DNA of 52,613 bases from an uncultured Bacilli bacterium (GTDB lineage Bacteria; Bacillota_I; Bacilli_A; RFN20; CAG-631): assembly GCA_947599835.1 (NCBI GenBank), contig CANQFQ010000005.1:64001-116613 (forward strand), read 5' to 3'. This document shows, in pieces, positions 1-52,613 of this stretch. The notes beneath the pieces are model-generated. The model saw only the letters and a list, made by a program, of their open reading frames with translations, had not been told where the DNA came from and ran no database searches. Within the stretch, counting starts at the first letter, position 1. Every line of letters begins with the position of its first letter. The translations under genes were made by a program, and so were the position numbers.

Positions 1-1
1 T

Positions 2-2083
2 TTAATTGCAACGCCCGCTAATGGCGGTGGCTTTCATCCTTTATATGATTATCAAAAGCGCGTTCAACAATACCCTATTCAAGATTTAAAAACTACCGAT
101 GAAATGATGACTTTATTTCCTTATTTAACCGAGGAAGAAACTTATCAATACATTGTTGAAAATCCTAATAAAATTGCAAGTCAAATTGATATTGTGCTAC
201 CTATTCATGATCGTTTATATCCTCCATTTTTGGAAAACTCTGATGAAGAATTAAGACACATTTGTTATGAAAATGCGCACAAAATGTATGGTGAAAATTT
301 ACCTGATATCGTTTCCAATCGACTTGAAAAAGAATTAAATTCTATTATTTCTAATGGATATTCTGTTATTTATTTAATTGCCAATAAAACCGTACTTAAA
401 TCCATGGAAGATGGATTCTTAGTGGGTTCTAGAGGTTCTGTAGGTTCTTCCTTTGTAGCCACATGTGCTGGCATTACTGAAGTAAATCCATTACGTCCAC
501 ACTATCGTTGTCCTCATTGTGGATATAGTGATTTTAATATTGATGAAACCAAAGTCAAAAGCGGCTTTGATTTGCCAACTATCGATTGTCCTATTTGTCA
601 TCAACCAATGCTAGGTGATGGACATAATATTCCTTTTGAAACATTTTTAGGGTTTAAAGGGGATAAAGTTCCAGATATTGATTTAAATTTCTCAGGTAAA
701 AATCAAGATCAAGCCCATTCATTTATTCGTGAATTGTTCGGAAAAGATAAGGTTTTTAGAGCAGGAACCATTTCCACAGCTGCATCCAAAACGGCTTTTG
801 GATATGCAAAGCGTTATTATGAAAAAAAAGAAATTGAAATTTCTAATGCAGAAGCTTGTAGAATCGCAAAAATGATTGAAGGAACGAAAAAAACCACAGG
901 TCAACATCCTGGTGGACTCATTGTTATACCTGCGGATATGGAAGTTTATGATTTTACACCTATCCAATATCCTGCAGATGATGTTTCATCCGATTGGTTT
1001 ACAACACACTTCGCTTTTGAATATATTCATGATAATGTCTTAAAATTAGATATGCTAGGCCATGTCGACCCTACAGCACTTAGAATGTTACAAAATTTAA
1101 CTGGTGTAGATCCTAGAACCATACCGATGAATGATAAAAATGTTTTAAGTCAATTTACTGGTGGAACAGCCCTTGAATTAGATCGATTGGGTGCTGCAGG
1201 ATTACCTGAATTTGGTACAAAAATAGCGAGACGAATGTTATCCGAAACCAATCCTAAATCATTTTCTGAATTAGTTCAAATTTGTGGTCTTTCTCATGGT
1301 ACAGATGTGTGGTTTGGTAATGCGAGAGAGTTAATCAAAAATAAAACTTGTGAGCTGATGAATGTCATTGGATGTCGTGATGATGTGATGGTCAATTTGT
1401 TAGAATATGGTCTTGAACCGATTGATGCTTTTTCAATCATGGAAAATGTTAGAAAAGCAACAAAGAATTTAACTCCAGATCAAGAAAAAATAATGTTAGA
1501 TCATCACGTTCCACAATGGTACATTGATTCCTGTAAAAAAATTCATTATATGTTTCCTAAAGCACACGCAGTGGCCTATACGATGATGGCCGTTCGTGTC
1601 GCTTGGTATAAATATTATAAACCATTAGAATATTACGCAACATATTTTTCAACCCGTTGTGATACCTATGATATCGTATCTATGATTCAAGGGGAAGATG
1701 CCGTTCGAATGAAATACGATGAATTATTACAAGATCAAAATGAAAAAAGCAATAAAGATAATGACTTACTCGTTCTTTATGAAATTGTATTAGAAATGTT
1801 TAAAAGAGGTTATAAATTTGCAAATATCGATTTAGAAAAATCTATGGATGAAGATTTTATATGCGATTATGAAAACAACCTTTTAATTCCACCATTTAAA
1901 ACCATCGATGGCCTTGGAATACAAGCTGCAAAATCTGTAGTCAAAGCAAGAAATGAACAACCTTTTATTTCCAAGCAAGATTTAATGAGAAGAACAAAAC
2001 TCAATTCTACAAATATTCGATTTTTAGAAAAAATTGGCGCTTTAAAATTTTTGGATGAAGTGGATCAATTAACATTATTTTAA
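2..2083 (+). CDS. polC: DNA polymerase III alpha subunit, Gram-positive PolC type, C-terminal part
   Basis: The frame is open from base 2, so the gene starts upstream of the window; about 693 C-terminal residues are present. PolC is the replicative polymerase of low-GC Gram-positives. Visible family blocks are VGSRGSVGSSFVAT, a Cys pair motif CPHCG followed by CPICH (zinc-binding region), PFETFLGFKGDKVPDIDLNF with the polymerase acidic residues, TGQHPGGLIV, and the C-terminal helix-hairpin-helix region (DGLGIQAAKSVVKAR). It ends in LTLF, close to the usual beta-clamp-binding LSLF tail. The stop overlaps an ATG, but the next gene more likely starts at 2101. The identification is secure; only the 5' part (exonuclease and OB regions) is missing. 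Confidence 0.97.
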   Translation, partial: LIATPANGGGFHPLYDYQKRVQQYPIQDLKTTDEMMTLFPYLTEEETYQYIVENPNKIASQIDIVLPIHDRLYPPFLENSDEELRHICYENAHKMYGENLPDIVSNRLEKELNSIISNGYSVIYLIANKTVLKSMEDGFLVGSRGSVGSSFVATCAGITEVNPLRPHYRCPHCGYSDFNIDETKVKSGFDLPTIDCPICHQPMLGDGHNIPFETFLGFKGDKVPDIDLNFSGKNQDQAHSFIRELFGKDKVFRAGTISTAASKTAFGYAKRYYEKKEIEISNAEACRIAKMIEGTKKTTGQHPGGLIVIPADMEVYDFTPIQYPADDVSSDWFTTHFAFEYIHDNVLKLDMLGHVDPTALRMLQNLTGVDPRTIPMNDKNVLSQFTGGTALELDRLGAAGLPEFGTKIARRMLSETNPKSFSELVQICGLSHGTDVWFGNARELIKNKTCELMNVIGCRDDVMVNLLEYGLEPIDAFSIMENVRKATKNLTPDQEKIMLDHHVPQWYIDSCKKIHYMFPKAHAVAYTMMAVRVAWYKYYKPLEYYATYFSTRCDTYDIVSMIQGEDAVRMKYDELLQDQNEKSNKDNDLLVLYEIVLEMFKRGYKFANIDLEKSMDEDFICDYENNLLIPPFKTIDGLGIQAAKSVVKARNEQPFISKQDLMRRTKLNSTNIRFLEKIGALKFLDEVDQLTLF

Positions 2084-2100
2084 TGAAAAGGGGAATTTTT

Positions 2101-3093
2101 ATGGACACTTTAGGAATTATTTTAGCAGCAGGTAAAGGTACAAGAATGCGTTCTTTGTACAATGAAACAGCAAAAGTATGTTTTAAAATTTTTGATCATG
2201 CCATGATAGAATATGTTTTAGATAGTTTAAAGCAAGCTGGAATTCAATCTTTTATTACCATCGTTGGCTATCAAGCCGAAGAAGTGGTTGCTTTACTTCA
2301 TGATCAAAGCCAATTTGTGACGCAAAAAGAACAAAAAGGAACAGGACATGCAATAATGCAAACTTTACCTTTATTAAAAGAAAATCAAATAGCTTTAATT
2401 GTTTGTGGAGATACACCATTATTAACGACAGATACGTTAAAATCATTACTAGATTATCATAAAAATCATCATTGCGATGCGACGATTTTAGAAGCTCGTG
2501 TGGAACAGCCTTTTGGATATGGTAGACTCGTTAAAAAGGGTCAACAATTATTAAAAATTGTCGAAGAAAAGGATGCTTCTGAAAATGAAAAACAAATCAC
2601 AGTCATTAATACAGGAGTGTATGTCATTAATACAAATGCTTTATTAAAATATATTCCTAATTTATCAAGTCATAATGCCCAAAACGAATATTACTTAACT
2701 GAAATTTTTCAATTAATGATTCAAGATCATCAAAAAGTGGAATGTTTTCAATCCAAAATCCAAAATGAATTTTTAGGTGTCAATGATCGTGTGCAACTAG
2801 CTAATGCAACAAAAGTTATTCAACAACGAATTAATGAAAAACACATGTTAAATGGTGTTACTATTGTGGATCCAAATACTACTTATATTGGTAAAGATGT
2901 TTGTATTGGAAATGATACCATCATTTATCCAAATACGCACCTTTATGGTCATAGTATTATAGGAGCAAATTGCCGACTTGGACCTAATGTTTATATTACT
3001 AACTCTATTTTGCAAGATTGTGTTATAATAAAAAATAGAGTTGTTGAAAATCAACAACTCAGCATTGAAACAAAAAACAATGAGAAAGGGTAG
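2101..3093 (+). CDS. glmU: GlmU-like UDP-N-acetylglucosamine pyrophosphorylase, lacking most of the acetyltransferase domain
   Basis: The N-terminal uridyltransferase domain (about residues 1-225) is intact: LAAGKGTRM nucleotide loop, KEQKGTGHA, CGDTPLL and NTGVYV. It would make UDP-GlcNAc for peptidoglycan. After residue 230 only a few left-handed beta-helix hexapeptide repeats follow (IGKDV, IGNDT, IGANC), and the protein ends at 330 residues, against about 455 for bifunctional GlmU. The catalytic part of the acetyltransferase domain is absent, and there is no room for it before prs 33 bases downstream. The start at 2101 is preferred over the ATG at 2083 because AAAAGGGG lies seven bases upstream of it. 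The glmU-prs order is the Bacillus arrangement. It may be monofunctional. Confidence 0.9.
   Translation: MDTLGIILAAGKGTRMRSLYNETAKVCFKIFDHAMIEYVLDSLKQAGIQSFITIVGYQAEEVVALLHDQSQFVTQKEQKGTGHAIMQTLPLLKENQIALIVCGDTPLLTTDTLKSLLDYHKNHHCDATILEARVEQPFGYGRLVKKGQQLLKIVEEKDASENEKQITVINTGVYVINTNALLKYIPNLSSHNAQNEYYLTEIFQLMIQDHQKVECFQSKIQNEFLGVNDRVQLANATKVIQQRINEKHMLNGVTIVDPNTTYIGKDVCIGNDTIIYPNTHLYGHSIIGANCRLGPNVYITNSILQDCVIIKNRVVENQQLSIETKNNEKG
3001..3060 (+). promoter_or_regulatory. Mutually exclusive inverted repeats at the glmU 3' end
   Basis: AACTCTATTTT (3001-3011) is complementary to AAAATAGAGTT (3032-3042). The same second segment also forms a perfect 10-bp stem with the next one: GAGTTGTTGA (3038-3047), loop AAA, TCAACAACTC (3051-3060). 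The two stems share bases and cannot coexist, as in an attenuator. No U-run follows, so this is a possible RNA switch or processing site between glmU and prs, not a terminator. Confidence 0.35.
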
Positions 3094-3094
3094 T

Positions 3095-3112
3095 ATCAAA
3101 TCATAATTTGAT
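3095..3112 (+). promoter_or_regulatory. Small hairpin upstream of prs
   Basis: ATCAAAT, loop CATA, ATTTGAT form a perfect 7-bp stem ending just before the AGGTG ribosome binding site of prs. It could influence translation initiation. The stem is AT-only except for one C-G pair, so it is weak. Confidence 0.3.
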
Positions 3113-3126
3113 CAGGTGTAAAAACG

Positions 3127-4089
3127 ATGCTGAATGGAATTAAATTAGTGTGTTTAAGTGCTAATCAAGAGTTAACGACTAAAATCGCAGAAATTTTAGA
3201 GGCTCCAATTATGGAATCAGAATTAACTCATTTTGCTGACGGTGAAATTCTTTTTGAAGGTAAACAATCTTTTAGAGGGGATAAGGTTTATATCATTCAA
3301 TCGACTTGTGCTCCAGTAAGTGAACGATTAATGGAATTATTAGTTTGCTGTGATGCATTAAAAAGAGCTAGTGCTAAAGAGATTACAGCGATTATTCCTT
3401 ACTTTGGATATGCAAGACAAGATCGTAAGGCGAAAGCAAGACAACCAATTACAGCGCGGTTGGTAGCTGATTTATTACAAGTTGCAGGGGTGAATCGGGT
3501 CGTTGCAACCGATTTACATGCACCACAAATTCAAGGCTTTTTTAATTGTCCCGTGGATGATGTTTCGGCGATTCCTGTATTTGTAAAATATTTTGAAAAA
3601 GAAAAAATTGATAATATTGTGGTCGTTTCTCCCGATCATGGAGGCGTGGTACGCGCAAGAAAATTAGCAGAAAAATTAGGAGGCGCACCTATCGCCATCA
3701 TTGATAAACGTCGACCAAAACCAAATGTTGCTCAAGTCGTAAGTGTCGTAGGTGATGTAAAAGGAAAAAATGCCATTATCATTGATGATATTGTTGATAC
3801 TGCCGGCACTTTATGCCAAGCCGCTCAAGTCTTAAAAGAAATGGGAGCAGTGAAAGTATATGCGGCTATTTCTCATGGCGTTTTGAGTCTTGATGCTGTA
3901 GATAAAATAAAAACATCTTGTTTAGAAAAATTAATTATTACAGATTCTATTCCTTTACCAGAAGAAAAAAAATGTGATAAAATCGAAGTAATTTCAATGG
4001 CTGCTTTATTTGCCAAAATCATTGATCACATCGAAAAAGGATTATCACTCAGTGATGCACATAAAGAATTTTTAGCCTCTTTAAAATAA
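3127..4089 (+). CDS. prs: Ribose-phosphate pyrophosphokinase (PRPP synthetase)
   Basis: This 320-residue class I PRPP synthetase transfers pyrophosphate from ATP to ribose 5-phosphate, supplying purine, pyrimidine, NAD, His and Trp synthesis. Visible motifs are YFGYARQDRK (ATP site), DLHAPQIQGFF, VSPDHGGVVRA, and the PRPP-binding loop DDIVDTAGT at residues 220-228. The length equals the family norm. An AGGTG ribosome binding site lies eight bases before the ATG. It follows glmU by 33 bases and is closed by a strong terminator. Confidence 0.97.
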   Translation: MLNGIKLVCLSANQELTTKIAEILEAPIMESELTHFADGEILFEGKQSFRGDKVYIIQSTCAPVSERLMELLVCCDALKRASAKEITAIIPYFGYARQDRKAKARQPITARLVADLLQVAGVNRVVATDLHAPQIQGFFNCPVDDVSAIPVFVKYFEKEKIDNIVVVSPDHGGVVRARKLAEKLGGAPIAIIDKRRPKPNVAQVVSVVGDVKGKNAIIIDDIVDTAGTLCQAAQVLKEMGAVKVYAAISHGVLSLDAVDKIKTSCLEKLIITDSIPLPEEKKCDKIEVISMAALFAKIIDHIEKGLSLSDAHKEFLASLK

Positions 4090-4108
4090 AAAACAACATA
4101 ACTGTTTT

Positions 4109-4138
4109 ATCATTGCAAAAATGCAATGATTTTTTTTC
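4109..4138 (+). terminator. Rho-independent terminator after prs
   Basis: ATCATTGCA (4109-4117), loop AAAA, TGCAATGAT (4122-4130), then seven T. It ends the polC-glmU-prs transcription unit. Confidence 0.9.
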
Positions 4139-4204
4139 GATTTCAAGAGATTTATAAGATTTAATCTTTAAAAATTTTAAAAAATATTCTATCCATTCAT
4201 GGAT

Positions 4205-4233
4205 TTGACTTTTAATTGATTTAATTGTAAACT
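4205..4233 (+). promoter_or_regulatory. Possible promoter for the C1 protease gene, near-leaderless
   Basis: TTGACT (4205-4210), a 17-base spacer and TAAACT (4228-4233). The predicted transcription start falls within a few bases of the ATG at 4243, and no Shine-Dalgarno sequence is visible. The -10 match is only 4 of 6, so this is tentative. Confidence 0.35.
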
Positions 4234-4242
4234 GATAATACT

Positions 4243-7212
4243 ATGAAACCTATAAAAAAACACTTTTTAACTATGACCCTTGTTTTTCTAACTTTTTTTT
4301 ACTTGCTGAATGCGAGTCTTTTTCCCGTTGAAGTATATCATAGCGTTGATGCTGCTAATTTAACGAAAGAAACGGAAATCATCTCTCAAACTGAACCAGA
4401 AATATTAGAAGATCTTCAACATGCAGATGATGCGCAATTGGATTATTGGGCAGAACACCTTGAAAGTTTTGATGGAAGGAAATTTGGATATATAACACCT
4501 GCAAGAAATCAATATAACAAAAATACTTGTTGGGCGTTTGCAGCGGTTGGCGCTGTTGAAGCCAACATTTTACGTAAAGGTATCGATGAAAATGCAACCA
4601 AAGACAATCTAGATTTAGATGAAACCATCGTAGCATATAATCGCCATACACGGGATGGGAGTCATGATCCACTTTTATTAACTACGAATGATACATACAA
4701 TTATGGACAATGGAATCAAGGAGATAGTGGTGCTGTTAATGCCTTTTCTATTATGACACAAGGCTACACGCTTTTAGATGAAAATTCCTTTCATTCTTCT
4801 GTCTCTGAAGATGAAATTAAAAGCAAATTGAAACAATCCAAATATTATGTTCAAAGTTATCAAAGTATTTCCGTTGAAGAAAATGAAATCAAGCGGGCGA
4901 TTTTAAAATATGGAGCCGTTGCGTTTAATTATTGCGCACCAACTTCTAATCAATTTTATAGTCTTAAATCAGCAAATCATACCTCTATTATTATCGGATG
5001 GGATGACAACGTAAAAAGTTCTGGATTTACGCCACTACAACCTGATATCGATGGTGCGTGGATTATTAAAAATAGTTGGGGAAACTATGCAGGATATAAT
5101 GAAATTAATGGAACATGGTGTTACTACATCTCATACGCATTGCCGATAGGAGGTTTATATACGATTGATTTGGCAATGAGCAAAGATTATCAAAATATTT
5201 ATCACTATGATGGTGATGTAACCATTAGTCTAAACAAAAAAGCAGGAGAAGCTCAAGCGGCTGTTTATGAAGCAAAACTTTCAAGTCCAACAAAACAAGA
5301 ACAATTAAAAGCCGTGATGATCCATGTGCCACAAGATGATTTAAACGTTAATATAAAAATTTATAAGAATTTAAAAGTCAATCCTGGAAATGTGAATGAT
5401 CCCATGAATGTACCAGACCAAAATACGAATGTTGCAGAGATACAAACACACCTTGAACGAAGCGGAATGCACACCATAGATTTAGAAAAAGCCATCGATC
5501 TTGAACAAGGTGAATATTTTTCAATTGTAGTCAATTGTAAAACAAAAGCGAATGTTTCAGTTCCGGTAAATTGTGCAATGGATAGCAGTGCATCAATCAA
5601 TGATATGACTTATTATTTTCAAGATGGCAAATGGATTAGCTTTAAAAATAGTAATTCTTATGCAGATAGTTCAACAGACAATCGAACGGCTAAAATTAGA
5701 GCGATAACCAACACAATAGATCGAGAAACTGTTTTGGACAATGATTTAAAATATGCTAGAGTAGAAATTGAAAATAGACTGGTTTATTATGCAAAAGATC
5801 AACAATTAGTTCCTAAACTTAATGTTTATTTAGATGAAAAATTACTTCAACAAGATCAAGATTATAGCGTAGAAGTTCAAGAAATGAATAGACCTGGCAA
5901 AACAGCCATCACAATTGTAGGAAAGGGCAGCTATAAAGGATCTAGAACCACTTATTTTGAAATTGCAAAAGCAACGAATCCACCGGTTTTTATCAATGAT
6001 ACAATGAATGTCTATAACGACATCACCTATTTGCGAGATATTGCCATTCCTACGGATTGGAAATGGGTTGAAGAAAATACAAAACTAGAAATTGGAATGA
6101 ATCTAGTTTCATTGATTTATGTAGGACAAGATAAGGATTTTTATCAAAATTTGATTTGTGAAATTTACGTTAATAAAATGAATCAAAATCCACCTGCAAC
6201 CATCGATATCTCATCTTCAAAAATAGAAATTAGTGGTGATTATGTTTACACCGGTGAACCCATCCTTCCAAATGTAAAAGTGATTCATGATAACATCGAA
6301 CTGCGATGTAATATTGACTATACTTTAGCCTTTCAAAACAACATAGATGCAGGAATAGCCACCCTCATTGTCACTGGAAATGGACGTTATTTTAATCAAA
6401 TAACACAAACCTTTGTGATACAAAAAGCACAATGGCCAAAAGAAATACCTAATGATATCATTCATGTAAATGCTAAAATTAAAAATTTAAATCAAATTTC
6501 GTTGGATTGTTCGAATTGGGCATGGAAAACACCTAATCTTGAATTAACTAGTGACTATTTCCAAACGATAGCCGTTTATACTGGACAAGATATAAACAAT
6601 TATTCGAACACACAAATGCAAATCACAATTATTAGAGAGGCTTTATTGGACATTGCTTCCATATCGGAGTTGAAACTAGATACCACTTCTTTTGTTTATG
6701 ATGGACAAGAAAAGAAACCTATCGTTATCGCAAAAGATGGTGAAAAAACATTAAGTCTAAACATTGATTTTGATGTAGAATATTTAAATAACAAAGATGC
6801 GGGAAATGCCAGTGTGATTGTTAAAGGTAAGAATGATTATACCGGATCAAAAACACTTTATTTCACCATTTCTAAAGCAAAAATGCCCATCGTAGAGACA
6901 ACCATCCATTGCAATAAAAAAGTCACAAAATTGTCGGACATTTCTCTACCAGAAGGATTTGTTTGGGAAAATGAAAATATGAAAATAACGGAAAATAGAA
7001 TTACTGCCAAAGCGATTTATATCGGTGAGGATGCCAATAATTATGAAACCATAGAACTTACTTTTGAAATTTTCATCGAACAACAAAATCTATCTAAAAA
7101 TCCTTTAAAAAAAGAAAACTGGATTTGGATAGGAATAGGAACTGTAGGTGTCGTTTTAGTACTTCTATGGGGAGGACTTTCATTTATTAAACATAAGCGT
7201 CATCAAAAATAA
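4243..7212 (+). CDS. Surface-anchored C1 (papain-like) cysteine protease with C-terminal repeat domains
   Basis: The protein has 989 residues. An N-terminal signal peptide or anchor (about 8-38) precedes a papain-like domain: Cys96 in NTCWAF, His246 in NHTSIIIGW and Asn277 in NSWG give the catalytic triad, with an upstream Gln in RNQYNKNTC. Residues 300-490 look like the beta-sandwich that follows C1 domains in many clostridial surface proteases. From about 500 to 940 there are three or four copies of a repeat of about 80 residues built around VYxGQ/EP, DAGxAxxxVxGxGxY and FxIxKA, an Ig-like or MBG/YDG-like fold. A C-terminal membrane helix (about 958-980) with a basic tail anchors it. It probably degrades peptides or host protein outside the cell (inference). 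No clear ribosome binding site precedes the ATG. Confidence 0.85.
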   Translation: MKPIKKHFLTMTLVFLTFFYLLNASLFPVEVYHSVDAANLTKETEIISQTEPEILEDLQHADDAQLDYWAEHLESFDGRKFGYITPARNQYNKNTCWAFAAVGAVEANILRKGIDENATKDNLDLDETIVAYNRHTRDGSHDPLLLTTNDTYNYGQWNQGDSGAVNAFSIMTQGYTLLDENSFHSSVSEDEIKSKLKQSKYYVQSYQSISVEENEIKRAILKYGAVAFNYCAPTSNQFYSLKSANHTSIIIGWDDNVKSSGFTPLQPDIDGAWIIKNSWGNYAGYNEINGTWCYYISYALPIGGLYTIDLAMSKDYQNIYHYDGDVTISLNKKAGEAQAAVYEAKLSSPTKQEQLKAVMIHVPQDDLNVNIKIYKNLKVNPGNVNDPMNVPDQNTNVAEIQTHLERSGMHTIDLEKAIDLEQGEYFSIVVNCKTKANVSVPVNCAMDSSASINDMTYYFQDGKWISFKNSNSYADSSTDNRTAKIRAITNTIDRETVLDNDLKYARVEIENRLVYYAKDQQLVPKLNVYLDEKLLQQDQDYSVEVQEMNRPGKTAITIVGKGSYKGSRTTYFEIAKATNPPVFINDTMNVYNDITYLRDIAIPTDWKWVEENTKLEIGMNLVSLIYVGQDKDFYQNLICEIYVNKMNQNPPATIDISSSKIEISGDYVYTGEPILPNVKVIHDNIELRCNIDYTLAFQNNIDAGIATLIVTGNGRYFNQITQTFVIQKAQWPKEIPNDIIHVNAKIKNLNQISLDCSNWAWKTPNLELTSDYFQTIAVYTGQDINNYSNTQMQITIIREALLDIASISELKLDTTSFVYDGQEKKPIVIAKDGEKTLSLNIDFDVEYLNNKDAGNASVIVKGKNDYTGSKTLYFTISKAKMPIVETTIHCNKKVTKLSDISLPEGFVWENENMKITENRITAKAIYIGEDANNYETIELTFEIFIEQQNLSKNPLKKENWIWIGIGTVGVVLVLLWGGLSFIKHKRHQK

Positions 7213-7308
7213 GTCCTCTTACATTTGAACTTTTTTGAAGTTAATTTTGGAATTGTTTTATTTTTGAAGTTTAAATTTTAATTAAACTTTCCAAATGATA
7301 ATTAACGG

Positions 7309-7348
7309 AGTCAGGATATTATATAATAATATCTTGACTTTTTTTTAA
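7309..7348 (+). terminator. Rho-independent terminator after the protease gene
   Basis: AGTCAGGATATTAT pairs with ATAATATCTTGACT (one mismatch) and is followed by a run of T. The distal arm and T-run double as the -35 region of the rplM promoter. Confidence 0.85.
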
Positions 7349-7362
7349 AAGATTGCTATTAT
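7334..7362 (+). promoter_or_regulatory. Promoter of rplM-rpsI
   Basis: TTGACT (7334-7339), 17 bases, TATTAT (7357-7362). The -35 lies in the 3' arm of the preceding terminator. A second -10-like TATAAT at 7322-7327 has no good -35 partner. Confidence 0.6.
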
Positions 7363-7412
7363 AGTAACCGGCACTTTGCTTGCCTTAGTAGCCCCGGTAC
7401 AGTTACTAAGAT
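7362..7412 (+). promoter_or_regulatory. Ribosomal protein L13 leader-like RNA
   Basis: Upstream of rplM, nested complementary segments form a compact stem-loop: TAGTAAC (7362-7368) with GTTACTA (7402-7408), ACCGG (7367-7371) with CCGGT (7394-7398), and GGCA with TGCC around a seven-base loop. Firmicutes are known to carry an autoregulatory L13 leader here. The class is assigned from position and pairing, not from an alignment. Confidence 0.65.
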
Positions 7413-7432
7413 TTGTAAGGGAGGAAAATAAT

Positions 7433-7873
7433 ATGCAACGTCAAACAACAATGGCGAAGCCAAAAGAAATTACCCGTAAATGGTATGTTGTCGATGCTAC
7501 CAATGTTCCATTAGGAAGATTAGCATCACAAGTAGCAATGGTATTAACAGGAAAAGATAAGCCAACATATACTCCAAATATCGATACTGGAGATTATGTA
7601 ATTATTTTAAATTGCAATAAAGTTGCTTTAACGGGAAACAAATTAAAAACAAAAAATTATTACAATCATTCACAATATTTAGGTGGATTAAGAACACGTT
7701 CAGCAAAAACGATGATGGAAAAATATCCAGTAGAAATGGTTGAAAGAGCCGTATGGGGAATGTTACCAAAAGGTTCATTAGGTAGACAAATGTATAAAAA
7801 ATTATTTGTTTATGAAGGAAACACTCATCGTCATGAAGCTCAAAAACCTGAAGTGTTAAAAATTAAGTTATAG
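7433..7873 (+). CDS. rplM: 50S ribosomal protein L13
   Basis: This 146-residue large-subunit protein has the L13 blocks KWYVVDATNVPLGRLAS, GDYVIILNC, MVERAVWGMLPKGSLGR and LFVYEGNTHRHEAQKPE. The ATG at 7433 is chosen because GGGAGGAAA lies just upstream and the length then fits the family; longer in-frame starts would run into the leader structure. It is cotranscribed with rpsI, 12 bases downstream, and is probably feedback-regulated through the leader. Confidence 0.97.
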   Translation: MQRQTTMAKPKEITRKWYVVDATNVPLGRLASQVAMVLTGKDKPTYTPNIDTGDYVIILNCNKVALTGNKLKTKNYYNHSQYLGGLRTRSAKTMMEKYPVEMVERAVWGMLPKGSLGRQMYKKLFVYEGNTHRHEAQKPEVLKIKL

Positions 7874-7885
7874 GAGGAAATATCA

Positions 7886-8299
7886 ATGGCAGCGAAAAAG
7901 AAAACACAAGAAGTCGTACGTTATTGTGGAACTGGTAGAAGAAAAGCTTCAGTTGCAAGAGTTGCTTTAGTTCCTGGAACTGGAAATATTCTAGTTAATG
8001 GAAGAAAAGTTGAAGAATATTTACCTTCTGCAACATTTATTATGGATTTAAAACAACCTTTAACTGCAACTGAAAATGCCGCACGCTTTGATGTTATTGT
8101 AAACGTTTATGGTGGCGGATTTTCTGGTCAAACAGGTGCAATTCGTTTAGGTATTGCTAGAGCTCTTTTAAAAGCTTCTAACGAATATCGTCCAACATTA
8201 AAAGCATTAGGATTATTAACGCGTGATGCAAGAGTGAAAGAACGTAAGAAATATGGTCTTAAAGGCGCACGTAGAGCACCTCAATTCTCAAAACGTTAA
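7886..8299 (+). CDS. rpsI: 30S ribosomal protein S9
   Basis: This 137-residue small-subunit protein ends in the characteristic basic tail RRAPQFSKR that reaches the P-site tRNA. The [12 protein letters not shown] and [22 protein letters not shown] blocks are clear. An AGGAGG ribosome binding site precedes the ATG. It is the second gene of the rplM-rpsI operon and is followed by a strong terminator. Confidence 0.97.
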
Positions 8300-8320
8300 T
8301 TGTTCTTCAAATGTTTATTT

Positions 8321-8348
8321 AAAGTCCGATTTATTCGGACTTTTTTTT
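8321..8348 (+). terminator. Rho-independent terminator after rpsI
   Basis: AAAGTCCGA (8321-8329), loop TTTAT, TCGGACTTT (8335-8343), then more T. Confidence 0.95.
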
Positions 8349-8492
8349 ATTTTTTGAATTTTATCTTTTTTCATTTTTTTGATGGTTAACTTTCGATTTT
8401 CAAAAACATTTTATGGATGATTTGGCTTTTTTCTTTTTTTCTAGATTTAATATTTTTTATTTTAACATCATACAATTTTACGAGGTGACTTT

Positions 8493-9185
8493 ATGAAAAA
8501 ATATACTCTTTTTTTTATTCCCGTATTCTTTTTTTGTTTAAGTGTCATGAATCTCACTTTGATTACCGCAGAAAATAAAAAAGCGCAAATCATATCTGCG
8601 GTTTCTGGATATACCATTTTTATCGATCCAGGACATGGAGGAAAAGATAACGGAACGAGTTATAATACGGTTGTAGAAGATGAAATTAACCTTTCTATCG
8701 CCAATAAAATTTATGAACGATTACTTGAAGATCAAGCTAGAGTTTTAATAAGCCGTGTAGCCGATTATGACCTAAGTGATGTTTATGCTAAAAATCATAA
8801 AATTCAAGATTTAAATAAAAGAATAGAATATATGAAAAACTGTCATGCCGATGTATTTGTCAGTATTCATTTAAATGCATATAGGGATGAAAATGTCAGT
8901 GGTGCACAAGTGTTTTATAAAAGCAATCTAGACGAAAGTAAAAAATTTGCAAGTATCATGCAAAAAAACTTAAATCAGCTCAATGAAAAAGAAAAAAAAC
9001 CCAAAACAGGAGATTATTATCTTTTCAAAAATACCGGTAAAATCAATGGAATTATCATTGAGTGTGGTTTTTTATCAAATTCCTTAGAAAGAAAAAAACT
9101 CACTTCCGAAAAGTATCAAAAGAAAGTGGCAGAATGCATACACGAAGGAATCATTTCCTATTTTGAAACGAAAGGCCGTATTTAA
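8493..9185 (+). CDS. cwlD: N-acetylmuramoyl-L-alanine amidase, CwlD-like (Amidase_3)
   Basis: The protein has 230 residues with an N-terminal signal or anchor helix (about 3-27) and one Amidase_3 domain that cleaves the muramoyl-L-alanine bond. Zinc ligands are His48 (DPGHGG), Glu62 (VVEDEIN) and His126 (SIHLNA); catalytic Glu190 lies in IIECGFLSN. The ribosome binding site is CGAGGTGAC. In Bacillus, cwlD, needed for spore-cortex muramic lactam, also lies downstream of rplM-rpsI, and its length is similar. The symbol therefore rests on synteny and size as well as domain. A general wall amidase is the alternative. Confidence 0.8.
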   Translation: MKKYTLFFIPVFFFCLSVMNLTLITAENKKAQIISAVSGYTIFIDPGHGGKDNGTSYNTVVEDEINLSIANKIYERLLEDQARVLISRVADYDLSDVYAKNHKIQDLNKRIEYMKNCHADVFVSIHLNAYRDENVSGAQVFYKSNLDESKKFASIMQKNLNQLNEKEKKPKTGDYYLFKNTGKINGIIIECGFLSNSLERKKLTSEKYQKKVAECIHEGIISYFETKGRI

Positions 9186-9214
9186 TTCATAAAAATGTAA
9201 AAACTATTTTTGAG

Positions 9215-9643
9215 GTGATTTTTATCAAAAATTTTTTTACAAAATTTTATCATTTTCTAGCCCATTTGGGATATAGTCTAATGCAACTAACACTGATGCT
9301 TGTCCTTTCCTTTTTTGTCATTTCTGTCAAACTAGTCAATGAAAAAAGTCCAAATCCGTATTGTATTGTTGCGAATCAAAACATTACATTAGAACTTCAT
9401 TATGATGCCATTGATTATTATACTTATGAAATCGAATGTAATACTTTAATGGCTGAAATTTATCTTTTAGATCATATTGATAAAAAACAAGCCGTGGCCT
9501 TATTAGTCCAAATTAAACAACAATTAGAAGATCATCAAATGAAAATTATGACGCATTTCACTTTAAATGGGGAAAATTTAAAAAATGTAATGTATGCCAA
9601 TTTAAATTTAGGGCATGAGGGCTTAAGTTATGTGGGCGGGTGA
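9215..9643 (+). CDS. Small single-pass membrane protein of unknown function
   Basis: Not recognised. It has 142 residues from a GTG at 9215, with a basic start, a membrane helix at about 17-40 (YSLMQLTLMLVLSFFVISV) and a soluble domain of about 100 residues. The start is uncertain. The GTG lies inside the GAGGTGA element that serves as ribosome binding site for other genes here (8493, 19366, 41083, 42087), and the codon at the expected spacing is ATC at 9224 (ATCAAAAAT). So either GTG or a rare ATC start is used. It lies 29 bases after the amidase gene, probably cotranscribed. Confidence 0.55.
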   Translation: MIFIKNFFTKFYHFLAHLGYSLMQLTLMLVLSFFVISVKLVNEKSPNPYCIVANQNITLELHYDAIDYYTYEIECNTLMAEIYLLDHIDKKQAVALLVQIKQQLEDHQMKIMTHFTLNGENLKNVMYANLNLGHEGLSYVGG

Positions 9644-9649
9644 AAAGAT

Positions 9650-9678
9650 TTGAATTTTGTATATTATAATAGTATAAT
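9650..9678 (+). promoter_or_regulatory. Promoter upstream of tsaC and the ATP synthase gene cluster
   Basis: TTGAAT (9650-9655), 17 bases, TATAAT (9673-9678). It is the only strong promoter seen before the tightly packed tsaC-rpiB-atp genes and probably drives all of them. Confidence 0.75.
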
Positions 9679-9699
9679 ATACATATTGGAGGAAACGGG

Positions 9700-10317
9700 A
9701 TGGAAACCAAAAAATATGACCGTGAACAGATAGCTAATTTATGTCAAGATCTTCTAGCTGAAAAGGTGGTTGGATTTCCTACGGATACTGTTTATGGACT
9801 AGCGATTTCTAGTTATAGCAGTCAAGCATTTTCGAATTTAGTAGAAATCAAAAAAAGGCCAATTACAAAACCTCTTTCGGTAATGGTTGGCGATATTTGT
9901 CAAATTGACTCTTTAGCGCTGGTAGATGAAAGACGTCAACGAATGTTACAAGCTTTTTTACCGGGCCCAGTAACTTTCATTTTAAAAGCAAAAGAAAACC
10001 TACCTTATTTTATGACCCTTGGTCAGTCAACCATCGGCATTCGTGTCCCTAATCATCCAATAAGTTTAGCTATTTTGAATCAAGTAAAGATTCCTTTATT
10101 GGTTACTAGTGCGAATCTTTCGAATCAAGAAGCACTACTCAAAGCAAAGGATGTTTATCATCTATTTCATTCTCAGCTTGCTTCATTAATAGATGTTGAT
10201 AGTTTAGGTCATCAAGCTTCAACGATTATTGATTTAACAAATCAAAAGCCAATCATTATTAGAAAAGGTCCCATCACTGAAAAAGAAGTGTTGGCCGTTT
10301 GGGAGGAAACAAAATGA
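9700..10317 (+). CDS. tsaC: L-threonylcarbamoyladenylate synthase (YrdC/Sua5 family)
   Basis: This 205-residue enzyme makes threonylcarbamoyl-AMP from Thr, bicarbonate and ATP for t6A37 modification of ANN-decoding tRNAs. The YrdC core motifs are FPTDTVYGLA, IKKRPITKPLSVMVG, LPGPVTFIL, IGIRVPNH and LLVTSANLS. The length fits the short TsaC form without the Sua5 C-terminal domain. GGAGGAAAC gives a strong ribosome binding site. Its stop overlaps the rpiB start, and the Bacillus homologue also lies upstream of rpiB and the atp operon. Confidence 0.93.
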   Translation: METKKYDREQIANLCQDLLAEKVVGFPTDTVYGLAISSYSSQAFSNLVEIKKRPITKPLSVMVGDICQIDSLALVDERRQRMLQAFLPGPVTFILKAKENLPYFMTLGQSTIGIRVPNHPISLAILNQVKIPLLVTSANLSNQEALLKAKDVYHLFHSQLASLIDVDSLGHQASTIIDLTNQKPIIIRKGPITEKEVLAVWEETK

Positions 10318-10757
10318 AAATCGCTATTGGATCAGATCATGGGGGTTTCGAATTAAAACAAGCCATTATGCAAACTTTAATCAATGAAATCGAGTGGGTG
10401 GATTGTGGTACTTATAATTTAAATTCTTGTGATTATCCTGATTTTGCCTTTGCTACAGCTTCGAAAGTTTCAAATCACGAATGCGATTATGGCATTGTGA
10501 TTTGTAAAAGCGGGATTGGCATGTCCATTGCTGCAAATAAGGTGAAAGGCATTCGCTGTGCGCTCGTTCAAAATGAAACCAATGCCATTTTATCCAAGCA
10601 ACACAACAATTCAAATATGTTGGCATTGGGAGCCAATGATGTCAATTTAAAACACGCCATTTCAATCATTCATGCTTGGTTAAATGCTTCTTTTTTAAAC
10701 GATCGACACGCCCATCGAATTCAAAAAATTATGGATTATGAAAATCAAAAGCAATGA
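10314..10757 (+). CDS. rpiB: Ribose 5-phosphate isomerase B
   Basis: This 147-residue RpiB/LacAB-family enzyme interconverts ribulose and ribose 5-phosphate. Visible are IAIGSDHGGFELK, the catalytic Cys in VICKSGIGMSIAANK (the usual GTGIG appears as SGIG), and NNSNMLALGAND. The ATG at 10314 is preferred because it follows GGGAGGAAAC at normal spacing and matches the family start MKIAIGSDHGG. It overlaps the tsaC stop and the start of atpI. Confidence 0.93.
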   Translation: MKIAIGSDHGGFELKQAIMQTLINEIEWVDCGTYNLNSCDYPDFAFATASKVSNHECDYGIVICKSGIGMSIAANKVKGIRCALVQNETNAILSKQHNNSNMLALGANDVNLKHAISIIHAWLNASFLNDRHAHRIQKIMDYENQKQ

Positions 10758-11127
10758 AAAAAATCGAATTATTCGAAATAGTTTAATTAGCCTTGGCATT
10801 CTTTTTTTAATTCTTTTATGTTGTAGTTTCATTTTTCATTTTTATTATGCCATCGCACTAGCGTTTTTGATTTCTGGAATCGTCGGTATAAGTTTATTTT
10901 ATTTTTTTTATCAGCAAATCGAAAAAAGTACAGATCGCATGTTAAAACAAACACTTCGTTTCAATTTTTTAATTCGAATGCTGATTTATCTTGTTTGTTT
11001 AATTGCTTTATATTTTATATTTAAGCAAAATAAGTGGGTCATTTTAGCTTCCTTAGGAGGTTATTTGATTCCTAAGATGGTAATCATTATTTTATTTAGT
11101 CAAAGAAATAGGGGAAAAAGCAAATGA
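10738..11127 (+). CDS. atpI: ATP synthase protein I (AtpI-like)
   Basis: This 129-residue protein has four membrane segments (about 14-33, 35-55, 75-92, 98-118). Sequence conservation in this family is low; the call rests on topology, size and position directly before atpB. AtpI is thought to help assemble the c-ring. Its start overlaps the end of rpiB by 20 bases and its end overlaps atpB by four. Confidence 0.75.
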   Translation: MKIKSNEKNRIIRNSLISLGILFLILLCCSFIFHFYYAIALAFLISGIVGISLFYFFYQQIEKSTDRMLKQTLRFNFLIRMLIYLVCLIALYFIFKQNKWVILASLGGYLIPKMVIIILFSQRNRGKSK

Positions 11128-11891
11128 AAAAGATTTGGAATTACATTGTCCATGAAATGCCTGCGGAACTAATGGTTTCTCTTTTTGTCATGCTAATCAT
11201 CGCCATTATTGCTATCATTTTGGGACATGCAATTAAAAAAGCTGACCCCACGAAAGCACCTAAAGGGCTTGCTTTTGTAGCTGACTTTTTAGTCGATCAT
11301 AGTTTAAATTCGGTCAATGGTACTTTAGGAACAGCTTATGAAAAATTTGTTCCTTACTATATCTTTTTAATTTTATTTATTCCACTTTGTTTTGTCAGTG
11401 GTTTGTTTAGTTTACCTTCTCCTATTATGTATTTTTCAATTCCTTTAACTTTAGCCATTGTTTCATTTTTAGGAATTCAAATTTCTTCCATTTATTATAA
11501 TAAATGGAGTTATTTAAAAGGATTTACTGATCCTTTGCCTCCATGGCTTCCTATTTTGGCACCGGTCAATTTATTAGGAAAAATTGCACCGATTCTATCT
11601 TTATCCATTCGGATGTTTGGTAATGCCATTGCGGGCTATATGTTAATGACGTTAGTTTATTGGGCGACAGGGGCTTTATCTGACACGCTTATTTCGGCTT
11701 TACATTTATCTGCTCGAGGAATTAATTTTGTGGGCGTTTTTGTAGCTCCGTTATTACATGCTTATTTAGATGTTTTTTCCGCCTTTATTCAAACTTTAAT
11801 ATTTGTAACATTAACGATGTTATTAATATCGGTTGAAATTCCGGCTCCTGTAGCAAAAAAAGAAAAGAATAAAAAGAAAGTGAGGGTTTAA
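11124..11891 (+). CDS. atpB: ATP synthase F0 subunit a
   Basis: This 255-residue membrane subunit forms the ion half-channels against the c-ring. The block SIRMFGNAIAGYMLM carries the essential Arg, and the final helix region (AYLDVFSAFIQTLIF) holds the conserved Gln. Five to six membrane helices are evident. The ATGA overlap with atpI indicates translational coupling. The tail is rich in Lys. Confidence 0.95.
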   Translation: MKKIWNYIVHEMPAELMVSLFVMLIIAIIAIILGHAIKKADPTKAPKGLAFVADFLVDHSLNSVNGTLGTAYEKFVPYYIFLILFIPLCFVSGLFSLPSPIMYFSIPLTLAIVSFLGIQISSIYYNKWSYLKGFTDPLPPWLPILAPVNLLGKIAPILSLSIRMFGNAIAGYMLMTLVYWATGALSDTLISALHLSARGINFVGVFVAPLLHAYLDVFSAFIQTLIFVTLTMLLISVEIPAPVAKKEKNKKKVRV

Positions 11892-11893
11892 TA

Positions 11894-12166
11894 ATGTTAG
11901 AATTTTTAGTTAGTGTAATGCCTATGCTTGCTGATTTAAGTGTTGGCAAAGGTTTAGCTGCCATTGGTGCAGGGATTGCCGTTTTAACGGGTCTAGGATC
12001 AGGAATAGGTGAAGGGAATATTGCCGCTCATGCAATGGATGCAATTGGCCGTAATCCTGAAGCTGCTGATGTGATTCGTAAAAACATGATTTTAGGTATT
12101 GCTTTAGCCGAAACCACTGGGATTTATGGATTTGCCATTGCCTTTTTAATTATTTTTGTATTGTAG
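11894..12166 (+). CDS. atpE: ATP synthase F0 subunit c, Na+-type two-carboxylate motif
   Basis: This 90-residue hairpin of two membrane helices forms the rotor ring. The ion-binding carboxylate is Glu73 in ALAETTGIYG. Helix 1 has Glu40 in GSGIGEGNIA where the Ilyobacter Na+ enzyme has Gln32, and Thr74, Thr75 and Tyr78 sit at the spacing of Ser66, Thr67 and Tyr70. An additional Glu at this position defines the two-carboxylate Na+ rotor described for Fusobacterium nucleatum. Na+ coupling is therefore predicted, though not shown. The polar loop RNPEA is normal. The ribosome binding site is GAGGG. Confidence 0.95.
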   Translation: MLEFLVSVMPMLADLSVGKGLAAIGAGIAVLTGLGSGIGEGNIAAHAMDAIGRNPEAADVIRKNMILGIALAETTGIYGFAIAFLIIFVL

Positions 12167-12181
12167 TTAGGAAGTGTTTTT

Positions 12182-12721
12182 ATGATTAAATGGCTGATTT
12201 TATCGGGCCTTGATGATCTTAAAACGATTGGCGATAAATTGTTTCCTGATTGGAAAACAATGTTGATTCAATTACTTGCTACCCTTCTTCTTTGTATTAT
12301 TTTGGCAAAGTTTTTAGTCAAACCTGCAAAAAATTTTATAAGGAAAAGAAAAGAATATATCCAAAACAATCTTGACGATGCCAAGCAAAAACAAGAAGAA
12401 GCAACCAAAAAATTATTAGAGGCTGAACAAGAAATCAAAAAGAGTAAGCAAACAAGCAAAGAAATGATTGAAACGGCTAGAATTTCAGCTTTAAATGAAA
12501 AAGATAAAATCATTTTTGAAACCAAGCAAGAAATCCAATTACGAAAACAAAAAGCCGAACAAGAAATGGTTCAACAACAAAAGCAAATGCAAGAAGCTTT
12601 ATCTAAAGAAGTTGTCGATATTGCAATGCAAGCGGCAACAAAAGTCATCAATAGAGAGATTAACCAAGCCGATAATGAAAAATTAATCGAAGAATTTTTA
12701 AAGGATGAAGATGAATCATGA
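12182..12721 (+). CDS. atpF: ATP synthase F0 subunit b
   Basis: This 179-residue stator subunit has one N-terminal membrane helix (about 24-46) followed by a long charged coiled coil rich in Lys, Glu and Gln (about 50-165) and a short acidic end. It links F0 to the delta subunit. AGGAAGTG precedes the ATG. Its stop overlaps the atpH start (ATGA). Confidence 0.93.
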   Translation: MIKWLILSGLDDLKTIGDKLFPDWKTMLIQLLATLLLCIILAKFLVKPAKNFIRKRKEYIQNNLDDAKQKQEEATKKLLEAEQEIKKSKQTSKEMIETARISALNEKDKIIFETKQEIQLRKQKAEQEMVQQQKQMQEALSKEVVDIAMQAATKVINREINQADNEKLIEEFLKDEDES

Positions 12722-13278
12722 ATGCTATATTTTTGCGTTATGCGATAGCACTTTTTTCGCTTGCAAAAGAAGAAAATAAAATCGAAATTTATTTAGATGA
12801 AGCCAAGCAACTCATAGATATTTGTTCTGAAAATGAATTGCTCATTACTTTTTTAAAAGACTATGGTATTGAAAACACAGAAAAAAAACAAGTGCTTGAA
12901 ACCATTTTTAAAGGAAAAATCCAAAATCATCTATTGTATTTTTTATATGTTGTAGTCGATAATCAAAGAGCCAAAAATTTAAAAGAAATTTTACAAGAAT
13001 TCGTGAAATTCACTTATAAACATTTGAACATTCAAACGGGCATTATTTATTCGACGCTCCCATTACAAGAAGAAACTATTATCCAAATTGAAAACAAAGT
13101 TGCAAAAATGATGCATTGTAAAATCAAATTGAAAAATCAAATCGATGCACAGTTATTAGGTGGTTTTAAAATTGTTGTCAGTGATACCGTTTTTGATAAT
13201 TCAATTTTGAATCGAATTCAAACGTTGAAAAAAGATATTTTAGAACAAATCGAAAAGGAGGATTTCAATGAAAATTAA
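12718..13278 (+). CDS. atpH: ATP synthase F1 subunit delta
   Basis: This 186-residue OSCP/delta subunit starts with the typical helix [16 protein letters not shown] and has the C-terminal signature [18 protein letters not shown]. It caps F1 and binds subunit b. It overlaps atpF by four bases and atpA by eleven. Confidence 0.92.
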
Positions 13279-14776
13279 TCATAATGAAATTAGTGCCCTA
13301 ATAAAAGAACAAATCAAACAATATTCTCATAAATTGGAATTATTAGATACTGGAAAAGTTATGTCCATTGGAGATGGCGTAGCTGTAGTTCATGGCCTTA
13401 AAAATGCGATGTTAAGTGAACTTGTCGTATTTAAAAATGAGATTTATGGAATGGTATTAAATCTTGAAGAGGATTGTGTGGGTGTTGTTTTATTAGGGGA
13501 TGATTCACAAATTAAAGAAGATGATCTCGTTCAAAGAACAAATAAAATCATTGAAATTCCTGTCGGCGATGGCTTTTTAGGCCGTGTGGTCAATGCCATT
13601 GGTCAACCGATTGATGGATTAGGTCCTATTGAAAGCAAGAAAACTAGACCTATCGAACGCATCGCTTATGGTGTGATTACTCGGAAATCCGTAAGTGTTC
13701 CATTACAAACGGGAATTATGGCCATTGATTCGATGATTCCTATTGGCAGAGGTCAAAGAGAATTAATTATTGGGGATCGGCAAACAGGAAAAACCGCCAT
13801 TGCGATTGATACCATTATCAATCAAAAAAATAAAAATGTAAAATGTGTGTATGTAGCCATTGGTCAAAAAGCTTCTACTGTAGCGCAAGTGGTTGAAAAA
13901 TTACGGATTCACGGTGCTTTAGAATATACGACCATTGTTTCTTCTACAGCAAGCGAAATGGCTTCTTTACAATATATTGCCCCATATGCTGGCATCACAT
14001 TAGCTGAAGAATGGATGGAAAAAGGGGAAGATGTTTTAATTGTTTATGATGATTTAAGTAAGCATGCCGTTGCTTATCGTACTTTATCTTTACTTTTACG
14101 TCGTCCACCTGGAAGAGAAGCCTATCCAGGAGATGTATTCTATTTACACTCAAGATTATTAGAAAGAGCAGCGAAATTAAATGATGATTATGGGGGAGGC
14201 TCAATTACGGCTTTACCGATTATCGAAACCCTAGCTGGGGATATTTCAGCTTATATTCCAACCAATGTCATTTCGATTACCGATGGACAAATCTTTTTAC
14301 AAACAGAACTCTTTAATTCAGGTCAAAGACCTGCGATTGATACTGGACTTTCGGTATCTAGAGTGGGTTCTAATGCACAAATCAAGGCCATTAAGCAAGT
14401 TTCTGGAACATTAAAAATAGAATTAGCAAACTATCGTGAAATGCAAGCCTTTGCTCAATTTGGCAGTGATTTAGATCGCACAACAAAAGAAACCCTCGAA
14501 CATGGTAGCAAAGTCATGGAATTATTAAAACAACCACAATATGCACCTATGGATGTGTATGATCAAATCTTGATTTTGTTTGCTGTTAAACATCGGTTTA
14601 TTAAACAAGTGGCATTACAAAGAATGAAAGAATATCAAGCGCGTTTACTAGAAATGATGCATGCAAAACATCAAAACTTGATTGAAAAAATTCAAAAGCA
14701 ACAAAAAATTGATGATCAAACAGAAGAAAAATTAAAAGCAATTTATCAAACATTTACAGAACAATTTATAGTATAA
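13268..14776 (+). CDS. atpA: ATP synthase F1 subunit alpha
   Basis: This 502-residue non-catalytic nucleotide-binding subunit has Walker [12 protein letters not shown], the block [20 protein letters not shown], the arginine-finger region ISVxRVGSxAQ (here [11 protein letters not shown]) and the alpha C-terminal domain. Length matches the family. AAGGAGG precedes the ATG inside the end of atpH. Confidence 0.98.
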
Positions 14777-14797
14777 CAGGCAAAAGGAGGTGTCACT

Positions 14798-15652
14798 ATG
14801 GCATTAAGTATGCAACAAAGTAAAAATCGAATTAAATCCATTCAATCGACCAAAAAAATAACCCGGGCGATGGAACTTGTTGCCACATCAAAGCTCAAAC
14901 GTGCAAAAGATATTTATTTTAAGATGACACCTTTTGAAAAAGAATTACAAAATTTAATGAATACAGTCATCACTAATTTAGATCATACCAAAAATATTTA
15001 TTTTAATAAAAATCAAAATACGCAAAAAAAATTATATATTATTGTGAATTCGAGTTTAGGATTGTGTGGCGGTTATGATGCCAATATTTATCGTTTTATC
15101 GAAAAAAAGATAGATAAGCAAAAAGATGATTTAATTGTTTTAGGATTAAAGGGAATTCATTACTTTTTAAATAAAGGTTATTCCATTATTTCAAAATATG
15201 AAGAATTACCCCAATTTAATATTAAAGAAAAATTAACCCAAAATATTGCTCAATTCATCCAATCACAATTTGAAAATCAAACATATGAAGCCATCTATAT
15301 GGTTTATAGTAAATACATTAATTCTTTAACCTTTGAGCCATCTATCGTAACATTGCTTCCGCTAGAAACCACCTTTCAAAAGGTTAAAATGAACAAAGCG
15401 TTATTGATAGAACCTAATAAAGAAGAAGTATTCAAAGAATTAATCCCATTTTATTTAAACATGGAAATTAAAAAGTATTTATTTGAAGCGATGCTTTCTG
15501 AACAAGCTTCACGAAGAACGGCTATGGAAAATGCTACAGATAATGCTGAGGAATTAGAAAATCAATTATTACTTGCTTACAATAAAGCAAGACAAGCAAT
15601 GATTACACAAGAAATTAGTGAAATTTCTGGTAGTGCAGACGCACTCAAATAG
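14798..15652 (+). CDS. atpG: ATP synthase F1 subunit gamma
   Basis: This 284-residue central-shaft subunit has a conserved N-terminal helix (RIKSIQSTKKITRAMELVA) and C-terminal helix (SRRTAMENATDNAEEL followed by ARQAMITQEISEI). SSLGLCGGYDANI matches the family GLCG block. AAAGGAGGTG is a strong ribosome binding site. Confidence 0.97.
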   Translation: MALSMQQSKNRIKSIQSTKKITRAMELVATSKLKRAKDIYFKMTPFEKELQNLMNTVITNLDHTKNIYFNKNQNTQKKLYIIVNSSLGLCGGYDANIYRFIEKKIDKQKDDLIVLGLKGIHYFLNKGYSIISKYEELPQFNIKEKLTQNIAQFIQSQFENQTYEAIYMVYSKYINSLTFEPSIVTLLPLETTFQKVKMNKALLIEPNKEEVFKELIPFYLNMEIKKYLFEAMLSEQASRRTAMENATDNAEELENQLLLAYNKARQAMITQEISEISGSADALK

Positions 15653-15662
15653 GGAGGTGTAA

Positions 15663-17446
<1,784 letters not shown>

Positions 17447-17462
17447 TAAAGGAGTTTTCATT

Positions 17463-17681
17463 ATGATTACATTTGTAACAACGACCTATGCTGTATTAAA
17501 TCTTGTATGTTATGCTTTAGGGGTTATTATTGGTGCTTATTTTTGTAAATATATCGAGCTACAAAAAAAGATCAATACCTCTAATAAAACGGGATTTTAT
17601 TTTGTTTATGTGGTGTTAACCTGTATGATCGGTTTTATTATCGGAGAATTCTTATTTAAGTTAATTACATTATTTATGTAG
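17463..17681 (+). CDS. Small two-helix membrane protein, DUF1146/YwzB-like
   Basis: This 72-residue protein has membrane segments at about 9-28 and 47-70. KYIELQKKI between the helices and the second-helix block MIGFIIGEFLFKL resemble YwzB (DUF1146), which lies directly after atpC in Bacillus; position and topology support it. AAAGGAG precedes the ATG. The function of the family is unknown. Confidence 0.6.
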   Translation: MITFVTTTYAVLNLVCYALGVIIGAYFCKYIELQKKINTSNKTGFYFVYVVLTCMIGFIIGEFLFKLITLFM

Positions 17682-17690
17682 GTATCAACG

Positions 17691-18260
17691 ATGTATTCCA
17701 AACACAAAGCATTAGAATATGATATTCAAAACTTTTTAAAAAATCCGAAAAAATTTGAAGAAATCGATCAAAGAAATTTTTTTGATAAATATTTTGTAAT
17801 TATCTTTTTACCTCTGATTTTATCGATCATTTTGTTCTTGTTTTTACTTGTTATAGGCTTTGGTAAATATATGCCTGCAGTGTATATTTTACCGATGTTA
17901 TACTTGATATTTTTGTATTTTTGCTTGGTCGAATATCTTTCTTTTATGCAATTATTTAAAAATTATCCTGAATTTGCTTATGTTTATTTTCTTGCTAAAA
18001 AAGATAAAGAAAAGAAAAAAGATTTTTCTTACGATAAAGCCGTACAAAAATTATATAATCAATTAACAAAACATCGCATCATTGCTAAAAAAAGATTAAA
18101 ATATAAATTTTTCATTGGTCTAGCAACCTATGTTACGATTTTGATGATGATTCTACTTGGTTGTCCTGAAGCTTCTTTAGTTCTTGTTGCGGTGACCGTG
18201 ATTTATTTATTTTATTTTTTAGTCGAAGTGATTATGCGTTTTGGTGGAAAAGGAGAATAA
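17691..18260 (+). CDS. Hypothetical membrane protein with four predicted helices
   Basis: Not recognised. It has 189 residues, with two membrane helices at about 37-60 and 63-83, a charged cytoplasmic stretch rich in Lys and Asp (about 98-140), and two more at about 142-160 and 162-182. It starts ten bases after the DUF1146-like gene with only a weak ribosome binding site (TAGGT), so it may be translated by coupling. It probably belongs to the atp transcription unit. Confidence 0.6.
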   Translation: MYSKHKALEYDIQNFLKNPKKFEEIDQRNFFDKYFVIIFLPLILSIILFLFLLVIGFGKYMPAVYILPMLYLIFLYFCLVEYLSFMQLFKNYPEFAYVYFLAKKDKEKKKDFSYDKAVQKLYNQLTKHRIIAKKRLKYKFFIGLATYVTILMMILLGCPEASLVLVAVTVIYLFYFLVEVIMRFGGKGE

Positions 18261-18284
18261 ATTCTTCTTTTTTTAGGCAAACGA

Positions 18285-18313
18285 TTGACAACAACAAAAG
18301 GGTTTATAATAAT
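18285..18313 (+). promoter_or_regulatory. Promoter of the FN3-like membrane protein gene
   Basis: A consensus TTGACA (18285-18290), 17 bases, AATAAT (18308-18313), which overlaps a perfect TATAAT at 18305-18310 with only a 14-base spacer. Either way transcription would start at or within a few bases of the ATG at 18318. No Shine-Dalgarno sequence is present. Confidence 0.55.
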
Positions 18314-18317
18314 AGAA

Positions 18318-19289
18318 ATGAAAAAAAGTTTAAAATGGGCGATTAAATTATGCATTTTTGCCGTTTCGATTGGTGTTTTTGCATTTTTTGGATATCGAAT
18401 TTATAACCAATATGCAAATAAAAATAATAAAATCAACGAAAAAATTTTAGCCGTTGTTAAAAATCTTTCTTTTGATGAAAGGAAAAATCTTCTTACTTGG
18501 GGTAGCGTCAATCATGCTGATTCCTATATAGCAAACATCAATGGTGTAGAATACAATGTTGAATTGAATGAAATGAACTATGTTCCTGTTTCAAACACAA
18601 CAGAGTTCAAAGTTAAAGCTGTTGACTCTACCGGTGAATATGCAACACCTAGCTGGTCAAAAACTTACTCTTATACTTTAAATAATGAATTTTCTTACTC
18701 GAAAGTTAGTGCATATATCAATGATGCTTTGCCAACAAATGACTTAAAGAAAGTTGTTAGTGCATACGTTAAAGACAACAGTTTGTATACAAATTGCTAC
18801 TTTACAAAAAACGGCATTGGTAAGATGATGGAGTTACAAATTGAGTATGATGATGAAGTTTCTTCTATTGCAGATTGCGTAAATACTGGATATAGAACTA
18901 TTCATATTAAGAATACTTACGAAACAGCAAACTATGACTCTGCAAGTTATCTTCTTCAATCAAATTCTTTTGTCGGTGAAATGGAACAAAGAAGGCTAGA
19001 AGGATACGAATTTTCTGTTGTTTCTAGTCAAGTTGGAAAAGAAGAAAAAAATTCAGGTTATCACATTTTTGCAACATATAAACTTACAAAAGGTGATGAC
19101 GTTAAATATATTGAGAGTGATATGCTCTGTGGAATATATAACGAATCTTCTAATGAAAAAGCAAATTATACCACAAAACTTCTTGACACTGAAAATGTTT
19201 ATAAGAGAGAGTGTTCTTACACTGAACTCAAAGGCGATGAAATTACTTTTGCAAAAAGCATGGATCAAGTTATCATTCAAAAATATTAA
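18318..19289 (+). CDS. Membrane-anchored extracellular protein with a fibronectin III-like segment
   Basis: The protein has 323 residues. An N-terminal membrane helix (about 8-25) is followed by an extracellular part. Residues 50-115 (LTWGSVNHADSYIANING, then FKVKAVDSTGEYATPSWS) read like a fibronectin type III strand pattern; the rest is not recognised. The ATG at 18318 is chosen because the upstream TTG in frame is the -35 box. Transcription and translation starts nearly coincide, so the mRNA may be leaderless. Function unknown. Confidence 0.65.
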   Translation: MKKSLKWAIKLCIFAVSIGVFAFFGYRIYNQYANKNNKINEKILAVVKNLSFDERKNLLTWGSVNHADSYIANINGVEYNVELNEMNYVPVSNTTEFKVKAVDSTGEYATPSWSKTYSYTLNNEFSYSKVSAYINDALPTNDLKKVVSAYVKDNSLYTNCYFTKNGIGKMMELQIEYDDEVSSIADCVNTGYRTIHIKNTYETANYDSASYLLQSNSFVGEMEQRRLEGYEFSVVSSQVGKEEKNSGYHIFATYKLTKGDDVKYIESDMLCGIYNESSNEKANYTTKLLDTENVYKRECSYTELKGDEITFAKSMDQVIIQKY

Positions 19290-19365
19290 ACCCTAAGATT
19301 ACCAATTATTTCCATCTAGCATTATTTTGATTTATTTGGGAAAAATGATGTTGAGGTGAGAATAA

Positions 19366-20028
19366 ATGAAAAGATTTTTTAAATGGTGTAAAGAAGCTAA
19401 ATTTGGATTAATTTTAGGTGCTATAGCATTTGTATTTATATTAAGCATTTCTTTAATTGCTACCAATAATAAGAAAACAAATCAAGTGGCTAAAATTCCC
19501 TCTTCTAGTTTAAGCAGTTCTAGTAGTTCTTCTTCGTCAAGCAGTTCTAGCAGTTCATCAACGATAAATCCTATAACCAAAGAAAAACTACTGAAACCTT
19601 TTAAAGTTGATGCGACCATTTCCCGTTATTTCTTTGACGATGAAGATCCAATGGAAATCAAAAGCCAAGCGATTGTAACTTACCAAAATAAAGTTTTACC
19701 AAGTCAAGGAATTGATTACACCTATAATGATCAATCCTTTGATATTATGGCCGCATTTAGTGGTAAAGTCATTGCCAAGAAAAATGACCCAATGTATGGA
19801 CTAAGTGTGGCTATCGAACATGAAAGTGGTGTCGTTGCTTATTATTGTGGCTTAACCGAAGTCAATGTTTTACAAGATGAACATATTAGTCAAAATACCA
19901 TCATCGGAAAAGCCGGAGAAAGTGTCATCAACGCTAAATTAGGAAAACATTTACATTTTGCCCTACAGGTTAATCAAACTTATATTAATCCTTTGAAATC
20001 TTATGATAAAATTGTCGAAGAATTATAA
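19366..20028 (+). CDS. SpoIIQ-like M23 (LytM) protein with a degenerate active site
   Basis: This 220-residue protein has an N-terminal membrane helix (about 13-33), a linker of about 20 residues that is nearly all Ser (48-65), and an M23 domain. GxDYTYNDQSFD and GVVAYYCGL follow the SpoIIQ pattern. The H-x3-D zinc motif is S-x3-D here (Ser113, Asp117), while HLHF (His195, His197) is kept. Bacillus SpoIIQ has the same loss of the first His and acts as a channel and scaffold part, not as an enzyme. SpoIIQ also lies downstream of atp in Bacillus. GAGGTGA is the ribosome binding site. Confidence 0.75.
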   Translation: MKRFFKWCKEAKFGLILGAIAFVFILSISLIATNNKKTNQVAKIPSSSLSSSSSSSSSSSSSSSSTINPITKEKLLKPFKVDATISRYFFDDEDPMEIKSQAIVTYQNKVLPSQGIDYTYNDQSFDIMAAFSGKVIAKKNDPMYGLSVAIEHESGVVAYYCGLTEVNVLQDEHISQNTIIGKAGESVINAKLGKHLHFALQVNQTYINPLKSYDKIVEEL

Positions 20029-20053
20029 AAAATGCACTTGTTGCATTTTTTTA
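20027..20053 (+). terminator. Rho-independent terminator after the SpoIIQ-like gene
   Basis: AAAAAATGCA, loop CTTGT, TGCATTTTTT; the left arm starts in the stop codon region. Confidence 0.85.
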
Positions 20054-20079
20054 TTTAGTCTTTGAAAAAATAAAAACGT

Positions 20080-20113
20080 TTGACTAGACATTAGTATTAA
20101 TATATAATACTAA
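20080..20113 (+). promoter_or_regulatory. Strong promoter with an operator-like palindrome, lipoprotein gene
   Basis: TTGACT (20080-20085), 17 bases, TATAAT (20103-20108). A perfect palindrome TTAGTATTA (20091-20099), ATATA, TAATACTAA (20105-20113) covers the spacer and -10. Only its last bases would be transcribed, so it looks like a DNA-level repressor site. Confidence 0.75.
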
Positions 20114-20151
20114 ATAGGAAAGTAAATTTTTTAAGCAAAGGAGCATGAAAA

Positions 20152-21696
20152 ATGAATAGCAAATTTAAAAAAATTTTAGCTAGTGTATTTGTTTTAGCTA
20201 TGGTCGCTGCACCTTTATATGGTTGTGGTGATAGTGGTAAAACTAAAAGTAGTAACAGTAGCACTTCATCTACAGGTGGCACACAAGATGAACACCCTAT
20301 TAAAGTAACATTAAAAAGAAAAATTTATTTAGTAAATGAATCTTTAGAAGTCGTTAGCATTGAAATGTGGCGTGATGCATTAGGTTTCTATTCACCTGTT
20401 CAAAACTATGTTGTTCAATCAGGTTGGAATACAACAGCTGGTCACAAAGAAGTATTAATTAATGTAGGTAGTGAAAAAGTTACTGTTGAAGTTGATGTTT
20501 ACGATACAGCAGAAGATGCTGTAGAAGCTAATTTAATTTATGATGAAAACAAAGATATGTCACAATATTTTGATGAAAGCAAGTTCATCAATACAGATAA
20601 GTTGACATTAAAGAAAGAAACCATTTTAGGCGAAGATAGAAATGAAAAAGCATTTTTAAGATCATTTGTAGGTAGCAAAAACATTAATGCCTTTAATACA
20701 CAAGGTGCTGGTAAAATTGATGTTTGGACATCGACACCTGAAAATCCTGAAGTTTCTTTAATTGATAAGGAAAATAAAGTTCCCGTTGCTGAACGTGCTT
20801 ATTCCATTCCTCATATGAGAAAAGCACCTGATATTGTTTCAGAAAAGAAAGATGAAAATGGTGATCCAATTCCTGATCCAGACAATCCTGGAAAGAATTT
20901 AACAGAAGTAACTCATGTTGGCCAAACTTATTTATTTGGTGCTTATGATGCTGTACAATGGAGAACTGAATTTATCTTTGATGCTGAAGGTCGTATTGCT
21001 TATATGGCTTATTGTATGCCTGATAACTCATGGACAGCAGCTGCTGGACATCTTCATACAACGAAATGGTATTCCCATTCAATCTATGCAAATGACCAAG
21101 ATAATCCTGCTCTTAAGATTGTAACAGATCCTGCTCAAGTAGATGCATTAGCTTCTAAATTTGAAATCGTAACATTAGACGATAGTGAAGTAAATAGTGA
21201 TACGCTTAATCCTAATGGATATCCTCAAAAATACACTTATGAAAAAATCATTCCTGAAGGTGGTTTCTATGTATTTGCAACGAACCCTGAAGCTACAACG
21301 ATTTGGCAATGGTGGAGAGGAAACGATGAACAAACAATCGATGATACTGGTGCTTCAGCCGTGATGACACAAGCCAATAGAAATACAGAAGTTGATGAAT
21401 TTAGAGCAAAACTTGATATCGATAAGAAAAGAATTAATTTCTATGCACCTTCTACATTACCTCAACAATATGCTTATTGGTATCTTGAAGTTTTGAAAGG
21501 TTCACAAACGCATCCTACAGAATATGCTGAAGTTTTAGCAATGAGAGATGAAATTTATAAATTATTAGTTGAATCTGCAAACCCTGTTGTAGAACAAGAA
21601 AAAATCCTAAAAGATTATTATGACTCAACTGTTGGTTTCAAAATTGGAAAATGGTCAGAAGCCGTTTTAAATGTTCAAAAATCTTTAGCAGAATAG
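20152..21696 (+). CDS. Large lipoprotein of unknown function
   Basis: The protein has 514 residues. It has a type II signal peptide with the lipobox LYGC (lipidated Cys25), then a Ser/Thr/Gly-rich linker to about 45 and a soluble domain with many Trp and Tyr residues (WRDALGFYSPVQNY, IWQWWRGND, YAYWYLEVL). No known family is recognised; it does not look like an ABC solute-binding protein. AAAGGAG precedes the ATG, and an out-of-frame ATG between them is ignored. The strong promoter with palindrome and its own terminator indicate a highly expressed, regulated single-gene unit. Confidence 0.7.
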   Translation: MNSKFKKILASVFVLAMVAAPLYGCGDSGKTKSSNSSTSSTGGTQDEHPIKVTLKRKIYLVNESLEVVSIEMWRDALGFYSPVQNYVVQSGWNTTAGHKEVLINVGSEKVTVEVDVYDTAEDAVEANLIYDENKDMSQYFDESKFINTDKLTLKKETILGEDRNEKAFLRSFVGSKNINAFNTQGAGKIDVWTSTPENPEVSLIDKENKVPVAERAYSIPHMRKAPDIVSEKKDENGDPIPDPDNPGKNLTEVTHVGQTYLFGAYDAVQWRTEFIFDAEGRIAYMAYCMPDNSWTAAAGHLHTTKWYSHSIYANDQDNPALKIVTDPAQVDALASKFEIVTLDDSEVNSDTLNPNGYPQKYTYEKIIPEGGFYVFATNPEATTIWQWWRGNDEQTIDDTGASAVMTQANRNTEVDEFRAKLDIDKKRINFYAPSTLPQQYAYWYLEVLKGSQTHPTEYAEVLAMRDEIYKLLVESANPVVEQEKILKDYYDSTVGFKIGKWSEAVLNVQKSLAE

Positions 21697-21714
21697 AAAT
21701 CAATTGATAGAAAG

Positions 21715-21741
21715 AAAAAAGCCATGATTCATGGCTTTTTT
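21715..21741 (+). terminator. Rho-independent terminator after the lipoprotein gene
   Basis: AAAAAAGCCATG (21715-21726), loop ATT, CATGGCTTTTTT (21730-21741). It contains an ATG in frame with the next gene, which is therefore an unlikely start. Confidence 0.95.
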
Positions 21742-21753
21742 AATGGTTACAAT

Positions 21754-22362
21754 ATGAAAACAATTAAAGAAACAGTGACAAATACAATAATAATTGAAAA
21801 ATCAAAATTTATAACTTATTTAATTCCTATTTCAAATAAGCAAGAATTAGAAAATCATCTTTTCCATCTAAAAAACCAATATGCAGATGCCACACATCTT
21901 TGTTATGCAGCAATCTATGAAGAAAATGGAATGCCCTGCTATAAATCTTCAGATGATGGAGAACCCGTAAATACAGCCAAAGCACCGATACTTAATGCCT
22001 TACAAAAACAATCATTAAGTCATATTTTGTGTGCCGTCATTCGTTATTTTGGCGGAATCAAATTAGGAGCTGGGGGATTATGTCGGGCTTATGGAAAATC
22101 TTGCTTAGAGGCCATTAAATTAGCTACTATCGTTGAAGCTCATCTTTGTGATGTTTTTCAATTTCATATCGGTTATGAAAATGAAAGATTAATAACTTAT
22201 ACTTTAAATCATTTAGATGGTCTTATTTTGAGTAAAAAGTATGAATTAGATGTTATTTATGAAGTGGCGTTTAAAACCGAAAGCGCATTCCAGCAATTTA
22301 AATCTAATTTTAAAGATTTGCAATTCATCAAAATAAAAACGATGATGGTGACTGAAAAATAA
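21754..22362 (+). CDS. yigZ: YigZ/IMPACT family protein (UPF0029)
   Basis: This roughly 202-residue protein has the family hallmarks SDDGEPVNTAKAPIL and AVIRYFGGIKLGAGGLCRAYG. Known members are ribosome- or translation-associated in the eukaryotic IMPACT branch; the bacterial role is not established. The ATG at 21754 is preferred over 21724, which sits inside the preceding terminator stem. No Shine-Dalgarno sequence is present; TACAAT lies directly before the ATG, so expression may use a near-leaderless message or readthrough. Confidence 0.85.
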   Translation: MKTIKETVTNTIIIEKSKFITYLIPISNKQELENHLFHLKNQYADATHLCYAAIYEENGMPCYKSSDDGEPVNTAKAPILNALQKQSLSHILCAVIRYFGGIKLGAGGLCRAYGKSCLEAIKLATIVEAHLCDVFQFHIGYENERLITYTLNHLDGLILSKKYELDVIYEVAFKTESAFQQFKSNFKDLQFIKIKTMMVTEK

Positions 22363-22372
22363 TAAAAAAGAG

Positions 22373-22418
22373 AAAGAGGCTATGAAAACCTAAATTAGAG
22401 TTTTTTCATAGCCTCTGT
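22373..22418. terminator. Bidirectional terminator between yigZ and the GH20 gene
   Basis: AGAGGCTATGAAAA (22375-22388) pairs with TTTTCATAGCCTCT (22403-22416), with A- and T-runs outside. The right arm overlaps the last codons of the convergent GH20 gene. Confidence 0.85.
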
Positions 22419-24011
22419 TTTTTCGTTTTGATGTTTTTTCTTCCAACGTAAATAACGTTTAAATTCAACTTTTTTATCATTATCGCGGAAAGCTTTTGAA
22501 ATTTTTTCTCGATTCTTTTTATTGGCGGATAAAGCAATTTTAGTCGGTGTATAACTAAAATGCATATTTTCTAATACAGGATAATGCCTTTCTAACCGAT
22601 TTAAAAAATCTTTAAAATTTAAATTTTTTTGTTTTGTCCACCCTTTTTCTGCTAGGGCTTCTAATCTAGGAAGAATTAACGTTTCTAATAATTCACAACT
22701 ATCAATCCACTCCGTCCAAATACATCCTTCAATGCCGATAATATGAGAAAGTCCGGTTCGATTTAATCCTTCAAAACGAATTTTTTTGCAATACGTTGTT
22801 TTGAGTGGAAGTTCTGCATAAGGATCATTAAAATAAAATTGAGAACAAGGAGAATAAATTGTGCTTCTACCTTGATTTATCAACTGAATTTTCGGTTGAT
22901 CCATTTGCCATGTCCAATATTGCATGATTACCTCTGGATGAGAAGATGCATAAATGCCATCATGCCAACAAATAACTTTTTTATTTAAAGATTGCACATA
23001 AGCCACCATTTCTTGCATAAAGTATTGTTGTAATTCCTTTGCTTCATGTAAATGCAAGTCTTGCATTTTCTTTTGACAATCTGGACATTGAGCCCATGTT
23101 TTAGCATCCACTTCATCCCCACCAATATGAATATAATGACTCGATTTGAATAAGCGACACAAAGCTTTTAATAATTTTTTAAAGAAATCATAAGTGGTGG
23201 ACTTGGAAGGACAAACAATTTCACTAAATACGCCAAATCCAGTTTCGACTTCGACGGGATGATGCAAACAATGTAATTCATTATAAGCGGCAACTAAGGC
23301 TGTGGTATGTCCTGGCATATCAATTTCAGGGATGATTTCAATATATTTGGCTTTTGCATACGCGATAATTTCTTTAATATCACTTTCTTCATACCAATAA
23401 TGATATTCTTTTTCTTCATAATCATTTCCAGTAATAGCGTTGATTTTTGTTCTTGCTCGTTTTGCAGCAATGGGTTGCAAACGATCAAATTCTTTAAAAT
23501 TAATGCGAAATCCTTGATCATCGCTCAAATGCCAGTGAAAATAATTAAATTTTAAATCTGCCATTAAATCAATGATTTTTTTGATTTCTTCTTTGCCAAA
23601 AAAATGGCGGACTTCATCAATCATAAAACTTCTAAATTTAAATCGAGGTCGATCATTGATTGTCATACAAGGTAAAGTAAGTGTATCCACTTTTTCTCCA
23701 ATTTTTACATTTAGTAATTGAGCTAACGTTCTCGTGGCATAGTAGAAGCCCACTTTACTTTTTGCATAAACTTTACAACATTCCTTCGTAATTTCAATTT
23801 TATATTGTTGTTTAGCAAATTTTGTTTCCAAAATAAATTGAAATACATAGCAGAATGCACGTTGATTTACATTTAATTTTTCTTTTAATTCAGCCTGGAA
23901 TTGTTGCACTGCCTGCATTATATTCGTATCATATTCGAATGTATAATTCGAAAAAGTCGTTTGTTGATTTTCCATCTTTATATCATTTACCATAGGTATT
24001 AGTGGTAACAT
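22395..24011 (-). CDS. Cytoplasmic family GH20 beta-N-acetylhexosaminidase
   Basis: The protein has 538 residues. GH20 enzymes release terminal GlcNAc or GalNAc by substrate-assisted catalysis. The catalytic pair is Asp299-Glu300 in HIGGDEVDAKTW. Other family blocks are FMIDEVRHFF, FNYFHWHLSDDQGFRI and EIIPEIDMPGHTTA, with an N-terminal GH20b-like domain. No signal peptide is seen, so it should act on imported, possibly phosphorylated, glycosides. AGGGAT precedes the ATG. It is divergent from the sugar isomerase-like gene. Confidence 0.93.
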   Translation of the reverse strand: MLPLIPMVNDIKMENQQTTFSNYTFEYDTNIMQAVQQFQAELKEKLNVNQRAFCYVFQFILETKFAKQQYKIEITKECCKVYAKSKVGFYYATRTLAQLLNVKIGEKVDTLTLPCMTINDRPRFKFRSFMIDEVRHFFGKEEIKKIIDLMADLKFNYFHWHLSDDQGFRINFKEFDRLQPIAAKRARTKINAITGNDYEEKEYHYWYEESDIKEIIAYAKAKYIEIIPEIDMPGHTTALVAAYNELHCLHHPVEVETGFGVFSEIVCPSKSTTYDFFKKLLKALCRLFKSSHYIHIGGDEVDAKTWAQCPDCQKKMQDLHLHEAKELQQYFMQEMVAYVQSLNKKVICWHDGIYASSHPEVIMQYWTWQMDQPKIQLINQGRSTIYSPCSQFYFNDPYAELPLKTTYCKKIRFEGLNRTGLSHIIGIEGCIWTEWIDSCELLETLILPRLEALAEKGWTKQKNLNFKDFLNRLERHYPVLENMHFSYTPTKIALSANKKNREKISKAFRDNDKKVEFKRYLRWKKKHQNEKTEAMKKL

Positions 24012-24192
24012 AAATATCCCTACTTTCTATTTTTAAGATGCATCCATCGTTCTTTTTATGAACTTTTGTTGCCTTCTAAGCTCTATTTTTTCTAATAAAA
24101 TAATAGTCAAAAAACAACCAAAAGTAAATAAAAAAATCATGAGTTGCACTTTCAAAACAACAAGTATAAAATGAGTGTCAGTGGTGATTAAA

Positions 24193-24990
24193 ATGAAAAA
24201 AATAGGACTTTATGCTTGGTTTGGTGGAAATGTGAGTATAAGAGAACGATTTCAAGCCATTCAAGAGGTTGGTTTTGATAGTGTAGCACTTTATTGGGGA
24301 AATGATTATCCAGAAATTACAGGGAATAATGAGGCCACCCTTCAAATGATACAAAATGAATTTCATTTAGAAGTTGAAAATCTTCATGCGCCATATCAAC
24401 ATGCTGATGATTTATTTTCAGATGATGAAAAAAAAGCAAAATACGTCATGCAACTTTATTTTTCTTGCTTAGAGGCGGCTTCACGCTATCATGTTCCTGT
24501 CATTGTAATCCATTTAACCGGAGACTTTTGCAATCCAAATCAAATCAATCCTAAGGGAATAGAACGCCTACAATCGTTAGTCCACTTTGCACAAGCGAAG
24601 CACGTTAAAATGGCCTTTGAAAATTTAACTAAAAATGGTCTACCCTATTTAGATGCTGTTCTTAAACAGTATCCAGATGAATGTGTAGGATTTTGTTATG
24701 ATTTAGGTCATGATCATCTCTATAGTGAAAAAGAATTTGAAATTTTAAAAAAATATCAACATCGATTATATGCCTTGCATTTACATGGAAATGATGGTAA
24801 AAAAGATGAGCATAAACGAATTGTGGAGGGAAATATAGATTTAGAAAAATTTAAAATGATTTTAAAAAACATTTCTTTTCAATGTCCTGTTTCGCTAGAA
24901 GTCATTCAAAATCTTTCTTTTCGCTCGTATCACGAATTTAAACAATATGTAAACCTATTAAAAGAGGATTGCCTCTATCTATTAAAATAA
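24193..24990 (+). CDS. Sugar phosphate isomerase/epimerase-like TIM-barrel protein
   Basis: This 265-residue protein belongs to the xylose isomerase-like/AP endonuclease 2 superfamily. KKIGLYAWFGG starts strand 1; metal-ligand-type residues occur in ENLHAPYQ, VIHLTGDF, MAFENLT, CYDLGHDH and ALHLHGND. The exact substrate cannot be read. The ATG at 24193 follows a GGTGA element and fits the family start; a GTG at 24175 is possible. It faces away from the GH20 gene, which suggests a shared sugar role (inference). Confidence 0.85.
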   Translation: MKKIGLYAWFGGNVSIRERFQAIQEVGFDSVALYWGNDYPEITGNNEATLQMIQNEFHLEVENLHAPYQHADDLFSDDEKKAKYVMQLYFSCLEAASRYHVPVIVIHLTGDFCNPNQINPKGIERLQSLVHFAQAKHVKMAFENLTKNGLPYLDAVLKQYPDECVGFCYDLGHDHLYSEKEFEILKKYQHRLYALHLHGNDGKKDEHKRIVEGNIDLEKFKMILKNISFQCPVSLEVIQNLSFRSYHEFKQYVNLLKEDCLYLLK

Positions 24991-24999
24991 GTAAAAATA

Positions 25000-25008
25000 T
25001 GTTATAAT
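25000..25008 (+). promoter_or_regulatory. Extended -10 element upstream of the 25133 gene
   Basis: TGTTATAAT (TGn plus TATAAT). No good -35 is visible at 17 bases. It would give a leader of about 118 bases with two hairpins (25035-25070 and 25101-25124). Confidence 0.5.
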
Positions 25009-25100
25009 ATAAATAGTAATTGATGATTCAAAGGATGAAAAGTAAGATATGAAACATCGATGCTTTTCATTTCTAATCGAATCCATAGAAAGGAGAAAAA

Positions 25101-25124
25101 ATTATTCAGAGATACCTGAATAAT
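25101..25124 (+). promoter_or_regulatory. Hairpin between ribosome binding site and start codon
   Basis: ATTATTCAG (25101-25109), loop AGATAC, CTGAATAAT (25116-25124), a perfect 9-bp stem. It lies between AAGGAG (25090-25095) and the ATG at 25133. Folding would shorten the effective spacing from 37 to about 13 bases. Confidence 0.5.
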
Positions 25125-25132
25125 CCAATCAT

Positions 25133-25636
25133 ATGAAAAATAAAAAATGGACATACAATACAATCATTTATGGTGTTGTATCTTTGCTGCTAATTATTTT
25201 ATATTTATTTTTGCCCTTAATTCATGTGGACACAATTAAAGATTTTAATGCCAATGGTCTTAAAATTTTAATGGGAACTTATGAACAAAAATCAATCGGA
25301 AGTCCAAGAATTATTTTGTCAACTTCGTCATTTAATTTTATTCCGGTTTTATTTACTTTAGCAATTTTCTTATTTTATCTTATCGTTAGTTCAGAACCGG
25401 TAAAAAGATTAAGTTCTTTGATTGTGGGTATGATTAGTTTTCTATATATTATCTTAATTCCAGTTATAGCTTTTTATTGGAGAAATTTAAACTATGATCA
25501 ACAAATGGATATTACAAAGGCATGGGGTTGGTATGTTTTAATCGCTATCTATTTTGCTTTTATTATTTATATGTTAATCGATTTAATTCTAACAATTAAG
25601 AAAGAAAAAATGAAATTATCTGATGATCAAATGTAA
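25133..25636 (+). CDS. Hypothetical four-helix membrane protein
   Basis: Not recognised. It has 167 residues, with membrane helices at about 8-28, 63-83, 92-114 and 130-150, a basic N-terminus and a short charged tail. The region between helices 1 and 2 is outside if the basic end is in. It has its own promoter, a structured leader and a terminator, so it is a single-gene unit, possibly controlled at translation by the leader hairpin. Confidence 0.65.
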   Translation: MKNKKWTYNTIIYGVVSLLLIILYLFLPLIHVDTIKDFNANGLKILMGTYEQKSIGSPRIILSTSSFNFIPVLFTLAIFLFYLIVSSEPVKRLSSLIVGMISFLYIILIPVIAFYWRNLNYDQQMDITKAWGWYVLIAIYFAFIIYMLIDLILTIKKEKMKLSDDQM

Positions 25637-25641
25637 TATTT

Positions 25642-25672
25642 ACCCAGTGAGGTATCTACTCACTGGGTTTTA
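25642..25672 (+). terminator. Rho-independent terminator after the 25133 gene
   Basis: CCCAGTGAG (25643-25651), seven-base loop, CTCACTGGG (25659-25667), then TTTTATT. Confidence 0.92.
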
Positions 25673-26004
25673 TTATGCAAAATGGATGTTTGCTTCTTAG
25701 TAATTGCAAATAAAAAAATTTTAAACCTATTGATTTAGAATCTTTTGGAATCTAAAAGGAGCAATGCTTAAAACGATCGCTTTCAAGAAACAATTATGAA
25801 CGATGACCCTAAATCATGAAAATAAACTTCAATAGGCAAAATATGGTTTTATCCTTCTATACAAAACAAAAGAGCCTGTAATTTACCAGACTCTTTGAAA
25901 AAAAGAAATTGTTTTGATATTTCTTGAAATATCTTTAATTGTCTTATAAATATTGTTCTTGACATGAAATACACATGAAGAAGAATCATTTCTTTTTTAT
26001 CTTT
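25673..26004. other. Intergenic region with structured sequence, no clear gene
   Basis: About 330 bases without a credible protein gene. CCTATTG (25726-25732) pairs with CAATAGG (25830-25836), and next to it GATTTAG (25732-25738) pairs with CTAAATC (25809-25815), closing a region of about 110 bases. An 11-codon reading frame behind AAAGGAG (25770) is too short to call. A hairpin at 25869-25896 (AAAGAG and CTCTTT arms) flanked by A-runs on both sides may terminate in either direction. The rest is featureless. Confidence 0.4.
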
Positions 26005-26208
26005 TTAGTTTGAAATTTTAACGACATTATGTGCTTGTAAACCACGTTCCGTTTCACAAAGATCAAATTCTACATCTTCACCTTCGTCTAAAGTTTTATA
26101 ACCTTCTAAACGAATTTGTGAGTAGTGTACGAAGATGTCAGGACCTTCACCTCTGTTAATAAATCCAAACCCTTTGTTAGAATTAAACCATTTTACTTTG
26201 CCCTTCAT
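26005..26208 (-). CDS. Cold-shock domain protein
   Basis: This 67-residue single cold-shock domain has RNP1 KGFGFI and RNP2 DIFVHYSQI, and the typical start KGKVKWFN. It binds single-stranded RNA or DNA and acts as an RNA chaperone. The ribosome binding site is GAGGTG, and a TATAAT -10 lies about 45 bases upstream on the minus strand. It is monocistronic. Confidence 0.96.
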
Positions 26209-26286
26209 TATTTACACCTCGCTTGTACTAATACTAACACGATTATAATAAAACTTTTATTCTTTGATTTAAAGAAAAATAGGTCG

Positions 26287-26943
26287 TCAAATTTCGACAG
26301 TTTTCTTTTTTGCTTGACAAATACAAAGAATTTGTAAATCTTTGATTTTAACGACATTTTTTGTTATTAAATTTAAACATGTTTGAATCGTATTTCCGGA
26401 AGTATAAATGTCATCCATTAATAATATTTTTTGATTTTCTAACACCTTAAAATTTTTAATGCCTATGACTTTGTGAATCAAACTGCGATTGTCGAATGGA
26501 ATGTTTGATTGTTTATAATTTTCTGTTTTATAGAAAATATTCCATACGTTTTGATGGATTTGTTTTGCGATTTCTTCCATGTGAAGAAACCCTCTTTTTT
26601 GGTTATCTTGATCCGTTGAAGGAGGAAAAAGAATCACATAATCCTTGTATTTCTTTTTTAATTGTTCGATAAAATCAGCTAAAAATACAGGTGCTAGCGC
26701 AATATCATAACATCCTTTATATTGGTAAATTAATTTTTTTATAAAATCATTGTAATAATAAAGAATCCATATAGGATAATGTTGGATTTGAAAATGTAAA
26801 TTTGCACGTTCAAATTGATTTTGACAAGTTTGACAAATAGGTAAATATTTGCCATTTATGGATTGAAAAGAAAAATCATGAAGTAAATCATTAAAACAAA
26901 TTAAACAGTGGTATTGTTTTTTAATTTTAATTGATGGATGCAT
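26287..26943 (-). CDS. comFC: ComFC-like phosphoribosyltransferase-domain protein
   Basis: This protein of about 218 residues has an N-terminal zinc-finger-like pair (CLIC, then CQTC) and a C-terminal phosphoribosyltransferase fold with the PRPP loop LLMDDIYTSGNT. ComFC helps DNA uptake or integration in competent bacteria. Its start lies inside comFA by overlapping reading frames; an ATG at 26973 would add ten residues. KRGF in the middle is conserved in the family. Competence function is inferred. Confidence 0.88.
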   Translation of the reverse strand: MHPSIKIKKQYHCLICFNDLLHDFSFQSINGKYLPICQTCQNQFERANLHFQIQHYPIWILYYYNDFIKKLIYQYKGCYDIALAPVFLADFIEQLKKKYKDYVILFPPSTDQDNQKRGFLHMEEIAKQIHQNVWNIFYKTENYKQSNIPFDNRSLIHKVIGIKNFKVLENQKILLMDDIYTSGNTIQTCLNLITKNVVKIKDLQILCICQAKKKTVEI

Positions 26944-28004
26944 TCTTGAATGGCCTGTGTTTTTTTCGAACATAAAAAGATAATTTTACCTGTTGGATGG
27001 GCTTTTTTTCGGCCGACTCTACCACTTATTTGAATTAAAGTTTTTAAATCAAATAAAGGATGCTGTGCTTCGTAGACAATCACTTGGACATCATCAATGG
27101 TAATGCCTCTTTCTAAAATGGTGGTTGTTACAATGATTTTTCTTTTATTTTCTTTAAATTCTTGAATCACTCGATATTTATTGGCTGTATTTGAAGCAAC
27201 AAAAGAAAGATGTAATACTTTTGCTAAATGATTTCCTATTTCAATGGTCGGAACAAATACGAATACCCGTTGTTTTTTTAAATAAAATTGATGTAAACAT
27301 TCTTTTAACTTTTTAACTTTATTAAAGAAAAAAACTTTTTGAATTGTAGGAATCGGAAGATCATAATTATGAAATCTACGATTCACTTCTACATGATTTG
27401 GAATTTTTCTTAAAAATTTTTGATTAAATGTGGCGGATAAATAAATGATACTATTTTTACAAGAACGCTTTAAAAAATATTCGCTATAATAGGGAAAAGC
27501 ATCCGCTTCATCAAGAATCAATAAATCAAAATATTGATGATAACGATATAATTGATAGGTCGTTAAAACAATGATTTGACCGCTTAATTTTTGTGTATGT
27601 CCGCCATATACTGCTGCAATATCTACACTAGGATAATCTTTTTTTAAACGATGATAAATTTCGATGACAACATCTTTTCTTGGAATGGTAAAACCAATGA
27701 TTTTCCCTTGATTTAAAAAATATTCTATCGATGGATATACTAATTCAGTTTTCCCTGCACCACAAACCGCATGAACTAAAACAGATTGCTGATGACTGAC
27801 AAAAAAATAAATTTCTTTGGCGGCCTTTTGTTGCGTTGCAGTGAGTGGATAATCAATCTGAGCTTTTATTAGGGGCTGATTAGAATAATTTTCTTTCGTA
27901 ATCTCTTGACTTTTAAGTAATATGCATTTACGACAATAGGGTTGATGATGAAGATATCCAATATAACGCTTTTCTTTGTTATTACAATTTTTGCAAACAA
28001 ACAC
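26901..28004 (-). CDS. comFA: ComFA-like DNA helicase
   Basis: This 367-residue superfamily 2 ATPase drives DNA import in competence. It has an N-terminal four-Cys zinc finger (CKNCN, CRKC), Walker A CGAGKTE, DEAD box LDEADAF, motif III LSATF and motif VI QISGRVGR. The start is GTG behind AAGGAGGG. It is shorter than the 463-residue Bacillus protein mainly at the N-terminus, but all helicase motifs are present. It is cotranscribed with comFC. Confidence 0.92.
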   Translation of the reverse strand: MFVCKNCNNKEKRYIGYLHHQPYCRKCILLKSQEITKENYSNQPLIKAQIDYPLTATQQKAAKEIYFFVSHQQSVLVHAVCGAGKTELVYPSIEYFLNQGKIIGFTIPRKDVVIEIYHRLKKDYPSVDIAAVYGGHTQKLSGQIIVLTTYQLYRYHQYFDLLILDEADAFPYYSEYFLKRSCKNSIIYLSATFNQKFLRKIPNHVEVNRRFHNYDLPIPTIQKVFFFNKVKKLKECLHQFYLKKQRVFVFVPTIEIGNHLAKVLHLSFVASNTANKYRVIQEFKENKRKIIVTTTILERGITIDDVQVIVYEAQHPLFDLKTLIQISGRVGRKKAHPTGKIIFLCSKKTQAIQECIHQLKLKNNTTV

Positions 28005-28104
28005 GAAAATCCCTCCTTACTATTATTAATAGTAAAAAAAATTAAAATGACTTTTTTTAGCCTGCAAAAAATGATAAGATTATATTCGGCAAGGAGAGGA
28101 TGGT

Positions 28105-28401
28105 ATGGAAAAAATAAGTGTTGAAAAATTAAAAGAATGGGCGCTCAATCTTAAATTGGACATGAGCGATAGTCAATATGCAACTTTACAAGATGAATTT
28201 GACATCTTACTTCGGCAAATGGATCGAATTAATCAAACGATAGATACAACCCATGTTGTACCGATGTCTTTTCCTTTTGATGTGACTTTTACAAATCTAA
28301 GAGATGATGATGAAGTAGAAGAAAGTCATCGAGATGAAATTTTAAAAAATGCCCATGAAGTGATGGATGGACAAATTAAAATTCATAAGGTGGTGGAATA
28401 A
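28105..28401 (+). CDS. gatC: Asp/Glu-tRNA(Asn/Gln) amidotransferase subunit C
   Basis: This 98-residue subunit stabilises GatA and GatB. It has the central LLRQMDRINQTIDTT helix and the PMSFPFD segment. AAGGAGAGG precedes the ATG. GatA starts two bases after its stop, so the three gat genes form one operon. Confidence 0.9.
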   Translation: MEKISVEKLKEWALNLKLDMSDSQYATLQDEFDILLRQMDRINQTIDTTHVVPMSFPFDVTFTNLRDDDEVEESHRDEILKNAHEVMDGQIKIHKVVE

Positions 28402-28403
28402 CG

Positions 28404-29852
28404 ATGGGCTATTTAGATCAAAGTTTAGAAAAAATCCACCAAGATTTGAAAGAACATAAAGTAACTGTGACAAAACTAGTAGAGGAAGCCATTGAAAAGG
28501 CAACAAAACTACAAAAAGAATGTAATGCCTTCGTTACTTTTACTACTGAAGATGCTTTACAAAAAGCAAAAGAATTAGATCAAAAAGAAATCACCGAAAA
28601 TCTCTTTTTCGGTATTCCATTTGCGATTAAAGATAATTATGCCACTAAAAATGTTTTAAGTACTGGATCCAGTCGTATTTTAAACAATTATTTACCTATT
28701 TATGAATCTACTGCAACGGATTTATTAAATCATGCCGATGCGATCTCGATTGGTAAAACCGTATTAGATGAACTAGCTATGGGAGGCAGCGGATTAAGTG
28801 GAGCAACAGGAGTCGTGAAGAACCCATTAGATCCTCAACGCTTAATTGGAGGATCTTCTGCTGGAAGTTGTGCGGCTGTTACTGCGGGTGTTGTCCCTTT
28901 TGCTTTAGGTAGTGATACAGGAGATTCTGTAAGAAAACCAGCATCTTTTGGTGGTATTGTAGGGTTTAAACCTACCTGGGGAAGAATTTCTCGATTTGGT
29001 TTATATCCTTTTGCACCTTCCTTAGATACGGTGGCCTTTTTTACGAGAAATGTCAAAGATAGTGCTTATGCTTTTGATATCCTAAATGGTTATGATAATA
29101 AGGATATGACCTCGTTTAATTTTCCAAAAGAAAAGGTTTATTCTAAAATCGATGGAAACTTAAAATCGCCTAAAATTGCGGTTTTGAAAGAAATTTATGA
29201 AACCATTTCAAATCCAGAAATAAAAAACAAATTTGATCATTTTTTCAATCAATGTAAAAAGCTAGGTATTCAAGTCGATTTGATTTCCATCGATAAAAAA
29301 TTATATGATACGATTTATGCCACTTATATGATATTATCTTGTAGCGAAGCTACATCGAATAATGCAAATTTAGATGGGGTGAATTTTGGAAACTATCAAG
29401 ATGGCAATGATATTGATAAAGCAATCATTGCCACACGAACCAATGGTTTTGGTGAATTGATTAAAAGACGTTTTATTTTTGGTAGTTATTTCTTAAGCAA
29501 AGAAAATCAAGATAAAATGTTTCTTAAAGCCAAAAAACTTCGTCGTTTAATTGTTGAAGATGTCAATCGAATTTTAAATCAATATGATGCCATCGTTTTA
29601 CCGGCTTCAGGAAATATAGCACCCTTATTTGAAGAAGTCAATCCTACCGATCGTTTATCCGATGAATATTTATTATTAGAAAATCATATGGCCATTGCCA
29701 ATTTTGGCGGATTACCTAGTATTACTATTCCTTGTATTGAACATGAAGGTTTACCTATTGGTATCAATATTACTGGAAAAGCTTTCCAAGATAAGGAAGT
29801 CTTAAATTTAGCTTATGCCTTAGAAAAAATGATAGGAGGGAACAAAAAATGA
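28404..29852 (+). CDS. gatA: Asp/Glu-tRNA(Asn/Gln) amidotransferase subunit A
   Basis: This 482-residue amidase-signature subunit releases ammonia from Gln for amidation of mischarged tRNA. The catalytic Lys is in FAIKDNYATK; cis-Ser is in GGSSAGSC; the nucleophile Ser is in SDTGDSVRKPASF, where the usual TGGSIRQPAS has Asp and Lys changes that leave the Ser. It overlaps gatB by four bases. Confidence 0.96.
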   Translation: MGYLDQSLEKIHQDLKEHKVTVTKLVEEAIEKATKLQKECNAFVTFTTEDALQKAKELDQKEITENLFFGIPFAIKDNYATKNVLSTGSSRILNNYLPIYESTATDLLNHADAISIGKTVLDELAMGGSGLSGATGVVKNPLDPQRLIGGSSAGSCAAVTAGVVPFALGSDTGDSVRKPASFGGIVGFKPTWGRISRFGLYPFAPSLDTVAFFTRNVKDSAYAFDILNGYDNKDMTSFNFPKEKVYSKIDGNLKSPKIAVLKEIYETISNPEIKNKFDHFFNQCKKLGIQVDLISIDKKLYDTIYATYMILSCSEATSNNANLDGVNFGNYQDGNDIDKAIIATRTNGFGELIKRRFIFGSYFLSKENQDKMFLKAKKLRRLIVEDVNRILNQYDAIVLPASGNIAPLFEEVNPTDRLSDEYLLLENHMAIANFGGLPSITIPCIEHEGLPIGINITGKAFQDKEVLNLAYALEKMIGGNKK

Positions 29853-31282
29853 ATTTTGAAACAGTCATCGGAATTGAAATTCACCTCCAATTAAAAACCA
29901 AAACAAAAATGTTTTCTCCGGCTTTAAATGTTTCTAAAGAAATACCAAACACACACGTTCATCCCATTGATATGGGATTTCCTGGCACCTTACCTAGAGT
30001 TAACAAAAAAGCGGTGGAATTATCGTTAATTGCTTGTCAAGCCTTACATTGTGAAATTGATGATTGTTTGCATTTTGATCGTAAAAATTATTTTTATGCC
30101 GATTTACCTAAAGGATTTCAAATTACGCAAAATGAAAGACCAATCGGAAAAAACGGATATATTACGATAACCATAGAAGGTAAAGAAAAAGAAATTGGTA
30201 TTGAACGCGTTCATATGGAAGAAGATACTGCAAAACAATTACATTATTCAACATTTACATTGTTAGATTATAATCGATGTGGCGTTCCACTAATTGAAAT
30301 TGTTTCCAAACCGCACATTCGTAGCGGGCAAGAAGCAGCTGCGTATGTTGAACAATTAAGAAATATTTTATTATACTTAGATGTTTCTGATTGTAAAATG
30401 GAAGAAGGATCGCTGCGTTGTGATGTGAACGTTTCCATCCGTCCTTATGGACAAAAGGAATTTGGAACGAAAGTAGAAATTAAAAATTTAAATTCCATTA
30501 GTAATGTAGAAAAAGCGATAGATTATGAAGTGAAACGACAAAAGGCATTATATTTAAAAGGACAACCAATTGAAATGGAAACAAGACGTTTCGATGAAGC
30601 GAGCAAAACCACCATTTTAATGCGTAAAAAAACGAGTGCCGTCGATTATAAATATTTTACCGAAGATAACATTATGCCAATTCAATTAGATAAAGAATGG
30701 GTCAAACAAGTCACTTCTAATTTACCAGAATTACCACATCAAAAAGAAATTCGTTATCAAAAAGAATATGGTTTATCTAGTTATGATGCTAAAGTATTAA
30801 CCTCAAATAAATCCATGATGCTTTATTTTGAACAATTAGTAAAATTTTATCATAATTATAAAATTATGGCCAATTGGGTTATTGTTGAAATGCTAGGTTA
30901 TCTCAATAAGAATAACCAAACCTTCGAACAAATCAAAATGAAGCCTCAAGAATTAGCTCAAATGGTTCAATATATTGATGAAGGAAAAATTTCTTCAAAG
31001 CAAGCGAAAGATGTGTTTGAACACTTAATGTGTTCTGAAAAAACTGTCGATGAAATCATAAAAGAATTAAATATAGTACAAATTAGTGATGATCATCTAT
31101 TGTTAGAAGTCATTCATGCCGTATTCAACGAATTTCCTTCTTCCATCGAAGATTATTTTGCTGGTAAAGATCGCGCTTTTGGCTTTATGATTGGTCAAAT
31201 CATGAAAAAAACAAAAGGTCAAGCAAATCCAAATAAAGTCAATCAACTATTAAGGCAAGAATTGGAAAAATTCAAAAAATAA
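29849..31282 (+). CDS. gatB: Asp/Glu-tRNA(Asn/Gln) amidotransferase subunit B
   Basis: This 477-residue kinase-like subunit phosphorylates the misacylated tRNA. IGIEIHLQL, FDRKNYFYADLPKGFQI, RVHMEEDTAK and CDVNVSIRP are the conserved blocks, and the C-terminal YqeY-like tail is present. It is the third gene of gatCAB, with AGGAGGG upstream. The operon implies that Gln-tRNA and perhaps Asn-tRNA are made indirectly. Confidence 0.97.
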   Translation: MNFETVIGIEIHLQLKTKTKMFSPALNVSKEIPNTHVHPIDMGFPGTLPRVNKKAVELSLIACQALHCEIDDCLHFDRKNYFYADLPKGFQITQNERPIGKNGYITITIEGKEKEIGIERVHMEEDTAKQLHYSTFTLLDYNRCGVPLIEIVSKPHIRSGQEAAAYVEQLRNILLYLDVSDCKMEEGSLRCDVNVSIRPYGQKEFGTKVEIKNLNSISNVEKAIDYEVKRQKALYLKGQPIEMETRRFDEASKTTILMRKKTSAVDYKYFTEDNIMPIQLDKEWVKQVTSNLPELPHQKEIRYQKEYGLSSYDAKVLTSNKSMMLYFEQLVKFYHNYKIMANWVIVEMLGYLNKNNQTFEQIKMKPQELAQMVQYIDEGKISSKQAKDVFEHLMCSEKTVDEIIKELNIVQISDDHLLLEVIHAVFNEFPSSIEDYFAGKDRAFGFMIGQIMKKTKGQANPNKVNQLLRQELEKFKK

Positions 31283-31336
31283 TCTTTTAATAAAACAAAT
31301 AAAAATATCCAAACTAACGTTGAGGTGACTGTTAGC

Positions 31337-31528
31337 ATGGATAATCAATCATTTAATGAAAAAAGTAAAAAGACTTTGAATGAAATCGGACAAGAAGATA
31401 CCCTTTTTGAAGAAATTCAAATAGGTCCTCAAGAAGAGCCGATTGTTCATGATTTTAAAATAGACATTCCAAAATATCGGCGTTATATTCGAAAACAAAG
31501 TCAAATGAAAAGATGTGCAAAAAAATAA
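31337..31528 (+). CDS. Small charged hypothetical protein
   Basis: Not recognised. It has 63 residues with no membrane helix, is acidic in the middle (EIGQEDTLFEEIQIG) and very basic at the end (KYRRYIRKQSQMKRCAKK), suggesting contact with nucleic acid. The ATG at 31337 follows TGAGGTGAC, the ribosome binding site style of this genome. It lies 54 bases after gatB and is closed by a strong terminator. Confidence 0.55.
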   Translation: MDNQSFNEKSKKTLNEIGQEDTLFEEIQIGPQEEPIVHDFKIDIPKYRRYIRKQSQMKRCAKK

Positions 31529-31581
31529 GGGCTGTTGGAAAACTCAAGGTAAAAAATTGAGTTTTCAACAGTCCTTTTTTT
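31529..31581. terminator. Bidirectional terminator between the small gene and the ABC transporter gene
   Basis: GGGCTGTTGGAAAACTCAA (31529-31547) pairs with TTGAGTTTTCAACAGTCC (31557-31574), followed by seven T on the plus strand. Confidence 0.92.
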
Positions 31582-31586
31582 ATTCT

Positions 31587-34319
31587 TTATTCTGTTCTTA
31601 ATGCATCTACTGGATCTTTTTTCGAGGCAATTCGAGCAGGAATTAAACCTGAAATCAAAGTTAAAGTAATACTAATCGCAACCATAATAACTGCCGTTAA
31701 TAACGTTAATTTTGCAATTTGAGGAATCGGTGCAATATGCCGTACAATGGCATTCACTATCACTGTTAAAAGATAAGTAACTGTAATTCCAAGCACTCCA
31801 GCAAGGCCTCCAATAATAAAGGATTCTGCCGTAAATAATCTTGAAACATCTTTCTTACGACCACCTAAAGAACGAATGACACCAATTTCTTTAATTCTTT
31901 CAATAACGGATACATAAGTAATAATCGCAATCATTACCGTTGATACCACAAGAGATAAGGCCGTAAATGCAACTAATGCAATGGTAATCATATTAATCAT
32001 TTCATTAATAATGGCAATGACGATAGATAAACTATCCGTGTAAATAATTTCTTCACGTTCTTCGCTAGTTAACACTTTATTTGTAGAAAGTGTGATATCT
32101 TCTTGACTATTCCATTTTTTCAAATAATTCGTAACTGAATCTTTGAGCGTAAAATCTTTTGGATAAATGGAAATCGCATTAGGTCGATTGAGTCCTCCAA
32201 TTTCTCTTAACGTTAAAGTATAAGTAGAAATTTGGCTTGTAGGATTCGATCCTCCCATCATAATTCCTAATAAAGCGGTCATCGCATTGGTGTTGCCAAC
32301 AGCCGCTTGACCTTGAGTTAATTGTCCTTCAAAATAATAATTATATGAATAAATCATAGATGGTGTTTCCGCATTTAATGGAGTATAACCTAAACTTGAT
32401 TTGATCGAAGTATAAGCGTTTGCTCCATGTTCGACTAAATATTGAACGACTCTTGAATCTTGACTATCTTTTAAATATTTTTGAGTAAATTTTGGCGTAT
32501 AATAAATTCCGCTTTGTAAACAACCATAGGAAGTTCCCTTTTTAGGACGAAGTATCGCCGTAATTTTTAATTCTACCGCTTCTTCTTTCATACTATCTTC
32601 TACTTCATAATGATAAGTAAATGGAGCAGATGCATATCCTAAATCATCGGTAGATTTTTCGGTATAAACGACTGTATTTGGATAATAAACAAATTTTTTA
32701 TTTAACAATTCATCGTAACTAAACTCAGGTTTATCAAATCTCGTATCTTTAGCAACGCTATCAATCGCAGTATAAATAATGTTGAAGAATTCGCTTTGAC
32801 TGAAATAACCGAGTTGAGCCAATAATAAGTCGGTCAATTGGGTATTTTCGTTGACTACAATCATAATTTCATTAGCTTCTGTAGCAATTTTACTTTTTTC
32901 TTTAGAAGAAATGATATCATATTGTTCCGCAATAAAACTTTCATTTTCAACGGCTTGATTAAATGTATTCGATAGTGTCGCAATATAGCCTGAATAAGGA
33001 CCTAAATCTGTTTGTTCTAACATTGAAGTATACATACTTATAATGGCACTTAAGGATAAATTTCGATTTTGAATCTTATATCGATCTTCACCTTGAAGGT
33101 CAATATCCGTATAAATATTATTCGAAACATCAATACCATAATAAGAAGTGATAGAGGAATAATAAGATTTAGGCATATCATGTAAAAATTGAATATAATC
33201 CTCTGTAATATTGTTACTAATTTTTAAACTTTCAAAATCATTCTTACTAGAAATTAAACGATCAATAATGGAATCTACATCTACATATCCATTTTTAATC
33301 GATTCTTTTAGTGCTTCTTGTTTGGTTGTTTGTGAAGAAGTTTCCATTAATAAATCTAAATTCATAGCTTCTTCAGTAATTTGTATTGGATTGCCTGATA
33401 ACATATCTTCTTGCATATCATTAATATAGGAACGAACGCCTGTTGATAAAGATAATACGGAAGCCACACCAATAATTCCGATGGATCCTGCAATACAAAC
33501 CATTGCTGTTCGTTTAAATTTAGAACGCAAATTACGAGCGGATAATTTAAATGCACTTAAAAAAGAAAGTTTAGATTTTTTTGAATCATCTTTAGCGTTG
33601 GTTTGCGAGGATATCGGCTTTGTGCTCTTTTCCTCAGTATCATTCAAAGGATTCGAATCAGAGGTAACTACTCCATCTAATAAAGTAACAATTCTAGTTG
33701 AATATTTATCAGCAATATCTGGATTGTGCGTTACCATAATAACTAATCGATTTTTAGAAATTTCCTTGATTAAATCCATAATTTGTATTGAAGTTTTGGT
33801 ATCCAATGCACCCGTAGGTTCATCGGCTAATAAAATGTCAGGTTCATTCACTAATGCTCTAGCGATAGCAACTCTTTGGCATTGTCCACCAGAAAGTTGA
33901 TTCGGCTTTTTATTGTACTCTCCTTGTAATCCTACTTTATCCAAAGCTTCTTTTGCTTTTTGTATTCTTTCTTCTTTTCCCATTCCAGCAATAGTCAAAG
34001 CTAATTCTACATTTTCCAAAATGGTTTGATGAGGAATTAAATTATAACTTTGAAAAATAAACCCTATTCGATGATTTCGATAAGTATCCCAATCGCGATC
34101 AGAATAATTTTTCGTACTAATGTTATCAATAATTAAATCACCTGTAGTATAATGATCTAATCCACCAATGATATTTAATAATGTGGTTTTCCCACACCCA
34201 GAAGGACCAAGAATAGAAACAAACTCATTATTTCTAAAAGAAATCGAAATTCCTTTTAAAGCATGAACTTTATTATTTGCAACAACATAATCTTTAGTGA
34301 TATTTGTTAATTTAAGCAT
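31587..34319 (-). CDS. MacB-like ABC transporter, ATPase fused to FtsX-type permease
   Basis: The protein has about 910 residues. The ATPase domain (about 1-225) has Walker A GPSGCGKTT, Q-loop FIFQSYNL, signature LSGGQCQRVA and Walker B ILLADEPTG. After a linker a first membrane helix (about 275-295) leads to an extracellular domain of about 480 residues. Three C-terminal helices form the FtsX core (VIERIKEIGVIRSLGGRKKDV, IPARIASKKDPVDALR). Such type VII systems export peptides or lipoproteins or relay mechanical force across the envelope. Clustered starts exist (34328, 34325, 34319); 34319 gives the family start MLKLTNITKDY. An extended -10 TGCTATAAT lies upstream. The substrate is unknown. 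Confidence 0.93.
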   Translation of the reverse strand: MLKLTNITKDYVVANNKVHALKGISISFRNNEFVSILGPSGCGKTTLLNIIGGLDHYTTGDLIIDNISTKNYSDRDWDTYRNHRIGFIFQSYNLIPHQTILENVELALTIAGMGKEERIQKAKEALDKVGLQGEYNKKPNQLSGGQCQRVAIARALVNEPDILLADEPTGALDTKTSIQIMDLIKEISKNRLVIMVTHNPDIADKYSTRIVTLLDGVVTSDSNPLNDTEEKSTKPISSQTNAKDDSKKSKLSFLSAFKLSARNLRSKFKRTAMVCIAGSIGIIGVASVLSLSTGVRSYINDMQEDMLSGNPIQITEEAMNLDLLMETSSQTTKQEALKESIKNGYVDVDSIIDRLISSKNDFESLKISNNITEDYIQFLHDMPKSYYSSITSYYGIDVSNNIYTDIDLQGEDRYKIQNRNLSLSAIISMYTSMLEQTDLGPYSGYIATLSNTFNQAVENESFIAEQYDIISSKEKSKIATEANEIMIVVNENTQLTDLLLAQLGYFSQSEFFNIIYTAIDSVAKDTRFDKPEFSYDELLNKKFVYYPNTVVYTEKSTDDLGYASAPFTYHYEVEDSMKEEAVELKITAILRPKKGTSYGCLQSGIYYTPKFTQKYLKDSQDSRVVQYLVEHGANAYTSIKSSLGYTPLNAETPSMIYSYNYYFEGQLTQGQAAVGNTNAMTALLGIMMGGSNPTSQISTYTLTLREIGGLNRPNAISIYPKDFTLKDSVTNYLKKWNSQEDITLSTNKVLTSEEREEIIYTDSLSIVIAIINEMINMITIALVAFTALSLVVSTVMIAIITYVSVIERIKEIGVIRSLGGRKKDVSRLFTAESFIIGGLAGVLGITVTYLLTVIVNAIVRHIAPIPQIAKLTLLTAVIMVAISITLTLISGLIPARIASKKDPVDALRTE

Positions 34320-34417
34320 ATGCATCATTCCCCTTCTTTATAATTATAAATAATTATAGCACAATTTATTGAGAATAAAATATTTATAAACAATTATTTT
34401 TTAATAGCATCTAAGCG

Positions 34418-34425
34418 GCACAAAA
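34418..34425. repeat. Left target-site duplication of the IS66 array
   Basis: GCACAAAA directly before the left terminal repeat, matching 39520-39527. Eight bases is the known IS66 value. Confidence 0.9.
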
Positions 34426-34450
34426 GTATAGGTCAAAAATTAACACCCTC
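34426..34450 (+). repeat. IS66 left terminal inverted repeat
   Basis: Starts GTATAGGTCAAAAATTAACA; it matches the reverse complement of the right end except for a few bases. Confidence 0.85.
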
Positions 34451-34505
34451 CAAATAAATATAAAAAAATGGTATCCTCATTGTACATAACAAGGAGGATT
34501 TTTTA

Positions 34506-34877
34506 ATGGGAAGATATTATACAGATCAAGAGAGATACGAATTTTGTAGAAAATATAGGTTATCCAAGAAAACCATTAGTGAATTTGCCAATGAAAATGG
34601 AATAAATAGACATACATTTGGGGATTGGTTAAATGCATATGGAAATATTGATGGCAAATTCATTAATATCAAAGACACATGTGAAAATGAAAATGAAATA
34701 GTAAAAACTAAAGATTATCGTGTTAATGTACTTGATGAAATGGCCAAGGTAAAAAAAAGCAATCATTTTTCACGATTTGATCATAGCATAGTTGTAATAG
34801 AAATTAGAGACATCAAAATCACAACATCGTTAGAACAAGCAGAGGTATTGCTAGGAAGGATATTGGGAAATGATTGA
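34506..34877 (+). CDS. tnpA: IS66 TnpA-like helix-turn-helix protein, copy 1
   Basis: This 123-residue accessory protein has a helix-turn-helix pattern at about 9-40 (YEFCRKYRLSKKTISEFAN, then GINRHTFGDWLNAYG). The C-terminal part (VVIEIRDIKITTS) resembles other IS66 OrfA proteins. AAGGAGG precedes the ATG. It overlaps tnpB by eight bases. All three genes are required for IS66 movement in studied members. Confidence 0.85.
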   Translation: MGRYYTDQERYEFCRKYRLSKKTISEFANENGINRHTFGDWLNAYGNIDGKFINIKDTCENENEIVKTKDYRVNVLDEMAKVKKSNHFSRFDHSIVVIEIRDIKITTSLEQAEVLLGRILGND

Positions 34878-35217
34878 TTTTAGGAATTGTAAAAACATAT
34901 ATGTATATTCAGAATTTATAGATATGAGATTTGGAATTAAGAAGTTACAATTTTTAGTTGGAGTAAATTTTACAAATAGTGAGATAAGAAATTCAGTGTT
35001 TATATTTTGCTCTTCAAAAGAAAACCAAATAAAAATATATTATGAAGATGACTATGGGAGTTGGCTTTTACAAAATAAATTACATGATGGGAAATTCAAA
35101 TGGCCAAAGTTGACAAATAATAAGACAATAACAAAACAACAACTAATAGGATTATGTAAGGGTCTTGAAGTAATAGAATCAGATAGACCACAGGCAAAAG
35201 AATATTCATATTATTGA
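34870..35217 (+). CDS. tnpB: IS66 TnpB (Orf2-like), copy 1
   Basis: This 115-residue IS66 Orf2 protein has the family pattern: YSEFIDMRFGIKKL, NSVFIFCSSKENQIKI, YYEDDYGSWLLQNKL and GKFKWP. Its biochemical role is not known. It is translationally coupled to tnpA. Confidence 0.9.
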   Translation: MIDFRNCKNIYVYSEFIDMRFGIKKLQFLVGVNFTNSEIRNSVFIFCSSKENQIKIYYEDDYGSWLLQNKLHDGKFKWPKLTNNKTITKQQLIGLCKGLEVIESDRPQAKEYSYY

Positions 35218-35243
35218 TAAAGCAAAAACATCAAAAAAATTTT

Positions 35244-35274
35244 TTTAGTCTATATACAAAGTATATAGACTAAA
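35244..35274 (+). promoter_or_regulatory. Perfect hairpin upstream of tnpC, copy 1
   Basis: TTTAGTCTATATAC (35244-35257), loop AAA, GTATATAGACTAAA (35261-35274). A TATAAT follows at 35289-35294. It may limit transposase expression by attenuation or act as a protein site. No long U-run follows. Confidence 0.6.
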
Positions 35275-35322
35275 TTTGTTTTTTATGTTATAATTAAAGG
35301 CGAAAAAAGTGAGAAAAGAAAC

Positions 35323-36927
35323 ATGACTAGTAATGAAGAACTTTTGCAAATAATTAAACAATTAAGAGATGAAAATAAACAGTTAAGTGAAGCAAATAAA
35401 GAGCTTAATCAAGAATTAAAAGAAACAAAAGATAAACTTAATGAGACTGAATTGAAATTATATAAGGCCAATCAACAGTTAAATGAAGTATTATTAAAAA
35501 TAGCTGATTTACAAGAAAAAGAAAAAATATCAAGAACTAGCACTATTATTCCAAAATCAGAAAGAGTTAAAAATATTGTTCTTAATGAAACTGAAGAAAC
35601 TTTAAAAGAAGAGAAAGAGAAAAGAGCTAGTAACAAAGGCAAAAAATATAAAAAGAAAGCTTTTGATTATGAAAAATATGTTACTGAAACAAGAATCATT
35701 GAGCCCGATGAGAAAACATGTCCAACATGTGGAACTACTTTGGTTGAAGCAAGTAGCAAAGTAAGATATGTAGTTGAGATTGTTCCTGAGCAAATAAAAG
35801 TGACTAAATTAATAAAGAAAAGCATGAAATGTCCAAATTGTAATAAAAAAGATAACAAAATATATTATCCATTAGCAGATCCATTTAGTGGCAGTATATT
35901 ATCAACATCATTATTAAGTTATATTTTATATTACAAATATGAATTAGGCGTTCCTTTTGAGCATTTAGCCAATCATATGACTAAAACTGTAGGATTTGAA
36001 ATAACAAAGCAAAATCTTGCTAATTATGTTGCTAAAGGTGCTAAAATGCTAGAGAAAATATATTTACAAATGCTTGATGATCTTAAGAGCTCAAATTCCA
36101 AAGTCTTACATTCAGATGAAACGACATTAGTTGTAAGTCGTAAACCTGAAGATGACAAAAATAGGAAAGAAAGTTATGTTTATGTCTATACTTCTAGTTA
36201 TTATGATAAAAACCAAATACGAATTTATGATTTCCATGAATCAAGAAGTATTGGCAAAACAACTAAATGGCTTAAAGATTATTCAGGATACATAATTTGT
36301 GATGCTTATGTAGGATATGATGCATTAGTTAAATCTAATCCTAATATAAAATTACAAAGATGTTGGGCTCATGTTAGACGAAGATTTGCTAGCATTGTCA
36401 AGAATCTTCCTAAAGCAAAAAGAGAAGATTCTGATGCCTATAAAATTCTTTTAAAAATAGGGCAACTATTTAAATTTGAAAAAGAATATAGGGCAGATAA
36501 TTTAACACCAGATCAAATCTTAGAAAAAAGAAAAGGGCCAGAAATTCAACAAATAAAAAATGAATTGGAACAACAACTTTCTGGAATCACTCCTCATCCA
36601 AATTCTGCTTTAGCTGAGGCCATTAACTATACCAAGAACTGTTGGGATGATTTGTTTACTTATTTAGAAGATGGACATTTAGAAATGACCAACAACAATG
36701 CAGAAAGAGCTGTTAAACCATTTGTAGTTAGAAGAAAAGTATTTCAAACTTCTGGATCATATGCTGGTGCTAAATATACAACAATAATATTTTCTATTAT
36801 TCAAACAGCCCTTATCAACAATCTCAATATTGAAAAATATTTGAATTATATTTTTACAAACATCAATAAACCAGTTGATGAACTTTTACCATACTCAAAA
36901 GAAATTAGGAAAAATATTGGAAATTAA
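35323..36927 (+). CDS. tnpC: IS66 family transposase TnpC, copy 1
   Basis: This 534-residue DDE transposase has an N-terminal coiled coil (about 4-65), a zinc-binding motif (Cys133, Cys136, Cys170, Cys173) and a catalytic core with Asp265 (HSDETT), Asp327 (ICDAYVGYD) and Glu461 (NNNAERAVKP). The C-terminal IS66 segment is present. It looks intact. The ribosome binding site is weak (GTGAGAAAAGAAAC), in keeping with low transposase output. Confidence 0.95.
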   Translation: MTSNEELLQIIKQLRDENKQLSEANKELNQELKETKDKLNETELKLYKANQQLNEVLLKIADLQEKEKISRTSTIIPKSERVKNIVLNETEETLKEEKEKRASNKGKKYKKKAFDYEKYVTETRIIEPDEKTCPTCGTTLVEASSKVRYVVEIVPEQIKVTKLIKKSMKCPNCNKKDNKIYYPLADPFSGSILSTSLLSYILYYKYELGVPFEHLANHMTKTVGFEITKQNLANYVAKGAKMLEKIYLQMLDDLKSSNSKVLHSDETTLVVSRKPEDDKNRKESYVYVYTSSYYDKNQIRIYDFHESRSIGKTTKWLKDYSGYIICDAYVGYDALVKSNPNIKLQRCWAHVRRRFASIVKNLPKAKREDSDAYKILLKIGQLFKFEKEYRADNLTPDQILEKRKGPEIQQIKNELEQQLSGITPHPNSALAEAINYTKNCWDDLFTYLEDGHLEMTNNNAERAVKPFVVRRKVFQTSGSYAGAKYTTIIFSIIQTALINNLNIEKYLNYIFTNINKPVDELLPYSKEIRKNIGN

Positions 36928-36962
36928 AATCAGTCCAAGATAGCTCAAGACTGATTTTTTTA
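36926..36962 (+). terminator. Terminator after tnpC, copy 1
   Basis: AAAATCAGTC (36926-36935) pairs with GACTGATTTT (36949-36958), then T. Confidence 0.8.
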
Positions 36963-36965
36963 TAT

Positions 36966-36990
36966 AAGGGTGTAAAAATTTGACCTATAC
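36966..36990 (+). repeat. IS66 right terminal inverted repeat, inner copy
   Basis: Ends TTTGACCTATAC, joined directly to AAAAAAATGG of the second unit without any left repeat or target duplication. Confidence 0.85.
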
Positions 36991-37034
36991 AAAAAAATGG
37001 TATCCTCATTGTACATAACAAGGAGGATTTTTTA

Positions 37035-37406
37035 ATGGGAAGATATTATACAGATCAAGAGAGATACGAATTTTGTAGAAAATATAGGTTATCCAAGAAA
37101 ACCATTAGTGAATTTGCCAATGAAAATGGAATAAATAGACATACATTTGGGGATTGGTTAAATGCATATGGAAATATTGATGGCAAATTCATTAATATCA
37201 AAGACACATGTGAAAATGAAAATGAAATAGTAAAAACTAAAGATTATCGTGTTAATGTACTTGATGAAATGGCCAAGGTAAAAAAAAGCAATCATTTTTC
37301 ACGATTTGATCATAGCATAGTTGTAATAGAAATTAGAGACATCAAAATCACAACATCGTTAGAACAAGCAGAGGTATTGCTAGGAAGGATATTGGGAAAT
37401 GATTGA
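37035..37406 (+). CDS. tnpA: IS66 TnpA-like helix-turn-helix protein, copy 2
   Basis: The 123-residue product is identical to the copy at 34506-34877. Its ribosome binding site (AAGGAGG) is kept, but sequence more than 44 bases upstream differs from copy 1: the right end of unit 1 replaces the left end. Its promoter context therefore may differ. Confidence 0.85.
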   Translation: MGRYYTDQERYEFCRKYRLSKKTISEFANENGINRHTFGDWLNAYGNIDGKFINIKDTCENENEIVKTKDYRVNVLDEMAKVKKSNHFSRFDHSIVVIEIRDIKITTSLEQAEVLLGRILGND

Positions 37407-37746
37407 TTTTAGGAATTGTAAAAACATATATGTATATTCAGAATTTATAGATATGAGATTTGGAATTAAGAAGTTACAATTTTTAGTTGGAGTAAATTTT
37501 ACAAATAGTGAGATAAGAAATTCAGTGTTTATATTTTGCTCTTCAAAAGAAAACCAAATAAAAATATATTATGAAGATGACTATGGGAGTTGGCTTTTAC
37601 AAAATAAATTACATGATGGGAAATTCAAATGGCCAAAGTTGACAAATAATAAGACAATAACAAAACAACAACTAATAGGATTATGTAAGGGTCTTGAAGT
37701 AATAGAATCAGATAGACCACAGGCAAAAGAATATTCATATTATTGA
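37399..37746 (+). CDS. tnpB: IS66 TnpB (Orf2-like), copy 2
   Basis: The 115-residue product is identical to the copy at 34870-35217, with the same eight-base overlap with tnpA. Confidence 0.9.
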   Translation: MIDFRNCKNIYVYSEFIDMRFGIKKLQFLVGVNFTNSEIRNSVFIFCSSKENQIKIYYEDDYGSWLLQNKLHDGKFKWPKLTNNKTITKQQLIGLCKGLEVIESDRPQAKEYSYY

Positions 37747-37772
37747 TAAAGCAAAAACATCAAAAAAATTTT

Positions 37773-37803
37773 TTTAGTCTATATACAAAGTATATAGACT
37801 AAA
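37773..37803 (+). promoter_or_regulatory. Perfect hairpin upstream of tnpC, copy 2
   Basis: Same 14-bp stem and AAA loop as at 35244-35274. Confidence 0.6.
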
Positions 37804-37851
37804 TTTGTTTTTTATGTTATAATTAAAGGCGAAAAAAGTGAGAAAAGAAAC

Positions 37852-39456
37852 ATGACTAGTAATGAAGAACTTTTGCAAATAATTAAACAATTAAGAGATG
37901 AAAATAAACAGTTAAGTGAAGCAAATAAAGAGCTTAATCAAGAATTAAAAGAAACAAAAGATAAACTTAATGAGACTGAATTGAAATTATATAAGGCCAA
38001 TCAACAGTTAAATGAAGTATTATTAAAAATAGCTGATTTACAAGAAAAAGAAAAAATATCAAGAACTAGCACTATTATTCCAAAATCAGAAAGAGTTAAA
38101 AATATTGTTCTTAATGAAACTGAAGAAACTTTAAAAGAAGAGAAAGAGAAAAGAGCTAGTAACAAAGGCAAAAAATATAAAAAGAAAGCTTTTGATTATG
38201 AAAAATATGTTACTGAAACAAGAATCATTGAGCCCGATGAGAAAACATGTCCAACATGTGGAACTACTTTGGTTGAAGCAAGTAGCAAAGTAAGATATGT
38301 AGTTGAGATTGTTCCTGAGCAAATAAAAGTGACTAAATTAATAAAGAAAAGCATGAAATGTCCAAATTGTAATAAAAAAGATAACAAAATATATTATCCA
38401 TTAGCAGATCCATTTAGTGGCAGTATATTATCAACATCATTATTAAGTTATATTTTATATTACAAATATGAATTAGGCGTTCCTTTTGAGCATTTAGCCA
38501 ATCATATGACTAAAACTGTAGGATTTGAAATAACAAAGCAAAATCTTGCTAATTATGTTGCTAAAGGTGCTAAAATGCTAGAGAAAATATATTTACAAAT
38601 GCTTGATGATCTTAAGAGCTCAAATTCCAAAGTCTTACATTCAGATGAAACGACATTAGTTGTAAGTCGTAAACCTGAAGATGACAAAAATAGGAAAGAA
38701 AGTTATGTTTATGTCTATACTTCTAGTTATTATGATAAAAACCAAATACGAATTTATGATTTCCATGAATCAAGAAGTATTGGCAAAACAACTAAATGGC
38801 TTAAAGATTATTCAGGATACATAATTTGTGATGCTTATGTAGGATATGATGCATTAGTTAAATCTAATCCTAATATAAAATTACAAAGATGTTGGGCTCA
38901 TGTTAGACGAAGATTTGCTAGCATTGTCAAGAATCTTCCTAAAGCAAAAAGAGAAGATTCTGATGCCTATAAAATTCTTTTAAAAATAGGGCAACTATTT
39001 AAATTTGAAAAAGAATATAGGGCAGATAATTTAACACCAGATCAAATCTTAGAAAAAAGAAAAGGGCCAGAAATTCAACAAATAAAAAATGAATTGGAAC
39101 AACAACTTTCTGGAATCACTCCTCATCCAAATTCTGCTTTAGCTGAGGCCATTAACTATACCAAGAACTGTTGGGATGATTTGTTTACTTATTTAGAAGA
39201 TGGACATTTAGAAATGACCAACAACAATGCAGAAAGAGCTGTTAAACCATTTGTAGTTAGAAGAAAAGTATTTCAAACTTCTGGATCATATGCTGGTGCT
39301 AAATATACAACAATAATATTTTCTATTATTCAAACAGCCCTTATCAACAATCTCAATATTGAAAAATATTTGAATTATATTTTTACAAACATCAATAAAC
39401 CAGTTGATGAACTTTTACCATACTCAAAAGAAATTAGGAAAAATATTGGAAATTAA
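37852..39456 (+). CDS. tnpC: IS66 family transposase TnpC, copy 2
   Basis: The 534-residue product is identical to copy 1, with the same zinc-finger cysteines and DDE residues. Identity across the whole protein means the duplication is recent, or is maintained by recombination, or reflects an assembly repeat. Confidence 0.95.
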   Translation: MTSNEELLQIIKQLRDENKQLSEANKELNQELKETKDKLNETELKLYKANQQLNEVLLKIADLQEKEKISRTSTIIPKSERVKNIVLNETEETLKEEKEKRASNKGKKYKKKAFDYEKYVTETRIIEPDEKTCPTCGTTLVEASSKVRYVVEIVPEQIKVTKLIKKSMKCPNCNKKDNKIYYPLADPFSGSILSTSLLSYILYYKYELGVPFEHLANHMTKTVGFEITKQNLANYVAKGAKMLEKIYLQMLDDLKSSNSKVLHSDETTLVVSRKPEDDKNRKESYVYVYTSSYYDKNQIRIYDFHESRSIGKTTKWLKDYSGYIICDAYVGYDALVKSNPNIKLQRCWAHVRRRFASIVKNLPKAKREDSDAYKILLKIGQLFKFEKEYRADNLTPDQILEKRKGPEIQQIKNELEQQLSGITPHPNSALAEAINYTKNCWDDLFTYLEDGHLEMTNNNAERAVKPFVVRRKVFQTSGSYAGAKYTTIIFSIIQTALINNLNIEKYLNYIFTNINKPVDELLPYSKEIRKNIGN

Positions 39457-39491
39457 AATCAGTCCAAGATAGCTCAAGACTGATTTTTTTA
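39455..39491 (+). terminator. Terminator after tnpC, copy 2
   Basis: Same stem as at 36926-36962. Confidence 0.8.
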
Positions 39492-39494
39492 TAT

Positions 39495-39519
39495 AAGGGT
39501 GTAAAAATTTGACCTATAC
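39495..39519 (+). repeat. IS66 right terminal inverted repeat, outer copy
   Basis: Ends GACCTATAC at 39519, followed by the GCACAAAA target duplication. Confidence 0.88.
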
Positions 39520-39527
39520 GCACAAAA
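39520..39527. repeat. Right target-site duplication of the IS66 array
   Basis: GCACAAAA, matching 34418-34425. Confidence 0.9.
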
Positions 39528-39652
39528 AATGGTAACCAAAGGGAAGCAGCATTTTAAATTCTACCAAACATTTATTATTTTCCAGTTGAACTCTCTGCGA
39601 ATATTATTCGGATGGAAGTTATTTTGTCAATATTAGATATTTTTGACACACA

Positions 39653-39722
39653 AAAAGGGATTGCAAGAAACGTTTTTCATAGGTTGCTATGTTTTAAACT
39701 TCATTCTATACAATCCCTTTAT
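39653..39722 (-). terminator. Terminator of the tRNA cluster
   Basis: On the minus strand AAAGGGATTG (from 39720) pairs with CAATCCCTTT (to 39655), followed by further T. The loop of about 46 bases may contain smaller hairpins. It lies ten bases past the last tRNA. Confidence 0.7.
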
Positions 39723-39729
39723 TTTTGAA

Positions 39730-39805
<76 letters not shown>

Positions 39806-39815
39806 TTCAAAAAAA

Positions 39816-39892
39816 TGGCGGTCCAGACGGGAATCGAACCCGCGATCTCCTCCGTGACAGGGAGGCATGTTAAACCGCTACACCACTGGACC
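39816..39892 (-). tRNA. tRNA-Asp (GTC)
   Basis: A 77-base cloverleaf starting GGTCCAG with anticodon GTC in CTGTCAC, T-loop TTCGATT and encoded CCA. Confidence 0.97.
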
Positions 39893-39912
39893 GTTTATTC
39901 GTTATATTCAAT

Positions 39913-39989
<77 letters not shown>

Positions 39990-40004
39990 ATGTAAGTTTG
40001 TGTA

Positions 40005-40095
40005 TGGCGGAGGAACTGGGATTCGAACCCAGGCGCCACTTTCGCGACCTACCGGTTTTCAAGACCGGACCCTTCAACCACTTGGGTATTCCTCC
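40005..40095 (-). tRNA. tRNA-Ser (TGA)
   Basis: A 91-base class II tRNA with a long variable arm; anticodon TGA in loop CTTGAAA; T-loop TTCGAAT; CCA encoded. Confidence 0.96.
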
Positions 40096-40107
40096 ATGCT
40101 TGTATGT

Positions 40108-40182
40108 TGGTGGACCCTGTAGGACTCGAACCTACAACCAACCGGTTATGAGCCGGGAGCTCTGCCATTGAGCTAAGGGTCC
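40108..40182 (-). tRNA. tRNA with CAT anticodon, probably Ile2 (lysidine-modified)
   Basis: A 75-base cloverleaf starting GGACCCTTAGC with loop CTCATAA. Sequence and position (Ala-Met-Ile2-Ser-fMet order in Bacillus) favour tRNA-Ile2, whose C34 TilS converts to lysidine. Elongator Met is less likely because the neighbour at 40188 fits that better. Confidence 0.85.
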
Positions 40183-40187
40183 ATAGC

Positions 40188-40265
40188 TGGTAGCGGCGGG
40201 GGGATTTGAACCCTCGACCTACCGGGTATGAGCCAGTTGCTCTAAACCATCTGAGCTACGCCGCC
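40188..40265 (-). tRNA. tRNA-Met, elongator (CAT)
   Basis: A 78-base cloverleaf starting GGCGGCG with loop CTCATAC, T-loop TTCAAAT and encoded CCA. The acceptor stem is fully paired, unlike the initiator. Confidence 0.92.
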
Positions 40266-40272
40266 AAATAGA

Positions 40273-40348
40273 TGGTGGAGCTTACGGGGATCGGACCCGC
40301 GACCTCCTGCTTGCAAGGCAGGCGCTCTCCCAGCTGAGCTAAAGCCCC
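40273..40348 (-). tRNA. tRNA-Ala (TGC)
   Basis: A 76-base cloverleaf starting GGGGCTT with anticodon TGC and the identity pair G3-U70. The T-loop reads TCCGATC, so position 55 is C in place of the nearly universal U (pseudouridine). It is the first gene of the block. Confidence 0.94.
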
Positions 40349-40454
40349 ATCTTCTAACTTGCCTTTATAGTTTACTATAAATTTTGTGATTTGTAAATAC
40401 TAAATTTTCAAAAATCATTTTTATCAATTTTTAAGTTACAGATTTTAAATCGGA

Positions 40455-40488
40455 GGGTTTCAATAAGTATTTAAAAACCCTTTTTACC
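40455..40488. other. Hairpin upstream of the tRNA cluster
   Basis: GGGTTT and AAAACCC arms with a 13-base loop and a T-run on the plus side. It is terminator-like but no gene on the plus strand ends here; the remaining sequence 40349-40591 shows nothing else. Confidence 0.4.
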
Positions 40489-40591
40489 GCAATAAATTAA
40501 AAAAATTATAAGCCTTTCACTTTTAAAAATAAAAAGTTTTTTTCTTATATCTTTATAATGGTAATTCAGGGTATTGATATGAAATCATCAT

Positions 40592-41083
40592 TTAATCTAC
40601 TAGATTGAAAAAAGGATTCGGTATTTTTTTATCTTCTTTAAATTCACGAATCTCAATATATTCATATGCCATTTCTTTTTTGACGGGTTGAGCATCAATC
40701 ACTTCTGTTGCTTTGTCTGTTTTTTCAACAGTGCTAGATGATTCGTTAAAATCAGGCAAATGATCAAAAGCCTTTTCTAAAGAATCTTCTTTACTAAATT
40801 TTTTAAAGGCTTTAGCTACCCGAAGTGTTGTTTTAATATTTGCAAGCATGGGTTTGGTTTGCTTAATAATCGGCGTCACTTGATTGTAAATATTTAAAAC
40901 CTTTTGGGCACCGCCTAAAACTGTTCCGATTTTACCTAAAGAAAGATTCGATAATTTCGAAAATAACGATGGTTTAGGTTTAGCTACAGATAATAAATGA
41001 TTTGATGTTTTACTAAATAAAGTTGGCGCGAAACCATAGCCTCGATAATCTAATAAATTATTGTATAAAGGATGGGTGTTCAT
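40592..41083 (-). CDS. Hypothetical protein, possibly YqfQ/VrrA-like
   Basis: This roughly 163-residue protein is not firmly recognised. The N-terminus has Gly/Tyr/Phe-rich sequence (DYRGYGFAPTLFSK), then a helical basic region (about 50-105, IYNQVTPIIKQTKPMLANI) and an acidic, Ser/Thr-rich tail. The arrangement recalls YqfQ/VrrA-type proteins, without clear sequence proof. The ATG at 41083 sits seven bases after GAGGTGA; the ATG at 41089 is too close to it. No signal peptide or membrane helix is evident. Confidence 0.6.
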   Translation of the reverse strand: MNTHPLYNNLLDYRGYGFAPTLFSKTSNHLLSVAKPKPSLFSKLSNLSLGKIGTVLGGAQKVLNIYNQVTPIIKQTKPMLANIKTTLRVAKAFKKFSKEDSLEKAFDHLPDFNESSSTVEKTDKATEVIDAQPVKKEMAYEYIEIREFKEDKKIPNPFFNLVD

Positions 41084-41130
41084 CAGCATTTCACCTCATT
41101 TTATAATATGCAAAGAAATTAAAAATGCAC

Positions 41131-41164
41131 AAAAAAACTAAGAAGTGTTCACCCTCTTAGTTTT
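41131..41164 (-). terminator. Terminator after the SPFH gene
   Basis: On the minus strand AAAACTAAGA pairs with TCTTAGTTTT, followed by T. Confidence 0.8.
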
Positions 41165-41169
41165 ATTTT

Positions 41170-42087
41170 CTATTCTTCTTTTTCTTTATCTTTAGTTGTT
41201 GCCACGGTTTCAGTAATTGAAGCAACAAGTGAAGTTAAATCTGCCATATTGGATGGAATAAATAATTTTGTTGCTTTTCCATCTGCAATTTTAGCTAAAG
41301 TTTCTAAAGTTTTAATGGTTAAATATTGTTGATTCGGATTTGCATCATTAATTAATTGAATGGCTCTAGCTGCACCTTCTGCTTCAGCAATCAGCGCTTC
41401 TTTTTTGGCTTCAGCTTTCAAAACAACGGATTCCTTTTCCCCTTCGGCAACTAAAATCGCAGACCGCTTTTCACCTTCAGCCTTTAAAATTGCTTCCCGT
41501 CTTTCACGTTCGGCTCTCATTTGTTTTTCCATGGCTTCTTGAATATCACGAGGTGGAATAATATTTTTAAGTTCCACACGACGAACTTTAATTCCCCATG
41601 GATCCGTAGCTTCGTCCAAGATTAAGCGAACTTTAGCATTGATAACATCTCTAGAAGTTAATGTTGCATCTAATTCAAGTTCGCCGATAATATTTCTTAA
41701 AGTCGTGGCGGTTAAATTTTCAATAGCATTGATAGGATTATTAACACCATAAGTGTACGCATGTGGATCGGTGATTTGATAAAATACGACGGTATCAATT
41801 TGTATAGTTACATTATCTTTCGTAATGACAGGTTGTGGTTTGAAATCAACAACATGTTCTTTTAAACTAACTTTTTTAACTACTTTATCAAAAATAGGAA
41901 CAATAAAATGCCAGCCAACATCTAAAGTTGCTTTGTATTTACCAATTCTTTCAATAACATATGCTTCAGTTTGATGGACAATTACAATAGATTTAAAGAA
42001 CAAAAAGAGAATAATCACTGCAACAATTGCGACAGCAATCCATAAGCCTATCGTTTCACCTTTTGTTAAAAAAATAACACTATTCAT
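41170..42087 (-). CDS. SPFH/band 7 membrane protein (stomatin/QmcA-like)
   Basis: This 305-residue protein has an N-terminal membrane helix (about 10-30), an SPFH domain (VPIFDKVVKKVSLKEHVVDF, RVELKNIIPP) and an Ala/Glu-rich coiled coil (RREAILKAEGEKRSAILVAE). Such proteins oligomerise at membranes and organise quality control or lipid microdomains. The ATG at 42087 follows AGAGGTG; a GTG at 42096 lies inside that element. It overlaps nfeD by eight bases, a typical pair. Confidence 0.93.
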   Translation of the reverse strand: MNSVIFLTKGETIGLWIAVAIVAVIILFLFFKSIVIVHQTEAYVIERIGKYKATLDVGWHFIVPIFDKVVKKVSLKEHVVDFKPQPVITKDNVTIQIDTVVFYQITDPHAYTYGVNNPINAIENLTATTLRNIIGELELDATLTSRDVINAKVRLILDEATDPWGIKVRRVELKNIIPPRDIQEAMEKQMRAERERREAILKAEGEKRSAILVAEGEKESVVLKAEAKKEALIAEAEGAARAIQLINDANPNQQYLTIKTLETLAKIADGKATKLFIPSNMADLTSLVASITETVATTKDKEKEE

Positions 42088-42532
42088 GTTTTTCACCTCT
42101 TTCTATATTTTTAACAACCATTTTATTTCCTTCAATACGAATAATTTCAACTTTACTTCCTACAGGAATGGTTAATGTAGGGTCTTCACATAGTGCTGAC
42201 CAAATAATGCCTTCATATTTAATTTCACCTAATTGATTGGGTGTAATTGAACTTTGTACCATAACAATTTTACCAATTGCAACATCAGCGTTGGTAGGGA
42301 TCGTGGCGTTTTCAAATTTTTTCTTTACAATTGGCCTTAAGAAAATAATACATAAGGTTGAAATGACTGAAAAAATAATCAACAAACCCCACCATGGGAC
42401 ATTAAATATCGCAACAATCATAGCTACAAGTGCGCCAATGGCAAACCAAAAACTAGTTAAATCGGTTGTCGAAACTTCAATAATAATCGAAAGTATTAAA
42501 ATACCTAAATAAATCCAAAACCAAATAGACAT
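42080..42532 (-). CDS. NfeD-like membrane protein
   Basis: This 150-residue protein has three membrane helices (about 5-22, 28-45, 50-66) and a C-terminal OB-fold (about 80-146, GKIVMVQSS, GEIKYEGIIWSAL, GSKVEIIRIEGNKMVVK). NfeD proteins work with the neighbouring SPFH protein. GGGGGA precedes the ATG. It is the short form without the N-terminal ClpP-like protease. Confidence 0.9.
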   Translation of the reverse strand: MSIWFWIYLGILILSIIIEVSTTDLTSFWFAIGALVAMIVAIFNVPWWGLLIIFSVISTLCIIFLRPIVKKKFENATIPTNADVAIGKIVMVQSSITPNQLGEIKYEGIIWSALCEDPTLTIPVGSKVEIIRIEGNKMVVKNIERGEKHE

Positions 42533-42555
42533 AGGAATCCCCCTTTTATGACCTC

Positions 42556-42596
42556 ATTATATGATAAAGTCATATTTTTTACAATAAAAAATATGA
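42556..42596 (-). promoter_or_regulatory. nfeD promoter with overlapping inverted repeat
   Basis: On the minus strand TTGTAA (42584-42579), 17 bases, TATAAT (42561-42556). A perfect 11-bp inverted repeat, TCATATTTTTT (42570-42580) and AAAAAATATGA (42586-42596), overlaps the -35. It may be an operator or an AT-rich coincidence. Confidence 0.55.
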
Positions 42597-42656
42597 ACTT
42601 CTTTTGAATATTGTTTTTATGGTTTACATACAATTGAAAGAAGGGGGCAACAAAAT

Positions 42657-43382
42657 ATGGAGGAAATAAAATTAAATCGTTATTACATCGATAAAAAAAG
42701 TGAAGAAACCATTTTATATTTACATGGATGGAATGCCTCCTATCAAACATTATTATGCTTGAAACAAGATGATTTAAAACTCAATGAATTATTTTTTGAT
42801 TTACCTGGGTGTGGGCAATCTAAAGAACCTACATATCCTTTGAAAATAGATGATTATATCGATATTATTTGCAAAAATTGTGAAGAACAATTATCCAAAA
42901 TAACCTATATCATTGGTCATTCATTTGGAGGAAAATTAGCCGTGAAATTAGCAAAGCGTTTTCCTAATTTAAAAGGACTCTTTTTAATTTCACCCTCCAT
43001 TGTTAAACCAACTAGAGGATTAAAATATTATTTCAAAGTATGGCAGTATAAATTATTTAAAAAATTACATCTAAACACCTCAAAAATGGGAAGTGTAGAT
43101 TTTCAAAATGCCACTCCTGTGATGAAAAAAACATTGGTCAATGTAGTGAATGAAGATGGCGTTGAAGAAATAAAAGAAATCCTCTTACCGACACTGCTCA
43201 TTTGGGCAAAAGAGGATCAAGCAACACCCCTAAAGATGGCATATAAAATCAAAAAATTAATGTATGATTGCGAAATAATCAAAATTGAAGGAAATCACTT
43301 TGGCTATTTATTTAAACAAAACAATGTGTCTATCATTTTAAAAAATTTTATACTTGAGGTCAACAAACATGATCGTCGCTAG
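42657..43382 (+). CDS. Alpha/beta hydrolase
   Basis: This 241-residue alpha/beta-hydrolase has an oxyanion-hole LHGWNAS, nucleophile Ser in GHSFGGKLA, the acid in WAKEDQATP and a late His in GNHFGYLF. The substrate cannot be read. GAAGGGGGCAAC provides the ribosome binding site. It overlaps the start of the murF-like gene, so the product probably serves cell-wall precursor chemistry (inference). Confidence 0.88.
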   Translation: MEEIKLNRYYIDKKSEETILYLHGWNASYQTLLCLKQDDLKLNELFFDLPGCGQSKEPTYPLKIDDYIDIICKNCEEQLSKITYIIGHSFGGKLAVKLAKRFPNLKGLFLISPSIVKPTRGLKYYFKVWQYKLFKKLHLNTSKMGSVDFQNATPVMKKTLVNVVNEDGVEEIKEILLPTLLIWAKEDQATPLKMAYKIKKLMYDCEIIKIEGNHFGYLFKQNNVSIILKNFILEVNKHDRR

Positions 43383-44922
43383 TCTTGTCATTGTTTTTTT
43401 TATGTCGTTAAATTCAGTATTTTATTATTTAAACGACTATCAAAAACAATATTATGATATCTTCCGTTTCCTTCAGTTACAAAAACAAAAATTTAAATTT
43501 CATGCTTTAAAAATACTTTACTTTTGTTTATTAGTGATATTATCGTTTTTACCTTCTTTTTTCAAATTCATGATTTATATTCAGTTTGTCTTGATTGTGG
43601 GGCTTATTTTTCTCTTATTTAAGAAAAAAATCATCGACAAAATCATTCCTTTTAAAATTACTCATCGCATCAAAAGATTTCTTATTGAATATACGGTGAT
43701 TTATGGGCTATTTAGTTTTTTATGTTTGCTTTTTCATTGTCCATTTTTATGGATTTTTATCCTTTATTATATCGTCTTTTTCCCTTTCTTTTTCATCACT
43801 TGTTGGGTTCATAATATGCTTGAAAAAATCATTTTAAATCATTATAAAAAGTTAGCTACAAAAAAACTAAAATCATTAGAAAACTTAAAAATTATCGGTA
43901 TTACCGGTAGTTTTGGAAAAACAAGTACCAAAAATTACACCCAACATTTATTAGAAAGTGATTATCATGTTCTTTCAACGCCAAAATCATTTAATACCTT
44001 AAATGGGATATTATCCGTAATTAATCAAAAATTAAATCTATCCCATCAAATTCTATTGCTCGAATTGGGCATTGATAAACCCCATGGAATGGAAAAATTT
44101 ATTCGTTTGTTTGATTTTGATATTGCCACCGTGGTTGCTATCGGTCCACAACATTTATCAACTTTCCATAGTATCGATAATATTGAAAAAGAAAAAATGA
44201 AATTACTAACCCATTTGAATGAAAGACAAATAGCTATTTTGAATATTGATGATCCAAGAATTCAAAAATATCAAAACACTTTAAAAGCAAAAAAAATTAC
44301 AGTTAGCAGCCATCAAAAAGCCGATATTTATGCGACCCATGTTGTGGTTCAATTGTCGGGCATATCCTTTAAATTGCACATTTTTAATAAAAGTTACGCT
44401 GTCACTACGCACATCTTAGGAAAAAATCATTTAAATGATATTTTGATTGCTGTTGCGATTGCAAAAGCAAATCATATCGAAGATAAAACCATCATTTCAA
44501 AAATGACCACTTTGAAAAATACAAAGCATCGCTTGGAATATAAGAAAGAACATTCATGGGAAATCATTGATGATTCCTATAATAGTAATTTTGATGGTTT
44601 TATCGATGCTTTGTCTATTTTACAATTATCAAAAAACAAAAAAATATTAATTACACCCGGTTTAATTGAATTAAATAAAAGTCATGCAAACATGAATGAA
44701 CAATTGACAGATTATATTCAAAAAAGTGTAGATCTTGTTTGCTTTGTTGGTGAAAATGCGACACCCATGATTCATCAATGGAAAGAAAAGCAATACGATA
44801 CCAAAAAAATGCAAGAGTTTACATCGTTTAAAGATGCGATGAACTTCTTAAAAGTTCATTATGCCAATCAAAAAATTACGATTTTAATTGAAAATGATTT
44901 ACCGGAAACTTATTTAAAATAA
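43369..44922 (+). CDS. murF: MurF-like Mur ligase with N-terminal membrane domain
   Basis: This 517-residue protein has about 165 N-terminal residues with four or five membrane helices, then a Mur ligase: Walker A GITGSFGKTSTK (177-188), LGIDKPHGM, the HLSTFHS segment and the MurF-type block DDSYNSNFDGFIDAL. MurF adds D-Ala-D-Ala to UDP-MurNAc-tripeptide and is normally soluble. The ATG at 43369 follows GAGG; a TTG at 43354 overlaps it. The next gene is ddl, which makes the dipeptide substrate, supporting the assignment. The membrane part is unusual. Confidence 0.85.
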   Translation: MIVASLVIVFFMSLNSVFYYLNDYQKQYYDIFRFLQLQKQKFKFHALKILYFCLLVILSFLPSFFKFMIYIQFVLIVGLIFLLFKKKIIDKIIPFKITHRIKRFLIEYTVIYGLFSFLCLLFHCPFLWIFILYYIVFFPFFFITCWVHNMLEKIILNHYKKLATKKLKSLENLKIIGITGSFGKTSTKNYTQHLLESDYHVLSTPKSFNTLNGILSVINQKLNLSHQILLLELGIDKPHGMEKFIRLFDFDIATVVAIGPQHLSTFHSIDNIEKEKMKLLTHLNERQIAILNIDDPRIQKYQNTLKAKKITVSSHQKADIYATHVVVQLSGISFKLHIFNKSYAVTTHILGKNHLNDILIAVAIAKANHIEDKTIISKMTTLKNTKHRLEYKKEHSWEIIDDSYNSNFDGFIDALSILQLSKNKKILITPGLIELNKSHANMNEQLTDYIQKSVDLVCFVGENATPMIHQWKEKQYDTKKMQEFTSFKDAMNFLKVHYANQKITILIENDLPETYLK

Positions 44923-44934
44923 AGGAGGAAGTCT

Positions 44935-46080
44935 ATGGAAATCAATATTGGTTTAGTTTTTGGAGGTTGTTCCGTTGAACATGAAATTAGTGTGATCACT
45001 GCCATACAAGCATATCATAATTATCAAGGAGCAAAGTATAAATTAATTCCTATTTATCTATCAAAAGATCAAATTTTTTATACAGGAGAAGCCTTGACGG
45101 ATTTACAGGAATACAAAAACTTAGCAAGTTTATTAAAAAAATGTCGAAAAGTGGATTTTTATAAACATAAAAATACAACCTATATGAAAATGAAAACGAA
45201 AAAAATTGCATTAGATGCCATTTGGCCGGTAGTTCATGGAAATCATTGTGAGGATGGTAGTTTATATAATTACTTTCATATGTTAGGATTTGTTTGTATT
45301 AGTATGGATCATTTTCAAGGTGCCATCAGTCAAGATAAAATACTTTGTAAACAATTAATGCAAGCCAATAAAATCAAACAAATTGATTTTTTCGACATTC
45401 ATTTATTCCAATACAATCAAAATAGTGATGTCGTATTTGAAAAAGCACATAAAATTGGATATCCATTAATTGTTAAACCTGCTCGACTCGGAAGTTCGAT
45501 TGGTGTTTGTATTTGCTATGATGATGCTACTTTAATCGATGCGATTGAGTCAGCATTTCAATATGATTTAAAAGTTATTGTAGAAAAATTTATTGAAAAC
45601 GCAAAAGAATATAATATATCGATTTTAGGGGATGCTTCGCATTATCAAGTGTCAGAAATTGAAGAAGTAACCAAAAGTACTTTTTTAAGTTATGAAGACA
45701 AATATGTTCATCATTCTAAAAGTAAAGGAATGGCCGGATTAAATCGTTTAATTCCTGCAAATATCGATAAAAAGTTAAGACAAAATATGGTCAACACCGC
45801 TTTAAAGGTGGTTCAAATCTTAGATGCTTGTTTATGTGTGCGCTTAGATTTTCTATATGATGAAGAAACGAAGTGTTTATATTTTAACGAAATCAATAAT
45901 ATTCCAGGTTCTTTAGCTTTTTATTTGTGGGAAAAAACAAATCTTTCGTTTACAGATTTAATTGAAAAAATCATCGAATTAGGAATCAAACAAGAATATT
46001 ATAAATCACAATTAAATTTAACTTATCAATGCAATATATTTAATACTTCAGAACTGAATCAAATTTGTATTTCAAAATAA
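44935..46080 (+). CDS. ddl: D-alanine--D-alanine ligase
   Basis: This 381-residue ATP-grasp ligase makes D-Ala-D-Ala. VFGGCSVEHEISVITA, VHGNHCEDGSL (usual LHGxxGEDG), KPARLGSSIGV, EDKY (the Tyr expected for a D-Ala ligase) and FNEINNIPGS are visible. AAAGGAGGAAG precedes the ATG, 12 bases after the murF-like gene. It is slightly longer than average at the C-terminus. Confidence 0.95.
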   Translation: MEINIGLVFGGCSVEHEISVITAIQAYHNYQGAKYKLIPIYLSKDQIFYTGEALTDLQEYKNLASLLKKCRKVDFYKHKNTTYMKMKTKKIALDAIWPVVHGNHCEDGSLYNYFHMLGFVCISMDHFQGAISQDKILCKQLMQANKIKQIDFFDIHLFQYNQNSDVVFEKAHKIGYPLIVKPARLGSSIGVCICYDDATLIDAIESAFQYDLKVIVEKFIENAKEYNISILGDASHYQVSEIEEVTKSTFLSYEDKYVHHSKSKGMAGLNRLIPANIDKKLRQNMVNTALKVVQILDACLCVRLDFLYDEETKCLYFNEINNIPGSLAFYLWEKTNLSFTDLIEKIIELGIKQEYYKSQLNLTYQCNIFNTSELNQICISK

Positions 46081-46087
46081 GTTTTTG

Positions 46088-46128
46088 TTTTCATTTTTAT
46101 CTAATTTTATTATAATAAAAATTAGATA
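46088..46128 (+). promoter_or_regulatory. deoD promoter framed by a palindrome
   Basis: TTTTCA (46088-46093), 17 bases, TATAAT (46111-46116). TATCTAATTTT (46098-46108) and AAAATTAGATA (46118-46128) form an 11-bp palindrome with the -10 in its centre. Only the right arm would be transcribed, so a DNA operator is likelier than an RNA hairpin. Confidence 0.6.
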
Positions 46129-46139
46129 GGAGTGATAAA

Positions 46140-46841
46140 ATGGCTACCCCTCATAATAAAGGAAATGTCAATGATTTTGCAAAAACTGTTTTAATGCCTG
46201 GTGATCCATTACGCGCACAATTTATCGCAAACACTTATTTACAAAATCCAAAATTAGTAAATTCGGTTCGCAATATGTTAGCTTATACCGGAACGTATAA
46301 AGGAAAAGAAGTAACGGTGATGGGATCTGGAATGGGAATGCCATCGATTGGCATTTATAGTTATGAATTGTTTAAATTTTATGATGTTGATCAAATTATT
46401 AGAATTGGATCTTGTGGAACTTATCAAGAAAATATTCAATTGTTCGATATTATTATTGCCCAAGGGGCCTCAACAGATTCTAATTATGCAAGTCAATATC
46501 AATTGCCAGGAAGTTTTTCTGCGTTAGCCTCATATGATTTATTACAAAAGGCAATTGATGCTTCTAAAAAAAGAAAGGCTAATTTTCATGTAGGTAATAT
46601 TTTATCAAGTGATATATTTTACAGAGCTGATGGCGATGCTTGGAAAAAATGGCAAGAAATGGGAATCTTAGGTGTAGAAATGGAAAGTTATGCATTATAT
46701 TGTAATGCGGCTTATTTACATAAAAAAGCCCTAACCATTTTGACCGTTTCTGATTCTTTAGTCAATCATCAAGAAACCACTGCTGAAGAAAGAGAAAAAT
46801 CATTTACAGAAATGATGGAAATCGCATTAGATTTAATTTAA
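46140..46841 (+). CDS. deoD: Purine nucleoside phosphorylase DeoD type
   Basis: This 233-residue hexameric-type phosphorylase cleaves purine nucleosides with phosphate. MPGDPLRAQFIA, MGSGMGMPSIGIYSYEL, RIGSCGTYQ, GVEMESYALY and the catalytic Asp in VSDSLVNH are all present. TAGGAGTGA precedes the ATG. It begins an operon of four closely spaced genes. Confidence 0.96.
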   Translation: MATPHNKGNVNDFAKTVLMPGDPLRAQFIANTYLQNPKLVNSVRNMLAYTGTYKGKEVTVMGSGMGMPSIGIYSYELFKFYDVDQIIRIGSCGTYQENIQLFDIIIAQGASTDSNYASQYQLPGSFSALASYDLLQKAIDASKKRKANFHVGNILSSDIFYRADGDAWKKWQEMGILGVEMESYALYCNAAYLHKKALTILTVSDSLVNHQETTAEEREKSFTEMMEIALDLI

Positions 46842-46847
46842 TATTTT

Positions 46848-47474
46848 ATGTGGTGGAAAATCTTAATTGCTGTTGTTGTTTTTTTAATTGTATTATGTCT
46901 CATTTTTTATAAACAATTAAAAATGCTTTTTATCGGTTTAACTAAAAAAAAGCGTATTCAAAAAAATTTATATCGCGCTTGTAAAAAAGAAAATTATTTA
47001 ATCATTAATGATATTTTAATTCAAATCAATGAAGATAAATTTCGTCAAGCAGACACAATTATTTTTGGTAATAAATATATTTATGTTGTAAAACAATTAA
47101 TTTATCTCGGTAAATTGGAAGGTTATCCAGATGATGAAAATTGGCGTTTATATTATCAAAATGAAATGCAATATGTGCGAAATCCACTAAAAAATAATGA
47201 AAGAAGAATTATTCAAATTGCGAATACTTTACAATTATCCTTAGATAATTTTAAAAGTATTGTTGCTTTAGCGAAAACCATTCAAATGGGAAATATCGTT
47301 ATCCATAACGATGATGAATTTATTTGTATGGAAAATGAAGTGATACCCGCTATCAAAATGATTGAAAAAAATTCTAAAAATCATCCTTATGAGCCCGATG
47401 AAATTGAAAAATATGCCCAACGATTATATCAATATGGTTTAGAAAGTGAAAAAAAAGTAAAGCGAGGAAAATAA
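46848..47474 (+). CDS. Membrane-anchored NERD-like domain protein
   Basis: This 208-residue protein has an N-terminal membrane helix (about 3-22). Residues 60-140 follow the NERD pattern: ADTIIFGNKYIYVVK, GYPDDENWRLYY, VRNPLKNN. The usual nuclease-like E-x-K after the hydrophobic strand reads VVKQ here, so catalysis is doubtful. Only six bases separate it from deoD. Function unknown. Confidence 0.65.
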   Translation: MWWKILIAVVVFLIVLCLIFYKQLKMLFIGLTKKKRIQKNLYRACKKENYLIINDILIQINEDKFRQADTIIFGNKYIYVVKQLIYLGKLEGYPDDENWRLYYQNEMQYVRNPLKNNERRIIQIANTLQLSLDNFKSIVALAKTIQMGNIVIHNDDEFICMENEVIPAIKMIEKNSKNHPYEPDEIEKYAQRLYQYGLESEKKVKRGK

Positions 47475-47475
47475 T

Positions 47476-47688
47476 ATGTTTAATCATACGAAACAAGGAA
47501 CAATCAAAGTGACAACCATGAAATGTGCACATTGTGCAAATCGAATTGAAGAAGCTTTGAAAGCCAAAAAAGTAAAATGTAAAATTGATTTAAATACCAA
47601 AGATGTTGATTTATATTTTAAAGATGGAACCATTACAATCGAAGAAATCAAACAAATCATTACTGATTTAGGTTATGAAGTTGCCTAA
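47476..47688 (+). CDS. Heavy-metal-associated domain protein, CopZ-like
   Basis: This 70-residue ferredoxin-like fold has the metal-binding C-x-x-C at Cys17 and Cys20 (TMKCAHCANRIEEAL). It would carry Cu(I) or a similar soft metal. No P-type ATPase is nearby. It overlaps the next gene by 14 bases. Confidence 0.85.
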   Translation: MFNHTKQGTIKVTTMKCAHCANRIEEALKAKKVKCKIDLNTKDVDLYFKDGTITIEEIKQIITDLGYEVA

Positions 47689-48370
47689 TTTATCATTTTT
47701 AAAAAAATACGATGCATCATTAACCTATTCTTATGCTTATGGTGCATTTGTTACTTTTGAATTAATTGAACATAGAGCACAAGATGTGATTGTGATCTTA
47801 GTTGATGAAAGTTTTACTTATCAAGAAAAATTTTTTGATTTAAAAAATCTTTGTACAAAACATCATATTCCTATTGTTATTGACCAAAAAATGATTTCTA
47901 AATTAAGAAATAAAGACAATTGCTTTGTTATCGGTGTTTTTAAAAAGACAACCTACGAACTTACAGAAGGAAATCATATCATTTTAGAAAATATCACTGA
48001 TTATGGACAATTAGGTACGATTATAAGAGGAATGAATGGATTTAATTTTAAACAATTAATTTTATTAAATTGTGAGATAGATTATTTTCATCCACATGTG
48101 ATTCGAGCAAGTATGGGTTCATTTTTCCATGTCAAAATTAAAACTTATCCCTCTATAGAAAGTTATAAGCAAAATTTTTCAAAACAAAATTTATTTGCGT
48201 GTCATCCGCATGGAAAACTAAAATTAAAAGAGGTTGATCCAACAATTATGCCGATCACTTTGTGGTTTTCTAATCATTTACCTTGCAATGAAGCATCGAT
48301 TCAAATTTTTCAAAATTTAGATTTAGAAAATAATGCAAACATCTTATTTTTTCATTTTTTTGAAAAATAG
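47675..48370 (+). CDS. SpoU/TrmH-like RNA methyltransferase homologue with degenerate C-terminus
   Basis: This 231-residue protein has an N-terminal substrate-binding-like part and SPOUT motif 1 (ENITDYGQLGTIIRGMNGFN), then HPHVIRASMGSFFHV. Motifs 2 and 3, which make the knot and bind AdoMet (LVLGNEGxG and SLNVSVAxxI in typical members), are replaced by ITLWFSNHL and NILFFHFFEK. The enzyme may be inactive or altered. It is the last gene of the deoD operon. Confidence 0.75.
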   Translation: MKLPNLSFLKKYDASLTYSYAYGAFVTFELIEHRAQDVIVILVDESFTYQEKFFDLKNLCTKHHIPIVIDQKMISKLRNKDNCFVIGVFKKTTYELTEGNHIILENITDYGQLGTIIRGMNGFNFKQLILLNCEIDYFHPHVIRASMGSFFHVKIKTYPSIESYKQNFSKQNLFACHPHGKLKLKEVDPTIMPITLWFSNHLPCNEASIQIFQNLDLENNANILFFHFFEK

Positions 48371-48385
48371 GATGTTTTCTTTTTT
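48337..48385 (+). terminator. Terminator of the deoD operon
   Basis: AAACATCTTATTTTTTC pairs with GAAAAATAGGATGTTT, then TCTTTTTTT. It overlaps the end of the SpoU-like gene. Confidence 0.8.
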
Positions 48386-48418
48386 TCTTTGCATATTATA
48401 CTATGAGGTGGAATAACG

Positions 48419-48838
48419 ATGCCTAGAATTAAATATATTGACTCTGATGTTACTTTACTAGCAAGAATTATGCGTGCAGAGGCTTTATCTGAAGGAGAAA
48501 TCGGAATGCAATTAGTAGGAAACGTCGTTGTGAATCGTGTCATTGCTACTTGTGGCACATTTAAAAAGATGAATACTGTTTCTAAAGTCGTTTATCAAAA
48601 AGGCCAATTTGCAGCAGTGAATACTCCTTTATTTAAACGTTATCCCACAAACAAAGAAAGAAGATTAGCCAAAGAATGCTTAGAAACATTTACAAAATGG
48701 CCGGCAACAAGAGCACTTTATTTTAAAAATCCAGGTAAAAATAAATCTTGTCCCAAACAATTTTGGGGACCTTTTGTAGGAAAGTATAAGCAACATTGCT
48801 TTTATCGTGCCGAAAACAATTTAAAATGTGGATTATAA
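48419..48838 (+). CDS. Cell wall hydrolase, CwlJ/SleB family
   Basis: This 139-residue Hydrolase_2 domain has the catalytic-type Glu21 in MRAEALSEGEIGMQLVGNVV, then VVNRV, VVYQKGQFAAV and ALYFKNPG. It has no signal peptide and matches CwlJ in length, a spore cortex-lytic protein; SleB forms are longer and secreted. GAGGTGG precedes the ATG. Whether this organism makes spores is not shown. Confidence 0.85.
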   Translation: MPRIKYIDSDVTLLARIMRAEALSEGEIGMQLVGNVVVNRVIATCGTFKKMNTVSKVVYQKGQFAAVNTPLFKRYPTNKERRLAKECLETFTKWPATRALYFKNPGKNKSCPKQFWGPFVGKYKQHCFYRAENNLKCGL

Positions 48839-48991
48839 AATATCGATAGAAACGCTATTTTTTTAATTATACAAGAACTAAAAACTCAAAAAAGAGATTT
48901 CTATGAAAGCTTTCAATAACACAACGATAAACATAAACAAAGTCTATCTTCTATTCGTCATTTAACATCACAGCATACATTTCAAAATTTT

Positions 48992-49020
48992 TTGCTTTTT
49001 ATTCTGATTTTTAATATAAT
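48992..49020 (+). promoter_or_regulatory. Promoter of the rlmD-like gene
   Basis: TTGCTT (48992-48997), 17 bases, TATAAT (49015-49020), 20 bases before the ATG at 49040. Confidence 0.65.
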
Positions 49021-49039
49021 TATTTCATTGGTGAAATGT

Positions 49040-50422
49040 ATGAATAAAGAAATTGAAATTACAATCGATCATTTGACAAAAGATGGCGTAGGTGTATGTC
49101 GTCTAGAAAGTGGCAAGAATTTATATGTTGCGAATTGTTTTTGTAATGAAAAATTGCTCGTGACGATTGATTACGAAGGAAAAAAACAAGTTTATGGACA
49201 TATTAAAAAAGTGATCGTATCCCATCCAAAACGCGTTGTCCCTAAATGTGATGTTTATCATCATTGTGGGGGATGTCATTTATCTTTTATGAGTTATGAT
49301 GCGCAACTTCAATTCAAGCAAGATATCGTAAAAAAAATATATGAACGGGCGGGCTTTAATCATGTTCATGTTCATGAAACTGTGGGAATGGATTTTCCCT
49401 ATCAATATCGCAACAAAGTACAAACTCCCGTAAAATTAAAAAAAGGAAAAATTGTGGCTGGTTTTTATAAAGAAAACACGCATGAGGTTGTCCCTTTTGA
49501 CTTTTGTCATGTTCAATCAAAGCAAAGTAATGAAATCATCAAAAAAGTAATCCAAGCCATGATAGAAAATAAAATACCCCCTTATGATGAAGATAAAAAG
49601 ACTGGTGTAATTCGTCATTTATTAATTCGAGAAAGTGATACTGAAACCATGCTTGTCCTAGTCACTTATAAAGATTCCTTTCCAGGTCGTAAAAACTTTG
49701 TTCAATCCATTAGAAAATATTTACCAAATCTAACAACGATTGTCCAAAATGTAAATACTCGCCATACTAATGTAATCTTGGGTGAAAAAGAAAATATTTT
49801 ATATGGTAAAGGTTATATTGTAGATACTTTATTAGGACATAGCTATAAAATATCACCAAAATCTTTTTATCAAATCAATAAAATACAAACACAAAAGTTA
49901 TATCAAAAAGCAATAGAGTTAGCCCATCTTAAAAAAAGCGATATCATTTTAGATGCTTATTGTGGCATTGGAACCATTGGCTTAAGTGTAGCCAAGTATG
50001 TAAAGCAAGTAGTGGGTGTCGAAATTGTCAGTGATGCAATTAAAGATGCTAAAATGAATGCTAAAAACAACCATTTAGATAATTGTTTGTTTTATTGTGA
50101 AGATGCTTCTAAGTTTATGTGTGACAATATGAATCAATTCGATGTTGTATTTGTAGATCCACCTAGAAAAGGTTGTGATCAACCATTTTTAGATGCTTTA
50201 ATAAAACAAAAGCCTCATAAAATTGTTTATATTTCATGTAATCCTGAAACACAAGCTAGTAATCTAACTTATCTTGTAGAACATGGTTATTCCTTTAAGG
50301 ATATCTATCCATTTGATATGTTTCCTCAAAGTTATCATGTTGAGACGTGCGTCTTATTGATCCACCAAAAGTCTACCGAGTATTTTTATGTCGAATATAA
50401 ATCAAGGAATAATGTTTCCTGA
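49040..50422 (+). CDS. rlmD: 23S rRNA (uracil-C5)-methyltransferase, RlmD/RumA type
   Basis: This 460-residue class I methyltransferase has an N-terminal TRAM domain (about 1-58), a 4Fe-4S cluster motif (Cys70, Cys76, Cys79, Cys156), AdoMet motif DAYCGIGTIGLS, FVDPPRKGCD and the catalytic Cys400 in ISCNPETQA. It methylates a uridine in 23S rRNA; RlmCD-type dual specificity is common in Gram-positives. The ATG at 49040 follows GGTGA; upstream codons overlap the promoter. The last 15 residues (TEYFYVEYKSRNNVS) extend beyond the usual end, next to the compositional break. Confidence 0.92.
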   Translation: MNKEIEITIDHLTKDGVGVCRLESGKNLYVANCFCNEKLLVTIDYEGKKQVYGHIKKVIVSHPKRVVPKCDVYHHCGGCHLSFMSYDAQLQFKQDIVKKIYERAGFNHVHVHETVGMDFPYQYRNKVQTPVKLKKGKIVAGFYKENTHEVVPFDFCHVQSKQSNEIIKKVIQAMIENKIPPYDEDKKTGVIRHLLIRESDTETMLVLVTYKDSFPGRKNFVQSIRKYLPNLTTIVQNVNTRHTNVILGEKENILYGKGYIVDTLLGHSYKISPKSFYQINKIQTQKLYQKAIELAHLKKSDIILDAYCGIGTIGLSVAKYVKQVVGVEIVSDAIKDAKMNAKNNHLDNCLFYCEDASKFMCDNMNQFDVVFVDPPRKGCDQPFLDALIKQKPHKIVYISCNPETQASNLTYLVEHGYSFKDIYPFDMFPQSYHVETCVLLIHQKSTEYFYVEYKSRNNVS

Positions 50423-50451
50423 ATAAAATGTAATTTGAGAGGAGAATCGCC

Positions 50452-52613
50452 ATGGCAGATATTTTTATTAGCTATACGACTGCCGATGTGGACTATGCAT
50501 TGCAGCTGTACCGCTATTTCCAAACTATGGGGGTAAATGCTTGGTTTGCTCCCTGCCGCATTGCTGGCGGCCAGAATTTTGCAGAGGAGATTGGCAAGGA
50601 GTTGGGCTGGTGCGACCCAGATGACATCGTTCAAACAACTGTCAGCCGCAGTGAAAACCTGGGACGGGCGGGAGCAGTGGTGGTATTGCTTTCTAAAAAT
50701 GCGATGCAGTCACGATGGGTAATGAAAGAAGTCACGATGGCGGTGGATGAAGATAAATTAATTCTTGTGGCTCGTCTGGATCACACACCAGACACGCCTG
50801 CGTTCCACCTCCTCCTGAAAAATGTGCAGCACATTGATGCCTATCATCTGACACGTGCTGCGAAGGAAGAGATATACACCAGCGTATTGCCTGTTTTGTC
50901 CAAACAGAAACCATTGCTAAGACCGGATGAACATATGACCTATGATGAGCTGGGCATCGACTCCATCACTATTGGAGACCCCTATTATACTAGCGGAGAT
51001 ACGTTACGTTTTTCTCTGCGGCGCGAGTGCTTTCTGTTGGCGCCGCCTACCGGATGCGTGTCAGAAGAACAACAAACTTGGGCACGGGAGCATTTTGCAC
51101 CTAGCGATACCCTGCTGAATTACACATGGAAGCAGCTTTTTGAGGCTATCCCGATAGTAGACCTGCCGCAGCGTATTGCCGCCAGCCGGAAAAAGGTGTT
51201 TTTGCAGTTTTTAAACCAAGAAAACGGATGCTATTACAACAATAAAAAGTACGGTATTTACAACATACGACCCTTTGGCCGCACCGAAGACCTAAGCGAA
51301 ACACCGATTTTGGAGATTGAGCTGTATGAGACGGATTACTTTACTCACCGGGTAATGAAAGACGTATGCAAGCAGCTGGTGGTTGAAAAGCATCCATATT
51401 TTGATCGTTTGAACTATATCACTCTGAAAGAAAACTGTATCTTCTTCACTTCGCTGGGGCTCAACCTACTGTTGTTAGATTCCGCTTATCAGGAGGAACC
51501 GTGTACCATTTTGACCGAACGCTCGACCAACGCGGCAGAAACATACCAATTACAGGAATATTCAGTATCGGTGGTGGAAGGGATATCGCTAAGCGATTTC
51601 GACCCATATAAAAAAACCGTAAACATTACAATGGCAGTATACCGCGGTCTGCTGGAGGAGTTGGGCGTGCAGGATAATATGCTCAAGGCGGATACTCTGA
51701 GATTTTATGAATTGTTTGTCAACCGCAGAAATTTGGAAATGGGGCTGACCTGCTCGATCGAATTGAACAAATCCAACTCCATTGAGAATGACGTTTTGCG
51801 CTGCCACGGCAAAGACGAGCTGATTGAGATCGCTAACAAGCGCCTTTTGCCTCTGAAGGAACTGAAGGAATTTGCTTTTCGCAACCGGGATGCCTTTTTG
51901 CCGCAAGCACTGTTTACCATCCTTTCGTATTACGATGCCATTGGTGTGCCGTTGCTGGATCGTCATTATGCAGTAGCGCAAACAGAAGAAATGTACTTGA
52001 TTGGTAAAGATGGACAAAGTACAATTTGTGGAGATGCTATCAGCAAAGGCCCACATTATATTGCGGTGATCGATGGTGCTACGCCTAAGGGGCAAAGGCT
52101 GTGGAACGGCATGCACGGTGACGTGTTTGTAGCACAGATGCTGGCTCGCGCTATAGAAGAGTTGAATCCGAATTTGACCGCTGCACAGGCCATCACTTGC
52201 TTGAACGATTGTGTAGTGCAGGCGTATCGAGAAGCGGGCATTGAGTTTAATACCCTACCGCCCGAAGAACAACTACAGGCTAGCGTCATTCTATACAGCG
52301 TAAAACGTAGGGAAGTATGGAGCTTTGGGGATTGCAAGCTACGCATCAACGCTCGCAATATCGACCACACCAAAAAAATCGATCAGATGCTCAGTGATCT
52401 GCGTGCTTTCTGTATCGAAACACGGCTAGCGGCCGGGTTGCCTGTACTGAATGATGATGGTAGCGACTATGGCCGGGTTCAGATTCTACCGTTTTTGAAA
52501 AAACAAACGATTTTTGCCAACACAGGAAGATCTTTTGGCTATGATGTAATCAATGGCGGGACTATCCGAACAGAAAATATCAAGGTATATGAGGTGAAAA
52601 CAGGGGATCACGT
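50452..52613 (+). CDS. TIR domain protein with Nudix-like and PP2C-like regions (3' truncated)
   Basis: The frame stays open for 720 codons to the window edge, from ATG behind GAGAGGAGAATCGCC. Residues 1-150 are a TIR domain: DIFISYTTAD, WFAPCRI, GQNFAEEI and SKNAMQSRWVMKEVTMA, where Glu93 sits at the position of the TIR NADase catalytic Glu. The stretch between GQNFAEEI and VVVLLS is about 15-20 residues longer than usual. Residues 350-450 contain RGLLEELGV, like the end of a Nudix box. Residues 520-700 resemble PP2C: AVIDGATPKG (Asp541) and VWSFGDCKLRIN (Asp627). Base composition is clearly richer in G and C than upstream genes. Function unknown; NAD-cleaving or phosphatase signalling in defence is an inference. 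Confidence 0.8.
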   Translation, partial: MADIFISYTTADVDYALQLYRYFQTMGVNAWFAPCRIAGGQNFAEEIGKELGWCDPDDIVQTTVSRSENLGRAGAVVVLLSKNAMQSRWVMKEVTMAVDEDKLILVARLDHTPDTPAFHLLLKNVQHIDAYHLTRAAKEEIYTSVLPVLSKQKPLLRPDEHMTYDELGIDSITIGDPYYTSGDTLRFSLRRECFLLAPPTGCVSEEQQTWAREHFAPSDTLLNYTWKQLFEAIPIVDLPQRIAASRKKVFLQFLNQENGCYYNNKKYGIYNIRPFGRTEDLSETPILEIELYETDYFTHRVMKDVCKQLVVEKHPYFDRLNYITLKENCIFFTSLGLNLLLLDSAYQEEPCTILTERSTNAAETYQLQEYSVSVVEGISLSDFDPYKKTVNITMAVYRGLLEELGVQDNMLKADTLRFYELFVNRRNLEMGLTCSIELNKSNSIENDVLRCHGKDELIEIANKRLLPLKELKEFAFRNRDAFLPQALFTILSYYDAIGVPLLDRHYAVAQTEEMYLIGKDGQSTICGDAISKGPHYIAVIDGATPKGQRLWNGMHGDVFVAQMLARAIEELNPNLTAAQAITCLNDCVVQAYREAGIEFNTLPPEEQLQASVILYSVKRREVWSFGDCKLRINARNIDHTKKIDQMLSDLRAFCIETRLAAGLPVLNDDGSDYGRVQILPFLKKQTIFANTGRSFGYDVINGGTIRTENIKVYEVKTGDH

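What the first reader, a model, noticed from the sequence alone, without database searches (positions are those of the whole stretch)
50452..52613. TIR / Nudix-like / PP2C-like multi-domain protein, possible new signalling or defence system
Seen directly: one frame of at least 720 codons starts with a good TIR domain that keeps the Glu of the SxxxxxxSxWVxxEV motif (Glu93). It carries RGLLEELGV, resembling a Nudix box end, and then AVIDGATPKG and WSFGDCKLRIN, resembling the metal-binding Asp motifs of PP2C phosphatases. From family knowledge, bacterial TIR domains often cleave NAD+ or make cyclic ADP-ribose signals, Nudix domains bind or hydrolyse nucleotide-diphosphate compounds, and PP2C proteins dephosphorylate Ser/Thr. 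Joining them in one chain suggests a sensor-effector with a nucleotide signal and a phosphatase switch. I do not know of a described system with this arrangement; the absence of a search makes novelty an inference.
Basis: partly seen in the sequence, partly recalled or inferred. Interest (0 to 1): 0.78.

Follow-up and report, generated by a model that had tools for sequence, protein, structure and literature searches.

The report
Three-enzyme fusion protein: TIR–Nudix–PP2C
A bacterial gene, cut off by the end of its contig, joins an NAD-cleaving immune-type (TIR) domain to a nucleotide-processing domain whose predicted fold matches human NUDT22 and to a protein-phosphatase-type domain; relatives keep the phosphatase but swap the likely killing domain, as new immune-like switches do, although a role in defence is not shown.

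Summary
Window 50452-52611 is one open frame (720 codons), cut by the contig end; ten full-length relatives of about 780 aa, mostly from rumen and gut Clostridia, have the same three-domain order with 42-65% identity to one reference relative. TIR is confirmed by Pfam. AlphaFold models plus Foldseek confirm the other two: the middle resembles human NUDT22, an atypical Nudix UDP-sugar hydrolase, across its whole length; the C-terminus is PP2C. TIR Glu93, Nudix-helix R398/E402/E403 and the PP2C metal aspartates are invariant. The same PP2C family also pairs with 2TM-Nudix and TPR-TIR modules, and a 2TM-Nudix-PP2C fusion nests inside the TPR-TIR-PP2C clade: effector exchange around a shared PP2C core. 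Best model: a self-contained switch in which Nudix and PP2C sense or regulate and the TIR consumes NAD+. This mechanism is inferred: no conserved partner gene, no consistent defence-island context in ten loci. In this genome the gene is foreign: GC jumps from 29% to 47% after a break in the 3' end of rlmD, meaning an integrated element or, less likely, an assembly chimera. Novelty: new variant; no description was found in the held literature.

The parts
50452..52611 (+). TIR-NUDT22-like Nudix-PP2C fusion gene, 3' end missing (contig end; about 64 codons lost)
50452..50901 (+). TIR domain (residues 1-150); catalytic-position Glu93 at 50728-50730, with invariant S81, S87 and W89
   Evidence: Pfam PF13676 E=2.2e-14; invariant residues; Foldseek TIR hits 8i87, 4c6r
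50920..51981 (+). NUDT22-like region (residues 157-510): N-terminal alpha/beta subdomain plus Nudix core
   Evidence: AF2 pLDDT 86, pTM 0.87; Foldseek to human NUDT22 E=5.5e-10 over 342 columns
51643..51669 (+). Nudix-helix motif RGLLEELGV (residues 398-406), with R398, E402 and E403 invariant
51988..52611 (+). PP2C domain, residues 513-720 (cut); CGD528, D541-G (DGATPKG), GD627C; the SDGY and DDR motifs are lost beyond the contig end but present in the ten full-length relatives
49040..50422 (+). rlmD (23S rRNA uracil methyltransferase); sequence shared with the sister genome ends at about 50343 (...SYHVE), after which the C-terminus and downstream DNA are foreign

Best explanation
The gene encodes a single-chain TIR-NUDT22-like Nudix-PP2C protein: an accessory, horizontally moving, immune-type switch. 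Shown here: the three folds, conservation of their catalytic or ligand positions, the fixed domain order in 11 members, and the use of the same PP2C family with exchangeable N-terminal modules (2TM-Nudix, TPR-TIR, TIR-Nudix). Inferred: the TIR is the output and cleaves NAD+ when released or oligomerised; the Nudix region binds or hydrolyses a nucleotide or nucleotide-sugar signal and gates the TIR; the PP2C domain dephosphorylates a protein, or the chain itself, and so sets whether the switch is armed. The likely purpose is stress- or phage-triggered growth arrest.
For: Fusion conserved in 11 members. TIR by Pfam with invariant Glu93. NUDT22-like fold. PP2C by Pfam in relatives and by fold. 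PP2C tree: TIR-Nudix-PP2C lies in one clade (100/96), while the 2TM-Nudix-PP2C fusion L079 nests with the TPR-TIR-PP2C fusions L071 and L077 (100/97), i.e. effector exchange on one core. The pairing of membrane or NADase effector with Nudix parallels the CBASS effector Cap16, which has TM and NUDIX domains (PMC10419184). The gene is rare and patchy and clearly foreign in this genome.
Against: No defence-island enrichment: neighbours in the ten loci are mixed, and PADLOC hits at E<=1e-8 are scattered singletons or generic types. No conserved partner gene and no signal-making enzyme. Other PP2C relatives sit in ABC-transporter operons, so the PP2C domain is not defence-specific. No activity has been measured. 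The Nudix box lacks the first Glu, so this domain may bind without hydrolysing.
Confidence: 0.5

Rival explanations
1. A nucleotide-processing enzyme chain rather than a toxin switch: the TIR splits NAD+ to ADP-ribose products, the Nudix domain splits the diphosphate, and the PP2C domain removes the phosphate, ending a signal or recycling nucleotides.
For: All three active-site sets are conserved. NUDT22 is a real hydrolase of UDP-glucose (PMC10101856). Stand-alone PP2C relatives lie in importer operons, one of them also holding an apparent nucleoside phosphorylase, which would fit small-molecule phosphatase work.
Against: Swapping the TIR-Nudix part for 2TM-Nudix or TPR-TIR on the same PP2C is hard to fit to one metabolic route; PP2C enzymes mostly act on proteins; the Nudix box is incomplete.
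Confidence: 0.2
2. A Ser/Thr phosphatase signalling protein in which the TIR is only an interaction scaffold and the Nudix domain only a ligand sensor; not a cell-arrest system.
For: PP2C is the one part common to all architectures; the neighbourhoods are ordinary.
Against: The TIR keeps S81, S87, W89 and E93 without exception, which a pure scaffold need not do; the gene is rare and patchy, unlike core signalling genes.
Confidence: 0.2
3. The gene does not belong to this genome: the contig is an assembly chimera at the conserved 3' end of rlmD. The protein family stays real either way, so this rival concerns only the host and is not exclusive with the others.
For: The break sits in a conserved stretch; 29% versus 47% GC; no 47% GC contig was found among this genome's integrase or recombinase loci; the junction sequence was not found elsewhere.
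Against: The rlmD 3' end is a known integration hot spot for conjugative elements in Firmicutes (own knowledge); the frame of rlmD is restored; missing element contigs are expected when bins are sorted by composition.
Confidence: 0.3

Closest known systems
Bacterial TIR NADase effectors (e.g. SPARTA TIR-APAZ, SpbK, Cat1 CARF-TIR)
   Same: TIR domain with the conserved Glu, fused to a sensing or regulatory part
   Different: No APAZ, CARF, STING or SAVED sensor; the regulatory part is NUDT22-like Nudix plus PP2C
Human NUDT22 (UDP-glucose/galactose hydrolase)
   Same: The whole 157-510 region matches its fold, much better than other Nudix structures; both have an unconventional Nudix box
   Different: About 11% identity; bacterial; fused to TIR and PP2C; substrate unknown
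Bacterial PP2C phosphatases (PstP, tPphA)
   Same: Fold and metal-binding aspartates
   Different: Distinct subfamily below the Pfam cut-off in the window itself; fused to effector modules; first motif is CGD instead of ED in the fused members
CBASS effector Cap16 (TM + NUDIX)
   Same: A lethal output module joined to a Nudix-type domain; relatives of this gene use 2TM-Nudix
   Different: No CD-NTase nearby; TIR output; PP2C added; no PADLOC match to the middle region

Membership tests
TIR domain, NADase type | TIR fold or profile | tested here: met
   PF13676 54.4 bits against cut-off 28; Foldseek TIR hits
TIR domain, NADase type | Catalytic Glu after SxW | tested here: met
   E93 invariant in 11/11
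TIR domain, NADase type | NAD+ cleavage | not testable with these tools
   needs an assay
Nudix superfamily | Nudix fold | tested here: met
Nudix superfamily | Canonical Nudix box GX5EX7REUXEEXGU | tested here: not met
   RGLLEELGV: first Glu is Gly in all members and the upstream spacing is non-standard; R, E and E kept; no Pfam Nudix hit
NUDT22-like | Full-length structural match including the N-terminal subdomain | tested here: met
   E=5.5e-10, 342 columns, TM 0.57/0.67; next non-NUDT22 hit 1.3e-5
NUDT22-like | UDP-sugar hydrolysis | not testable with these tools
   needs an assay
PP2C phosphatase | PP2C fold or profile | tested here: met
   PF13672 passes in relatives L071 and L079; Foldseek PstP E=1e-8 for relative L011. 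The window domain alone has no Pfam hit
PP2C phosphatase | Metal-binding Asp set (ED, DG, SDG, DD/DN) | tested here: met
   D532, D545, D730, D774 and D775 (L011 numbering) invariant in all full-length members; the last three lie beyond the contig end in the window
Thoeris | ThsA partner next to the TIR gene | tested here: not met
   No ThsA in 58 neighbours of ten relatives; only weak ThsB similarity
CBASS | Adjacent CD-NTase | tested here: not met
   None among 58 neighbours of ten relatives; the window side is cut by the contig end
Anti-phage defence gene | Protects against phage | not testable with these tools
   needs infection assays

The most novel reading that the evidence does not exclude
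A previously undescribed class of prokaryotic immune switch built on a PP2C phosphatase core, with plug-in outputs (TIR NADase, TPR-TIR, 2TM membrane effector) gated by a NUDT22-like nucleotide-sugar sensor; activation would be controlled by protein dephosphorylation or by nucleotide-sugar levels instead of a cyclic nucleotide.
Probability: 0.3. Interest if true: 0.85.

Novelty: new variant of a known kind. Interest (0 to 1): 0.62.

Why it matters
If the model is right, bacteria gate NAD+-consuming TIR effectors through a phosphatase and a NUDT22-like domain, a control logic not described in the held literature. It would link phosphorylation state or nucleotide-sugar supply to suicide-type responses, and give a bacterial relative of the little-understood NUDT22 fold. 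The swappable outputs make it testable with a few constructs.

Tried and rejected
Direct scans of genomes and viral contigs with the full protein found nothing; a profile of the PP2C part then found 88 loci, of which 80 were kept. No phage record and no viral contig encodes a relative. First pairwise and profile comparisons of the middle with the 2TM-Nudix proteins were negative; with more sequences they align colinearly at single-comparison E=0.0018 over 196 columns, and a trimmed version beats 150 of 150 column shuffles, but by a small margin, so that homology is likely, not proved. Sa_NUDIX (PF18167) gave no hit even in control genomes, so that test is uninformative. The middle has no credible sequence match in the PDB. 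TIR hits elsewhere in Clostridia (L122, L125) belong to other TIR proteins. A search for the other end of an integrated element in this genome was negative. Paper searches for TIR+PP2C+Nudix found nothing relevant.

Full report
Observation. The frame 50452-52611 is open from an ATG to the window end, 720 codons. The window end is the physical end of contig G000:C5, so the gene is truncated and nothing downstream can be read. Full-length relatives run about 780 residues, so about 64 residues are missing.

Family. No close relative of the whole protein was found by direct scanning, but the C-terminal third had distant matches on plasmids and in one other genome. A profile built from these found 80 loci. 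Ten of them encode the complete architecture, with all three parts of the window protein matched. They come mainly from rumen and gut Clostridia, plus Solobacterium. They align end to end with 42-65% identity to the reference member L011 and 138 invariant columns including the window.

Domains. TIR: Pfam PF13676, 54 bits, with S81, S87, W89 and E93 invariant. Middle, residues 157-510: AlphaFold model of pLDDT 86 and pTM 0.87. Foldseek puts human NUDT22 first in six entries, best E=5.5e-10 over 342 columns, while the next structure of another kind has E=1.3e-5. NUDT22 converts UDP-glucose to glucose-1-phosphate and UMP (PMC10101856) and lacks a conventional Nudix box (PMC5688067), as does this domain: RGLLEELGV keeps R, E and E but not the first Glu. 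C-terminus: PP2C. The window part alone has no Pfam hit, but relatives pass the PP2C_2 cut-off, and the full-length model of relative L011 (pLDDT 78.7) matches PstP and tPphA. All metal-binding aspartates are conserved; the last ones lie beyond the contig end in the window.

Architecture exchange. The same PP2C family occurs (i) alone, (ii) directly after or fused to proteins with predicted N-terminal TM segments and a Nudix-like region (L006, L067, L082; fused L035, L079), (iii) directly after or fused to TPR-TIR proteins (L044, L055, L057, L074, L083; fused L071, L077), and (iv) in the TIR-Nudix-PP2C form. The TM and Nudix-like assignment in (ii) was read from sequence and a weak profile match, not from a model. 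In a tree of 81 PP2C domains, the TIR-Nudix-PP2C members form one supported clade with three stand-alone copies (100/96), and the 2TM-Nudix fusion L079 lies inside the TPR-TIR clade next to L071 and L077 (100/97). The simplest reading is that output modules are exchanged on a shared PP2C core.

Context. Neighbours of the ten relatives differ from locus to locus and are largely metabolic or transport genes; PADLOC matches are few and scattered, with no ThsA and no CD-NTase. The gene is rare: in a sample of 391 Clostridia genomes only the centre genome has it, and in 392 genomes of the window's phylum only the window's own. Genomes that carry it often hold further TIR genes.

In this genome. GC rises from about 29% to 47% at the gene, and third-position GC from 0.22 to 0.52, whereas in most relatives the gene has a GC close to its flanks. 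Alignment with the same-genus genome stops inside the 3' end of rlmD, at ...SYHVE, and the rlmD frame then continues for about 25 new residues. This fits an element integrated at rlmD, a known hot spot (own knowledge), but an assembly chimera is not excluded: no second junction or matching element contig was found.

Mechanism. Shown: folds, conserved active-site positions, fixed order, modular exchange. Inferred: TIR output by NAD+ cleavage, gating by the Nudix domain, setting by the PP2C domain. Whether the purpose is anti-phage defence is open. Verdict: a real, apparently undescribed domain architecture and a good candidate switch, scored as a new variant of modular TIR effector proteins.

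Noticed in passing
window 34462-39519: A 2529-bp IS66-like transposase unit is present twice, head to tail, with 100% identity and no spacer: a recent tandem copy or an assembly effect.
   Followed up: partly
L089, L058, L078, L068, L080, L088, L053 (around 7.9-9.9 kb in most): Stand-alone PP2C relatives precede solute-binding proteins of ABC or TctC-type importers; in the two loci read more fully an AraC-like regulator lies just upstream. Another, possibly metabolic, use of this PP2C family.
   Followed up: partly
L032, L033, L039, L040 (around 7.2-8.8 kb): In several Ktedonobacteria the PP2C gene overlaps by a few bases an upstream gene for a 254-261 aa protein with an apparent N-terminal TM segment and a possible nucleotide-binding domain; may be a further module type.
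   Followed up: no
L136 (G000:C20) 6585-12048, minus strand: Genes that look like part of a Wadjet (JetABC-type, SMC-like) defence locus in the same genome, on a contig that also has an integrase; identified by eye only.
   Followed up: no
L008 7911-8738: The Streptomyces plasmid copy of the PP2C gene is split into two frames and is probably a pseudogene.
   Followed up: no
L020 10424-12889, minus strand: A second TIR protein (822 aa) lies about 1.6 kb from the TIR-Nudix-PP2C gene in Solobacterium.
   Followed up: no
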